A stretch of DNA of 51,146 nucleotides from Spirochaetales bacterium (lineage in GTDB: Bacteria; Spirochaetota; Spirochaetia; DSM-2461). The number at the start of each line of letters is the position of its first letter. Within the stretch, counting starts at the first letter, position 1. The stretch covers positions 1 to 51,146 of the forward strand of contig JAQQAM010000198.1 of NCBI GenBank assembly GCA_028532905.1, read 5' to 3'. A program made the position numbers and the translations under genes. Shown here one piece after another: positions 1 through 51,146 of the stretch. The notes beneath the pieces were generated by a model that was not told where the DNA came from, did not search any database, and worked only from the letters and a program-made list of their open reading frames with translations.

Positions 1-229
1 GCTTGTTTCCCTCGGTAAGAGATTCCACAATTCCCTTATCCTTGAGAACAGCCAGGTGCTGAGAAACCACCGGCTGGGGCTGATCCAGACACTGCCAGAG
101 CTCAGAGACGCAACAGTCCTGACGCTCAATAAGACAAAGCATTTTCAATCTGAGGGGGTGCCCGCACACCTTTAGTTTCTTTGCAAAACCATCTATCAAT
201 TCTTCGGGACAATTACATTTATTTTCCAT
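1..229 (-). CDS. ArsR-family HTH transcriptional regulator (partial, runs off window start)
   Basis: Reverse-strand translation MENKCNCPEELIDGFAKKLKVCGHPLRLKMLCLIERQDCCVSELWQCLDQPQPVVSQHLAVLKDKGIVESLTEG matches ArsR winged-helix pattern. Confidence 0.85.
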   Translation of the reverse strand, partial: MENKCNCPEELIDGFAKKLKVCGHPLRLKMLCLIERQDCCVSELWQCLDQPQPVVSQHLAVLKDKGIVESLTEGNK

Positions 230-363
230 ATATAGTAAATTAACAGAAAACTTTTTTTTAATCAATTAAAAGATGACCATGCTTATCATCAATGTACTTT
301 TTCTAATACTACCATGCCTCTCTTTCTTGCTTCCCGGGGTGAAACTCTGTTAGGATACAGGTT

Positions 364-1518
364 ATGATTTACCTTGACTGGGCGGCTACCACGCCTCCCT
401 TAAATGATGTTTTATCAGAAATGACCGAGATTGGATCCCGGTACTTCGGTAACCCCTCCTCTATCCATACTGAGGGTCAAAAAGCTCATGAGAAACTGGA
501 AGAGATTCGCAACCGCTGCGCCGAAGCCCTGATCTGCCGGTCGGATGAGCTGGTTTTTACATCAGGGGGTACGGAATCCAACAATATTATTATCTCCTCC
601 CTGTTGAACAGACGGGATAAGGGGCGGATTATTGTCAGCGGTATTGAACATCCGGCCATCTGGAATCCCGTGCAGATGCTGGGAAAACAGGGCTGGGAAG
701 TAAAAGTCATCAATCCGGGTTCCGACGGCCTGATCAAAGCAAACAAACTGAAAAAACTGCTCACTCCTGACACAAAAATGGTCTGTATTATGGGTGTACA
801 TAATGAAACGGGAGTGATTCAGCCTCTGGAAGAGCTGGTCAGAACAGTCAGGGAATTTGACAGCCCCCGGCCGATTCATTTTCACAGCGACCTTGTACAG
901 AGTGCCGGTAAAACCCCCCTCTCTCTGGATGAAATGGATCTGGATTCGGCTGCCTTTGCGGCCCATAAGATTCAAGGTCCCCGGGGCATTGGATTATTGT
1001 ATCAGAAAAAACCTCTGGCAGGACTTTATGCCGGAGGAGGACAGGAAAAAGGACTCAGACCGGGAACCGAAAACCTGGCCGCTGCCGCCGGCATGTGTGC
1101 GGCTCTGGAACAGGCAATCAAGGTCGTTGAGGATCATCTGGATGAAGCTTCCCTGCGTATGCAGATGCTGATGACCGGTATTTCCGCAATCCCGGGAGCA
1201 CGGCTTCTGCCGGAAGGTCGTATGGACAATGCTGCCAGCTTTTCTCCCTGGATACTGAATGTGAGCTTCCCACCCCTTCCGGGAGAGGTTCTGGTCAGGG
1301 TTATGGATGAAGCCGGTTTCTGTATATCCACCGGTTCGGCCTGTTCCAGCAAAAAGAAAAGCCGCACCAGAGGACTGGAAGCCATGGGAATTGATGCCAA
1401 AACAGCCTTCAGTTCCATCCGGGTTTCTCAGGGGCCTTCTACTACAGATGATGAAATCCGGGCTTTTATTAAAGCTCTGGAAGAACAGATCAGAATCGTC
1501 GGCCGGGCCGTAGGCTAA
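364..1518 (+). CDS. Cysteine desulfurase (NifS/IscS-like, class V aminotransferase)
   Basis: MIYLDWAATTPP N-terminus, HxxA/SAHKIQGPRG PLP-lysine motif, ISTGSACSSKK active-site Cys loop; next to thiI. Confidence 0.93.
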   Translation: MIYLDWAATTPPLNDVLSEMTEIGSRYFGNPSSIHTEGQKAHEKLEEIRNRCAEALICRSDELVFTSGGTESNNIIISSLLNRRDKGRIIVSGIEHPAIWNPVQMLGKQGWEVKVINPGSDGLIKANKLKKLLTPDTKMVCIMGVHNETGVIQPLEELVRTVREFDSPRPIHFHSDLVQSAGKTPLSLDEMDLDSAAFAAHKIQGPRGIGLLYQKKPLAGLYAGGGQEKGLRPGTENLAAAAGMCAALEQAIKVVEDHLDEASLRMQMLMTGISAIPGARLLPEGRMDNAASFSPWILNVSFPPLPGEVLVRVMDEAGFCISTGSACSSKKKSRTRGLEAMGIDAKTAFSSIRVSQGPSTTDDEIRAFIKALEEQIRIVGRAVG

Positions 1519-1594
1519 ATGGCCGGGCAGCCACCAAAGTTCCGGGTTGCAAGATAAGCTGCCGGGCAGCAGAATTAAGACACAGGAAAAACAT

Positions 1595-2788
1595 ATGAGT
1601 GAATTGTATTTAATAAAAATAGGGGAAATTGCCCTGAAAAAGGGGAATAAAGCCTTCTTTGAACGCCAGCTGAAACAGAATATCAAGAAGATACTCCGTC
1701 CCCATCCCACACGGGTGACTATCCGGAGCGGCCGTTTCTATCTGGAAACCGAAGGTCTTTCGGAAGACTATGTGTCCCGTCAGCTTTCAAAAGTGTTCGG
1801 TATTGTAGGCTATACCCGTTCCTACAGCTGTGCCAAGGAGCTGGATGCTCTGGAGGAAAAAGCCCTGCTGGTAGCCCAACAGAATATTGATGCGGGCAAC
1901 GGTAAAAAGTTCAAAGTGGAAACCCGAAGAGTGGACAAGAGCCTGACTCTGGATAACTACGGATACTCTGCCGAAATAGGCGGACGTGTATTTGAAAAGA
2001 TCTCCGGACTGGAAGTGGATGTTAAAAATCCGGACTGGGTTATCCATATTGAACTCAGGGAAAAAGGATATGTCTACGGTTATACCCACAAAGGGCCCGG
2101 CGGCCTGCCGGTCCACTGTGCGGGAAAAGGGATGCTTCTCCTGTCCGGTGGAATCGATTCTCCTGTTGCCGGATATCTGATGGCCAAACGGGGAATGAGT
2201 CTGGATGCGGTGTACTTTCATACCCCCCCCTACACCAGCCCCGAATCTCTTGAAAAGGTGAAAGATCTGGCCCGGATACTGGCACCCTGGTGCGCCGGAA
2301 TACATCTTTATACCGTTCCCTTCACGGATGTGCAGGTTCAGATCAACCGGTCGGTCCGGCCTGAAACAACAACCCTTCACTCCCGGGCCGCCATGATGAA
2401 AATTGCCCAGTCTATTGCAAAAAAGCGGGACGACCTGGCCCTGATTACAGGAGAAGCGTTGAGTCAGGTGGCCAGTCAGACTCTGGAAAGTCTGGCTTAT
2501 ACCAACAGCCAGGTGGATCTGCCCGTTTTCCGACCCCTGATCGGTATGGACAAGGAAGAAACCATTCTGATTTCCCGTAAAATCGAGGCCTTTGAAACCT
2601 CAGTGCAGCCTTTTGATGACTGCTGTACCCTCTTCAGCCCGGATCATCCGGAAGTGAAGCCGGATCTGAAAAAGACACAGGAAGACTGGGCAGCTATTGA
2701 AGATATGGACAGACTTATGGCAGAAGCTGAAGAAAAGGCAGAAAAAATCTTCTTTCCGGCGGTGGAGTATAAACAAGAAGAATCTTGA
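1595..2788 (+). CDS. thiI: tRNA 4-thiouridine synthase ThiI, without C-terminal rhodanese domain
   Basis: THUMP region plus PP-loop LLSGGIDSPVAGYLMAKRG; start MSELYLIKIGEIALKKGNK preferred over the track start at 1547. Confidence 0.93.
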   Translation: MSELYLIKIGEIALKKGNKAFFERQLKQNIKKILRPHPTRVTIRSGRFYLETEGLSEDYVSRQLSKVFGIVGYTRSYSCAKELDALEEKALLVAQQNIDAGNGKKFKVETRRVDKSLTLDNYGYSAEIGGRVFEKISGLEVDVKNPDWVIHIELREKGYVYGYTHKGPGGLPVHCAGKGMLLLSGGIDSPVAGYLMAKRGMSLDAVYFHTPPYTSPESLEKVKDLARILAPWCAGIHLYTVPFTDVQVQINRSVRPETTTLHSRAAMMKIAQSIAKKRDDLALITGEALSQVASQTLESLAYTNSQVDLPVFRPLIGMDKEETILISRKIEAFETSVQPFDDCCTLFSPDHPEVKPDLKKTQEDWAAIEDMDRLMAEAEEKAEKIFFPAVEYKQEES

Positions 2789-2808
2789 GATGAGTCAATG
2801 ATTGAACA

Positions 2809-3315
2809 TTATTTATAATTTATTGTTCTCCAATACTCAGAGTAGGACTGCCTGAAGCCCCCTGCACAGCCTGCAGGGTCATCTACAGAGATCTCCACAT
2901 AGGGTTTGTCCCCTGCAGAGGCAGGCAATTCTCCCATAAACTGAAGAGTATAATCAGCAGAATCGATAAACGCCTGTGATCCCTTACGAGTCACCGAAAC
3001 CGAAAGATCCTCCAGACGGGAGGTATAGAGGGGACTGTACTCAAATCCCATATAGAGGCTGGTATCCGCATTATAATCATAGGCTCCCTGAACGGACCGT
3101 CCCTGCTCATAAATACTCAGAAGATTAAATGCCGCATAAGGATCTACAAAAACCTTGACCGACTGCAGATCATCATACCCCAGGGGTGAGGAAGAAGAGA
3201 GTTTGAATTGTATATAGCTTTGATCGTAAGGCGATTCTCCTCCCTCCTGAGAACAGGAGAAGAGGATGATAAAACACCCCAGGATGAAGAGGCTACGAAG
3301 CGCTTTTGGAAGTAT
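2809..3315 (-). CDS. Putative lipoprotein with non-standard (ATA?) start
   Basis: Track ORF 2809..3051 continues in frame upstream: (I)LPKALRSLFILGCFIILFSCSQEGGESPYDQSYIQFKL..., a lipoprotein signal peptide; no ATG/GTG/TTG before the upstream stop. Confidence 0.55.
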   Translation of the reverse strand: MLPKALRSLFILGCFIILFSCSQEGGESPYDQSYIQFKLSSSSPLGYDDLQSVKVFVDPYAAFNLLSIYEQGRSVQGAYDYNADTSLYMGFEYSPLYTSRLEDLSVSVTRKGSQAFIDSADYTLQFMGELPASAGDKPYVEISVDDPAGCAGGFRQSYSEYWRTINYK

Positions 3316-3565
3316 CCTTTTTCCCGCTGTCTGCAGAGGAGGAGGCGGTTTTATCCTTCAGGGGTTTGGAGGTGCTGGAACTCTTTTTGGCATCATTGAC
3401 ATAAAAACCACTTCCCTTGAAGATCACACCCATTCCGCCGCCGATGAGCCGTTTCAGGGCATCCTGTTCACAGTCGGGGCATTTTGTCAGAGGATCATCA
3501 GCCATAGACTGGAAGTATTCAAAAAGATGACCGCAGTTTTCACATTTATAATCATAGGTAGGCAT
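3293..3565 (-). CDS. FmdB-family zinc ribbon protein
   Basis: MPTYDYKCENCGHLFEYFQSMADDPLTKCPDC...KRLIGGGMGVIFKGSGFYVND is characteristic. Confidence 0.93.
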   Translation of the reverse strand: MPTYDYKCENCGHLFEYFQSMADDPLTKCPDCEQDALKRLIGGGMGVIFKGSGFYVNDAKKSSSTSKPLKDKTASSSADSGKKDTSKSAS

Positions 3566-3638
3566 TTTCAGCGCTCCTGTATACTTGAAGATCTTGTACT
3601 AAATATATTGATATTTGCTTGCAGAGGCAAGAGTTCTG

Positions 3639-4403
3639 CTACAATCTGACGGGAATATTCTGCTCATGCAGGTATTCCTTGATTCCCGGCACCGTGTAGT
3701 CCCCGAAGTGGACCATACTGGCGATCAGGGCGGCATCGGCCTTCCCTTTTGTCAGGACATCCGCCAGATGGGAAGGAACACCCGCTCCGCCTGAGGCAAC
3801 CACAGGGATTCCCACATTTTCAGAGATCATACGGGTCGCCGTAAGTTCATATCCTTCCCGGGTACCGTCGGCATCAATGGAGTTGAGTACGATTTCGCCG
3901 GCGCCCCTCTCTTCCGCCTCTTTTGCCCAGGCCAGAGCATCCATCTCTGTATGTTTCCGCCCGCCGTCAATGACAACCCGATAGCCGGAAGGCATGGCAG
4001 GATCAGCCAGGGCATCCATACCCAGTACAATACACTGGTTGCCGAAGTGGCGGGCTCCCTGACCGATAATATCCGGGTTCCGGACGGCAGCCGAGTTCAG
4101 GCTTACTTTTTCAGCCCCGGCGCCGATCACCTTTTTCATATCTTCCAGGCTGGAAATCCCTCCCCCCACACAGAAGGGAATGAAGATGGTTTTGGCCACC
4201 CGGCTCACCACATCAATCATGATGCCCCGTTTCTCGGCAGAAGCGGTGATATCATAGAATACCAGCTCGTCCACACCCTGCTCATAGTACATGGCCGCCA
4301 TTTCAACAGGATCACCTATATCGATATTCCCCTTGAATTTAATTCCCTTGGTTGTTTTGCCGTCCCGCACATCCAGGCAGACGACTATTCTTTTCTGAAG
4401 CAT
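3639..4403 (-). CDS. hisF: Imidazole glycerol phosphate synthase cyclase subunit HisF
   Basis: [38 protein letters not shown] motifs. Confidence 0.95.
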
Positions 4404-4414
4404 ATCTCTTCCCT

Positions 4415-5014
4415 TTAATAGTTGATGAAATTCTTAAGAATACCCAGACCCCACTCTCCGCTTTTTTCCGGGTGGAACTGGGTGGCCATCACATTGCCAT
4501 TGGCAACGGCCACGGTAAAATCCATACCGTAGTCGCTGGTTCCGATCACATCGTCCGTATGGGCGGCTTCAATGTAATAGGAGTGGACAAAATAAAAGGA
4601 TTTATCCTGGGGAAGATCTTTAAAAAGAGGATGATTGCTGTGTTTCAGTGTGTTCCAGCCCATATGAGGTATTTTCAGACCCATATCAGAAGGAAATAAA
4701 CGAACCCTTCCGGGGAGAATTCCCAGACAGTCCGTATCGGACTCTTCAGAATGTTCAAAGAGAATCTGAGCTCCCAGACAGATCCCCAGAAGGGGTTTGC
4801 CGGAAGCGGCAAAATCTTTCACCGATTTTTCCAGACCACTCTCTTTGAGCCTGTTCATGGCCTGCGCCGCTTCTCCCACGCCGGGAAAAATCATCTTATC
4901 GGCGGCAGCCAGTTCTGCGGGATCTGAAGAAATAAAAAAATCGGCTCCCAGTTTTGCCAGGGCCGTTTCCACACTCTTCAGATTACCTGCATCGTAATCT
5001 ACTACAGCAATCAT
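4415..5014 (-). CDS. hisH: Imidazole glycerol phosphate synthase glutaminase subunit HisH
   Basis: [26 protein letters not shown] nucleophile elbow, TQFHPEKS. Confidence 0.95.
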
Positions 5015-5148
5015 GAAATCATATCCTTTCCATATTATTCAGGATTTCAAGTTTACCGAAAGGTACGGGGAAGGGCAAGCACAGACCTGTCTTTTCTAAA
5101 TTGGTGAAAAATGATGAAAGATGATCTGAATAGATGTATACTGATGGT

Positions 5149-5607
5149 ATGAAAAGATCTTTTTTACTAGTTTCATTAATCTTTGCTGCATCCGTTTTAC
5201 CCCTTGCAGCACAGTCAAACTCGGTACTTGATGAGTTTCTGAACAATGAGGCAGCAGATGCGGGTACCGCCCTTCTGCTGGTAGCCCAGGCAATAGGAGA
5301 TCTACCGGATTCGGCATCTGCTGAAGATGCCCTCCAATGGAAGGATGATCAGAAATGGGGAAGAAAAGTAAAACTGGAAAAGGATGATCCTGTGACAAGC
5401 GGTCAGTTTCACCTTGCCCTGTTGAAGGCCTTCGAAATAAAAGGCGGCATGGGATACACTCTGTTCGCCTCTCCAAGATCGGCCGCCCAGGAAGCAGCGT
5501 ATCAGGGTTTTATTCCAGGAGCTGCCTATGTGAATCATAAAATGACGCCCTATGAGGTTTTAAACTCCCTCTCACTGGCTCTTGAAAGACAGGAGGAGGA
5601 AGAATGA
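5149..5607 (+). CDS. Secreted protein of unknown function (first gene of a 4-gene envelope operon)
   Basis: MKRSFLLVSLIFAASVLPLAAQ signal peptide; overlaps next ORF. Confidence 0.6.
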   Translation: MKRSFLLVSLIFAASVLPLAAQSNSVLDEFLNNEAADAGTALLLVAQAIGDLPDSASAEDALQWKDDQKWGRKVKLEKDDPVTSGQFHLALLKAFEIKGGMGYTLFASPRSAAQEAAYQGFIPGAAYVNHKMTPYEVLNSLSLALERQEEEE

Positions 5608-6851
5608 AGAAAAAACTTGTTTACCTGTTTCTTTTACTCCCCTTTACCCTGACAGCCTATGAGCATACAGGGGGCATCAGGCTGGACCTGAACCTGGAGG
5701 CACCCAGTCTTTACGGAACCGTTGCCGAAGCCAGTTCGGAAGACAGCCTCCGGCTCTGGTATGAATCGAGAGTCAATGATCTGATCCACTTCAGCGTAGA
5801 CGGCGGAATTGCCTGGGACGGATATGCCGGAGTGGCTGTAAATCTGAACCAGGAGATTGAGTATCTGGGTGTGGAGAGCGATTTATACCCTGATATTAGA
5901 GCCCTGAATGTATTCGGATTCTATAACATATTCGATTACAGACTGGGACGCCAGCAGTACAGCGATCCCTCGGGGCTCCTGATAGCCCAACCTCTGGATG
6001 CTCTGGAAGCTGGAGTTAAACTGGGACCGGGTATGCTGAAAGCCTCGTTGGGATACAGCGGGCTGGTACATGAAAAAGCCTCGGATATTGCCATGACACA
6101 GAAAGACCTGGAAGAGGGCTCTCAACGGCTGATTGAAGGCATCTCATACAGCCTACCGGAACTGCTGGGTCCCTATATGAATCTGACAGGAGCTGTCACA
6201 GCACAACAGGATCTTTCAGGAGACTTGAACACACTCTACTTCCAGTTGGGAGCAGAGGGTTTTCTCCTCCCCTTTCTGATGTATGACAGCAGTTTTATTT
6301 ATCAGGCAGGGAGCCTGGGAGATTTGAAATCCAACGGATTACTGGGGGATTTCCGTGTTCTTCTGGTACCGGGAGGCAGCCGCTCCTTCATTTCACTGGG
6401 AGCCTTTTACACATCAGGTGAGACCTGGGAGAACAGACCGGGATTTTACGGTGAGGGAGCCAATGGTGATCAGAACCTGTTTATTCCCATTTCCACCGCA
6501 GCCTCTCAGGGCTATGTTCTGCAGCTGGACCCCGGTAATATTACAGCCTTTGAACTGCTGTTCAGTCTGTCGGGAAGTAAAAAGTTTGCCTTTGAACTGA
6601 GTACAACCACCCTGCTGCGGACTGTGGACGGACCGGTATCATCCACCATGGTAATCGATAACGGTGTAAGCGACCTGTATATCGGACAGGAAGGGCTTAT
6701 GGCATTCAAATTCCGCCCGGCGTCTGACTTTGGAGCGTCCATCAATGTGGGAGTTCTTTACCCGGGCGAGGTTATCACGATAAATGAGTATCTGGAAGAT
6801 TATCTGCCGGTTCTGCCAAAAATCGGTTTTGATCTGTCATTCAGTTTTTAA
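5604..6851 (+). CDS. Putative outer-membrane beta-barrel protein
   Basis: Signal peptide, alternating aromatic/hydrophobic strands, C-terminal FDLSFSF. Confidence 0.6.
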   Translation: MKKKLVYLFLLLPFTLTAYEHTGGIRLDLNLEAPSLYGTVAEASSEDSLRLWYESRVNDLIHFSVDGGIAWDGYAGVAVNLNQEIEYLGVESDLYPDIRALNVFGFYNIFDYRLGRQQYSDPSGLLIAQPLDALEAGVKLGPGMLKASLGYSGLVHEKASDIAMTQKDLEEGSQRLIEGISYSLPELLGPYMNLTGAVTAQQDLSGDLNTLYFQLGAEGFLLPFLMYDSSFIYQAGSLGDLKSNGLLGDFRVLLVPGGSRSFISLGAFYTSGETWENRPGFYGEGANGDQNLFIPISTAASQGYVLQLDPGNITAFELLFSLSGSKKFAFELSTTTLLRTVDGPVSSTMVIDNGVSDLYIGQEGLMAFKFRPASDFGASINVGVLYPGEVITINEYLEDYLPVLPKIGFDLSFSF

Positions 6852-6866
6852 CTCAGGGAGATATGT

Positions 6867-7514
6867 ATGAAAAAAACAATAATTTTATTGATCTTGTTTA
6901 CAGCCTGCTCCCCTTTATGGGCTCAGGTGACCATAGACAGAATACAGGGAAATGTGGAGATACAGCTTCCCGGAGAAAGCAGCTGGCAGAAGGCGGAACA
7001 GGGGGCAGTACTGCCCGACAGTGCCCGGATCTCCACAGGATTCAATTCCACAGCCCGACTTCTGGTTAACGGTGAAACCACGGTAAGTTTAAAGGCTTTA
7101 AGCCGCCTGACCGTCGAAGAAGCCACCCGCCAGAATAACGGCAGTCAGAATACGAAACTCTTTTTAGGAAGCGGTAGAATACGGGCGGATGTAAGACGAA
7201 CAGATGGAAGCATCCACGATTTCAAAGTGGGCACTCCTGTTGCCACTGCAGCGGTACGGGGGACAAGCTTTGATATGGGCTCCGGCACACTTCGTGTGTC
7301 AGAAGGAACTGTTACTTATACAGTGGGTTCTTACAGCTTCAGTGTCCAGCGGGGGCAGAGTGCAAACATCCGGCTGATCAACGGCCGACCCGGCTTGATA
7401 CCCACTGCAGAAGACCTGTTAAGTGAAAGACAGGTCAGCATCAATACCGGAGGCAGTACTGCTGACAGCGGCTCTGCCGGAAAAACCGGTTATGCCGTAA
7501 TAGAACTCAGGTAA
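6867..7514 (+). CDS. FecR-domain protein
   Basis: Signal peptide; VEIQLPGESSWQKAEQGAVLPDSARISTGFNSTARLLVNG and TPVATAAVRGTSFDM are FecR-like. Confidence 0.8.
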   Translation: MKKTIILLILFTACSPLWAQVTIDRIQGNVEIQLPGESSWQKAEQGAVLPDSARISTGFNSTARLLVNGETTVSLKALSRLTVEEATRQNNGSQNTKLFLGSGRIRADVRRTDGSIHDFKVGTPVATAAVRGTSFDMGSGTLRVSEGTVTYTVGSYSFSVQRGQSANIRLINGRPGLIPTAEDLLSERQVSINTGGSTADSGSAGKTGYAVIELR

Positions 7515-7525
7515 AGGAGACAAAG

Positions 7526-8254
7526 ATGAAAAAGATAGTATTAGCCATTTCCGTCATACTCCTTCTGAGCAGCGGATGCAGTAATTTTATAGATTTGAGT
7601 GATCAGGGAACGGTCAGTGTGAAACTGGCGGACTACAACAGCTCACGGTATATTGCAGGGGGCGGAGAGACCGTTGACGAAGCGGTTCTGGGCTTTGTGG
7701 AAGAAAGTGTGATGTACAACTTCGATTTTATGGAAGAGATCACAGACTTTAACGGAGAGCATCTGTTCACAGGGATTCCCGTGGGGGATTACTCCTTTCT
7801 GGCCATGCTTATGAGCGAGGGAGACATCATTTCATCAGCTGTACAATCTGTGAGCATTAAAGCCGGACGCAATGATATCATTGTGGGTATGGGTCCGGGT
7901 TTTTCTCTTGAGATTAATGATCTGGAGGAATTCGATATCAGCGACCTGGAAGATACCTATACCCTCTCTTTGAATGGGAATCAGATTACAATCGGTTTGC
8001 CTTCTGAGGAAGTGGAACGGGATTTGATGGAAATAAAGATCAGAAGTAATGCCACAGAAGCAGATGTTTTAACTCCCGAGGGTGACAGGGATGGTGATAT
8101 ATACAGCTGGGATTACACTCCCCCAGCGGACGAACTGAGCTTCAGTACCGGCGTGTTGATATTCGATCCTGAAGAGACTCTCTCGTTCCAGCTCAAACTC
8201 ACATCTCCGGATGATTCGGTTAACTCATATATCATCGTGTTTGAAGGGATATAG
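7526..8254 (+). CDS. Putative lipoprotein
   Basis: MKKIVLAISVILLLSSGCSNF lipobox. Confidence 0.6.
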   Translation: MKKIVLAISVILLLSSGCSNFIDLSDQGTVSVKLADYNSSRYIAGGGETVDEAVLGFVEESVMYNFDFMEEITDFNGEHLFTGIPVGDYSFLAMLMSEGDIISSAVQSVSIKAGRNDIIVGMGPGFSLEINDLEEFDISDLEDTYTLSLNGNQITIGLPSEEVERDLMEIKIRSNATEADVLTPEGDRDGDIYSWDYTPPADELSFSTGVLIFDPEETLSFQLKLTSPDDSVNSYIIVFEGI

Positions 8255-8263
8255 ACTGATTAT

Positions 8264-8302
8264 AAAGCCCTCTTCCTGACTGATGCAGGAGAGGGCTTTT
8301 TA
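8264..8302 (+). terminator. Rho-independent terminator after the 4-gene operon
   Basis: AAGCCCTCTTCCTG-ACTGATG-CAGGAGAGGGCTT followed by TTTAT. Confidence 0.85.
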
Positions 8303-8355
8303 TTGAGCTCATGATTCTATTCTGTTCTTAAATCCAAATATTTTTATGTCATAAT

Positions 8356-9240
8356 TTAATACTCATTCCTCTTGAAGGTGGAGATAAAGTATCCCCAGCT
8401 GCGGGCCGACATGTTCCAGTTACTTAGACTGATCATGGAATCAGACGTTTTCAGACTCAATTCTCCCATGGCCTGCCGTTCTTCTTCGGACTCCGAAAGT
8501 CCCAGGCGGCCTGCCAGAAATACCCGTAATCCCAGTGCCCAGAAACGTGTGGCTCTGCTATCGGAAAAACGAAACTCACCGCTCAGGCTGTAGCGCCCAT
8601 CCTCCAGGGGAAGCATGGATACCAGAAGAGAACTGCCCTCTGGAACCACAGGCATCCCTTCGGGCAGCGGCAATAGAGCCAGATTGGGAAGATAGAACAT
8701 CAGGGCGGCCGTTCCGCTCTCCCACCATTCCCGGTCCTGCCGGTTCAGCACTCTTTTCTCTGCCGGATAGACCAGTGACGCTTCCTGAAGATCGTCCAGC
8801 CGAGGGGCGGCACTGGCTGCCAGCAGAGTATTTTTATAAAGGGTATCTGCCAGAATATCATTGGGTCCTTTATAGGATTTTTCCTCTGATTTATCCCAGT
8901 CCGGTGACTTTCTTAAAGAACGACGGACAAAAAACGCAGGATAATCCCCTTCCATTTTCCCGGAGAACTCCAGGGGCTGTCCAAAACTGGCTGAAATCAC
9001 CGTATTGCGGGTCCGCTCCAGTGCAGGATAGATTTCAGAAGGCTCCACAGGAATCAGATCTCTCAGGATCTCATAGGAAAGCTCGGGGTGCTCCGACGGC
9101 CGGGCCAACAGATAAAAATCATCTGAATCCGGCAGGATAGCCAAGGGGTCGGCATCCTGCGGGGGAATGACGGGTTTAGTGGTGCAGGATGATACCAGCA
9201 AAATCAGCAGAAGATAAAAATAGATGTTCTTGATTTTCAA
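8356..9240 (-). CDS. Putative lipoprotein of unknown function
   Basis: MKIKNIYFYLLLILLVSSCTTKP lipobox. Confidence 0.65.
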   Translation of the reverse strand: MKIKNIYFYLLLILLVSSCTTKPVIPPQDADPLAILPDSDDFYLLARPSEHPELSYEILRDLIPVEPSEIYPALERTRNTVISASFGQPLEFSGKMEGDYPAFFVRRSLRKSPDWDKSEEKSYKGPNDILADTLYKNTLLAASAAPRLDDLQEASLVYPAEKRVLNRQDREWWESGTAALMFYLPNLALLPLPEGMPVVPEGSSLLVSMLPLEDGRYSLSGEFRFSDSRATRFWALGLRVFLAGRLGLSESEEERQAMGELSLKTSDSMISLSNWNMSARSWGYFISTFKRNEY

Positions 9241-9290
9241 AATGTTTTTTCCAACTTACGATATAAGATTCAGTATTTTCATTATAAAAC

Positions 9291-9328
9291 AAAAAAGCCG
9301 GTCTTCCAAGGTGAACTGAAAAACCGGC
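9291..9328 (-). terminator. Terminator downstream of ileS
   Basis: Minus strand GCCGGTTTTTC...GAAGACCGGC followed by TTTTTTG. Confidence 0.7.
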
Positions 9329-9381
9329 GATAAATCATTTTCTATATACTGCTGAACACCCCAATTGGATGAATCTGCGTA

Positions 9382-12300
9382 TCAGGCTTTGGCAAGAGCG
9401 ATATGACAGGGCTCATCATCCCCGCAGCTGCCCTCGCTGGCTCCATCACGAAGCTCCCAGCTCCAGCTCTCCCCGAGGGTTTCGCTTAAGAGGTGATCTT
9501 CAAAGGCGGAGACGGCGGCCTTCACCGCATCGCTTCCGCTGATAAAGAGGTTGATCCGGTCGGTTACTTCCAGGCCGCTCTCTTTTCTCAGGTTCTGAAT
9601 GCTCCGGACAATGTCACGCACCATCCCTTCCTGCAGCAGTTCTTCTGTGATCTCGGGGTCCAGAGCGATGGTCAGATCACCCTCGTTGAGGACCTTGAGG
9701 TTCTCTTTTTCGGATCTCTGAATCACAACAGACTCGGAGGTGATATCAATGGAATTGTGTTCGCTACCTTCAAACTCGATGCTTAAGGTAGCGCCTTCCA
9801 GAAGAGAGAGAATCTCTTCGGAGCTGAGTTCGGCAATTCTACCGGCAGCGGCCTTCATGTCTTTACCAAGCTGCTTACCCAGAACTCGAAAGTTGGCTTT
9901 TACAGAGTATTCTACCAGGTCTTCTTCGTTTTCACGGAAGTATACCTCTTTCACATTGAGCTCTTCGGCAATGATGTCTTCCATCTCCCGGAGAATCTTC
10001 TTCTCTTCCGCATTTCTGGTCACCAGGTGCATGGCCTTCAGGGGCTGTCTGGTCTTCAGGTTATGCATGGCCCTGAGGGCCCGTCCCATACTGACAGCCT
10101 GCTGGGTCAGATCCATCTTCCGTTCCAGAATAATGTCTCTGCTGCCTGCATCGGCCTCAGGATAGAGGGCCAGGTGAATACTTTCGGGCATGTCGTCGGT
10201 TTTCAGGTTCTGATAAATCTCCTCGGTCACAAAAGGAATAAAGGGAGAGGCTACTTTCACCAGAGTCATCAGGGCGTGCCACAGAGTACCATAGGCCTGC
10301 ATCTTGTCCCCGTCATTCTCGGACTTCCAGAACCGTCTCCGGCTCCGCCTGATATACCAGTTGTTCAGCAGGTCGATAAACCGGAGGATGGGCTCGATGG
10401 CCTTCTGCACATCGTAGGCATCAAGCTGAGCCGTTACATCTTCCACCAGGTGGAGGGTCTCGGAGAGAATCCACTGGTCTAGAGGGTTATCGGGATTCGC
10501 AGGAGGCTCTGAGGGAGCCGCCCCATCGATATTGGCATAAGTCACAAAGAAACTGTAGGAGTTCCACAGAGGGATGATAATGCTCTTCAGGACGTCTTTT
10601 ACGCCGTCATCCGAGTACTTCAGACTCTCGGCTCTTACAACCGCCGAGTTCATCAAGAACAGGCGCAGGGCATCGGCACCGAAGTTATTGATTACTTCCA
10701 TGGGGTCTGTGAAGTTCCGAAGAGATTTGGACATTTTTTTGCCGTCCTCGGCCAGTACCAGACCGTTTACAACCACATTTTCAAAGGCAGGGCTGTCGAA
10801 GAGGGACGCTGCCAGAATGGTCAGGGTGTAGAACCAGCCACGGGTCTGGTCCAGACCTTCACAGATAAACTTGGCGGGGAAATTGGCCTCGAACCACTCT
10901 TTGTTTTCAAAGGGGTAATGGACCTGGGCATAGGGCATGGAACCCGACTCAAACCAGCAGTCCAGAACCTCGGGGATTCTTTTCATGGTACCCTGACCGC
11001 AGGAACAGCCCCAGGTAATATCGTCTACAAAATGTTTGTGGAGATCTTCCACTTCCACTCCGGATTTTTCTTTCAGCTCGGCCTTGCTGCCGATACACTC
11101 GCGTGTTTCACACTCATCACATTCCCAGATAGGAATGGGGTTCCCCCAGTAGCGGTTCCGGCTGATAGCCCAGTCCCGGGCATTTTCCAGCCATTTACCG
11201 AACCTTCCTTTCTTGAGGTGGTCGGGAACCCAGTTCACCTTGTCGTTGTTGCTGAGCATCTTGTCTTTGACTTTGGAGATATCCACAAACCAGGAACCAA
11301 CAGCCTTGTAGATCAGGGGGCTGTCGCATCTCCAGCAGTGAGGATAGGAGTGAAGAATCTGATCCCGTTTGACCAGCTTACCCTCCTCCTTGAGTCTATT
11401 GATGATATCTTTATCACAGTCTTTTACAAAACGGCCCTGGTAGTCGGGAACCTCTTTGGTAAACTGACCTTCATCATCTACAGGACAAACCACTTCGATG
11501 CCTGTGTCTTTCAGGACGGCATAGTCCTCTTCACCGAAACCGCTGGCGGTGTGGACAATACCGGTACCGTCTTCTGTGGACACATGGTCACCGGTGAAAA
11601 CCTTGTAGGCCCCCTGCTCTTTTCGGTCCAGGAAGTAGCCGAAGATGGGCTCGTAACTTAAACCCTTCAGATCGCTTCCCTTTTTAGTCCAGAGAATCTC
11701 GTAGTCTTCTTCCGACTTGTAATAGGCAGACAATCTTTCGGCTGCCAGGATATAGTTCTCATCACCGTCTTTGACTTTGACGTAGTCGATATCATCTCCC
11801 ATGGATAGGGCCAGGTTGGAGATCAGAGTCCAGGGAGTGGTGGTCCAGGCCAGGAAGTAGGTGTTATCGTCAGAACCCTCATCGAGAGCTTTGAACTTGA
11901 TGGTAATGGCAGGGTCGTTGACGTCCTTGTATCCCCCCAGGTTCAACTCGTGGTTACTCAAAGGGGTGGAACAACGGGGACAGGTGGGGAGGATGTAGTG
12001 GCCCTTGTAGACCAGGTCCTTCTCCCACAGAGATTTTACAACCCACCAGATGGATTCCATATAGTCGGAGTCCATGGTCTTGTAATCGTTATCAAAATCG
12101 ACCCATCGCCCCATACGGGTAATGATCTGACGCCACTCATTGGTATAACGGAGAACGATGGAGCGGCAGGCTTCATTGAACTCAGCCACACCGTATTTTT
12201 CAATCTCCGTTTTACCGGAAATACCCAGTTCCTTCTCCATTTCGTATTCAACCGGCAGACCGTGACAGTCCCATCCGAAGCGGCGCTCCACGCGCTTGCC

Positions 12301-12525
12301 CTTCATGGTCTGGTAGCGGGGAATAATATCCTTGAGAGTTCCCGGTACAAAGTGGCCGAAGTGAGGAAGACCTGTTGCAAAAGGAGGACCGTCGTAAAAA
12401 ACGTAATCCTCGGCGCCTTCACGCTCAGAAATGGATTTCTCAAAAATAGTATTCTCTTCCCAGAATTTCTGAATTTTCTCTTCCATCTTGGGGAAGTCAA
12501 CTCTGGGATCTACAGGGGTATACAA
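9382..12525 (-). CDS. ileS: Isoleucyl-tRNA synthetase
   Basis: PPFATGLPHFGHFVPGTLKDIIPRY (HIGH-type), GRRFGWDCHGLPVE, KMSKSLRNF (KMSKS). Confidence 0.97.
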   Translation of the reverse strand: MYTPVDPRVDFPKMEEKIQKFWEENTIFEKSISEREGAEDYVFYDGPPFATGLPHFGHFVPGTLKDIIPRYQTMKGKRVERRFGWDCHGLPVEYEMEKELGISGKTEIEKYGVAEFNEACRSIVLRYTNEWRQIITRMGRWVDFDNDYKTMDSDYMESIWWVVKSLWEKDLVYKGHYILPTCPRCSTPLSNHELNLGGYKDVNDPAITIKFKALDEGSDDNTYFLAWTTTPWTLISNLALSMGDDIDYVKVKDGDENYILAAERLSAYYKSEEDYEILWTKKGSDLKGLSYEPIFGYFLDRKEQGAYKVFTGDHVSTEDGTGIVHTASGFGEEDYAVLKDTGIEVVCPVDDEGQFTKEVPDYQGRFVKDCDKDIINRLKEEGKLVKRDQILHSYPHCWRCDSPLIYKAVGSWFVDISKVKDKMLSNNDKVNWVPDHLKKGRFGKWLENARDWAISRNRYWGNPIPIWECDECETRECIGSKAELKEKSGVEVEDLHKHFVDDITWGCSCGQGTMKRIPEVLDCWFESGSMPYAQVHYPFENKEWFEANFPAKFICEGLDQTRGWFYTLTILAASLFDSPAFENVVVNGLVLAEDGKKMSKSLRNFTDPMEVINNFGADALRLFLMNSAVVRAESLKYSDDGVKDVLKSIIIPLWNSYSFFVTYANIDGAAPSEPPANPDNPLDQWILSETLHLVEDVTAQLDAYDVQKAIEPILRFIDLLNNWYIRRSRRRFWKSENDGDKMQAYGTLWHALMTLVKVASPFIPFVTEEIYQNLKTDDMPESIHLALYPEADAGSRDIILERKMDLTQQAVSMGRALRAMHNLKTRQPLKAMHLVTRNAEEKKILREMEDIIAEELNVKEVYFRENEEDLVEYSVKANFRVLGKQLGKDMKAAAGRIAELSSEEILSLLEGATLSIEFEGSEHNSIDITSESVVIQRSEKENLKVLNEGDLTIALDPEITEELLQEGMVRDIVRSIQNLRKESGLEVTDRINLFISGSDAVKAAVSAFEDHLLSETLGESWSWELRDGASEGSCGDDEPCHIALAKA

Positions 12526-12639
12526 AACTTTTCTCCTATTTGGTTTAGACCGGCTTTGGCAACCATTGAAGGCCTAAAAATATGCAGGCTATTTTATCGT
12601 AAGGAAGGTGTTTTAGGCAAGTGTGTTTAAGGGGGGATC

Positions 12640-12805
12640 AGGGCGTGACCGTCAGTCCTGGCGGCCTGCCGGCCGGATCAGGATCGTACCGCAGGCATTT
12701 GCGAGGAACGAGTCCGTCAGCCTTTCCACTGCAAGGCCTTTTACCGGCCCTTTTTCCGGGCTCCGCTGGCGCTTTGCCCTAAGGGCCTCACGTGAAAATA
12801 CATGA
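12640..12805 (-). repeat. Dispersed structured intergenic repeat, diverged copy R4
   Basis: Minus strand carries CGGAGC apical motif, AGGCC...GGCCT stem and TTGCAGTGGAAAGGCTGA box related to copies R1-R3. Confidence 0.55.
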
Positions 12806-12808
12806 ACT

Positions 12809-12834
12809 TGATAAAACAACCCCTTGTTTTATCA
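12809..12834. repeat. Perfect 11-bp inverted repeat with CCCC loop
   Basis: TGATAAAACAA-CCCC-TTGTTTTATCA. Confidence 0.85.
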
Positions 12835-13081
12835 GATAGTATGACTTTTTAGGGGGGTGTTTAATCAACATCAAACATACGATTTTAGATTTCTATTGAA
12901 ATATTCATAAAAAACCAAGGCAATAAATACTCTTATACACCCATATATCTGAAAGATCACCCATTTTTGCCCAGTATTGCAACAGATATGCTTAATAACC
13001 TCTAAGACCCAAATGCCACACTTAGATTCACCATTAACAAATCAATCTGAATAATGGCAACAACCGTATATACATGATATA

Positions 13082-13095
13082 TTTCATATATGAAA
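13082..13095. promoter_or_regulatory. 14-bp palindrome spanning mntA start codon (candidate operator)
   Basis: TTTCATATATGAAA overlaps ATG at 13090. Confidence 0.45.
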
Positions 13096-13491
13096 CGACA
13101 GGAGATTCTGGATAATCTCAAAACTTATTTTGAATCCATGGCCGATATCCATACAGTCATAGTCTATGGATCAGTTGCAGAAAATGAAATCAACTCAGGC
13201 AGTGATGTAGATATTGCCATAGCCTCTCACAGAACACTAAACTACTCTGATTTACTCAACATGAATAGAGATTTACAGATTCTACTTCACAGAAATATCG
13301 ATCTGATCAATCTAGATCAGGCAAAAGGACTAATCCATTATAAGATTATCAGCAAAGGCATCCGCCTCAAGTACTCTGGCCGGGAACTGACTGAACATAT
13401 GATCCGTGCCCTGGATTTTAAAACTGACTTTTTACCGCAATTAACAGCAATGCAGAAAAAAAGAGTGGAAAGGACCGCCTATGGAACCTGA
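13090..13491 (+). CDS. mntA: MntA-type nucleotidyltransferase antitoxin
   Basis: YGSVAENEINSGSDVDIAI matches GSx10DxD; overlaps hepT. Confidence 0.88.
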   Translation: MKRQEILDNLKTYFESMADIHTVIVYGSVAENEINSGSDVDIAIASHRTLNYSDLLNMNRDLQILLHRNIDLINLDQAKGLIHYKIISKGIRLKYSGRELTEHMIRALDFKTDFLPQLTAMQKKRVERTAYGT

Positions 13492-13894
13492 TCTGTTACT
13501 TGCAAAAATGGAATCTCTCAGCCGCTGCATTCTCAGGATTGAAAGTAAAAGACCTGATAATAAAGAGATTTTAATTAATGATATTGATATTCAGGATATC
13601 ATAGCAGTTAATCTGGAACGTGCCGTTCAGCAATGTGTTGATACAGGACTCCATATTCTTAGTGACTATAATGGCTCTTCAGTAGATAGCATGGCAGATG
13701 TGTTCCTGTCTTTATCTGACAACAAAATAATCTCACAGGATTTGGCAAATAAACTGATTGCTGCTGTAGGCTTCAGAAATATTGCGGTTCATGAATACCG
13801 ATCCATAGACTGGAGCATTGTCTGGACCATAATCCATGATCATCTGATTGATTTCAGAGATTTCCAGAAGGCCGTTCTTAATCTTATCCCTTAG
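13481..13894 (+). CDS. hepT: HepT-like ribonuclease toxin (DUF86)
   Basis: RNIAVHEYRSID matches Rx4-6H motif; four-helix HepT pattern; partner of mntA. Confidence 0.88.
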   Translation: MEPDLLLAKMESLSRCILRIESKRPDNKEILINDIDIQDIIAVNLERAVQQCVDTGLHILSDYNGSSVDSMADVFLSLSDNKIISQDLANKLIAAVGFRNIAVHEYRSIDWSIVWTIIHDHLIDFRDFQKAVLNLIP

Positions 13895-14273
13895 CCAGAA
13901 AATCTGATGGAAGCATAATTCTGGCATCCTTTGGAAAGTGCTTCAGGTTACCGGTAATAAGAGAATCAGCTGAAGAAGCTTCCAGGATTTCATAGAACAT
14001 CCTGTCAAAAGGATCGGGAAAATCCCATTCAACATGAACTGGAGCGATAAAATCACTCTCCATACGTATAAAATCCATTAAAGGCAGAATGGACTCTTCT
14101 TTGAATCCGAACTTGGGTCTATGAAGAACATCCCAATACTCCAGCAGAATGCGGTTGTCCAGTTGAAGCTTCCAGCTGCCGGATAGTATTCCTTCCAGAA
14201 TTCGGGCAGGTCTCCCGGAAGGGTTGAGCAAAGCAGAGATCAGTACATTTGTATCCAGTACGATCTTTTTCAT
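13884..14273 (-). CDS. PIN-domain toxin
   Basis: MKKIVLDTNVLISALLNPSGRPARILE; SADSLITGNLKHFP. Confidence 0.88.
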   Translation of the reverse strand: MKKIVLDTNVLISALLNPSGRPARILEGILSGSWKLQLDNRILLEYWDVLHRPKFGFKEESILPLMDFIRMESDFIAPVHVEWDFPDPFDRMFYEILEASSADSLITGNLKHFPKDARIMLPSDFLAKG

Positions 14274-14276
14274 GAG

Positions 14277-14561
14277 TTATTCGGGAATTTGCCTTTCCCT
14301 GCGGGAGGCTGCAATTTCTCTATCGATCTCATCACTGCTGATGTCAATTTTCCGGGATGCCCACTGCATCTGTTTTACAGCAGCTTCTGCCCGGGCTTTT
14401 CGTACCGCCGAAAGGGTATCTTCGAGATCTGATTCTCCCAGAGGAGTAATAAGAGCTATGGGTTTACCGTTATTTGTCAATATCAACTCCTGCTCTTCGG
14501 GAAGAGTTTTCCAGACTTGAGCCGGTTTGGTGCGAAGATCCCTGACTGTTACAAATTTCAT
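14277..14561 (-). CDS. Phd/YefM-like antitoxin
   Basis: MKFVTVRDLRTKPAQVWKTLPEEQELILTNNGKPIALITP; 3 bp upstream of PIN gene. Confidence 0.85.
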   Translation of the reverse strand: MKFVTVRDLRTKPAQVWKTLPEEQELILTNNGKPIALITPLGESDLEDTLSAVRKARAEAAVKQMQWASRKIDISSDEIDREIAASRRERQIPE

Positions 14562-14696
14562 ATACCCCTCCTGGTTCTGATGTAATAAAAACAGAACCAA
14601 TTGTCACCCCTTTGTCTACAATAATATCTCTGGAACTATTTGAAAGCAAGGCTCCACCTGCCAAATGGAGAAAAAAGAAATTTTACTTAAAGTGGA

Positions 14697-15380
14697 TTAC
14701 TTCCGGCTGATTTTGATAATCAGAGAAGGATCTTCGGCAAAGATGTTTTCCAGTTTCCTGTGAACCTGTTGTACCTCCAGGAGGTTGTGCAGGCTGTGGG
14801 TGTAGCGGATATTGACCCTTTTGTGATCCGTCCGCAGGTCCATCATGAGAGCATCGCTGCCCAGGAATTCTTTTAAGAGTGTCAGAGAATCGGGATTGAA
14901 ACCGCTCTTTTTGACAGAGACTTTCACCTCGTAGTTCACCGTTGCCGGGGGAGCCATTCCCAGTTTGATTTTATTCAGAAAAAGCATCAGGAACCCTACA
15001 AAAAATGTAAGGATCAGGGCATGTATAAAGAAGGCCAGACCGCAGGAGATTCCCACCACAATTGCCAGGAATATAAAAGACATATCGATGGGGTTGCTGA
15101 CGGCAGTACGGAAACGGACAATGGAGACGGCACCCAAAAGGCCGAAGGCTACAACCATATTGGATGAAATCATCATCATGGCACCGGCCATGATCACACC
15201 GATGTAGATAATGGAATGCATAATAATATGGCAGTCTTCCTTATGGGAATTGAGAAGCTTGTAGGTGACTGCCAGAAGGAAATTGAGAACAAAGGCATAG
15301 CCCAGACGGAACAGGGAAGTCATTATGGTGAAGTCCTGTGCCTGGGAAGGATTATTCAGTATTTCCATCAGTTCGTTCAT
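14697..15380 (-). CDS. DUF4956 integral membrane protein (module 1)
   Basis: Multi-TM, VAFGLLGAVSIVRFRTAVSNPIDMSFIFLAIVVGISCG signature. Confidence 0.8.
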   Translation of the reverse strand: MNELMEILNNPSQAQDFTIMTSLFRLGYAFVLNFLLAVTYKLLNSHKEDCHIIMHSIIYIGVIMAGAMMMISSNMVVAFGLLGAVSIVRFRTAVSNPIDMSFIFLAIVVGISCGLAFFIHALILTFFVGFLMLFLNKIKLGMAPPATVNYEVKVSVKKSGFNPDSLTLLKEFLGSDALMMDLRTDHKRVNIRYTHSLHNLLEVQQVHRKLENIFAEDPSLIIKISRK

Positions 15381-16547
15381 TCAATCTCCTGTCAGGTCCG
15401 GTACAGGACCGTTGTTTACAAAAAAATCATACCAGCCGGGATCAGCCAGAATGCTATCAACCCGGTCTGACAAAAAGTCCTCTATATGCTGTTTCTCAGC
15501 TTCAAAGTCCGCGGCAGTAAGGTAAAACCAGGGTTCCGCCTGAACAGCGGTCTGCAGTTTATCATAAAGATTATCGGTATAGAGAGCCATATTCCCAATC
15601 AGATTCTCCTCACCCGGTTCCAGAAATAAGGCATTGAATGTATCTCTGTAGATGCGGGCATACGCATCGGACTCCAGCATCCGCCGGGTGAGGGCATTGT
15701 CCCCGCCCACAGGTGTGTACCGGTAGGTGTGATCATTGTCCCAGGGGAGGATGCGGTATTTGGCACCGGCATAGACATAAAAATTGGTCTCATAGGTGTC
15801 GGCCATGCCCAAAAAATCCCGGACCACCATATACCGGGCCAGATCTTCCAGATGAACATTCGCCTCTGCCCAGGAGATCCAGTCCGATTCACTCATATGG
15901 GCAGCGTTGACCAGATAGCGGTTTAAGGGGCCGAAATCATCGTCATCGGGAAATTTCTTTTCACTGAACTCTTCAGCAGGCACATTCTTCCCCAGATCAA
16001 AGCCTCTTATTTTATATAAGTGGCCCTTTTCTCCGAAGAAATCATCCACAGACTCATTGTAGAGGGGCAGAGAATTGTAATAGCCCATATACTCATCATT
16101 CAGATAGAGTGCTATGGGAGACATCTCAAGGTGAGGCAGTCCCGCCAGGTGATAGGTATACATGGCCAAAGCATAGGAGAGCCAGGGATCTCCCCCGGCA
16201 TCCAGAGCGATTTTATACTCCTCTCCGGTCTCTTCCCAGCGGAGGGTGTAGGACATTTTAGGGAGCATACGGCTGGTAAAGCCTCTGATGCGGAGTTCTC
16301 CCCTGCCCCCTCCTGTCGGCCCTTCAGGAACCTCGGCCGGTTCAAAACGGCAGGAGGCATAGGTCCCATAAGACAGGGAATCGGCCAGGGTACCCAGCTC
16401 ATCGTCGGATAAATAGAGACGGAAGGATTCCAGACCGGTTTCAGGACCATCAGTACTTCTAAAGCCGACAAACTCACCGCAGCCCGACAGGGAAAGGACT
16501 GCCAGAATCAGGAGTGTCAGAGTCTGACCTGCAGGCTTATGCCCCAT
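15381..16547 (-). CDS. CotH kinase-family lipoprotein (module 1)
   Basis: LAVLSLSGCGEF lipobox; TRMLPKMSYTLRW; YLNDEYMGYYNSLPLYNESV; YETNFYVYAGAKYRILPWDNDHTYRY. Confidence 0.75.
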   Translation of the reverse strand: MGHKPAGQTLTLLILAVLSLSGCGEFVGFRSTDGPETGLESFRLYLSDDELGTLADSLSYGTYASCRFEPAEVPEGPTGGGRGELRIRGFTSRMLPKMSYTLRWEETGEEYKIALDAGGDPWLSYALAMYTYHLAGLPHLEMSPIALYLNDEYMGYYNSLPLYNESVDDFFGEKGHLYKIRGFDLGKNVPAEEFSEKKFPDDDDFGPLNRYLVNAAHMSESDWISWAEANVHLEDLARYMVVRDFLGMADTYETNFYVYAGAKYRILPWDNDHTYRYTPVGGDNALTRRMLESDAYARIYRDTFNALFLEPGEENLIGNMALYTDNLYDKLQTAVQAEPWFYLTAADFEAEKQHIEDFLSDRVDSILADPGWYDFFVNNGPVPDLTGD

Positions 16548-17575
16548 AGTCCCTCCAGAGCGGTCTGCAGAATCTCCTGAGCCCCGTCACTGTAATTGGT
16601 CAGGATACCCAATCCCCCTTCCAGGTGGAGATAGAAGGTTTTGTCCCAGGCCAGCTGCTGCCCTGTCCGCAGATCCAGGCGCCAACAGTCGGGTGTATTC
16701 AGGTCGTAGGTCAGCCAGGAGGCCTCCAGACCGGGTATCCAGCGGAACTTCTTGTCTCCGATGTTCAGACCGGCCATGAGATCGGCTCCGGCAAACCAGC
16801 TGGGTTCTCCGTTTCCCGGAAGATGAGTGATCCCCACTGGATCCACCAGGTTGCTTCCAGTGGTCACACTGCCCCGGTAGATAATATCTCCGCCTGTATC
16901 GGCGATAACACCCTGAAAGATAAAATTATTGTCCTGGGCATAGGTTTTCTCCTGCCCGATCCAGTTATTATGGACAATATAAGGATACCAGGCACCGGAA
17001 AAACCGATCCACCGGTCTTCTTTCTGACCAAAGGGATAATAAGCACCGGTATTGAGCTGAACCTCCCGTCCGCCGGGATGAAAAAAGAGATGGGCAAATG
17101 TTGACAGAGGCAGGGTTTCTTCCTTGAAATTCCGGTATACCTTTAACCCTGTAGCCCGGCTGCTGTACCAGCCGCTGTAATCCATATGGCGGCGGATCAG
17201 AGCATCCGTACGGAAGGGTACATCAATGGAAGAAAACTGATCTTCCAGCAAAATCTCATTCTCAAAGAGTCCCAGCTGGTAGCGCATGCGGCCGCTCCCC
17301 TTATAGCGGAGCCAGATATCTTCGGCATTCACTCTGTCATAAGCGGCATCTATTTTTAACCCTAGTTCCCAGTTGTCGGAAGGCTCAAAACGGCCGTCCA
17401 GCTCCACACCCAGTTTGAAATAATCGGTGTAAGCGATTTGATCGTTGGTACGGAAGTAGAATTCGGTATCCAAAGAGATTTTATCAGTGATTTTCTGATC
17501 AGCAGTGAGATTTAGCAGAGGTAAGACAAGAAACAGAAGAGCAATCAAGTTACGGAATCTATTCATCCTTTTCAT
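16517..17575 (-). CDS. Putative outer-membrane beta-barrel/porin-like protein (module 1)
   Basis: Signal peptide, barrel-like strands, C-terminal GISLQVRL. Confidence 0.6.
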   Translation of the reverse strand: MKRMNRFRNLIALLFLVLPLLNLTADQKITDKISLDTEFYFRTNDQIAYTDYFKLGVELDGRFEPSDNWELGLKIDAAYDRVNAEDIWLRYKGSGRMRYQLGLFENEILLEDQFSSIDVPFRTDALIRRHMDYSGWYSSRATGLKVYRNFKEETLPLSTFAHLFFHPGGREVQLNTGAYYPFGQKEDRWIGFSGAWYPYIVHNNWIGQEKTYAQDNNFIFQGVIADTGGDIIYRGSVTTGSNLVDPVGITHLPGNGEPSWFAGADLMAGLNIGDKKFRWIPGLEASWLTYDLNTPDCWRLDLRTGQQLAWDKTFYLHLEGGLGILTNYSDGAQEILQTALEGLWGISLQVRL

Positions 17576-18290
17576 CCTTTATGACAAGTTCAAGCTTCGT
17601 CACTCCTCCCGAATCCTGGGCTATATAAAAAATGCCTTCTGCGTCTACAGCCAGACCTTCCTGATTCTTTCCCGGAACCTTGCAGGACCATATTATCCCG
17701 CCCGTTCTGTCCAGACAGTACAACCTGTTCTCTGTATCACTTAAAATATAAAAGTGTCCCTTATAAAGGAGCAGTGCGGACTGATCTTTAATGCCTGTGC
17801 GGATATGATGCAGGGTGCCGCCGGGAGTGATTTCCAGGATTCCCGCCTTCTCTGCTTTTTTCCCCCTCTTCTGATTGACCAGAAACAGACTGCCCTGATG
17901 ATCCGTACACAAGCCTTCATAGGGGCCGGCCTCCGGTATGCCTGCTTCCTGAATGATGCTGAAGTCATCCGCGTCCAACAGAATCAGACGGTTCAGCCGT
18001 TCATCCAGAACAAACAGAGTTTCAGACTCAAGGCCCCAGGCGACTCCTTCCAGATCCCGCTTGCCCAGCCAGGCACTGCTGAGGATTTCCCCTTCCAGGG
18101 ATATTTCGGCAATATGACCTTCATCCCCCACCAAAAAAAGGGAATTCCGCTCTTCCGCATAGCTGAGACCCGAGGGCTCAGGAATTTTTTTTAAAGGAAC
18201 TTCTTCCAGCAGATTCAGTGTGTATTCCTGTGCGGATACCCACTGCAGCACAAGTACACTCAGCAATAAAGAACAGAACAGATGTTTCAT
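17559..18290 (-). CDS. SdiA-regulated/YjiK-like secreted beta-propeller
   Basis: Signal peptide; EPSGLSYAEERNSLFLVGDEGHIAEISLEGE, DLEGVAWG, YEGLCTD, NQEGLAVDAEG. Confidence 0.65.
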   Translation of the reverse strand: MKHLFCSLLLSVLVLQWVSAQEYTLNLLEEVPLKKIPEPSGLSYAEERNSLFLVGDEGHIAEISLEGEILSSAWLGKRDLEGVAWGLESETLFVLDERLNRLILLDADDFSIIQEAGIPEAGPYEGLCTDHQGSLFLVNQKRGKKAEKAGILEITPGGTLHHIRTGIKDQSALLLYKGHFYILSDTENRLYCLDRTGGIIWSCKVPGKNQEGLAVDAEGIFYIAQDSGGVTKLELVIKDEKDE

Positions 18291-19438
18291 GAAAAAAGGA
18301 AGTCCCTTAAGCCTTTCAGATCCTGGCTTTGAAGAGCCAGAACCCTCTTATAGTTCTTAAATCCCTCTTCTCCCAGAGAGTTCTGCAGCTCCGGATCCCG
18401 AAGGAACTGAAACAGTCTGGTTTCCATCTCCAGGACCGAGGATGTATCAAAAAAGAGAGCCGATGAACCCAGTACCTCGAAGAGGGATGTATTGGCTGCC
18501 GAGATGACCGGACGGCTGTAGCGCTGGGCCTCCAGAGGGGGATAGCCGAAGCCCTCATTCAGAGTGGGATAGAGGAAGGCCGAGCAGTGCTGATAGAGGC
18601 TCTGCAGGGTGGCATCATCCACATAATCCATCATAAGGATATTATCTCCCCCCCACTTCCGTAAGGGGCTGGATTCAGGGATGCCCGTGACCACCAGTTT
18701 TGTCTTATGGGGATAGTGTTTCTGCAGATTTTTGAAGGCCAGAAGGGCTCTGTAGGAGTTTTTGATCCAGCGGTTGCCGCTGACAATCAGAAAATAATCC
18801 CCTTCCACAACGGGAGGCAGAGCTTCCGGAACGGTTTCATCCAGAAACAGGGGGGAGTAGAACACCTTGATCCGGTCGGGGTCTTTCATCCCCAGATTTA
18901 GAAAGATACTGGACTGACTGTGCCGGCTGACAGATATAACTGAATAATTGCTGCAGATGGCCTCCAGCCCTTTATAGCGGTCCACTTTTCTCTGCACAAT
19001 CCTTTTTGACAGGAGTATCTTGGCCAGGATTTTCAACTTTCCCTTTACAGAGGAGGTATAACGGAACTCTGTGCTGTCCCAGTGTTTCTCAATCCCCCTG
19101 AGGCCGTGGTTGGTAAAGACAAAATGAACATTTTCAAGCCGGAGAGAGCGCAGGTTGGAGGGGATGGCAGAAAAAACCCGGCTGACCTGATGCTTTTCGA
19201 TCAGGCCGTATACTTCCTCCACAGAATCAATCCCTTCCAGAAGAATACCGCCGGTTTCTGCCGCCTCCTTTACATCCTCGGCCACAGGTCTGCTGCGGTC
19301 ATAAAAAGCGACCATACGGCTCCCTTCGGGAAGATGGGCCGAGAGATAGCGGAAGATCAGGGCAGCATAAAAACCGCCGCCGTGGAAGGCTTCGCCTTTT
19401 TTGGGCTGGGAGGCTATTAAATCGTAAAGCAGCGTCAT
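18287..19438 (-). CDS. Glycosyltransferase, GT4-like
   Basis: SGNRWIKNSYRALLAF; LYPTLNEGFGYPPLEAQRYSRPVISA. Confidence 0.88.
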   Translation of the reverse strand: MTLLYDLIASQPKKGEAFHGGGFYAALIFRYLSAHLPEGSRMVAFYDRSRPVAEDVKEAAETGGILLEGIDSVEEVYGLIEKHQVSRVFSAIPSNLRSLRLENVHFVFTNHGLRGIEKHWDSTEFRYTSSVKGKLKILAKILLSKRIVQRKVDRYKGLEAICSNYSVISVSRHSQSSIFLNLGMKDPDRIKVFYSPLFLDETVPEALPPVVEGDYFLIVSGNRWIKNSYRALLAFKNLQKHYPHKTKLVVTGIPESSPLRKWGGDNILMMDYVDDATLQSLYQHCSAFLYPTLNEGFGYPPLEAQRYSRPVISAANTSLFEVLGSSALFFDTSSVLEMETRLFQFLRDPELQNSLGEEGFKNYKRVLALQSQDLKGLRDFLFS

Positions 19439-20628
19439 GGGAGCTCTCCTTTTGAACCGGTAAAAATCATTTTAAGCATATTATCGAGCATTGTATCCTG
19501 CCGTTCTTTAATCAGATTGTAGCGTCTGGGTCCCTTTTCACTGTATTCCTTCAGAAGAAAATCATTTTCCAGCATCAGAATCCGGCTACCTATCTCATCT
19601 TCCGAATAGGGATTGGCATAGAGCACAGCCTCTCCGCAGACTTCGGTAACCGCCGAAAATGCGGAAGCCAGAACAGGAGTACCGTACTTCATGGCCTGTA
19701 AGGGGGGATAGCCGAAGCCTTCATTTAAGGAGGGGTACAAGAGAGCCCGGGTTGTTTTTAACAGAACTTCCATAACATCGGTTTCCACATAATCCAGAAA
19801 CAGAAAGGAGTCCTTGTTCTTCAGCCTGCGGTAGACGATATTCGAACCGCCTGTAAACACAAGCTTTTTCCCTTTGAGCCTGCCGTCTGAGATCAGCTTG
19901 TCAAAAGCCAGGGATAGACGCAGGTTATTCTTCAGCCAGCGGCCGCTACCCAGTCCCAGGTAAAACTGTCCCTCTTCCAGCCCCAGATTATTTAGAACAG
20001 CGGTCGAGCGGCTTTCCACGTCCTCTTCAGCAAGAGGAGAATAGAGGGGAGAATAGCAAACCGACAGCTCCTGTTCCTTCAACTCGGGGAAAAAGTTCAG
20101 AAGGGAGTATTTTGTATGATTGGATACGGTGACAATCTGTTTGTCCGGGAGGTTCAGCATCTTCCTGATCCTGCTAGCGGCTCCTCTTTTGTAGCGCTTA
20201 GGGAACAGGCGGATGTAGAGGGCTTTGAGTATTCTTTTAGGGTCCTTCGTCCCCATGTAGAAGAGGATTTCATGCCGGTCGGTGGGCATCTCCAGACTGC
20301 GGACCCCGTGGATGGTGAAGATCAGCCGGGTATTCGATTTTCCACTGGCCTCTGAGAACCGTCCGTAGGGAAGACCTGTAAAGAATACATCATACCCGGC
20401 ATAGGCCTGTGCAAAAGTCCGCCCCTTGAGGTCTACCAGAGCTATGCCTTTTTCCGTACATAGTTCTTCAATATAGGGATCAAGAGCTTTGCGGCTGTCC
20501 CAGAGGGCATCAAAGGCATACCCTGCCTTAACAGCAGCAATAAAAACAGCCTTGGAGTACTCCCCTCCCCCATGAAAAACAGCTCCGTGGACGGGCTGGG
20601 TGGCGACCAGGTCGAATAGAACGTTCAT
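19435..20628 (-). CDS. Glycosyltransferase, GT4-like (tandem paralogue)
   Basis: GSGRWLKNNLRLSLAF; LYPSLNEGFGYPPLQAMKYGTPVLAS. Confidence 0.88.
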   Translation of the reverse strand: MNVLFDLVATQPVHGAVFHGGGEYSKAVFIAAVKAGYAFDALWDSRKALDPYIEELCTEKGIALVDLKGRTFAQAYAGYDVFFTGLPYGRFSEASGKSNTRLIFTIHGVRSLEMPTDRHEILFYMGTKDPKRILKALYIRLFPKRYKRGAASRIRKMLNLPDKQIVTVSNHTKYSLLNFFPELKEQELSVCYSPLYSPLAEEDVESRSTAVLNNLGLEEGQFYLGLGSGRWLKNNLRLSLAFDKLISDGRLKGKKLVFTGGSNIVYRRLKNKDSFLFLDYVETDVMEVLLKTTRALLYPSLNEGFGYPPLQAMKYGTPVLASAFSAVTEVCGEAVLYANPYSEDEIGSRILMLENDFLLKEYSEKGPRRYNLIKERQDTMLDNMLKMIFTGSKGELP

Positions 20629-20632
20629 AGAT

Positions 20633-22090
20633 TTACTTTATCCTTTTTTTGGCTTTCTGCAAGGATTTCCGCATATAGCGGTAAAAGAAATCATCTCTGA
20701 GCAGAAATAGCATGATGAAAAACAGAATGACGCTGAGTACTAGTTGTCCGGCGAATACAAGGAACAGAGGATACAGATCCTTCAGTGGATTCAGCATATA
20801 CCAGGGAAACAGCAGGACTGGTGCAGCCAACAGATACTTCAACTGGCTCCAGGCAAACAGGTTGATGGAAAACTTTCTGCTAGCATAAAGCAAACCGTAA
20901 ACTAACCCGGCAGACTCCGCCATAAGTGTAGCCGCCGCTGCACCGTTATGCTGCCAGCGGGGAACAAGAAGCAGATTGAAAACGATATTCGTTAGAGTCG
21001 TAACAATGGTCAGGTAAATCAGAATCCGGTCTTTATCCCGGGGCAGAAGGATCTGCTGGCGGACCACATTCAATACGGCGATCACCGGCACGGTCCCTGT
21101 CAGAATGATCAGGGATGTGACAGCGGGCAGAAGCTCCGGTTCAAAGAGAAGGAGAATAATATCCTCGGCATAGAGGAAGAGCCCCAGAAGTATGGGAAAG
21201 GAGAGCATAAGAATATAATTCATGCTAAAACGGTGCAGCTTATCCGAGTCCTTTTCTGCACCATTAGCCAGAATCTTTGTGATACGGGGAAAAATAATGC
21301 TGTTCATTGCAGTGAATACCTGCTGCAAAATCCGGGTCAACCGGAAACCGAGTGAGTAGTATCCCACATACAAAGGCCCCACAAGAACACCTGTAAGAGT
21401 TTTATCGATGCTGGAATTGATCATCCCCGTCACACTAAGAGCAAAAAGAACCAGAATGGGCCTTATATGCCGCCTCAGATTCAGATCTCGGAATTTCAGG
21501 TGGGGAATAACTCCCCTTATATTCACAAGACCCGTCGCCAGACCGGTCATGACGATGATAAGAGCATAAGTATGGCAGTTTTCACTTTCCCTAACCAGCA
21601 GGAGTATGGCAAGCACGTTGAGAAACTTGATGATCATGGAACGGAGAGCAATATACTTGAACTTCTGCCGGCCGATATAGAACCATTCGGTATTGAATAC
21701 ATTACCGGCGATCTGTATGGACAGAATTAGAAATACAGTTTGATGTTCCTTTGCAAAAAAAGGATAGAATCCGAGATAAAACACAAGAGAAGCCAGGGCA
21801 ACAGATATCAGCTGAATCGTGAAGATTTCAGTCGCAGACTGATCGATTCCCTCCCCTTCCTGCCGGGCGATTTCACGGGAGGCATATGTGGGAATGCCGA
21901 GCACCGCAGCCATGGTGAAATAGGAGATGATGGAATTAACATAATTGTAGATCCCGTAATTCTCCGGTCCTATTCTGTTCAGGACAAAGGGGAGGGTAAT
22001 CATGGGCATGGCCACATTGAGAACCGTTCTCATGAGGTTAAACAGATAATCAGAGAAAATTTTCTTCTTATTCAACTGGGATGAAGACAA
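20633..22090 (-). CDS. Polysaccharide/oligosaccharide flippase (Wzx/MATE-like)
   Basis: FDYLFNLMRTVLNVAMPMITLPFVLNRIGPENYGIYNYVNSI. Confidence 0.9.
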   Translation of the reverse strand: MSSSQLNKKKIFSDYLFNLMRTVLNVAMPMITLPFVLNRIGPENYGIYNYVNSIISYFTMAAVLGIPTYASREIARQEGEGIDQSATEIFTIQLISVALASLVFYLGFYPFFAKEHQTVFLILSIQIAGNVFNTEWFYIGRQKFKYIALRSMIIKFLNVLAILLLVRESENCHTYALIIVMTGLATGLVNIRGVIPHLKFRDLNLRRHIRPILVLFALSVTGMINSSIDKTLTGVLVGPLYVGYYSLGFRLTRILQQVFTAMNSIIFPRITKILANGAEKDSDKLHRFSMNYILMLSFPILLGLFLYAEDIILLLFEPELLPAVTSLIILTGTVPVIAVLNVVRQQILLPRDKDRILIYLTIVTTLTNIVFNLLLVPRWQHNGAAAATLMAESAGLVYGLLYASRKFSINLFAWSQLKYLLAAPVLLFPWYMLNPLKDLYPLFLVFAGQLVLSVILFFIMLFLLRDDFFYRYMRKSLQKAKKRIK

Positions 22091-22116
22091 ACGACCTTCC
22101 TTATGACTCTCAGGAA

Positions 22117-23289
22117 TCAGTTTATGACCGAATTATAGACAGCCTGCAGGGAACGGACAACAGCTTCCTCGCTGTAATTATCGATACAATAGGATCTGAT
22201 AGCCGATGGATCATAGGATTCGGGATGATCCAGTACATGCTTGAGCCCCTTTGCCAGATCTTCACTATCTTCATTGTTCACCAGAATCCCGCAGTGCCGG
22301 TTCACAATCCGCCGGGGTCCGGCATTTGATGTCGCCACAAGGGGTTTGCCCATGGCGAGGGCTTCGATAAACACCACTCCGAAAGCTTCATCCCGACTGG
22401 CCAGAGAAAAGAGGCTGCACTCGGCCATAAGCCTCGGCAGCTCCTGCCGGCTGACAGCCCCATACAGTCTTGTTTTGCCTCTAAAAGAAGGGTCTTTGTG
22501 TTCCAGACTTTCAATCAGACTCTCCAGGTTCTCCCGTTCTGCGCCCTCTCCCCCAATCAGGAGCTCCACATCAGGATATTCGGAATGAATGCTATAAAAG
22601 GCATTGATCAGAAGATCAAAGCCCTTTCTGTATTTGAGATACCCCAGGGAAAAGATCCTCCGTCCCCCGGGAGCTGGATAATCGGAGGGATTGAAACCAG
22701 AAACATCCACCATATTAGGAATAACAGAAACCTCCCTTCCGGTTAGCTCCTTCAGATAGGAAGCTCCGCCGTCGCCCACAGCAATCAGGGCCGATGCCGT
22801 CCGGCCGATAAGCCTGATAATCCTGTTCTGGTAGGGCTTGAGAGAACGGTTTTCGATGCCCGAATAATGCTCTGTCAGAACATAGGGGATCTTTTTCCTC
22901 CGGCAGATCCGGGCCGTTCCGTATCCATGGGAGCGGAAGGAGTGGAGATGGATGAGGTCTATGGGACCTTCCGTCTTCTCGATTCTACGGATATGTCTTT
23001 TTAGTTTTCTGTAAACAAGCCACTCTTTTCCGCCAGGAAACTTTAAGAGAAGATTGTAGATCCGGCAGCGGTATTCGGTCAGTTGGGCCTGATTGATATA
23101 AAAGCCTGGTTTCCAGGATCTGCTTCTCAGATCTCCCGCAATTTTAGCAGCCGAACGGGTTTCCACATAAGCTACGGTGACCTTGTATCCGGCTTTCTGC
23201 AGGGCGATTCCCTGATCCCGGAAAAACACACCCGAAAGGTCAGCATCATTATTGGGGTACCAGGAAGGAACCATTACAATATGCTTCAT
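22117..23289 (-). CDS. Glycosyltransferase, GT4
   Basis: MVPSWYPNNDADLSGVFFRDQ; SLASRDEAFGVVFIEALAMGKPLVAT. Confidence 0.92.
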   Translation of the reverse strand: MKHIVMVPSWYPNNDADLSGVFFRDQGIALQKAGYKVTVAYVETRSAAKIAGDLRSRSWKPGFYINQAQLTEYRCRIYNLLLKFPGGKEWLVYRKLKRHIRRIEKTEGPIDLIHLHSFRSHGYGTARICRRKKIPYVLTEHYSGIENRSLKPYQNRIIRLIGRTASALIAVGDGGASYLKELTGREVSVIPNMVDVSGFNPSDYPAPGGRRIFSLGYLKYRKGFDLLINAFYSIHSEYPDVELLIGGEGAERENLESLIESLEHKDPSFRGKTRLYGAVSRQELPRLMAECSLFSLASRDEAFGVVFIEALAMGKPLVATSNAGPRRIVNRHCGILVNNEDSEDLAKGLKHVLDHPESYDPSAIRSYCIDNYSEEAVVRSLQAVYNSVIN

Positions 23290-24554
23290 AAATTCTCCCG
23301 AATCTCAAGAATGGCGTCTACAGACCTGGAGCCCGCCTCTCCCTGATGGCGGCAGGCATATACCTTCAATCGTTCAATATTCTCCTGAAGATGGGGGTCC
23401 ATGGTGAGTGTTTTTATTCTTTCAGGAACGGATGCGAGATCATCAGCATCAAAATGAAGAATGGCGCCGCTGTCCTTCACCATATAGTAGGGATTTTCCT
23501 CTTCAATATCCGACAAATCGAAGCCACGGGGGTCCAGATTGAAATTGAAGACCGCCACAGGCCGGGAAAAAAGAAAAATATAGTCGAACATAATGGAAGA
23601 AAAATCGGAAATCATGATATCCGATTGGGCCATGGCGTGAATGTTCTCCTTGTTAAAATCCCATTGAACATTTCCATAGGACGCAAGAGAAATTTTCAAT
23701 TCTTCCAGAATCTCTTTTTCGGAGATAGAACTCTGGGGATGGGGTCGGAGAATCAATTTCATGCCGCTCTCGGCCAAAGGCCCAAGCAGATCCATACCAT
23801 AGCGGCGCAGCAGGCCGTTGGGACCCCAGGATGGCGAAATGAGGATTGTAAAATCCTTATTTTCCGAAAGCTGAAGCACCTTTTTCTTCTCAAACAAACT
23901 GTCCAGGTAGGTGGAGCCGACAATCCTGAGATCCTTAAGGGGAGTGCCTCGCTTTTTCTCCAGTTCACGGATAATTCCCTCCTGATGGGGTCCGTTCAGC
24001 AGGATGGAATCGTAATAATCTATTCCGAAAAGCCTGTAGGTGGAGGTATTGTTCAGGTGATGGAGGATATGGCAGTAGTGCTTTACCCTCTTGGAGCGTT
24101 TGAACTGCAGGACATCCAGACCGGGCGTCGTAGCCACGCACACATCGGCTTCCAGAAAGTTCAGACGCATGTACGCCCTGTTCCCCTGTCCGATATAAGA
24201 GGTTTTCACCAGATCCGATTCATATTTTAATCCAGGGTCATCAGGATGAGCTGTCATATAGGCACAGGGTTCTCCCCTTTGTACCAGTTCATCCAGAAGA
24301 GGTTTAAACACCCCCCAGTACTGAGGCCCTTCGGAATAGAGAACCAGAGAATGCCGGGATGCCTCTCCTTTACCGGAGGGGGAGAAAAACTTAAGCTTCA
24401 TAATGACCTGTTTCAAAAGAAACCAGGAGGAGGCGATAATCCCGATAAGAGCGGACAGGAGCATACTGCCCGTGGCCGGGTCGATATAGGCAGAAACAGG
24501 AACAACCAGAATCAGAGTAAAGAAGATGATATAAAAAACTTTTCCGATCCTCAT
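23286..24554 (-). CDS. CDP-glycerol glycerophosphotransferase-family (TagB/TagF-like) protein
   Basis: LILRPHPQSS, MISDFSSIMFDYIFLFSRPVAVFNFNLDPRGFD; N-terminal YIDPATGS membrane segment. Confidence 0.82.
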   Translation of the reverse strand: MRIGKVFYIIFFTLILVVPVSAYIDPATGSMLLSALIGIIASSWFLLKQVIMKLKFFSPSGKGEASRHSLVLYSEGPQYWGVFKPLLDELVQRGEPCAYMTAHPDDPGLKYESDLVKTSYIGQGNRAYMRLNFLEADVCVATTPGLDVLQFKRSKRVKHYCHILHHLNNTSTYRLFGIDYYDSILLNGPHQEGIIRELEKKRGTPLKDLRIVGSTYLDSLFEKKKVLQLSENKDFTILISPSWGPNGLLRRYGMDLLGPLAESGMKLILRPHPQSSISEKEILEELKISLASYGNVQWDFNKENIHAMAQSDIMISDFSSIMFDYIFLFSRPVAVFNFNLDPRGFDLSDIEEENPYYMVKDSGAILHFDADDLASVPERIKTLTMDPHLQENIERLKVYACRHQGEAGSRSVDAILEIRENL

Positions 24555-27442
24555 TTCACGGTCCTCCAGTTTGCAGTATCCAGCATGCTCTTCTCGACCA
24601 TATAGCTTTTCCGGTGGATGTATTCGGCTGAACCATGATTGTAGATCAGGTTGGAACCGTCACCCACTAGAAGAGGTCCTTCCTTGGCAGAAGAATCCAG
24701 GGGCTTCCCCGTATAAGGATTATCAGCACCTCCGAAGGCTTCCAGCAACAGCTCAGGGGTATCTGCATTGGTCATAAAGGCCTCTGAAGTGCCTAAAAGT
24801 CCCCGGCTGCCGAAGGGTTTGAACAGCATGAGGGGATGAAAGCCCACATACTCGGGGGCATGATCCCCCCCGGGGTCTTCTGAAAAATAGGGATCGTACA
24901 CCCCCTCCCCCGCCCGTCCATGATCGGAAACAATGAGGATCTGAGTATTGTCGTACAGACCTTCGGCTTTGAGCCAGTCCAACCAGTCCGCCAACTTATT
25001 GATCACAGCCACATTGGTATAGATATGGGCGGCAGAGTTTTTACTGCCGTAGAGAGCCAGATCTTCTTCGGGGTAATCTATTAGGGAGGTGACCGCTTCA
25101 AAATCGGCATTGACAGCAAGCACCTCATGGGAGGCTTTATTGCCGATGATGCTGAAGGTCGGCCCTCCCTCGTCGGGGGCCATAAGAGCGGGAAGCCAGT
25201 CCAAAACCGCCCATTCCTTATAAAAACTCAGGGCGTTAAAGAGATTGGCATAGGTCTCATAATCAGGATTATCTTTGTTCAGACTGTGCCAGTTTCCGTC
25301 GTCATAGATTTTCCGACGGACATAACGGGGAGCCATACGGAACAGGGAGAACTGAAACAGGGATTTATCCCGCATCAGAATCTTTCCGAAATCAGAGGGA
25401 ATGTCGTGGGAAGCCAACCAGGAAGCCTGTACTCTGGATAAATCATCCCGTTGAATACCCATTTCATCAAAAACGGAAAGATCTGCGGTGTCCAGATTGA
25501 ATCCCTTATGGAGGGGATTGGCCATATACACCCTGTGATTCCTGTCAGAAAACAGTCTGGGCAGAACCATGACTCCTTCAAAGGCTTTTTTCTTCAGAGA
25601 TTCCTCCGGCCGGGCCGCCATTCCCTGGGGTGTATACTCATAGCCACCCAGCATGGCCGGGAGGGAGGTTATGGTATTCACACCGAAGCTCAGGGTGTCA
25701 GGATACCAGGTAAATCCGTCATAACGCTCCTCCAGCTCGGGAAATGCCTCCAGTGCCAGAGGTAGTGCCCCTGCCAAAGCTCTGTCTGAAAACAGGATGA
25801 TCGTATTATGAGCCTTCCGGGAAAGAGGAATGGCGGGTTCTACCGCAAGCAGATCTGTTCCGGCAGGGGCTTCTTTCCTGTCCGATCCACTGAGAGCCAG
25901 ACCGTTATATCCGGTCATAGCCAGGAGGGAGACCAGAAGGAGAGTGAGAAACTGCCTGAAACGGAAGAGCTCCGTTTTGAGAAAGACTCCCAGAAGGAAG
26001 AGCCCCATCCCTCCCAGTACCGCAAGGTTCAGCAGAACAGCGGGCTTGGGATCATGCACAAAGCCGAACTCAAACTGAAGGGACTCCGATATGACCCCGT
26101 AAGAGCCCGGAAAAAAAAGAAAATTCAGCACACTCCCACAGGCGACAACAGCAGTCAGATACACCACAGCTTTTCTGTAGGTAGCCGGCAGAGCGTAATA
26201 TAAAAAGAGAGGCACCAAAGCGAATGAGAAAAAGGCCCAGAGGAGAACCTGAATAATCAATGCCAGGCCGATCTGCATTTCATAAGGAGAACTGGCGGCC
26301 AGAGCCGTGGGAACAACCAGTCCCGCCAGTACGGTCAGCACAGCCAGTGAGGTCAGAAACACTGCTCCCTCGGTCTTACCTGGAGCGGTGAACATTTGCG
26401 CTTTATTCAATAAAGAGGGCAGAAAACACAGGACGATGATCAAAAAAAGATTCACAATAAGATCCTGAGGGTCCTGAACAAAAGGATTGCCCCAGAGCTG
26501 GACCAGAGCAGCAGCTCCGGTTGTCAGGAGTCCCACAGAGATCAATCTGGTTAGAAAATTTCCTTTATACTCAGCCAAAAAGTAAAGCAGAGCCGGAACG
26601 GACAGAATCAATGTACAAAAATAGGCTCCATAGACCAGAGCGACGGTGACAGGGTTTTTCACAAGATAGTAAAGTCCCACGCTCCCGCAGACATAGAGTA
26701 CGGCAGCAGCAGGGAGCCACAGAGGGGCTTTTATCTTCATCAAAAGATGTCCGCTGTACCGGTTCAGCCGCTCTGAGACCGGCACACCTTCCCACCGAGA
26801 GAGGAGATTCTTGACCAGTGAAATGAAATTATTGCAGCTCCAGTACAGAAGCAGCCCCGAAGGAGCCGTATACAAGAGGACGAAAAAAAGCCCTGCCATT
26901 ATAAACAGCTGAATTTTCCCCGATCTGGATTGCCCTGAAGAATAAACAGAGGCGGATGCCAGATTCAAGGCGGTCATAACAAAGGGCATCAGGTTAATCA
27001 TACCAAAGGTCCCGTCGGGAACCGAAAGATCCTTTAGAAACAGAAACCCTTCGCCCTGCAGGGGTTCAAAGCCCGAAAGAAAACGGTAAGCGGCTATAAA
27101 AAAGGGTATCTGAATAAGCATACCGAAGCTGGAACGGATGGACAGCAGAGGGGAATAGCCGTTCTGCCGGTAGAGGGTCTTTAGATAAAAATACTGTTCA
27201 TCCCCCTTGAACACCTCCCTGATGTCCTTTCTCCGGGGGGCCATGCGGTCCAGGATAAGCCTCTCCTCCTTCTGCCAGGTATCGGCCAGGGCAAAAAAGG
27301 GATAGATCAGCACATTGATGACCGCACTCATCATCAGGATGGACAAACCATAATTGCCCGTCAGTTCATAAGAAGCCGTCAAAACACGGTTCAGCAGGGA
27401 AACGAGGGGGGCTATCAGCATTTGAAACAGTATATGAAGCAT
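24551..27442 (-). CDS. YidC/Oxa1-like insertase domain fused to multi-TM region and C-terminal LtaS/sulfatase-like domain
   Basis: N-term YGLSILMMSAVINVLIYPFFALADTWQKEE...APSGLLLYWSCNNFISLVKNLL (YidC); C-term HNTIILFSDRALAG...QILIVSDHGRAGEGVYDP...GGDHAPEYVGFHPLMLFKP. Confidence 0.82.
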   Translation of the reverse strand: MLHILFQMLIAPLVSLLNRVLTASYELTGNYGLSILMMSAVINVLIYPFFALADTWQKEERLILDRMAPRRKDIREVFKGDEQYFYLKTLYRQNGYSPLLSIRSSFGMLIQIPFFIAAYRFLSGFEPLQGEGFLFLKDLSVPDGTFGMINLMPFVMTALNLASASVYSSGQSRSGKIQLFIMAGLFFVLLYTAPSGLLLYWSCNNFISLVKNLLSRWEGVPVSERLNRYSGHLLMKIKAPLWLPAAAVLYVCGSVGLYYLVKNPVTVALVYGAYFCTLILSVPALLYFLAEYKGNFLTRLISVGLLTTGAAALVQLWGNPFVQDPQDLIVNLFLIIVLCFLPSLLNKAQMFTAPGKTEGAVFLTSLAVLTVLAGLVVPTALAASSPYEMQIGLALIIQVLLWAFFSFALVPLFLYYALPATYRKAVVYLTAVVACGSVLNFLFFPGSYGVISESLQFEFGFVHDPKPAVLLNLAVLGGMGLFLLGVFLKTELFRFRQFLTLLLVSLLAMTGYNGLALSGSDRKEAPAGTDLLAVEPAIPLSRKAHNTIILFSDRALAGALPLALEAFPELEERYDGFTWYPDTLSFGVNTITSLPAMLGGYEYTPQGMAARPEESLKKKAFEGVMVLPRLFSDRNHRVYMANPLHKGFNLDTADLSVFDEMGIQRDDLSRVQASWLASHDIPSDFGKILMRDKSLFQFSLFRMAPRYVRRKIYDDGNWHSLNKDNPDYETYANLFNALSFYKEWAVLDWLPALMAPDEGGPTFSIIGNKASHEVLAVNADFEAVTSLIDYPEEDLALYGSKNSAAHIYTNVAVINKLADWLDWLKAEGLYDNTQILIVSDHGRAGEGVYDPYFSEDPGGDHAPEYVGFHPLMLFKPFGSRGLLGTSEAFMTNADTPELLLEAFGGADNPYTGKPLDSSAKEGPLLVGDGSNLIYNHGSAEYIHRKSYMVEKSMLDTANWRTVK

Positions 27443-27466
27443 AAAAAAGATCCTTACATCAGGGTA

Positions 27467-28567
27467 TCAGCGCAGAAGGAGAGCACGAAACTCTTCAGGG
27501 TTGTCCAGGGGCCTCGGATTATTCTGCAGACGCTCCAGGTTGACAGAGGCCAGAAAGTCCTCAAATACAGCATCCACATCAATCAGTTGGGCCAGCCGGG
27601 GCTCCAAAGCACAGCTGCGGATTATGGTGCTTACTTTTTCAGCTGCCTCTTCGGCATTCTCCGCCTGAAGAAGGGGGAACAGCCCTTCCAGCCTCCCTCC
27701 CCTGCTGTTGTAAAGGATAAAGGGGATGAGCATCAGGGCAGCAGCATAGCCATGGGGAATCCCGAAACGGGAAGTCAGATAATAACTGAAGGCATGGGCT
27801 CCTGTTGTTTTACTGATATTGATGGCCTGTCCCGCCAGATTCGCTGCCCTCTGCATCCCCTCGCGGTTTTTCAATGAGCCGGATTGAACCGATGGAATCA
27901 GATGCTCCAGGGTCAGAGCCATTGACTTTTCCGCAAAATTACGGGACTCAGGATTGGCATTGACACTCCACCAGGATTCTACAGCCTGGGACAGCGCATC
28001 CAGTCCCGATACAGCCGCCTGTTGAGCGCTCATGGACAGGGTCAGGGAAGGGTCCAGAACAACGATGGACGGAAGAAGCTCCGGATGGGCCAGGGAATAT
28101 TTGATCTTGTTCACATAAACAACGGCGAAATGGGTCGATTCACTCCCGGAACCGGAGGTTGTGGGTACAGCGATCAATGGAAGGGAAGACAGGGATTCCA
28201 GTTTTTTACGACCTGTAACAAAATCTTCCGGATTCCCATCACAGGCAGCAAAGGCTTTTAGGAGTTTGGCCATATCCAGAACACTGCCCCCTCCAACAGC
28301 CACAATCAGATCAGCCTTCCGGCAGAGGGGCAGCCCTTTCTGCAGGTCTTCCAGACGGGGATTGGTCTCAAAATCGGAAAAGCGGACAATCTCACAACCC
28401 GCAAAGATCCGCTCGATCTCCCGGGAGGCACCACAGGCCTCGTAGGATGCCCGGCCTGTGACCAGCAGGACTGTACGGCAGGATGGAAAATCCTCCCCGT
28501 GAAGCTTTTTAAGAGGGACAGACCTGATATCCTGAGTCACAAAGCCTCCTGAAAATTGAGACGACAA
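27467..28567 (-). CDS. Iron-containing alcohol dehydrogenase, probable phosphonoacetaldehyde reductase
   Basis: VAVGGGSVLDMAKLL, PTTSGSGSESTHFAV, FGIPHGYAAA; position next to phosphonate genes. Confidence 0.8.
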   Translation of the reverse strand: MSSQFSGGFVTQDIRSVPLKKLHGEDFPSCRTVLLVTGRASYEACGASREIERIFAGCEIVRFSDFETNPRLEDLQKGLPLCRKADLIVAVGGGSVLDMAKLLKAFAACDGNPEDFVTGRKKLESLSSLPLIAVPTTSGSGSESTHFAVVYVNKIKYSLAHPELLPSIVVLDPSLTLSMSAQQAAVSGLDALSQAVESWWSVNANPESRNFAEKSMALTLEHLIPSVQSGSLKNREGMQRAANLAGQAINISKTTGAHAFSYYLTSRFGIPHGYAAALMLIPFILYNSRGGRLEGLFPLLQAENAEEAAEKVSTIIRSCALEPRLAQLIDVDAVFEDFLASVNLERLQNNPRPLDNPEEFRALLLR

Positions 28568-29652
28568 TTCAGAGCCGAAACTTTCGGCCGGCCCAGGTCA
28601 TCCCGGGAGCCCTTAGCCACACGAAGCTCCACAAAGGTCATTCCCCCTTTCTGATCCAATACTGTATTCAGAACCTTCTGTAGAGAATCTCTGCTATCAC
28701 AGCTTAAGCAGCGCTCATATCCGGCAGCCTGTGCCAGTGCAGGCCAGTCGACTCCGCCGGCCACCGTGGGCTGGCCCCCGACAGTATCATGGGAACCGTT
28801 ATTGATCATAATGTGAAGGAGGGGCAGATCCTGAAAACTGCCGTTCACAGCCAGGGAGCCCATATGCATGAGAACCGACCCGTCTCCGTCCAGACAGCAA
28901 AGGGGCAGATCCGGCCGGGCCAGCAGCGCTCCCAGGGCAATCTGGGAGGTGTGCCCCATAGAGCCTACAACCAGAAAATCCTTGTTATGAACCTCCCCCC
29001 GGGCATCCCGGTGCTCATACAGTTCTCTGGAAATCTTACCTGTAGTGGAAACAAAGCGGTATTCCTCAGGGAGTGTTTCAAGAATTGTACCGATGGCTTC
29101 TTCCCTGTTTAAGGATGAGATATCCGCAAGGGGTGTCTCCAGTTTACAAGAGGAAAAACTCCCCTTTCTCACCACCAGGGCAAAGGGTTTGTCCTGGTTC
29201 AAAGCCTCCTGGGCTTCCTGAAGGATTGCGGTATAATCGCTGTCGGCGTCCATTACCCTGTAGGGAATGCGCATGCACTCCAGAAGGGGAAGGGTCAGTT
29301 CTCCCTGGGTGACGTGCTGGGGCTCATCCTTAACACCCGGCTCACCCCGCCATCCAATAATAAAGAGGACAGGCAGCCTGTAAACAGCCTTGTCCATAAG
29401 AGAAAGGAAAGGGTTAACGATATTGCCCAATCCTGAGTTCTGCATATAGACGCAGGCGGGTTTGCCTGAGGCTATAGTATGACCTGCCGCCAATGCCAGG
29501 GCGTTCCCCTCATTAGCGGCTATGATATGTTCGTTTTGAGCCTTGGTATTGCTTAAACGGGCACAGAAATTCTTCAGCAGGGAGTCGGGAACTCCTGCAT
29601 AAAAATTGACAATTCCGTCCAGAGCGGTACTGAAATCTACTGTATTAATCAT
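28537..29652 (-). CDS. aepY: Phosphonopyruvate decarboxylase
   Basis: FYAGVPDSLLKNFC, ANEGNALALAAGH, CLDGDGSVLMHMG, NNGSHDTVGGQPT. Confidence 0.92.
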   Translation of the reverse strand: MINTVDFSTALDGIVNFYAGVPDSLLKNFCARLSNTKAQNEHIIAANEGNALALAAGHTIASGKPACVYMQNSGLGNIVNPFLSLMDKAVYRLPVLFIIGWRGEPGVKDEPQHVTQGELTLPLLECMRIPYRVMDADSDYTAILQEAQEALNQDKPFALVVRKGSFSSCKLETPLADISSLNREEAIGTILETLPEEYRFVSTTGKISRELYEHRDARGEVHNKDFLVVGSMGHTSQIALGALLARPDLPLCCLDGDGSVLMHMGSLAVNGSFQDLPLLHIMINNGSHDTVGGQPTVAGGVDWPALAQAAGYERCLSCDSRDSLQKVLNTVLDQKGGMTFVELRVAKGSRDDLGRPKVSALNCRLNFQEAL

Positions 29653-29667
29653 GAAACCTCCAATGAA

Positions 29668-30960
29668 TCAGGTAATGAGAGAGATAATCTCTTTGATGGG
29701 CATGCAGTGTTCATCCGCCTCTTTGGCCCTCTGATGCTCCAGAATGGATCTGGCGGTCTGCTCCATAACGGGATAGGCAGATCGCAAGAGATGGTTGGCA
29801 TAAATCACAATGGAGATGCCCTTTTCCGAGAGCTCCTTTTCTGTGATATGGGAGTAGGTGCTGGGTACGGCGACCAGAGGGACTTTCTGTTCAAAGGCAG
29901 TAAATCTGTCGCAGAACTCGAAGAGCATGACAGGTTCCTTCTCCTTGCTGTGGATCATGATCCCATCGGCACCAGCCTGGATATAGGCTTCGGCACGCTC
30001 CAGAGCATCTTCCACGCCCATTCCCAGATTCAGGCTTTCAATGCGGGCAATAATCATAAAATCTTCGGTAATTTGGGATTTTTTGCCTGTCTGAATTTTA
30101 TGACAGATATTCTCTATGGAATCCTGCTTCTGCAGATCATCCGAGTCAAAGAGGGAGTTTTTCTTGAGACCCGTTTTATCCTCGATAATAACTGCAGAGA
30201 TTCCCATCCGCTCCAGAGTCCGCACGGTATAGGCGAAGTGCTCAGGGATACCCCCGCTGTCCCCATCGTAGATAATGGGCTTGGTGGTGGTTTCAAGAAT
30301 ATCGTTTATGGTATTCATCCGGCTTGTGACATCCACCACCTCGATATCCGGCTTGCCCTTGTTGGTTGAGTCGGTGAGACTGCTCAGCCACATGGCATCG
30401 AACTCAAGGAGCTGTCCCTCTTTTTTCACTGAGGTTTTTTCTACGATCAGACCGGTCAGACCGCTGTGGGCTTCCATCACCCGAACCACATCCTTGGCTT
30501 CCAGCAGGCGGCGCAGCCGCTTAAGCCTGACTTCCGGGGTCGTCCCCACTTCTTTGAGGGCTCTGTTGAGCTTGGTGCTGGAGATGCCGGGGGTATAGGT
30601 CGGTTCGATCAACTCTCCCCCCCACTCTTTGAGGGTATCGATGACCCGCTGTCTGGTCTTTTTCTGGACCCCTTCCTTCCAGTCGTCTCCGTGGACCACA
30701 TAATCGGGCCTCAGTTTCAGCAGGTTGGGAACATAATCCAGAGTATCCTGGGGAATGACCCGCTCTACCCCTTTGAGGTTCTCCACAATGGTCTTTCTCT
30801 GTTCATAGGCCATAAAGGGAAGCCGTTTGTAACTGGCAATGGCTTTATCGGTCAAGACACCGACAGTTACCTCTCCGTATTTGGCGGCCACCTTCAGAAT
30901 ATTCAGATGCCCCGGATGGATAAGGTCGGCACTCATGGCTACATATATCGTCTTTTTCAT
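29668..30960 (-). CDS. aepX: Bifunctional cytidylyltransferase-phosphoenolpyruvate mutase
   Basis: N-term HPGH and ISSTKL nucleotidyltransferase motifs; C-term [12 protein letters not shown] (PEP mutase EDKxxxKxNS). Confidence 0.92.
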
Positions 30961-31068
30961 AATTGTTAAAAATAAATTAACATAGAGCTGTGAAAATAGA
31001 AAGACTGGGATTTTTCACTGGATATACTGAACTTGAACAGTACTGACAGACAGAGTATAAATAGGATT

Positions 31069-31923
31069 ATGTCCAAACCTGTGCTTTCCATAATCATTGT
31101 AACCTATAACAGCGGTTCCGTTCTTGAAGACTGCCTGGAATCCCTGAAAAAAACGATTCCCGAAGCAGAAGTTCTTGTCGTGGATAATCATCCTGAACAG
31201 ACGGATACAAAAGCCTTTGATACAAAATATTCTAAAGTCCGTTTTATTTCCAACCCGGCCAATACAGGGTTCGGTGCTGGAAACAATATGGGTGCCCGGG
31301 AAGCCATGGGAGAATACCTCTTTTTTCTGAACCCTGATACGACAATTGAAAAGTTCAACCTTCCAAAGCTGATGCAGTTTCAAAAGAATAACCCTGATGC
31401 CCTGACGGGGTTCCCCCTTTATTATCCCGATGGAGGATGGTGCAAGCCCTTAAAATATCTGCCTGAGATCGATTTTATACTACCTAAAAAACTCTATAAC
31501 AGACTCTGGGACCGTTACATGACAAAAGATGGTTTTATCCCTCAAAAGCTCTATATTTCAGGAGCCGCTTTTATCATTAAAGCCGATCTCTTTCAGGAAG
31601 CCGGAGGGTTCGATGAGGCTCAGTTTCTGTTTTTTGAAGAAAATGCTCTGAGGAGCGCACTGCTCAAACTCGGCCACTATAAACCGGCTGTTTTAAGTGA
31701 GGGGTTCCGGATCATACATCACGAAGGAACCAGTTACAACCGGAATGCCATAGCCTGGTATACGGACTCGTTGTATCACTATGCGTCCAAATACGGCAAA
31801 AATTACCTGATTCCCTATAAACTCTTTTGCGTGAGACTCTCCCGAATGATGGGCAATTTAAGAGGTAAAGACACAAAGAGCAAGGATATTCTGATTACCG
31901 AACTGAAACGAAAGGAGCGCTGA
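31069..31923 (+). CDS. Glycosyltransferase family 2
   Basis: LSIIIVTYNSGSVLEDCLESL; NTGFGAGNNMG; FFLNPDT; alternative start at 31033. Confidence 0.9.
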   Translation: MSKPVLSIIIVTYNSGSVLEDCLESLKKTIPEAEVLVVDNHPEQTDTKAFDTKYSKVRFISNPANTGFGAGNNMGAREAMGEYLFFLNPDTTIEKFNLPKLMQFQKNNPDALTGFPLYYPDGGWCKPLKYLPEIDFILPKKLYNRLWDRYMTKDGFIPQKLYISGAAFIIKADLFQEAGGFDEAQFLFFEENALRSALLKLGHYKPAVLSEGFRIIHHEGTSYNRNAIAWYTDSLYHYASKYGKNYLIPYKLFCVRLSRMMGNLRGKDTKSKDILITELKRKER

Positions 31924-31926
31924 TTC

Positions 31927-32850
31927 TCAAGCTCTTTTTTGAATTTTATCCATAAGAATCAAACCCAAAGACAGGGGAAGAATTACAATAAATGCCAGCT
32001 TGTTTTTCCCCTTCTCTATCCGCCGGAGCATTTCTGCAAGACTGATCTTCAAATGCCAGGAATAGCGGGTATAGGAAATAAAAGTCAGAAATTTGAACTT
32101 GATTGAGGGAATGCGGGGAAAATACTTATTAATCCGCATCTGTGCATAATACTGACGGCCTTTGAGGAATCGGAGTTTTTTAGTCCGCATGGATAAAGGA
32201 ACCTTTCCTTCTTCCTGACGATAATAGATCCGGACAATTTCATTGAAGCAATAGAGCTTGTATTTCTCGGCCATGTCAAAATAGGTGGCCGAATGGATCA
32301 CGTGGCGGTCCACCCCTTCGTAGTACGGAAACTCTTTGAGAACCTCGGTGCGGTACATTTCCAGCTTATCCCCGCGAATTTTGTATTTAAAGGTTGTTTC
32401 ATAAAAGTCGGCGATCAGAGGATTAACCGGGAATTTATTACCCACCAACTCACCGTGCTGGTCTTCACAGAGCCCCACAAGGGCGGACAGCCCTTTACGG
32501 GTTTCATCGTCAATGGAGTCCCAGTGCTTCATGTAGATGGCCAGGGCATCGGGTGTAAGCTCATCATCCGCATCGCAGCTCACGAAAAGATCATAGGCAG
32601 CCTCCCGGACCCCCCGGTTCATGGCCGCCATCTTTCCTTTGTTCACTTCCTGACGAAAATAGCGGATGGGGAAATCATTTTTCTCCTGCAGCCAGCCCTG
32701 AACAATCTCATTTGTGTTATCTGTAGAGCAGTCATCGACAATGACCCACTCAAAATTCTTATAACTTTGAGCCTGAAGACTCCTATAAACTCTATGGAGA
32801 TATTCGCCATAGTTGTAGGCGGCTGTGAATACGGTTACAGGATCAGACAT
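31927..32850 (-). CDS. Glycosyltransferase family 2
   Basis: VTVFTAAYNYGEYLHRVYRSLQAQSYKNFEWVIVDDCSTDNT; SCDADDEL. Confidence 0.93.
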   Translation of the reverse strand: MSDPVTVFTAAYNYGEYLHRVYRSLQAQSYKNFEWVIVDDCSTDNTNEIVQGWLQEKNDFPIRYFRQEVNKGKMAAMNRGVREAAYDLFVSCDADDELTPDALAIYMKHWDSIDDETRKGLSALVGLCEDQHGELVGNKFPVNPLIADFYETTFKYKIRGDKLEMYRTEVLKEFPYYEGVDRHVIHSATYFDMAEKYKLYCFNEIVRIYYRQEEGKVPLSMRTKKLRFLKGRQYYAQMRINKYFPRIPSIKFKFLTFISYTRYSWHLKISLAEMLRRIEKGKNKLAFIVILPLSLGLILMDKIQKRA

Positions 32851-32862
32851 GATTCCTCCGGA

Positions 32863-34428
32863 TTAAAATGAGTAAGCAACACCGGTCTCAAAGTGAAAAT
32901 GGAGTACATTTTCCCGCCAGACCCAGTTTTCATTGAGAGTATACAGGAGGCTTGCTTTTCCGTACAGGTTCCAGTCTCCCAGGAAGTAAACCGCATCCAG
33001 ACTGACATCATTATCAATAAACTGACCAAAGGTTGATCTTTTGTAATCGGGATCATTTATCACCACATTATAGAAATAGTCGCTGTCCCAGCAGACCCGA
33101 GTATACTCCAGACCGATTTTACCCAGATTGTGGTAATAAGAAACATTCACCCACTGACTATTGGAACCAGGGCCAATCCAGGCTCCGGGACTTTGGCCCT
33201 TATGAGCATACCCTTGAGTCCATCCAGCCCAACCATGCCGGTACCAGGGACCTGCCGGACGAACATTGGTGGTTCTGGTCTGTGCCAGATTGGCATGTTC
33301 AAAAGAGAAAACCAGCCTCTGACCGGGATTCCACTCTTTTAAGATCTGGGAGACTCCCAGAACCTGAGCAGATGTATGCTCGGGGCTGGTTATGGGATGG
33401 GTATAATCATTATTGGCCCACTCACCGTACACAGTGAAACCCACACTCGGAAACTTCCAGTCAAAGGTCAGGGCAATCATACCGTCTTCATCATCTTCTG
33501 AACCGGGTTTATTACTGCTGAAAATGGGCACCGCAGCAATCAGGTCAAGAGCATTCCAGAACTGATTGGGTTTGTAATACTGATGAACAGCTCCCAGGCT
33601 CAGTCCGGGCACAAAAGAGGGAGCCCAGGCGACAGCCAGTCCGGAAAACCAGGCCAGATCATTATCGGGATTAGTATCATAATAGTCGGATTCTTCCAGC
33701 CACCCCCAGAAGAAACGCCCTTCAAAACTTCCCAGCTTCCAGATTTCCTGTGGGCGATAAGTTCCCAGGTCAAAGTGGGGAAAACCTCCTGCATTATTAC
33801 TGAGCATAATATTATTCTGCCGTCCCGGTCCCAGAGTCACTTCCTCGGTTGAAAAACCGAAGGTGACATACTCTTGCCAGTAGAAGCGAATATCACTCTG
33901 CCCCCAGTCAAAAGCGTAGAGGAACTCGTCACCCTGTCTCTGAAGCCGGTCGTAGTCCCGGCCGCTCCACCAGTCTCCCCAGCCGGAACTGACGTTGGTG
34001 GAGACAATATCAAAGTCTGAATTCTGGGCCCACCAGAACTGGGGATAAAGGCGGATGGAATACCAGTCGTTCATCCAGTCCATCCCGAAGGAGGTGACAT
34101 TATTAAATCCCTTACCCTGCCAGAGGGCGCCGTCGTTCCGGCCCCATGCTTTGAATGTGTTATAGGAGAAAAAAGTTTCGGGATCTATGAGTCTCAAAGT
34201 CCCCAGAGATGTCTCCACCAGGGGAGAGGCATATGAACGCCCGCCCCAATCAAATTCACTCCGGGCGGCATCCGTACTGTAACTGTGATAAATCAATGAA
34301 GTGGAATCCTGATTCCCTGCCAACTCATCATAATACAGAAAATCATCATAGATACCCCGAAAGGACATATCCGCAGACAGAAAACCGGAAATAAACAAAA
34401 AACCCCACAAAAATATATTACGCTTCAC
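32863..34428 (-). CDS. Capsule assembly Wzi-family-like outer-membrane protein
   Basis: Signal peptide, long aromatic-rich barrel; GTG start at 34428 with GGGAG SD preferred to ATG at 34440. Confidence 0.6.
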   Translation of the reverse strand: MKRNIFLWGFLFISGFLSADMSFRGIYDDFLYYDELAGNQDSTSLIYHSYSTDAARSEFDWGGRSYASPLVETSLGTLRLIDPETFFSYNTFKAWGRNDGALWQGKGFNNVTSFGMDWMNDWYSIRLYPQFWWAQNSDFDIVSTNVSSGWGDWWSGRDYDRLQRQGDEFLYAFDWGQSDIRFYWQEYVTFGFSTEEVTLGPGRQNNIMLSNNAGGFPHFDLGTYRPQEIWKLGSFEGRFFWGWLEESDYYDTNPDNDLAWFSGLAVAWAPSFVPGLSLGAVHQYYKPNQFWNALDLIAAVPIFSSNKPGSEDDEDGMIALTFDWKFPSVGFTVYGEWANNDYTHPITSPEHTSAQVLGVSQILKEWNPGQRLVFSFEHANLAQTRTTNVRPAGPWYRHGWAGWTQGYAHKGQSPGAWIGPGSNSQWVNVSYYHNLGKIGLEYTRVCWDSDYFYNVVINDPDYKRSTFGQFIDNDVSLDAVYFLGDWNLYGKASLLYTLNENWVWRENVLHFHFETGVAYSF

Positions 34429-34440
34429 AGTGACTCCCAT

Positions 34441-34470
34441 AAAAAAGGCATGACCTCAGTCATGCCTTTT
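34441..34470. terminator. Strong bidirectional intrinsic terminator between rmlB and the wzi-like gene
   Basis: AAAAGGCATGAC-CTCA-GTCATGCCTTTT. Confidence 0.88.
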
Positions 34471-34502
34471 CAGTATAAAGTAATATCCCTGGATTTGAAA
34501 AG

Positions 34503-35591
34503 TTATCGTTCTGTATAATTCTTTTCCATCCACTTCCTGTACTCGCCAGACTTGATATTCTCAATCCAGGCCCTATTGTCCAGATACCAGCGGACGGTTT
34601 TCTTCAGTCCCTCTTCAAAATCCAGAGACTGGGTCCATCCCAGCTCATTCTTGAGCTTATCACAGTTGATGGCATAACGCTGATCATGACCGGGACGGTC
34701 TTTTACAAAGGTGATCAGATCTTTCAGATCCTGTACCTCTTTACCTGCTTCAGAGGCCACCACCTCACAGAGTGTATTCACAAGGCGGATATTCTCCCAT
34801 TCGTTCTCCCCGCCGATATTATAGGTTTCTCCCAGCTTTCCGCCCTGCATTACAGCCCAGACCGCTGTGTTATGGTCTTCCACAAAGAGCCAGTCCCTGA
34901 TGTTCTTACCATCTCCGTAGACAGGAAGAGGTTTACCTTTGAGCATATTCTCAATCATCACAGGAATTAGTTTTTCCGGAAACTGATAGGGGCCGTAATT
35001 ATTGGAACAGTTGGTCATGGTGACAGGGAGACAATAGGTATGGAAATAGGCCATCACCAGATGATCAGAAGATGCTTTGGATGCAGAATAGGGACTCCTG
35101 GGATCATAAGGAGTTGTTTCATAGAAATATCCTGTGTCTCCCAAGGAACCATAGACTTCATCTGTTGAGACATGGTGAAAGAGTTTCCCTTCAAAATCCC
35201 CAATCCAGGCTTTCCGGGCAGCATCCAGCAAGGTAAAGGTACCGTTCACATTGGTTCTGATAAAGGCCTCAGGACCTTCGATGGAGCGGTCTACATGACT
35301 TTCGGCGGCCAGATGACAGACAGTGTCGATGCCATACTCATCAAACAGTCCTTCTACAAACGCCCTGTCGCAGATATCACCCTGTTTGAAGATATAGCGC
35401 TCTGGAAAAGCAGCGGCCACATCATCCAGTGAGGCGGCATTTCCGGCATAGGTAAGCTTATCCAGGTTGATTACCCGGCCTGTAAACTCAGGGTTATTTA
35501 ATAAAACCCGGATAAAGTTGCTGCCGATAAACCCGGCTCCGCCGGTGACCAGTATATTCTTTAAAGTCCTAGAGGATGTCATCTTTTCCAA
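34503..35591 (-). CDS. rmlB: dTDP-glucose 4,6-dehydratase
   Basis: LVTGGAGFIGSNFIR; STDEVYG; YSASKASSDHL. Confidence 0.95.
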   Translation of the reverse strand: MEKMTSSRTLKNILVTGGAGFIGSNFIRVLLNNPEFTGRVINLDKLTYAGNAASLDDVAAAFPERYIFKQGDICDRAFVEGLFDEYGIDTVCHLAAESHVDRSIEGPEAFIRTNVNGTFTLLDAARKAWIGDFEGKLFHHVSTDEVYGSLGDTGYFYETTPYDPRSPYSASKASSDHLVMAYFHTYCLPVTMTNCSNNYGPYQFPEKLIPVMIENMLKGKPLPVYGDGKNIRDWLFVEDHNTAVWAVMQGGKLGETYNIGGENEWENIRLVNTLCEVVASEAGKEVQDLKDLITFVKDRPGHDQRYAINCDKLKNELGWTQSLDFEEGLKKTVRWYLDNRAWIENIKSGEYRKWMEKNYTER

Positions 35592-36444
35592 TTCCTTTCA
35601 TAAACGTATTCAAAGAGTCCTGCCAGCGGGGTACATCATACCCCAGCACAGTGCGAACCTTATTCTTATTCAATAGCGAAAAAGCAGGCCTTTTGGCAGC
35701 TGTAGGGAACTCATCGGATGTACAGGGATTCAGGGCACAGTCGGATTCAATCAACCCGGATGCTCTTCCTAAAGTATAGATTTCAGAAGCAAAACCGTGC
35801 CAACTGCATTCTCCTTCTCCTGACAGATGATAGGTTCCAAAAGAAGTAGAATTATCAATTACAATCTTCTTTATCAGTCCGGTTAAATCTCGTGTCCAGG
35901 TGGGGGAACCGATCTGATCATCCACAACTTTTAAAGTTTCAAGCCTGTTCATCAGCCCTACCATGGTATACACGAAATTGGGCCCATATTGACCATAGAG
36001 CCAGGCGGTACGGATAATAAAGTGTTTATTGCAGATTTTCCTGACGACATCTTCCCCTACCAGCTTGCTGGCACCATACACTCCAACAGGTCCGGTGGGT
36101 GCGTCTTCATCCAGTGGCATAGAACTGCTGCCGTCAAAAACATAATCAGTTGAAATAAGAAGGAGAGGAACATCCAGAGACGCAGCTACACGAGCAATAT
36201 TCTCTACTCCATTCTTATTTATCAGATAAGCGGTCTCCTGATCCTCTTCCGCCTTATCCACAGCCGTATAGGCCGAGCAGTTAATGATAAAAGAGATATC
36301 TTTCCCAAAAGCAAAATCTTTCATAACCTCCGGTTCCAGAATGGAAACCTCTTTATCGGTTCCGATAAAATCAATGCCGGCTTCAGAGAATTCCCTGCTC
36401 AAATCCTGACCAAGCATTCCAAGATTTCCAATTATCCAAATCAT
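35569..36444 (-). CDS. rmlD: dTDP-4-dehydrorhamnose reductase
   Basis: MIWIIGNLGMLGQDL; INCSAYTAVDKAE; STDYVFDG. Confidence 0.94.
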   Translation of the reverse strand: MIWIIGNLGMLGQDLSREFSEAGIDFIGTDKEVSILEPEVMKDFAFGKDISFIINCSAYTAVDKAEEDQETAYLINKNGVENIARVAASLDVPLLLISTDYVFDGSSSMPLDEDAPTGPVGVYGASKLVGEDVVRKICNKHFIIRTAWLYGQYGPNFVYTMVGLMNRLETLKVVDDQIGSPTWTRDLTGLIKKIVIDNSTSFGTYHLSGEGECSWHGFASEIYTLGRASGLIESDCALNPCTSDEFPTAAKRPAFSLLNKNKVRTVLGYDVPRWQDSLNTFMKGIGKDDIL

Positions 36445-36986
36445 AAAGACAGATCCTTAAGGTAGGGAAGCTGAGCATCTTTACCAGAGAGAAGAGGATC
36501 TCCCTCCAGTGGCCAGGGAATAGAGAGATCCGGATCATCCCATTTCACCCCCCCATCAACTTCAGGAGCATACTCAGCTGTGCATTTATATAGGAAATGG
36601 GTATTATCTTCCAGAGTCAGAAAACCATGACCGAATCCGGGAGGAATATAAAACATAGTATTATTCTCTGCTGTCAGCTCAATACCAACATGCTTGCCAA
36701 AGGTAGGAGAGCCTGGAATCAGATCCACTGCTACATCCCAAACGGCTCCAGCCAGGACTCTTACCAGCTTGCCTTGAGCATGGGGAGCCGACTGAAAGTG
36801 CAGTCCACGGAGAACACCCTTACAGGAAAAGGAGTGGTTATCCTGACAAAACTCCTCAGTAATACCGGCAGATACAAAATCACTTTTCTTATAGGTTTCC
36901 ATAAAAAAACCACGGTCATCCCCGAACTTCCGTGGTTGAATGATCACAACTCCCGGAATGGAGGTCTCTTTAAACTCAAAAGGCAT
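36441..36986 (-). CDS. rmlC: dTDP-4-dehydrorhamnose 3,5-epimerase
   Basis: GVVIIQPRKFGDDRGFFMETYKK; GVLRGLHFQ; YIPPGFGHGFLTLED. Confidence 0.95.
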   Translation of the reverse strand: MPFEFKETSIPGVVIIQPRKFGDDRGFFMETYKKSDFVSAGITEEFCQDNHSFSCKGVLRGLHFQSAPHAQGKLVRVLAGAVWDVAVDLIPGSPTFGKHVGIELTAENNTMFYIPPGFGHGFLTLEDNTHFLYKCTAEYAPEVDGGVKWDDPDLSIPWPLEGDPLLSGKDAQLPYLKDLSL

Positions 36987-37859
36987 CTACTCTCCCCTCT
37001 CCAGAATATCCAGCAGATACTGGCCATATGAGGATTTTGCTAATGCATTAGCCAAACGGGCAAACTGATCTCTGTCGATAAAACCCTGACGATAAGCAAT
37101 TTCTTCAATACAGGCAATCTTGAGCCCCTGACGAGCTTCAATAACCTCTACATACTGGGAAGCTTCCAGAAGACTCTGGTGAGTCCCTGTATCCAACCAG
37201 GCAAAGCCCCGGCCCATAAGTTCCACCTTAAGCTCACCCCGCCTGAGGTACTCTTTATTTACATCGGTAATTTCCAGCTCCCCTCTGGGAGAGGGCTTCA
37301 GCTTACAGGCCATATCCACTACCTGGTTATCATAAAAATACAAACCGACAACCGCATAGTTCGATTTAGGAACAGAAGGTTTCTCTTCTAAAGATAAAAC
37401 CTTTCCGGAAGAATCAAACTCAGCCACCCCATAACGCTCAGGATCTTTCACATAATATCCGAATACAGTAGCTCCGCTCTCCTGAGAGGCGGCAGATTGC
37501 ACCATCTTGGCAAAGTCATGCCCATAAAAAAGGTTATCTCCCAGCACCAGAGCACAGGAATCATCTCCGATAAAATCCTTACCAATGATAAAGGCCTCGG
37601 CCAACCCGTTGGGAGCATCCTGAACCGCATAGGACAAAGAAATCCCCAAATCTGAACCATCCCCCAACAACTCCTCAAAACGAGGCGTATCAGCTGGAGT
37701 CGAGATAACCAGGATTTCTCTGATCCCTGCCAACATAAGAGTCGACAGTGGATAGTAGATCATTGGCTTGTCAAAAATTGGGAGTAACTGCTTACAAATA
37801 GATCTTGTTGCTGGATAAAGACGTGTGCCGGAGCCTCCGGCTAGGATAATAGCTTTCAT
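36987..37859 (-). CDS. rmlA: Glucose-1-phosphate thymidylyltransferase
   Basis: [39 protein letters not shown]. Confidence 0.96.
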
Positions 37860-37977
37860 TTCAATTATGATATAATAAAAAAATAATTAAATCATTAAAA
37901 TTATATTCATTTTCTGAGGCATAAAGTCAATGTTCAAAATTAAATTGAATAGTGGTTCCAGCAACACTAAATACACT

Positions 37978-39243
37978 CTAAAACCGCCCCAAAGCCCTCC
38001 CATGCATCTCACCAATCCATGCTTTGATATATTCAACCTCTTCCTCGGGTGTGGTAAAATCACTCCTGTCCTTCCAGGCGCTGTAGCTTTTATGCTTGTC
38101 TTCCCATTTATCCCAATCTTCCAGGGCGGCTTCTCTGACTTCCGCCCAGAGGCTGTCCACTTCTTCTAAAAGAGCCGGGAGCTCCCAGGCTCCCCCTGGT
38201 TCCAGAAGGGCTCTGTATTGAGCGTGCTGGGCAGGGGCGTAAGAGGGATGATACACAAGGCGCTGGAATACCTTATTGTCGGATGTGCCTGATTGAAAAT
38301 AGGCTCCTATCCGTTTGGTATTGTATCTTTGGCCGAAACTGGCATTAAAATCCCAGGGAAAGTAGTACCACAAGCCTCCGGGTTCCTTGTAATGGAAGGC
38401 GTTTTTGTTGACCGAGTCAGCGGCCGCCATAAAGGAGGTATAAAACCACCAGCCGTAATAGCTGTCCACATTGGCCCGGCTGTGAAATCCTGTTATGGGG
38501 TCTGCGAACTCACTGTCACTGGCATGATTCAGGAACAGGATAAACTCTTCCAGCGGCGTAAAGGCCCCTTCAATTCCAACACCGGGAGTGCCCATGACTT
38601 TATCAAAACCTTTATAGACTTCACTATGCAGATAGAAATTAGCATCTCTAGTATTCCCCTTGAACATATCCCCCCCCGGGATCATAGGTTTAACCAGGTT
38701 TGGGGGTGAGGCTGCGGCATAGCGGTCGATCATTGTCTCATCCACCGGATCGACCACCGTATACAGCCCTTCATAGGAGCCGTTGGTATACACCACGGCG
38801 CTGCTGGTCTGAATAACCGGGCTGTGGTAAGTGCCTGTTCCGTCATCCTGCAGGAGCTGCCAGAGCCTTTGGGCCAGACGGTTTCTTAAGTGGGAGTTAT
38901 CATCAAAATCGGCCAGGAGGAATACTTTTTTTCTCTGGGTGAATCCCTCGTCTCCCATATCAGGATCACTGAACAGATGGGTATCGGAAAACCTTAGGGT
39001 ATAGCTTTTTTTGGGGAAGTAGGCTGAAAAACCGCCGCGGATTTTCCCTTCCGCCTCATACCTTGTTCCTTTGTAGATGACAGAGCAGGGGGTATAAAAA
39101 TCCTTACTCACCGGTTTAGGGTCAAGATAAAACACGGGCAGTCCGGCGGAGGTCTGCTCCTGGTAGGGCAAAAGGGGATCATCATTCATAAAAAAGGAAC
39201 AGGAGGATGTAAACAGACTGATAATGAGAAGCAGGTAGATCAT
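37978..39243 (-). CDS. CotH kinase-family lipoprotein (module 2)
   Basis: LLIISLFTSSCSF lipobox; KIRGGFSAYFPKKSYTLRF; LLADFDDNSHLRNRLAQRLW; NKNAFHYKEPGGLWYYFPWDFNASFG. Confidence 0.85.
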   Translation of the reverse strand: MIYLLLIISLFTSSCSFFMNDDPLLPYQEQTSAGLPVFYLDPKPVSKDFYTPCSVIYKGTRYEAEGKIRGGFSAYFPKKSYTLRFSDTHLFSDPDMGDEGFTQRKKVFLLADFDDNSHLRNRLAQRLWQLLQDDGTGTYHSPVIQTSSAVVYTNGSYEGLYTVVDPVDETMIDRYAAASPPNLVKPMIPGGDMFKGNTRDANFYLHSEVYKGFDKVMGTPGVGIEGAFTPLEEFILFLNHASDSEFADPITGFHSRANVDSYYGWWFYTSFMAAADSVNKNAFHYKEPGGLWYYFPWDFNASFGQRYNTKRIGAYFQSGTSDNKVFQRLVYHPSYAPAQHAQYRALLEPGGAWELPALLEEVDSLWAEVREAALEDWDKWEDKHKSYSAWKDRSDFTTPEEEVEYIKAWIGEMHGRALGRF

Positions 39244-40244
39244 CAGAGGGAGACCACCAGTTTGACTGTGAGTTTGGAATTATAGAATTTCTGATTATGG
39301 AATGTGGGGGTGGAATACAGATACTCCGTCCTAAGATCCGTTTTCAGCTGCACTTTATCCTTTAAAAAGTAGGCATTGAATCCGATGCCGGGAATCAGTT
39401 TATCCTCCTCTCCGTCATACCCTACATTGTCGTTGTAATAATCAAAGTACAATAGGGGTTCTATAGAATTGATCCGGAGGGCGAAAAGCGTAAAAACCGA
39501 GTGATTCCAGTGATAGTTGAAATACCGCTGCTCCATATATTCGCTGAATACTTTAAGGGTCAGTTTCTTGTTGATCTGATGGTTCAGATCAACATAAACC
39601 CCTTGGGCAAATGTTTCATCCAGGGAATACAGAAGATTGTATCCCCCTTTAAAGGAGCCCTTCTGGTAGTACAAATTGGCCGCACCCATATGGAGACCAG
39701 ATTCGTTTTTGTCCCAGCGGTCTGTGGTCCCATTATAGAATCCGGCATCATAGCAGAAGTGTCCCAGAATCCTCTTACCTGACAGGTTCAGCCCCACAGA
39801 TCGTCCCGGAGCAATCAGGGCACTGGCTTCTGAGTGATAGATGTTGGGACGGCTGGTCAGCCCCCTGGAATACTCCTGCCCAAAGGGGATTTTCCCGTAT
39901 CCCCCGCTCAGCCGGAGGGGGTCTGAAAACCGGTATTCCATCTGAGCCGTTTTAAGGACGTTTATCTCCTCTTCCGTAAGGTCGGCAAAGTCCAGTTTCA
40001 GGGTGAGTCTGAGCTTATCAAGATACCTGGCTTCTGTATTGAACCTGGCGTCTGTGATCCGAAATCCGCTGCGCCCGGGAAAGTAATCGGCCTGATAGCG
40101 GTAGTCCATCCCCATTATCAGATTGCTCTGTACTTTGAGTTTCCCCCCTTCATATACATTAAAGGCATAAGAGGGAGCTGCACTGAGGAGAAGCAGGAAC
40201 AGGGCAAGGTATGGGAGTCCTGGAAGCCGGAAAGTATCAGGCAA
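39243..40244 (-). CDS. Porin, phosphate-selective OprO/OprP-like (module 2)
   Basis: GGYGKIPFGQEYSRGLTSRPNIY, ALIAPGRSVGLNLSGKRILGHFCYDAGFYNGT resemble Porin_O_P. Confidence 0.6.
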   Translation of the reverse strand: MPDTFRLPGLPYLALFLLLLSAAPSYAFNVYEGGKLKVQSNLIMGMDYRYQADYFPGRSGFRITDARFNTEARYLDKLRLTLKLDFADLTEEEINVLKTAQMEYRFSDPLRLSGGYGKIPFGQEYSRGLTSRPNIYHSEASALIAPGRSVGLNLSGKRILGHFCYDAGFYNGTTDRWDKNESGLHMGAANLYYQKGSFKGGYNLLYSLDETFAQGVYVDLNHQINKKLTLKVFSEYMEQRYFNYHWNHSVFTLFALRINSIEPLLYFDYYNDNVGYDGEEDKLIPGIGFNAYFLKDKVQLKTDLRTEYLYSTPTFHNQKFYNSKLTVKLVVSL

Positions 40245-40863
40245 ACTGATCGCTCCCTTTAAAGTACACTTTTACCGTAAAGGTGTCCCGGAGGTAATCG
40301 ATGCTGCTGATTTCAACAGAGACAATACTCAAACCGGTCCGCTCTTCCAGTAAGGCTTGCAGCTTGTCCCTGTTTTCCGTATGCACCAGTATGATATCTT
40401 CCACATCCACAGAGATGGAGGTGAGGTTGGCTGTGGCCCAGCGGCGTTCCAAAAGGAAGGTAGCCACAATCATAACGGCGTTGGCAAAGAGAATCAGAAT
40501 CAGAGAGAGCTGTTCTGTGATAAGAGAGTTGATCACCGCCATAATGATAAAGACAAAGAGGTAGGTCATGTCTTTGATCCGGATGGAATCGGTTCTGTAG
40601 CGGATAATGGAGAAAACAGCAAACAGTCCGAAGGCAAATCCGGTCTGAATATTGGAGCTGGTCAGAAAACTGGTAATAAAGAAGATGAGAAGGCTCACCA
40701 TGTAGAAGGAGAGTATAAACTTGTACTTTTTATTGTATCTGTAATAAATATGCTCAATAACAATATAAAGAAAAAGGAAATGGATAACTAGTCGGAAAAT
40801 TAACTGAATCATCAGCTCCCTGTCCATGGAATCAAGAATAAAGTACTGAAGAAGCTGGGACAT
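40237..40863 (-). CDS. DUF4956 membrane protein (module 2)
   Basis: AFGLFAVFSIIRYRTDSIRIKDMTYLFVFI signature; adjacent VTC gene. Confidence 0.85.
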   Translation of the reverse strand: MSQLLQYFILDSMDRELMIQLIFRLVIHFLFLYIVIEHIYYRYNKKYKFILSFYMVSLLIFFITSFLTSSNIQTGFAFGLFAVFSIIRYRTDSIRIKDMTYLFVFIIMAVINSLITEQLSLILILFANAVMIVATFLLERRWATANLTSISVDVEDIILVHTENRDKLQALLEERTGLSIVSVEISSIDYLRDTFTVKVYFKGSDQFA

Positions 40864-41708
40864 TAAGAAACCTCGGAATTGATTTTTGATATATTTCTGA
40901 TTAAGGGTTTGAACCTGTTGTGTTTTAAGCTCTTATTGGTCATGACCATGCCCACGCAGTATTTACTGATGCGGGAGGGATAGATTTTATGATTCTTTAA
41001 TATGGATTCCATCACCGACTTCTGGTTCAGACTGCTCTTTTTCACTTCCAGAATAAATAGATTATCCAGCTGTGAGTTTACCTGCTCTTTATTGAAGCGC
41101 AGGGCGTAGTCCAGTGTGATCCGTTCGGTATATTGATTATTGACAAAGGTCATCCGGGTATAGTCCACATCCAGCACGGGCTTAAGATCATCCCGGAGGG
41201 TCTCCAGTTCAGGAGATTCAGCTATAAAATCAAGGAAATCCACATCTACCACGGTATCTCGCTCGTCTCTCTGGACTCTGGTTTTATAGGTTTTTTTCCG
41301 GTTGTCCTTGAATTTGATCTCATCAAAATAGACTCCCGTATCCCTGTAGCCTCTGGTTCTCACCTTGTAGCGGTTGGCCCGCCCCTGATGATGGGCCCTG
41401 TAAAACTGAAAGTCGCTGGTATCCAGATAGGTGGTTTCGTAGGCGAACTGCTTAACCCCCTGGTGATAGAGAACCTTATATTCTTTCTGGAGGGCCGGAA
41501 GGATCTTTGCAAGCTGATTCACATGGCCCACATATTTTGTATCCACCCGGTCCAGCAGAGCCACTGAGCCGAGGTCTTTTAAGGCGATTGTGTCAAAGCC
41601 TTCCAGCTTCTGTTCTATTTCTTCAGTCATGGTTTTCAAGGGCATCCTGCATAGATATAACACAATAAAACAATTAAATAAACACTTCATAAAGATACGC
41701 TGGGTCAT
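40863..41708 (-). CDS. VTC-domain (polyphosphate polymerase-like) protein
   Basis: RVDTKYVG, TTYLDTSDFQFYRAHHQGRANRYKVRTRGY, FDEIKFKDNRKKTYKTRV, ILEVKKS, SKYCVGM; likely start at an internal Met (MPLKTMTEE). Confidence 0.88.
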   Translation of the reverse strand: MTQRIFMKCLFNCFIVLYLCRMPLKTMTEEIEQKLEGFDTIALKDLGSVALLDRVDTKYVGHVNQLAKILPALQKEYKVLYHQGVKQFAYETTYLDTSDFQFYRAHHQGRANRYKVRTRGYRDTGVYFDEIKFKDNRKKTYKTRVQRDERDTVVDVDFLDFIAESPELETLRDDLKPVLDVDYTRMTFVNNQYTERITLDYALRFNKEQVNSQLDNLFILEVKKSSLNQKSVMESILKNHKIYPSRISKYCVGMVMTNKSLKHNRFKPLIRNISKINSEVS

Positions 41709-41787
41709 TATTTATCTTTGCTGACAGATGGGAAGAAAACGTATAAATAGACCCCTGAAAACCGGACGGCAAAGGGATTGAAGCAGT

Positions 41788-42681
41788 TTACAAGGATTCA
41801 ATGACCTCTTTTGAGAGGCCTGTCACAGAGACAATGATATCTATGGCCACTCCTGATTTTTTCATTTTTACGGCATGTTCTTTATTCAATTGTTCTTTTT
41901 CTTCCATTCGGCCTTTCTCAATTCCCTGTTCATTACCATCTACCCAGGCTTCATCAATCGCTGTAGCTCTGTCGCTCTCCCACTTCATACGGGCATCATA
42001 TTTTTCTTTTAGCATTTCATCGGTGGTGAATTTCCTGAATGTATCATGGGCTTTTTCAAATACTGGATCATCTTTTAAAATTATATTCATATCATCTTCT
42101 CCCAGATTCCCCTCTTCTTTTAAATACCACATCCATTTTTGAAGCCGTTTGGGGGGTACACGATACCGGTCTATTATCATACGGGGTAGCTCCAAAAAAT
42201 GAATCTGCAGATGATCGCTTAATACATTTTCCCGGTTATCCATATCCTGAATCATAAAACAACTGTGAAAATTATGCTGCTCATCATCCTTAAACAATTC
42301 AAAATTCAATATATTGATGCAAATCACTGGATTCAGTTTGTTGAACTTTTGACCTTCTTCCATCTGTGAATGGTAAAGTTTTGCCCAGTAATACAGACTG
42401 CGATTGACAAAAGCACGACCGCCGGAGCTTTGAATCTCTATGTCGAAGGAACGACCTGTCTCGTCTTCTGCTTTGACATCCAAAAAAGTCTCTTTGCCGC
42501 TAAAAATATCCCTCATATTTACAGGATTTTTTATTGTCAGATTGACTACAGGTGAGAAACCTCTGTCCTCCAGTACGGAATTTATAAAATCCTTGAGAAC
42601 GAAGATATTTTCTTCCTGCCCCAGAAGGACACGGATCATGATATCAGATGTTGCTTTGATCCAGGCTGCCATATTTTCCAT
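41788..42681 (-). CDS. Rpn/PD-(D/E)XK nuclease family (recombination-promoting nuclease/transposase-like)
   Basis: D...VLLGQEENIFVLKDFINSVL; FLDVKAEDETGRSFDIEIQ; RSLYYWAKLYHSQMEEGQKF. Confidence 0.88.
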   Translation of the reverse strand: MENMAAWIKATSDIMIRVLLGQEENIFVLKDFINSVLEDRGFSPVVNLTIKNPVNMRDIFSGKETFLDVKAEDETGRSFDIEIQSSGGRAFVNRSLYYWAKLYHSQMEEGQKFNKLNPVICINILNFELFKDDEQHNFHSCFMIQDMDNRENVLSDHLQIHFLELPRMIIDRYRVPPKRLQKWMWYLKEEGNLGEDDMNIILKDDPVFEKAHDTFRKFTTDEMLKEKYDARMKWESDRATAIDEAWVDGNEQGIEKGRMEEKEQLNKEHAVKMKKSGVAIDIIVSVTGLSKEVIESL

Positions 42682-42770
42682 TATACTTCCCCATTGATAG
42701 TTCGTTCAATATGAATTATCTACGAGGTGGTTTTACATGGTGATTCAAAAGAGCATACAGATTTTACACA

Positions 42771-42910
42771 CGGCTCAGGGATAGAAGCGGAAATGCTCCC
42801 GGTTCTCCAGGCGGCGCGGAGCAAGCCTGAGAAAGAGAGCCGGAGACGAGCATTGCAGTGAAAAGCCTGATTTCCGGCGGCCGGCAGGCCGTCGGGAAGA
42901 GCCTCAGAAG
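42771..42910 (+). repeat. Dispersed structured intergenic repeat, copy R1
   Basis: CGGCTCAGGGATAGAAGCGGAA; AATGCTC(42792-42798)/GAGCATT(42848-42854) stem; TTGCAGTGAAAAGCCTG. Confidence 0.8.
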
Positions 42911-42934
42911 AGAAAACGGACAAGAAAGATTCTG

Positions 42935-43441
42935 TTATACCTGAAATCCCTGGATAATCAATGTGATCATTCCAGTAAGCAGGGTGAGGAAGACTCCGGA
43001 AAGAAAGACATACAGACGGTTGAAGCGTTTATCCATGATTTCATGCACATCTTTAAAGCGGCGGTCCATGGTCTCGCTCACTTCTGAGAAACGGCGGTCC
43101 ATTGTCTCATTGACTTCTTTGAAACGACGATCCATGGTCTCGTTCACTTCAGTGAACCGGCGGTCCATGGTCTCATTAACTTCTTTGAAGCGAAGGTTCA
43201 TGTTATCAATCAGCTCTTCAAATCTGCGGTCAGTTTGAGAAATCATCTTTTCCAGATTCTCATTCTGGTGTTTAATGCCTTCTTCCACCCTCACCATCCG
43301 TTCCAGCATTTGGGAATCAATTCCCGAACTTCTGCCGGGAAAGGGATAGATGTGTTTTTCTTCCATCCAGAGGATCATTTTTTCTTTTACCTGATCGGCT
43401 ATGGCTTCCAGCTGATCATCCTGCATGAGGGCATCTCCCAT
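42935..43441 (-). CDS. Hendecad (11-residue) repeat coiled-coil protein with C-terminal TM helix
   Basis: FKEVNETMDRR x5 tandem, then FLSGVFLTLLTGMITLIIQG; paralogue at 48777..49205. Confidence 0.75.
   Translation of the reverse strand: MGDALMQDDQLEAIADQVKEKMILWMEEKHIYPFPGRSSGIDSQMLERMVRVEEGIKHQNENLEKMISQTDRRFEELIDNMNLRFKEVNETMDRRFTEVNETMDRRFKEVNETMDRRFSEVSETMDRRFKDVHEIMDKRFNRLYVFLSGVFLTLLTGMITLIIQGFQV
43027..43191 (+). repeat. 33-bp tandem repeat (5 units) inside coiled-coil gene
   Basis: CGGCGGTCCATGGTCTCGCTCACTTCTGAGAAA periodicity 33, units at 43027, 43060, 43093, 43126, 43159. Confidence 0.88.
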
Positions 43442-43565
43442 AAGGTTTTCTCCTATTAATAGTATATCTGATTATAAGGAGATACAAGGAGGACGGGGCT
43501 GGTGCTTCAAAGATTTTGATCATTCCAAGTTAAGAAAAACCTCAAGCGGGATAACAGGATGAGGT

Positions 43566-43702
43566 CGGCTCAAGGATAGGAGCGGCAGGCCGCCGGCAGT
43601 CCGGCGGAGGGGACGGAGCCGGAAAGGACTGCCGGGAACAGGCCTACAAGCGGATAGCCTGGTTTCCCCGGCCCACCGGGACGGGGAAAGAGCTCCGAAT
43701 GA
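43566..43702 (+). repeat. Dispersed structured intergenic repeat, copy R2
   Basis: CGGCTCAAGGATAGGAGCGG; CCGGCAGTCC(43593-43602)/GGACTGCCGG(43626-43635); AGCGGATAGCCTGG; TTTCCCCG/CGGGGAAA. Confidence 0.85.
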
Positions 43703-43748
43703 GGATTCTGATTTGCTAATTGCCTCTGTTTTGCCTAGGATTTTAAGT

Positions 43749-44705
43749 ATGAACAGTACAAGATTTTCCAGGCTGTTTGACTTTCCTTCCCTTTTAATGC
43801 TCTTCATTCTGATGATACTGATGATTCTGACAGCCTGCAGGGTTGATTTTTCACCTGATGAGCTGATTCCCCTATTTACCCCTTATGAAAAACAGGGGGG
43901 GACTGATTATCTTGAGATCATGGTGTACGGGGATGCCGGCCGGGGCAATGAGAAGCAGAAAAGCACGGCTTTGGCCATGAGCCAGCTGGCAGAAGATCCG
44001 GATAGTGATTTTTCCTTTATCATCAATCTGGGAGATTCCTTTTATTACGACGGTGTGGAGTCCGTGGACGATCCTATGTGGGAGACTCATTTTGAGGATA
44101 TTTATGACCAGGATGTACTGACCATGCCCTTCTTTTCAGTTCTGGGCAACCATGATTACAAGGGGAATATTCAGGCCCAGTTGGAGTATAGGTCTCCCTA
44201 TGGTGACCGCTGGCAGATGCCTGACCGGTATTATTCTGTAACCGAGACCCTGGATGACGGTACCCGGATAGAATTTTATTTTCTGGATACGGAGCGGCTT
44301 TTCTACGGGGATACAGGGCAGCTGGACTGGTTGAAAGACAATCTTGAAGCCTCCACCGCCCGGTGGATTGTGGCAGCCGGACACAAGCCCCTGTTCAGCA
44401 ACGGTGAGCATGGTTCCAACGGCGCTCTGATAACCCGGCTCAAGCCCCTTTTTGATGACACCGTGGATCTGTACGTCTGCGGCCATGAACATGATCTGCA
44501 GATTTTAAAGCCTGTGAACGGTGTGCACTATGTGATAGACGGCGCAGCCTCATCGGATGATGACACCCAGGTGAAGGACAACACGGTTTTTGCCGCCTCC
44601 CGGGTAGGATTTATGACCTTTCTGTTCAGCCGGGATGTACTGGTCTGCAATGTGATAGAGTCAGGCGCGGGGCTACTCTACTCTCAGGTTCTTAAAGAAA
44701 AATGA
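43749..44705 (+). CDS. Secreted metallophosphoesterase (purple/tartrate-resistant acid phosphatase-like)
   Basis: YGDAGRG, NLGDSFYYDG, LGNHDYKG, GHKPLFSNGEHG, CGHEHDLQ. Confidence 0.88.
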   Translation: MNSTRFSRLFDFPSLLMLFILMILMILTACRVDFSPDELIPLFTPYEKQGGTDYLEIMVYGDAGRGNEKQKSTALAMSQLAEDPDSDFSFIINLGDSFYYDGVESVDDPMWETHFEDIYDQDVLTMPFFSVLGNHDYKGNIQAQLEYRSPYGDRWQMPDRYYSVTETLDDGTRIEFYFLDTERLFYGDTGQLDWLKDNLEASTARWIVAAGHKPLFSNGEHGSNGALITRLKPLFDDTVDLYVCGHEHDLQILKPVNGVHYVIDGAASSDDDTQVKDNTVFAASRVGFMTFLFSRDVLVCNVIESGAGLLYSQVLKEK

Positions 44706-44708
44706 GGC

Positions 44709-45527
44709 TCAGCGGTGATACCCGATTCCCAGAACAGGGCTGTTCTGTATCTGAATAAAATCCTGAAACACAAGCTCATTGAAATTTCCGAAGTAGACAA
44801 GATCTGCCGTCAAGCTCCATCCGGCACTGAGGTAAAAGGTGTCATTCAGCAGGTACCGGTACCGGATTTTCAGGGTTAACCCTGTATAAAAATCCTTAAA
44901 ATCATCGGCCTCTTCAGACAGATAGTACCCCATGGAAAAGGAGGGACCGAAGCCCAGGGCCAGCATATGGGGTGCTTTCCGCAAGGGGGCATAGAGAAAC
45001 TGAGGGGAAAAACGCAGGAAATAGTGTTGCCCCTCCCTTTTATCCAGTGTGTAGGAGTCCGATCCGCTGCGGATTGTGATTTGATCGATGCCCCGCCACT
45101 GAAACTCCTGACCGAATCCGAATCGTTTTGACGGGTAGTACTCTGTGGTGAGATCGATTCCCCAGAGGGAACGCTTGAGGGTATGGGTGGAGGGAGAGCT
45201 TGCGGTGTATATGAAATCGATGAGGGCGGGGGTGTAGCCGATCTCAGCGAAAAAGGCACTTTGTGCGTAGGCGCTTTGTCCGAAGGCAGGAAATGAGAGG
45301 AGGAACAGGGCAAGGATTATGAAAGCCTTTTTAGGAGCGGGCGTACCCAGGAACCCTATATGACGAGGGGGAATGTTTTTCGAGAGCTCTTTGGAGCGGC
45401 AGTTTCTTCGAAGTGGTCTTTTCTGTTGTACCTGATCGGCATTGGCTGCCGGATGATTCTTCTGCATCAAGGCTTCCTCCCAAGCTGTTCTCCCATTAAT
45501 TTTAGAGTTGTATACAGATGGAAACAA
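44709..45527 (-). CDS. Outer-membrane beta-barrel ORF whose N-terminus derives from a coiled-coil-family relic
   Basis: Internal signal peptide KKAFIILALFLLSFPAFGQS preceded by EEALMQKNHPAANADQVQQK, which matches GDALMQDDQLEAIADQVKEK. Confidence 0.55.
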   Translation of the reverse strand: MFPSVYNSKINGRTAWEEALMQKNHPAANADQVQQKRPLRRNCRSKELSKNIPPRHIGFLGTPAPKKAFIILALFLLSFPAFGQSAYAQSAFFAEIGYTPALIDFIYTASSPSTHTLKRSLWGIDLTTEYYPSKRFGFGQEFQWRGIDQITIRSGSDSYTLDKREGQHYFLRFSPQFLYAPLRKAPHMLALGFGPSFSMGYYLSEEADDFKDFYTGLTLKIRYRYLLNDTFYLSAGWSLTADLVYFGNFNELVFQDFIQIQNSPVLGIGYHR

Positions 45528-45560
45528 GGAAGAATGGTTTGATGCTTCTAAGTTTGTTGA
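45419..45560 (-). pseudogene. Relic of the 5' end and upstream region of the hendecad-repeat gene family
   Basis: Plus strand ACCTGATCGGCATTGGCTGCCGGATGATTCTTCTGCATCAAGGC...ACAAGGAAGAATGGTTTGATGCTTC aligns to 43390-43510 and 49155-49280. Confidence 0.75.
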
Positions 45561-45566
45561 AAATGA

Positions 45567-46535
45567 TTATTGCTTCAATGCTATAAATCTATGTTTCAAA
45601 GTATCTGCAGCCCTTTGTTTCATTAGATCGGGCATGTAACTTCGGAATATCATGTCTGTCATATCATCCTCTAGATTTATAAAATGATCTATAACGCTTT
45701 TTATTGCCTTTGGGAGAAGTCCCGCCCGATACCCCAATTCTTTAAAATCTGCAGATGTATAGTATCCGAGCTTCTGATACCCTGTTGAAAAGATTCCCCC
45801 ATGTTCTTCTTTTAACAGATCCAACGCCAGATATCCTATTTTGAGGGAATTGGAAAATGAGGAAGCAAACAACTGATCATAAGAAGGGGTCAGACTGTCA
45901 TAAAAGGGAGTTCTGTTATCTTCTTTTCTGATGAGGCTGATGTTTTTCAGATGCATATCATCATTTCCAATGAGCCAGGCAAAGATGATTCGTTTGTAAA
46001 GCTCTCTTACGACAGCCATTTTCCCTCCACTCATAGAATGAACCAGAGCCAGGCACTCTTCATAGCTTTTAGAATATTTACCGGATGATGATATATTGAA
46101 TCCTTGAGCCAGATCCTCCTGATGGAGTTTCTTTCCTTCAATACGATCATATCGTCTGGTAAGGTAGGCAAATTCTCCATCTGAAAAAGGAATGAGTGCA
46201 CATACAGCAGTTGGGATTCCCGCCAGATGACTCAAGGCCATGGCACACTGTTCATTTTCAGCAGCATGGGGAAAGGCTTCCGGTGATGGTTTGAGAATAT
46301 ATTCTCCTGCCTTAGCTGTCATTACCAGCTTATTCTCTGAATCTCTTTTCAATGAAAGCTTTTGCTGTATTCCCGAAATGGACATACCATCTGTATGAGC
46401 AGGTCCTTGAGTGAAAAAATCACTTCGTGAAAAAGTAAGAGCTTCTATAGCTGGGGATTCACCAAACAAAGCCCGGGATGCTTTGGTGGAATAGCAGCCT
46501 GATAAAATGGTCTCAAGAGTAGAACGACAGATCAC
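45567..46535 (-). CDS. hipT: HipT-like kinase toxin
   Basis: GMSISGIQQKLSLKR (SIS loop), EYILKPSP, WLIGNDDMHLKNISLI, FYDSLTPSYDQL. Confidence 0.85.
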   Translation of the reverse strand: MICRSTLETILSGCYSTKASRALFGESPAIEALTFSRSDFFTQGPAHTDGMSISGIQQKLSLKRDSENKLVMTAKAGEYILKPSPEAFPHAAENEQCAMALSHLAGIPTAVCALIPFSDGEFAYLTRRYDRIEGKKLHQEDLAQGFNISSSGKYSKSYEECLALVHSMSGGKMAVVRELYKRIIFAWLIGNDDMHLKNISLIRKEDNRTPFYDSLTPSYDQLFASSFSNSLKIGYLALDLLKEEHGGIFSTGYQKLGYYTSADFKELGYRAGLLPKAIKSVIDHFINLEDDMTDMIFRSYMPDLMKQRAADTLKHRFIALKQ

Positions 46536-46849
46536 TCACGTATCTCCCTGATGCTGATAGCTCCGATTAGATCCTGTCCGTGTTTCAGCAGGATTCCAAA
46601 GCTGTCAGAATGACCCAGACGACTCCGGGCAGCCTGAATATCAAGTAGCCAGCCTTCACTCAGGAGGTTTTCGAATAGCGGGAAAAGTGTTCCGGAGTAG
46701 TACCGTGTTTGAGACAATGGGAAGTTGTAGCCTAGAGGGATTCCGTCACTGATATAGCTGCTGTCGTATTCAAACAGATATCCGGGATTCTGTTCTGTCA
46801 GCCGGCCGGCAAAGCGGTTATCAAAATAGACATATCCTATCCGGTCCAT
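46532..46849 (-). CDS. hipS: HipS-like protein (HipA N-subdomain as separate ORF)
   Basis: GYVYFDNRFAGRLTEQNPGYLFEYDSSYISDGIPLGYNFPLSQTRYYSGTLFPLFENLLSEGWLLD; overlaps hipT by 4 nt. Confidence 0.85.
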   Translation of the reverse strand: MDRIGYVYFDNRFAGRLTEQNPGYLFEYDSSYISDGIPLGYNFPLSQTRYYSGTLFPLFENLLSEGWLLDIQAARSRLGHSDSFGILLKHGQDLIGAISIREIRE

Positions 46850-47118
46850 AGCCCCATCCCCAGAGTTCTTAATACCTGCTTGAGGTTCTTAAGACTAATA
46901 CCCTCTTCCCCTCCTTCCAGTTTGACAAGGGTGCCGTAAGAGATTCCGGAAAGCTCTGCCAGATCTTTCAGAGTCAAGTGTTGCTTCCTGCGTTCTTTAC
47001 GAATCGATTCAGAGAGCTCATCCACTGAACGGATCTGTTCCAGTTTTTTATAAAGCTTGAGTTGTTCCTCCATTTCCCGGAACTTAATTTGTATAACATT
47101 TAACTCTTTATCTATCAT
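46837..47118 (-). CDS. hipB: HipB-like HTH antitoxin/regulator with N-terminal coiled-coil extension
   Basis: SIRKERRKQHLTLKDLAELSGISYGTLVKLEGG; overlaps hipS. Confidence 0.85.
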   Translation of the reverse strand: MIDKELNVIQIKFREMEEQLKLYKKLEQIRSVDELSESIRKERRKQHLTLKDLAELSGISYGTLVKLEGGEEGISLKNLKQVLRTLGMGLWTG

Positions 47119-47213
47119 TATTCTCTCTTATATATATTATATACTACTTTAATCTATAATAATAGATATTCCTATATTATTAAATCAAGATGCATATTTT
47201 AAAGGATATTTAT

Positions 47214-47350
47214 GGCTCAGGGATAGAAGAGGAAATACTCCCCTTCCGGCCGGCGGCACGGAGAGGAGCCGGTAAAGAGGAAGGAAAAGAGTATTGCAGC
47301 GGATAGCCCGGTTTCCCCGGCCCGGAGGGACGGGGAAAGAGCCCCGAATG
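47214..47350 (+). repeat. Dispersed structured intergenic repeat, copy R3
   Basis: GGCTCAGGGATAGAAGAGGAA; AATACTC(47234-47240)/GAGTATT(47289-47295); CCTTCC/GGAAGG; TTGCAGCGGATAGCCCGG; TTTCCCCG/CGGGGAAA. Confidence 0.85.
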
Positions 47351-47427
47351 CATGGCCGAGCAGTAAGCGCAGCTTAAGACCAGGCCCCGGATGCATGGCC
47401 GAGCAGTAAGCACAGCTTATGACCAGG
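47342..47427 (+). repeat. Two tandem 43-bp units appended to R3
   Basis: CCCCGAATGCATGGCCGAGCAGTAAGCGCAGCTTAAGACCAGG then near-identical copy; each contains TAAGC-NCA-GCTTA hairpin. Confidence 0.9.
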
Positions 47428-47515
47428 CCCCCTTAAGATCTTTAAAGTGGTTCAGGGTAAAACCAGTCAGCACTGACCTTATATTTTTTACATATCCGCT
47501 ATCAACCTGAAAGCA

Positions 47516-48598
47516 TTACCATATAAGCGATAACATCCTGTCTCTATAATCGGTATTGTCTTCCAATCCGGTAAAACGTCCGGCCTGTTCTCCCCACACA
47601 AAATAGGAGACAGCCACGCCTGTATGGTAATCGGTAGACCAGCTGACAGCAGGAAGGATTCCTTCTGCCCTGTTTTCCAGAACAGAAAGTCCTCCTGTTT
47701 CATGATCCGCTGTGACAATGACAAGAACATCCTCCCGTCCGTCGGCCCAATCGATGATTGCATTGACCGTTCGGTGGAACTCCAGGGTTTCGTATACGGA
47801 CCGGGTCAGGTCGTTGTCATGGCAGGCGTGGTCGATGCGGGCGCCTTCCACCATGAGAAAAAATCCATCGGTGTCCTGATCCAGGTAGTTCAGAGCAAAC
47901 ATGGTCATATCACTTAGATGGGGAGACTCCCCTGCACCGTCATACTCGTAGGGAAGATGACCCTCAGCAAAAAGGCCGGCCAGAGGGGTGTAAAGAGGAT
48001 AAGCCACATTCAGGGACTCTTTGTCAGGCAGCAGGGTATATCCAGCGTCTCTGACAGATTCGGGTTCCAGGCCGTAAGCCGATCCGCCGCCCCCCAGCAT
48101 CACAGAGGGTCTTGTTGTCTCCAGATAGTTCCGGCCGATTTCCCCGTAGTTGTTTCGGTTGGGAGTATGGGCGGCAAAGGCGGCGGGTGTGGCATGGGTC
48201 AGAGCGGCCGTAGTGACCAGCCCTGTGCTGAGGCCGGCATTTTGAGCGGCTTCCAGGATTGTGGGGAGGTTGCCGCCGTCCCCGGGGAAGGCCTGACTGA
48301 TTACGCCGTTATTCACCTTTTGCCCTGTGGCCATGGCTGTTGCCGAGGCAGCTGAGTCGGTGATACTGCTGTCCGCAGAGTATGTACTGACTTTGCCCTG
48401 CACCGGGAAGTTATGAAAGGACAGATTTCCTTCTTCTCCAGTAAGATACAGGGAGGCGGCTTTAATCTGCTCATCTCCCATGCCGTCGCCGATGCAGAAG
48501 ATGATTGATACAGGGGATGGGTCTTCCATTCGGCAGGCCGCCAGCGACAGAATAAGTAAAAGGAGAATGAATCCAAACTCTGATTTTCTGGCGATCAT
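47516..48598 (-). CDS. Alkaline phosphatase (PhoA family)
   Basis: CIGDGMGDEQIKAA, TDSAASATAMATGQKVNNG, TADHETGG. Confidence 0.93.
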   Translation of the reverse strand: MIARKSEFGFILLLLILSLAACRMEDPSPVSIIFCIGDGMGDEQIKAASLYLTGEEGNLSFHNFPVQGKVSTYSADSSITDSAASATAMATGQKVNNGVISQAFPGDGGNLPTILEAAQNAGLSTGLVTTAALTHATPAAFAAHTPNRNNYGEIGRNYLETTRPSVMLGGGGSAYGLEPESVRDAGYTLLPDKESLNVAYPLYTPLAGLFAEGHLPYEYDGAGESPHLSDMTMFALNYLDQDTDGFFLMVEGARIDHACHDNDLTRSVYETLEFHRTVNAIIDWADGREDVLVIVTADHETGGLSVLENRAEGILPAVSWSTDYHTGVAVSYFVWGEQAGRFTGLEDNTDYRDRMLSLIW

Positions 48599-48776
48599 AC
48601 CTAATATTATACTGCATTATAGAGACGCTTATTGTCGGTTTCAGGATAGGATCAACAACAATCTACCCTGGATTTTAAGATAATCCGCAATTGGAATGCA
48701 AAATATATGAAATCAACAAACAGTAGATACCCGCCAGGTGGTCCTTCTAACCGGGAGAGGGCCCCCTTCAGTCTCT

Positions 48777-49205
48777 CTAGCCCTGGAAACCCTGGATAAT
48801 TAGGGTAATCATACCGGCTAGGATTGTGAGGAATATTCCGGAGAGGAATGTATATAAGCGATTAAAGCGACGATCAACTTCACTAAAGCGTCTATCCATG
48901 GTTTCATTGACTTCTGCAAAGCGGTGGTTCATGCTCATGTTCATCTCGGTAAAACGATTGTCCATGGATTCAGTTAAATCAGTAAAACGGCGGTCCGTCT
49001 GCTGAATCATTCTTTCCAGATTCTCATTCTGGTGTTTAATCCCTTCTTCCACACGAACCATCCGTTCCAGAAGCTGAGGGTTTATATCATTATTTCTTGC
49101 CGGGAAAGGATAGATGTGTTTTTCTTCCATCCAGAGAATCATTTTTTGTTTGACCTGATCGGCTATGGCTTCCAGCTGATCATCCTGCATAATGGCATCT
49201 CCCAT
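48777..49205 (-). CDS. Hendecad-repeat coiled-coil protein, shorter paralogue
   Basis: MGDAIMQDDQLEAIADQVKQKMILWMEEKHIYPFP shared with 42935..43441; fewer 11-mers; same C-terminal TM. Confidence 0.75.
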   Translation of the reverse strand: MGDAIMQDDQLEAIADQVKQKMILWMEEKHIYPFPARNNDINPQLLERMVRVEEGIKHQNENLERMIQQTDRRFTDLTESMDNRFTEMNMSMNHRFAEVNETMDRRFSEVDRRFNRLYTFLSGIFLTILAGMITLIIQGFQG

Positions 49206-49293
49206 AAGAAATCTCCTTTAATTGTATATCTGTTTATACTCATTAAACAAGGAGAATGAGGCTGATGCGTCAAGGTTGATCCCATTTTCTAAT

Positions 49294-50012
49294 TCAGTCC
49301 GGAGGATTATTCGTCAGATACGGGTAGCCGTCGTTGATTACTCCTGTGGTGTATACCAGGGTCTGCCGGGGAAACTGAATAAAATCGACAGTGTCTGTCT
49401 GAGTAGATAAAGCGGCAAAAGGAGTAGCCGGGTCCACCTCGTACTTCATACTGTAGGATTTTACGGCTTCAAACAGGGCGATTCCCTTCTGGAAGTTTTC
49501 GTCCACTGCCGGATTTTCCAACTTCTGCATCCAGTTGCTCACCTTTTTGGAGAAGGAGAGGATTTCAGAGTCCTTGGCGGTGATAAAGCTGGCAATTTTC
49601 CGGTCATCGTCCCAGGTGATGGCATTCCGGTTGTTCAGTTCCAGTACAGGGGTGTATTTATCCGACTTTTCCTTCCCCCCATGGTGTAGGAAATATCAAT
49701 CCGGGCGGAGGCCTTGGCGCCTTCTGTTATATTCATCATATCCTGGGTGAACAGTCCGAAAAGATCTATGACAGCCTCCTCCCCTCCTTTTAGAGTGAAG
49801 GAGGGCATCTCCATGGGAATATCCATGTACCGTTCCATATAAAACTCGATGGTGATGTCTTCTGCTGTCCTGGATTCAAAGTTTTTGACCCGTACGGTTC
49901 CCACGGGATTGTTGTCATAATATTTGTAGAGTACCGGAAAGAGGGTGAGAAGCTGTATGTCTCTGAGTTCGACCCCCTTGCCTTTCTCTTCTTCCTGCGT
50001 CTCCTGCTTCAT
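49294..50012 (-). pseudogene. Frameshifted gene of unknown function
   Basis: Track ORFs 49635..50012 and 49294..49542 join if one base is added in G6 run at 49675-49680 (IDISYTMGGKEKSDKYTPVLELNNRNAITWDDDRKIASFITAKDSEILSFSKKVSNWMQ). Confidence 0.7.
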
Positions 50013-50039
50013 GGGTTTGACTTTTTCTTCCCGGCTGCT

Positions 50040-50525
50040 TTAATCCCTGACAGGGCGCTCTCTGGATTCCCGGGCGTAATCCAGACGACCGTAGACAGAG
50101 ACTCCCAGTCCGTTGTAGACGGCATCGTAATAGCTATAGGACGTTCCCAACCCCAGAGAAAAAGGGCCTGCTATTTTAAAGCTGGCTCCGCCCCCTGCTG
50201 TATACATAAAACCGGACTTTTGACTGATTGCCGGGGTCCAGCCCATACCATCGTAGAGGAAATACCCTCCCCTGACCTGGGCAAAGACTGTGATTTTATC
50301 GGCAGGTGACAGAGAAAAAACCGGGCCGGATCCAAAACCGATGAGATACAGGGAGTCTTCACTCTGAATGGGCAGGATTGTGAAATCCGCACCGGCCCCC
50401 AGACCAAAGCCTTTCCATCTGGCTGGTTGGAAAGCCCCCTCCCCTCCATGCCGTAGCCGAACTTAAAAAAATCGGCACTGTAACCCAACTCTAAACAGAA
50501 TCAGCAGAACGAACAGGAGTATCAT
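50040..50525 (-). pseudogene. Frameshifted outer-membrane protein gene
   Basis: Signal-peptide frame MILLFVLLILF, then ELGYSADFFKFGYGMEG, then GAFQPARWKGFGLGAGADFTILPIQSEDSLYLIGFGSGPVFSLSPADKITVFAQ...; at least two frame changes. Confidence 0.65.
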
Positions 50526-51030
50526 TTCTCCCTACAAAATTCCTCTGGGAGATGAGTTTCAAGCCGTCTACGACAGAGCAGATGGAATCATGAGAGATAT
50601 TCTGGAAATCATGACGGCAATGTATCCCGTTAAGCTGCGCGTTTCATTGGGTATAGGAAACCTGGAGACAGAGCTGAATCCCAGCCAGACTCTCGGGATG
50701 GACGGATCTCCCTTTCATACGGCTAGGAATGGGATCGATTCTATGAAAAAGATTGATTATTCCCATATTCAGATATTTACGGAAGCAGAACCCCAGGAGC
50801 TCTGCCTGATCAATAGGAGCCTGGATCTGACATATTCAGCTATGAAAGGATGGAAAAAGAATACCTTTACAGTATTGTTGGACAGACTGAAGGGAGAATC
50901 TCTTCAGGACTGTGCTGGAAATTTGAACATATCTGTGAGAGGTGTTTATAAATTAGCATCAACCAACTTGGTCCACCAGCATTATGATTTGCTGATGTGT
51001 TTAGAGCAGGAGATAAATAAGCTTATTTAA
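50524..51030 (+). pseudogene. SatD-family protein, 5'-truncated
   Basis: IISPYKIPLGDEFQAVYDRADGIMRDILEIMTAMYPVKLRVSLGIG...GMDGSPFHTARNGID; N-terminal start region not found upstream. Confidence 0.65.
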
Positions 51031-51146
51031 AAGGAAGATGTATGACTGGTCCTTATGGGAACACTCCTGTCCAGTTCTCTGGCCATATTTTGGGGTTATC
51101 TTGTACAGGTTATTCTAAGGTAATATCCAAATTTGCAGAGCTGATT

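Follow-up and report, generated by a model that had tools for sequence, protein, structure and literature searches.

Transferases of the LtaS/EptA/MCR-1/PbgA family carry an alkaline-phosphatase (AP) superfamily ectodomain behind a transmembrane (TM) module, with a Thr nucleophile and a set of metal ligands, and we know of no member with a YidC-fold or TagF-like partner. TagF-family enzymes (TagF/TarL) modify membrane-bound acceptors from the cytosol. YidC, known as an insertase and chaperone (PMC7618853), also scrambles lipids in vitro, as do its relatives (PMC10491306). Headgroups are activated as CDP-choline in the Lic pathway (LicA–LicC), of which LicD is the known transferase, and as CMP-aminoethylphosphonate (CMP-AEP) by PntC in the Pnt (phosphonyl tailoring) pathway. 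The acceptors of CMP-AEP are presumed to be carbohydrate or lipid nucleophiles (PMC6697681).

Here we analysed a 51,146-nucleotide stretch of Spirochaetales DNA (the window), in which one 963-residue open reading frame (24551..27442, minus strand; ATG start, no internal stop) encodes a YidC–AP fusion protein, called FUS below. FUS has the AP fold, the Thr nucleophile and the metal ligands of the LtaS-type enzymes, and probably a TM module like theirs before the ectodomain, but a YidC-fold module and a dedicated TagF-like enzyme accompany it, either within one chain or as neighbouring genes. This family membership, the TagF-like partner and neighbouring genes of CDP-ethanolamine-like or phosphonate type together make FUS probably part of the machinery that places such groups on surfaces. 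Our main reading, with a probability of roughly 0.6, is a three-module system in which FUS forms the envelope side and which attaches small phospho- or phosphono-alcohols to surface glycans or glycolipids.

The YidC–AP fusion protein and its family

The original prediction of an N-terminal YidC/Oxa1 domain followed by TM helices and an AP-superfamily ectodomain was borne out at both ends of the chain. Residues 31–214 (26801..27352, minus strand, as are all FUS features below) match PF02096 (E 2e-22) and have sequence matches to solved YidC chains; in a structure model, this part superposes on Bacillus halodurans YidC (3wo6) with a target TM-score of 0.75 and an rmsd of 3.3. The model, built with 14 sequences, has a mean pLDDT of 68.7 and a pTM of 0.56, and its linker at residues 218–355 is unreliable. 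Within this low-confidence stretch, hydropathy indicates extra hydrophobic segments (residues 239–347; 26402..26728) that vary within the family. Hydropathy and model helices delimit the TM module at residues 356–524 (25871..26377), with five hydrophobic helices as in LtaS and EptA; fewer were detected in two relatives. The ectodomain (residues 546–850; 24893..25807) matches PF00884 (E 1e-9), and the fold matches of its model include LtaS, EptA, MCR-1 and PbgA as well as phosphonate monoester hydrolases.

Across 93 distinct full-length relatives aligned with each other, the predicted nucleophile Thr590 (25673..25675), the predicted metal ligands Asp840-His841 (24920..24925) and residues D553 and H772 are all invariant (93/93), which we take to be the residue set expected for an LtaS/EptA-type transferase. 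The site is intact and of LtaS/EptA type, and catalysis is predicted from this conservation. Of two motifs originally quoted for the ectodomain, SDHG belongs to the invariant metal site; GGDHAPEYVGFHP does not, as its H861 falls in a gappy, variable column, and the GGDH motif is ruled out as a conserved metal site. The sulfatase formylglycine motif C/S-x-P-x-R is not present in any of the 93 fusions, all of which have Thr at the nucleophile position; this rules out a classical sulfatase.

The YidC module has kept the fold, the hairpin layout and the clear PF02096 match of YidC/Oxa1 insertases but differs in its groove. Asn43 (27314..27316) aligns with the groove Arg/Lys of YidC (R366 in Escherichia coli), the residue to which the original prediction had pointed. 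Neither Arg nor Lys occurs there in any of the 93 fusions (51 Asn, 19 Ser, 19 Thr, two Gln, one Ala and one gap), whereas the housekeeping YidC proteins of fusion genomes have Lys (21) or Arg (6). Polar positions including N204 and K211 are instead nearly fixed in the fusions and different in housekeeping YidC. When 35 sampled fusion YidC domains were placed in a tree with 30 housekeeping YidC proteins, the fusion domains formed one group (support 100/100, stem 2.2). Judging from these alignments, the fusion YidC has retained the fold but lost the charged insertase groove. A second, housekeeping YidC is encoded on another contig of the source genome, and a separate housekeeping YidC was present in 30 of the 30 fusion genomes checked, which rules out that FUS serves as the housekeeping YidC.

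A genome scan recovered fusion relatives in Treponema, Clostridia, Lachnospiraceae, Saccharofermentans, Bacteroidales and Desulfovibrio piger. Using an ectodomain profile, we found the fusion in 19 of 139 Spirochaetota genera (66 of the 296 genomes sampled). Several copies per genome are common, and nearly all are ORFs of about 900–1,000 residues. It was also present in 8 of 245 genomes of the clostridial class that includes locus L005, and in 1 of 198 genomes in each of two other phyla, in both cases the genome already known. Because the same fusion recurs across several phyla, FUS is not an assembly artefact or a chance join. The YidC–AP fusion is a real, widespread and large family, rare outside Spirochaetota and the clostridial class. 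Tandem copies occur in some genomes (loci L005 and L063), and up to five YidC–AP matches were seen in one genome (G078 and others of genus g51). One copy (G295:C81:42010-43245) has an in-frame TGA and is possibly a pseudogene or a sequencing error. The open-licence literature yielded nothing relevant on YidC–sulfatase or YidC–TagF fusions, which is weak evidence of novelty.

The TagF-like partner and rearranged modules

Immediately downstream, a TagF-like transferase of 422 residues (23286..24554, minus strand) overlaps the fusion gene by 4 bases (ATGA, 24551-24554), as first noted; among relatives, a 4- or 1-base overlap recurs in 16 of 33 adjacent same-strand pairs. The TagF-like family is assigned by its PF04464 match, conserved residues and co-occurrence with the fusion. 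It shares its C-terminal half, with RPHP (RPHPQ in this family) and SDxS motifs, with TagF, TarL and Cps3D, to whose structures it gives weak profile matches (8qoy, 8va1 and 3l7i), but it is short (~420 residues) and has an invariant N-terminal hairpin motif of YIDPGTG type (YIDPATGS in the window). Of 71 loci, 46 have a TagF-like gene no more than 1.5 kb from the fusion; 25 lack one at that distance, some of them at contig ends. Among the 296 Spirochaetota genomes, 66 have the fusion and 66 the TagF-like gene; 63 have both, three the fusion only and three the TagF-like gene only (Fisher p ~1e-56, a value that ignores the relatedness of the genomes).

This near-total co-occurrence bears on whether the two proteins might oppose each other, with cytosolic decoration of glycan precursors by the TagF-like enzyme and, outside, editing or removal of headgroups by the AP domain as a hydrolase. 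The cytosolic action of TagF-family enzymes on membrane-bound acceptors would fit such a division of labour, as would the phosphonate monoester hydrolases seen among the AP fold matches. However, the Thr nucleophile and LtaS/EptA-like ligand set point to a transferase, and co-occurrence this close to perfect suggests that both proteins are needed for one output. We regard an editing hydrolase as improbable and favour two enzymes of one decorating pathway.

Besides the YidC–AP fusion with a TagF-like partner, the modules occur unfused, as an AP protein with a YidC–TagF fusion, and as a single AP–YidC–TagF chain; ORFs in many of the compared loci were called mechanically. In the three TagF-only genomes, fusion-type YidC and/or AP genes stand unfused beside the TagF-like gene. 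In two of these loci (L178 and L179), a fusion-type YidC with a groove Asn is encoded on its own next to the TagF-like gene, and the same stretch has PEP mutase, decarboxylase and cytidylyltransferase–PhnW genes. A separate AP gene adjoins the TagF-like gene in L178 and in L180, which is cut at the contig end; in L179, a similar-looking 634-residue ORF without a Pfam match lies beside it. The clostridial loci L174 and L176 encode a YidC–TagF fusion next to an AP gene; in L175, phosphonate genes follow YidC–TagF, with no AP match in the ORFs upstream of it. A third clostridial layout (L145, 5696-10126) unites AP, YidC and TagF in one 1,477-residue chain, again followed by phosphonate genes. Its YidC has Lys at the groove position and falls outside the main fusion group in the tree, on a long branch, which suggests a separate recruitment. 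Between the AP and YidC domains of this chain lies a weak CBM-like match.

Four arrangements of the same three modules, and their co-occurrence across genomes, make it very probable that they form one system. The joint role first proposed from the ATGA overlap is supported by co-occurrence, by operon overlap and by natural fusions that unite all three modules. These arrangements also weigh on a simpler account of FUS as an ordinary EptA/LtaS-type transferase that draws its headgroup from bulk phospholipid, with the YidC domain only aiding insertion or folding of its own TM region or of partners. The AP fold and residues do match LtaS and EptA, and assisting membrane proteins is what an insertase and chaperone such as YidC is known for (PMC7618853). 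Yet the groove Lys/Arg has been lost in 93 of 93 fusions, such an enzyme would need neither a dedicated TagF-like partner nor CMP-headgroup enzymes, and elsewhere YidC is joined to TagF, not to AP. An ordinary transferase is thus unlikely, if slightly less so than an editing hydrolase, and we continue with the three-module system.

Headgroup-activating neighbours and the glycan cluster

Upstream of the fusion gene and also on the minus strand, the window encodes an iron-containing alcohol dehydrogenase of phosphonoacetaldehyde reductase type (27467..28567; PF00465, best NCBIfam match TIGR03405, below cut-off), a phosphonopyruvate decarboxylase (28537..29652; TIGR03297, over cut-off) and a cytidylyltransferase–PEP mutase fusion of Fom1-like layout (29668..30960; PF01467 and PF13714, TIGR02320 over cut-off). 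Positions 28537-30960 therefore hold PEP mutase, decarboxylase and cytidylyltransferase, the gene set of Pnt clusters. In the fosfomycin route, Fom1 makes CMP-hydroxyethylphosphonate (PMC6697681). The window layout resembles that route, so that CMP-hydroxyethylphosphonate is the likely donor here.

The remainder of the neighbourhood is a glycan cluster. On the minus strand, it includes a GT4 glycosyltransferase assigned by ORF and domain match (22117..23289), which overlaps the TagF-like gene by 4 bases, a Wzx/MviN-type polysaccharide flippase (20633..22090; PF01943) and the dTDP-rhamnose genes rmlB, rmlD, rmlC and rmlA (34503..37859). A 525-residue cluster protein (32863-34440) has no Pfam match at E 1e-4. 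On either side of the cluster is a protein of the CotH-kinase family (15381-16547 and 37978-39243). A DUF4956 membrane protein lies at 14697-15380, and two short ORFs (13884-14600) by eye resemble a PIN-type toxin and its antitoxin.

The original prediction had linked FUS to lipid-linked or CMP-activated substrates, and activating enzymes are indeed common near the fusion: 32 of 71 loci have at least one of four types within 8 kb, and 39 have none. At this distance we counted PEP mutase in 13 loci, cytidylyltransferase–CobD-like fusions in 12, and cytidylyltransferase–PhnW and cytidylyltransferase–choline/ethanolamine kinase fusions in six each. The genes near the fusion apparently yield four kinds of cytidylyl-activated headgroup, namely those of the choline/ethanolamine-kinase and CobD types, aminoethylphosphonate and, in the window, hydroxyethylphosphonate; possible products of the CobD-like branch are CDP-ethanolamine and CDP-aminopropanol. 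Three loci (L079, L081 and L160) have a gene of EutH, a family of ethanolamine transporters, beside cytidylyltransferase–choline/ethanolamine kinase fusions and YidC–AP genes. Enzymes for CDP-choline or CMP-AEP activation, as in the Lic and Pnt pathways, thus adjoin fusion and TagF-like genes. From these gene neighbourhoods we infer, with good confidence, that the system's substrates are cytidylyl-activated phospho(no)alcohols.

The phosphonate link is not peculiar to the window, given the 13 of 71 loci above and the Spirochaetota genomes that have both genes: in 11 of these 23, no more than 12 kb separates PEP mutase from a fusion. Random placement predicts 0.43, in a test that ignores the general clustering of glycan genes and treats related genomes as independent. 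Within 40 kb, the count rises to 17 of 23. Some of this proximity could reflect general clustering, since every one of these genes belongs to a glycan cluster.

The variety of headgroups also argues on whether the system builds a teichoic-acid-like polymer instead of single decorations. TagF and LtaS, relatives of both enzymes, are polymerases, and the hydroxyl of hydroxyethylphosphonate could in principle allow polymerisation; by contrast, such an ester chain cannot be formed from choline, ethanolamine or aminoethylphosphonate, the headgroups that neighbouring genes apparently supply in other genomes. A polymer is therefore very unlikely, which leaves single decorations as the preferred product.

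A proposed relay and the Pnt transfer step

Gene content suggests how such decoration could proceed. Neighbouring enzymes would make a cytidylyl-activated headgroup, in the window CMP-hydroxyethylphosphonate, and the membrane-anchored cytosolic TagF-like enzyme would use this CMP donor to load the headgroup onto a membrane acceptor. On the outer face, the AP domain, with Thr590 and its LtaS/EptA-type metal site, would move the headgroup from the lipid-linked intermediate to a surface glycan. More speculatively, the YidC-fold module may join the two sides, by docking the TagF hairpin and/or by offering a groove through which the lipid headgroup crosses. We tentatively propose that the YidC fold may here have given up protein insertion and serve instead to deliver lipid headgroups: in a trans-membrane relay of a kind not described before, its groove would pass a cytoplasmically charged lipid-phospho(no)alcohol from the CDP-dependent transferase to the AP transferase on the outer face. 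By analogy, lipid scrambling by YidC and its relatives in vitro (PMC10491306), together with the loss of the insertase charge, lends some support to such a lipid conduit.

Many bacteria make CMP-activated phosphonates, and the enzymes that transfer them to surfaces are a missing step, the acceptor being only presumed in PMC6697681, whose main text mentions neither YidC nor sulfatase. The fusion/TagF-like system is a candidate for this step of the Pnt pathway. Treponema denticola, whose PntC has been characterised (PMC6697681), encodes a PntC identical to PDB 6pd1 over 616 residues; its PEP mutase, decarboxylase and PntC genes lie at ~1.456–1.460 Mb and its TagF-like and fusion genes at ~1.478–1.482 Mb. 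With specific candidate proteins named, including those of T. denticola, the transfer step becomes testable. The family also provides a natural case of a YidC fold that lacks the insertase charge yet remains under strong constraint, which bears on the idea that insertases also move lipids.
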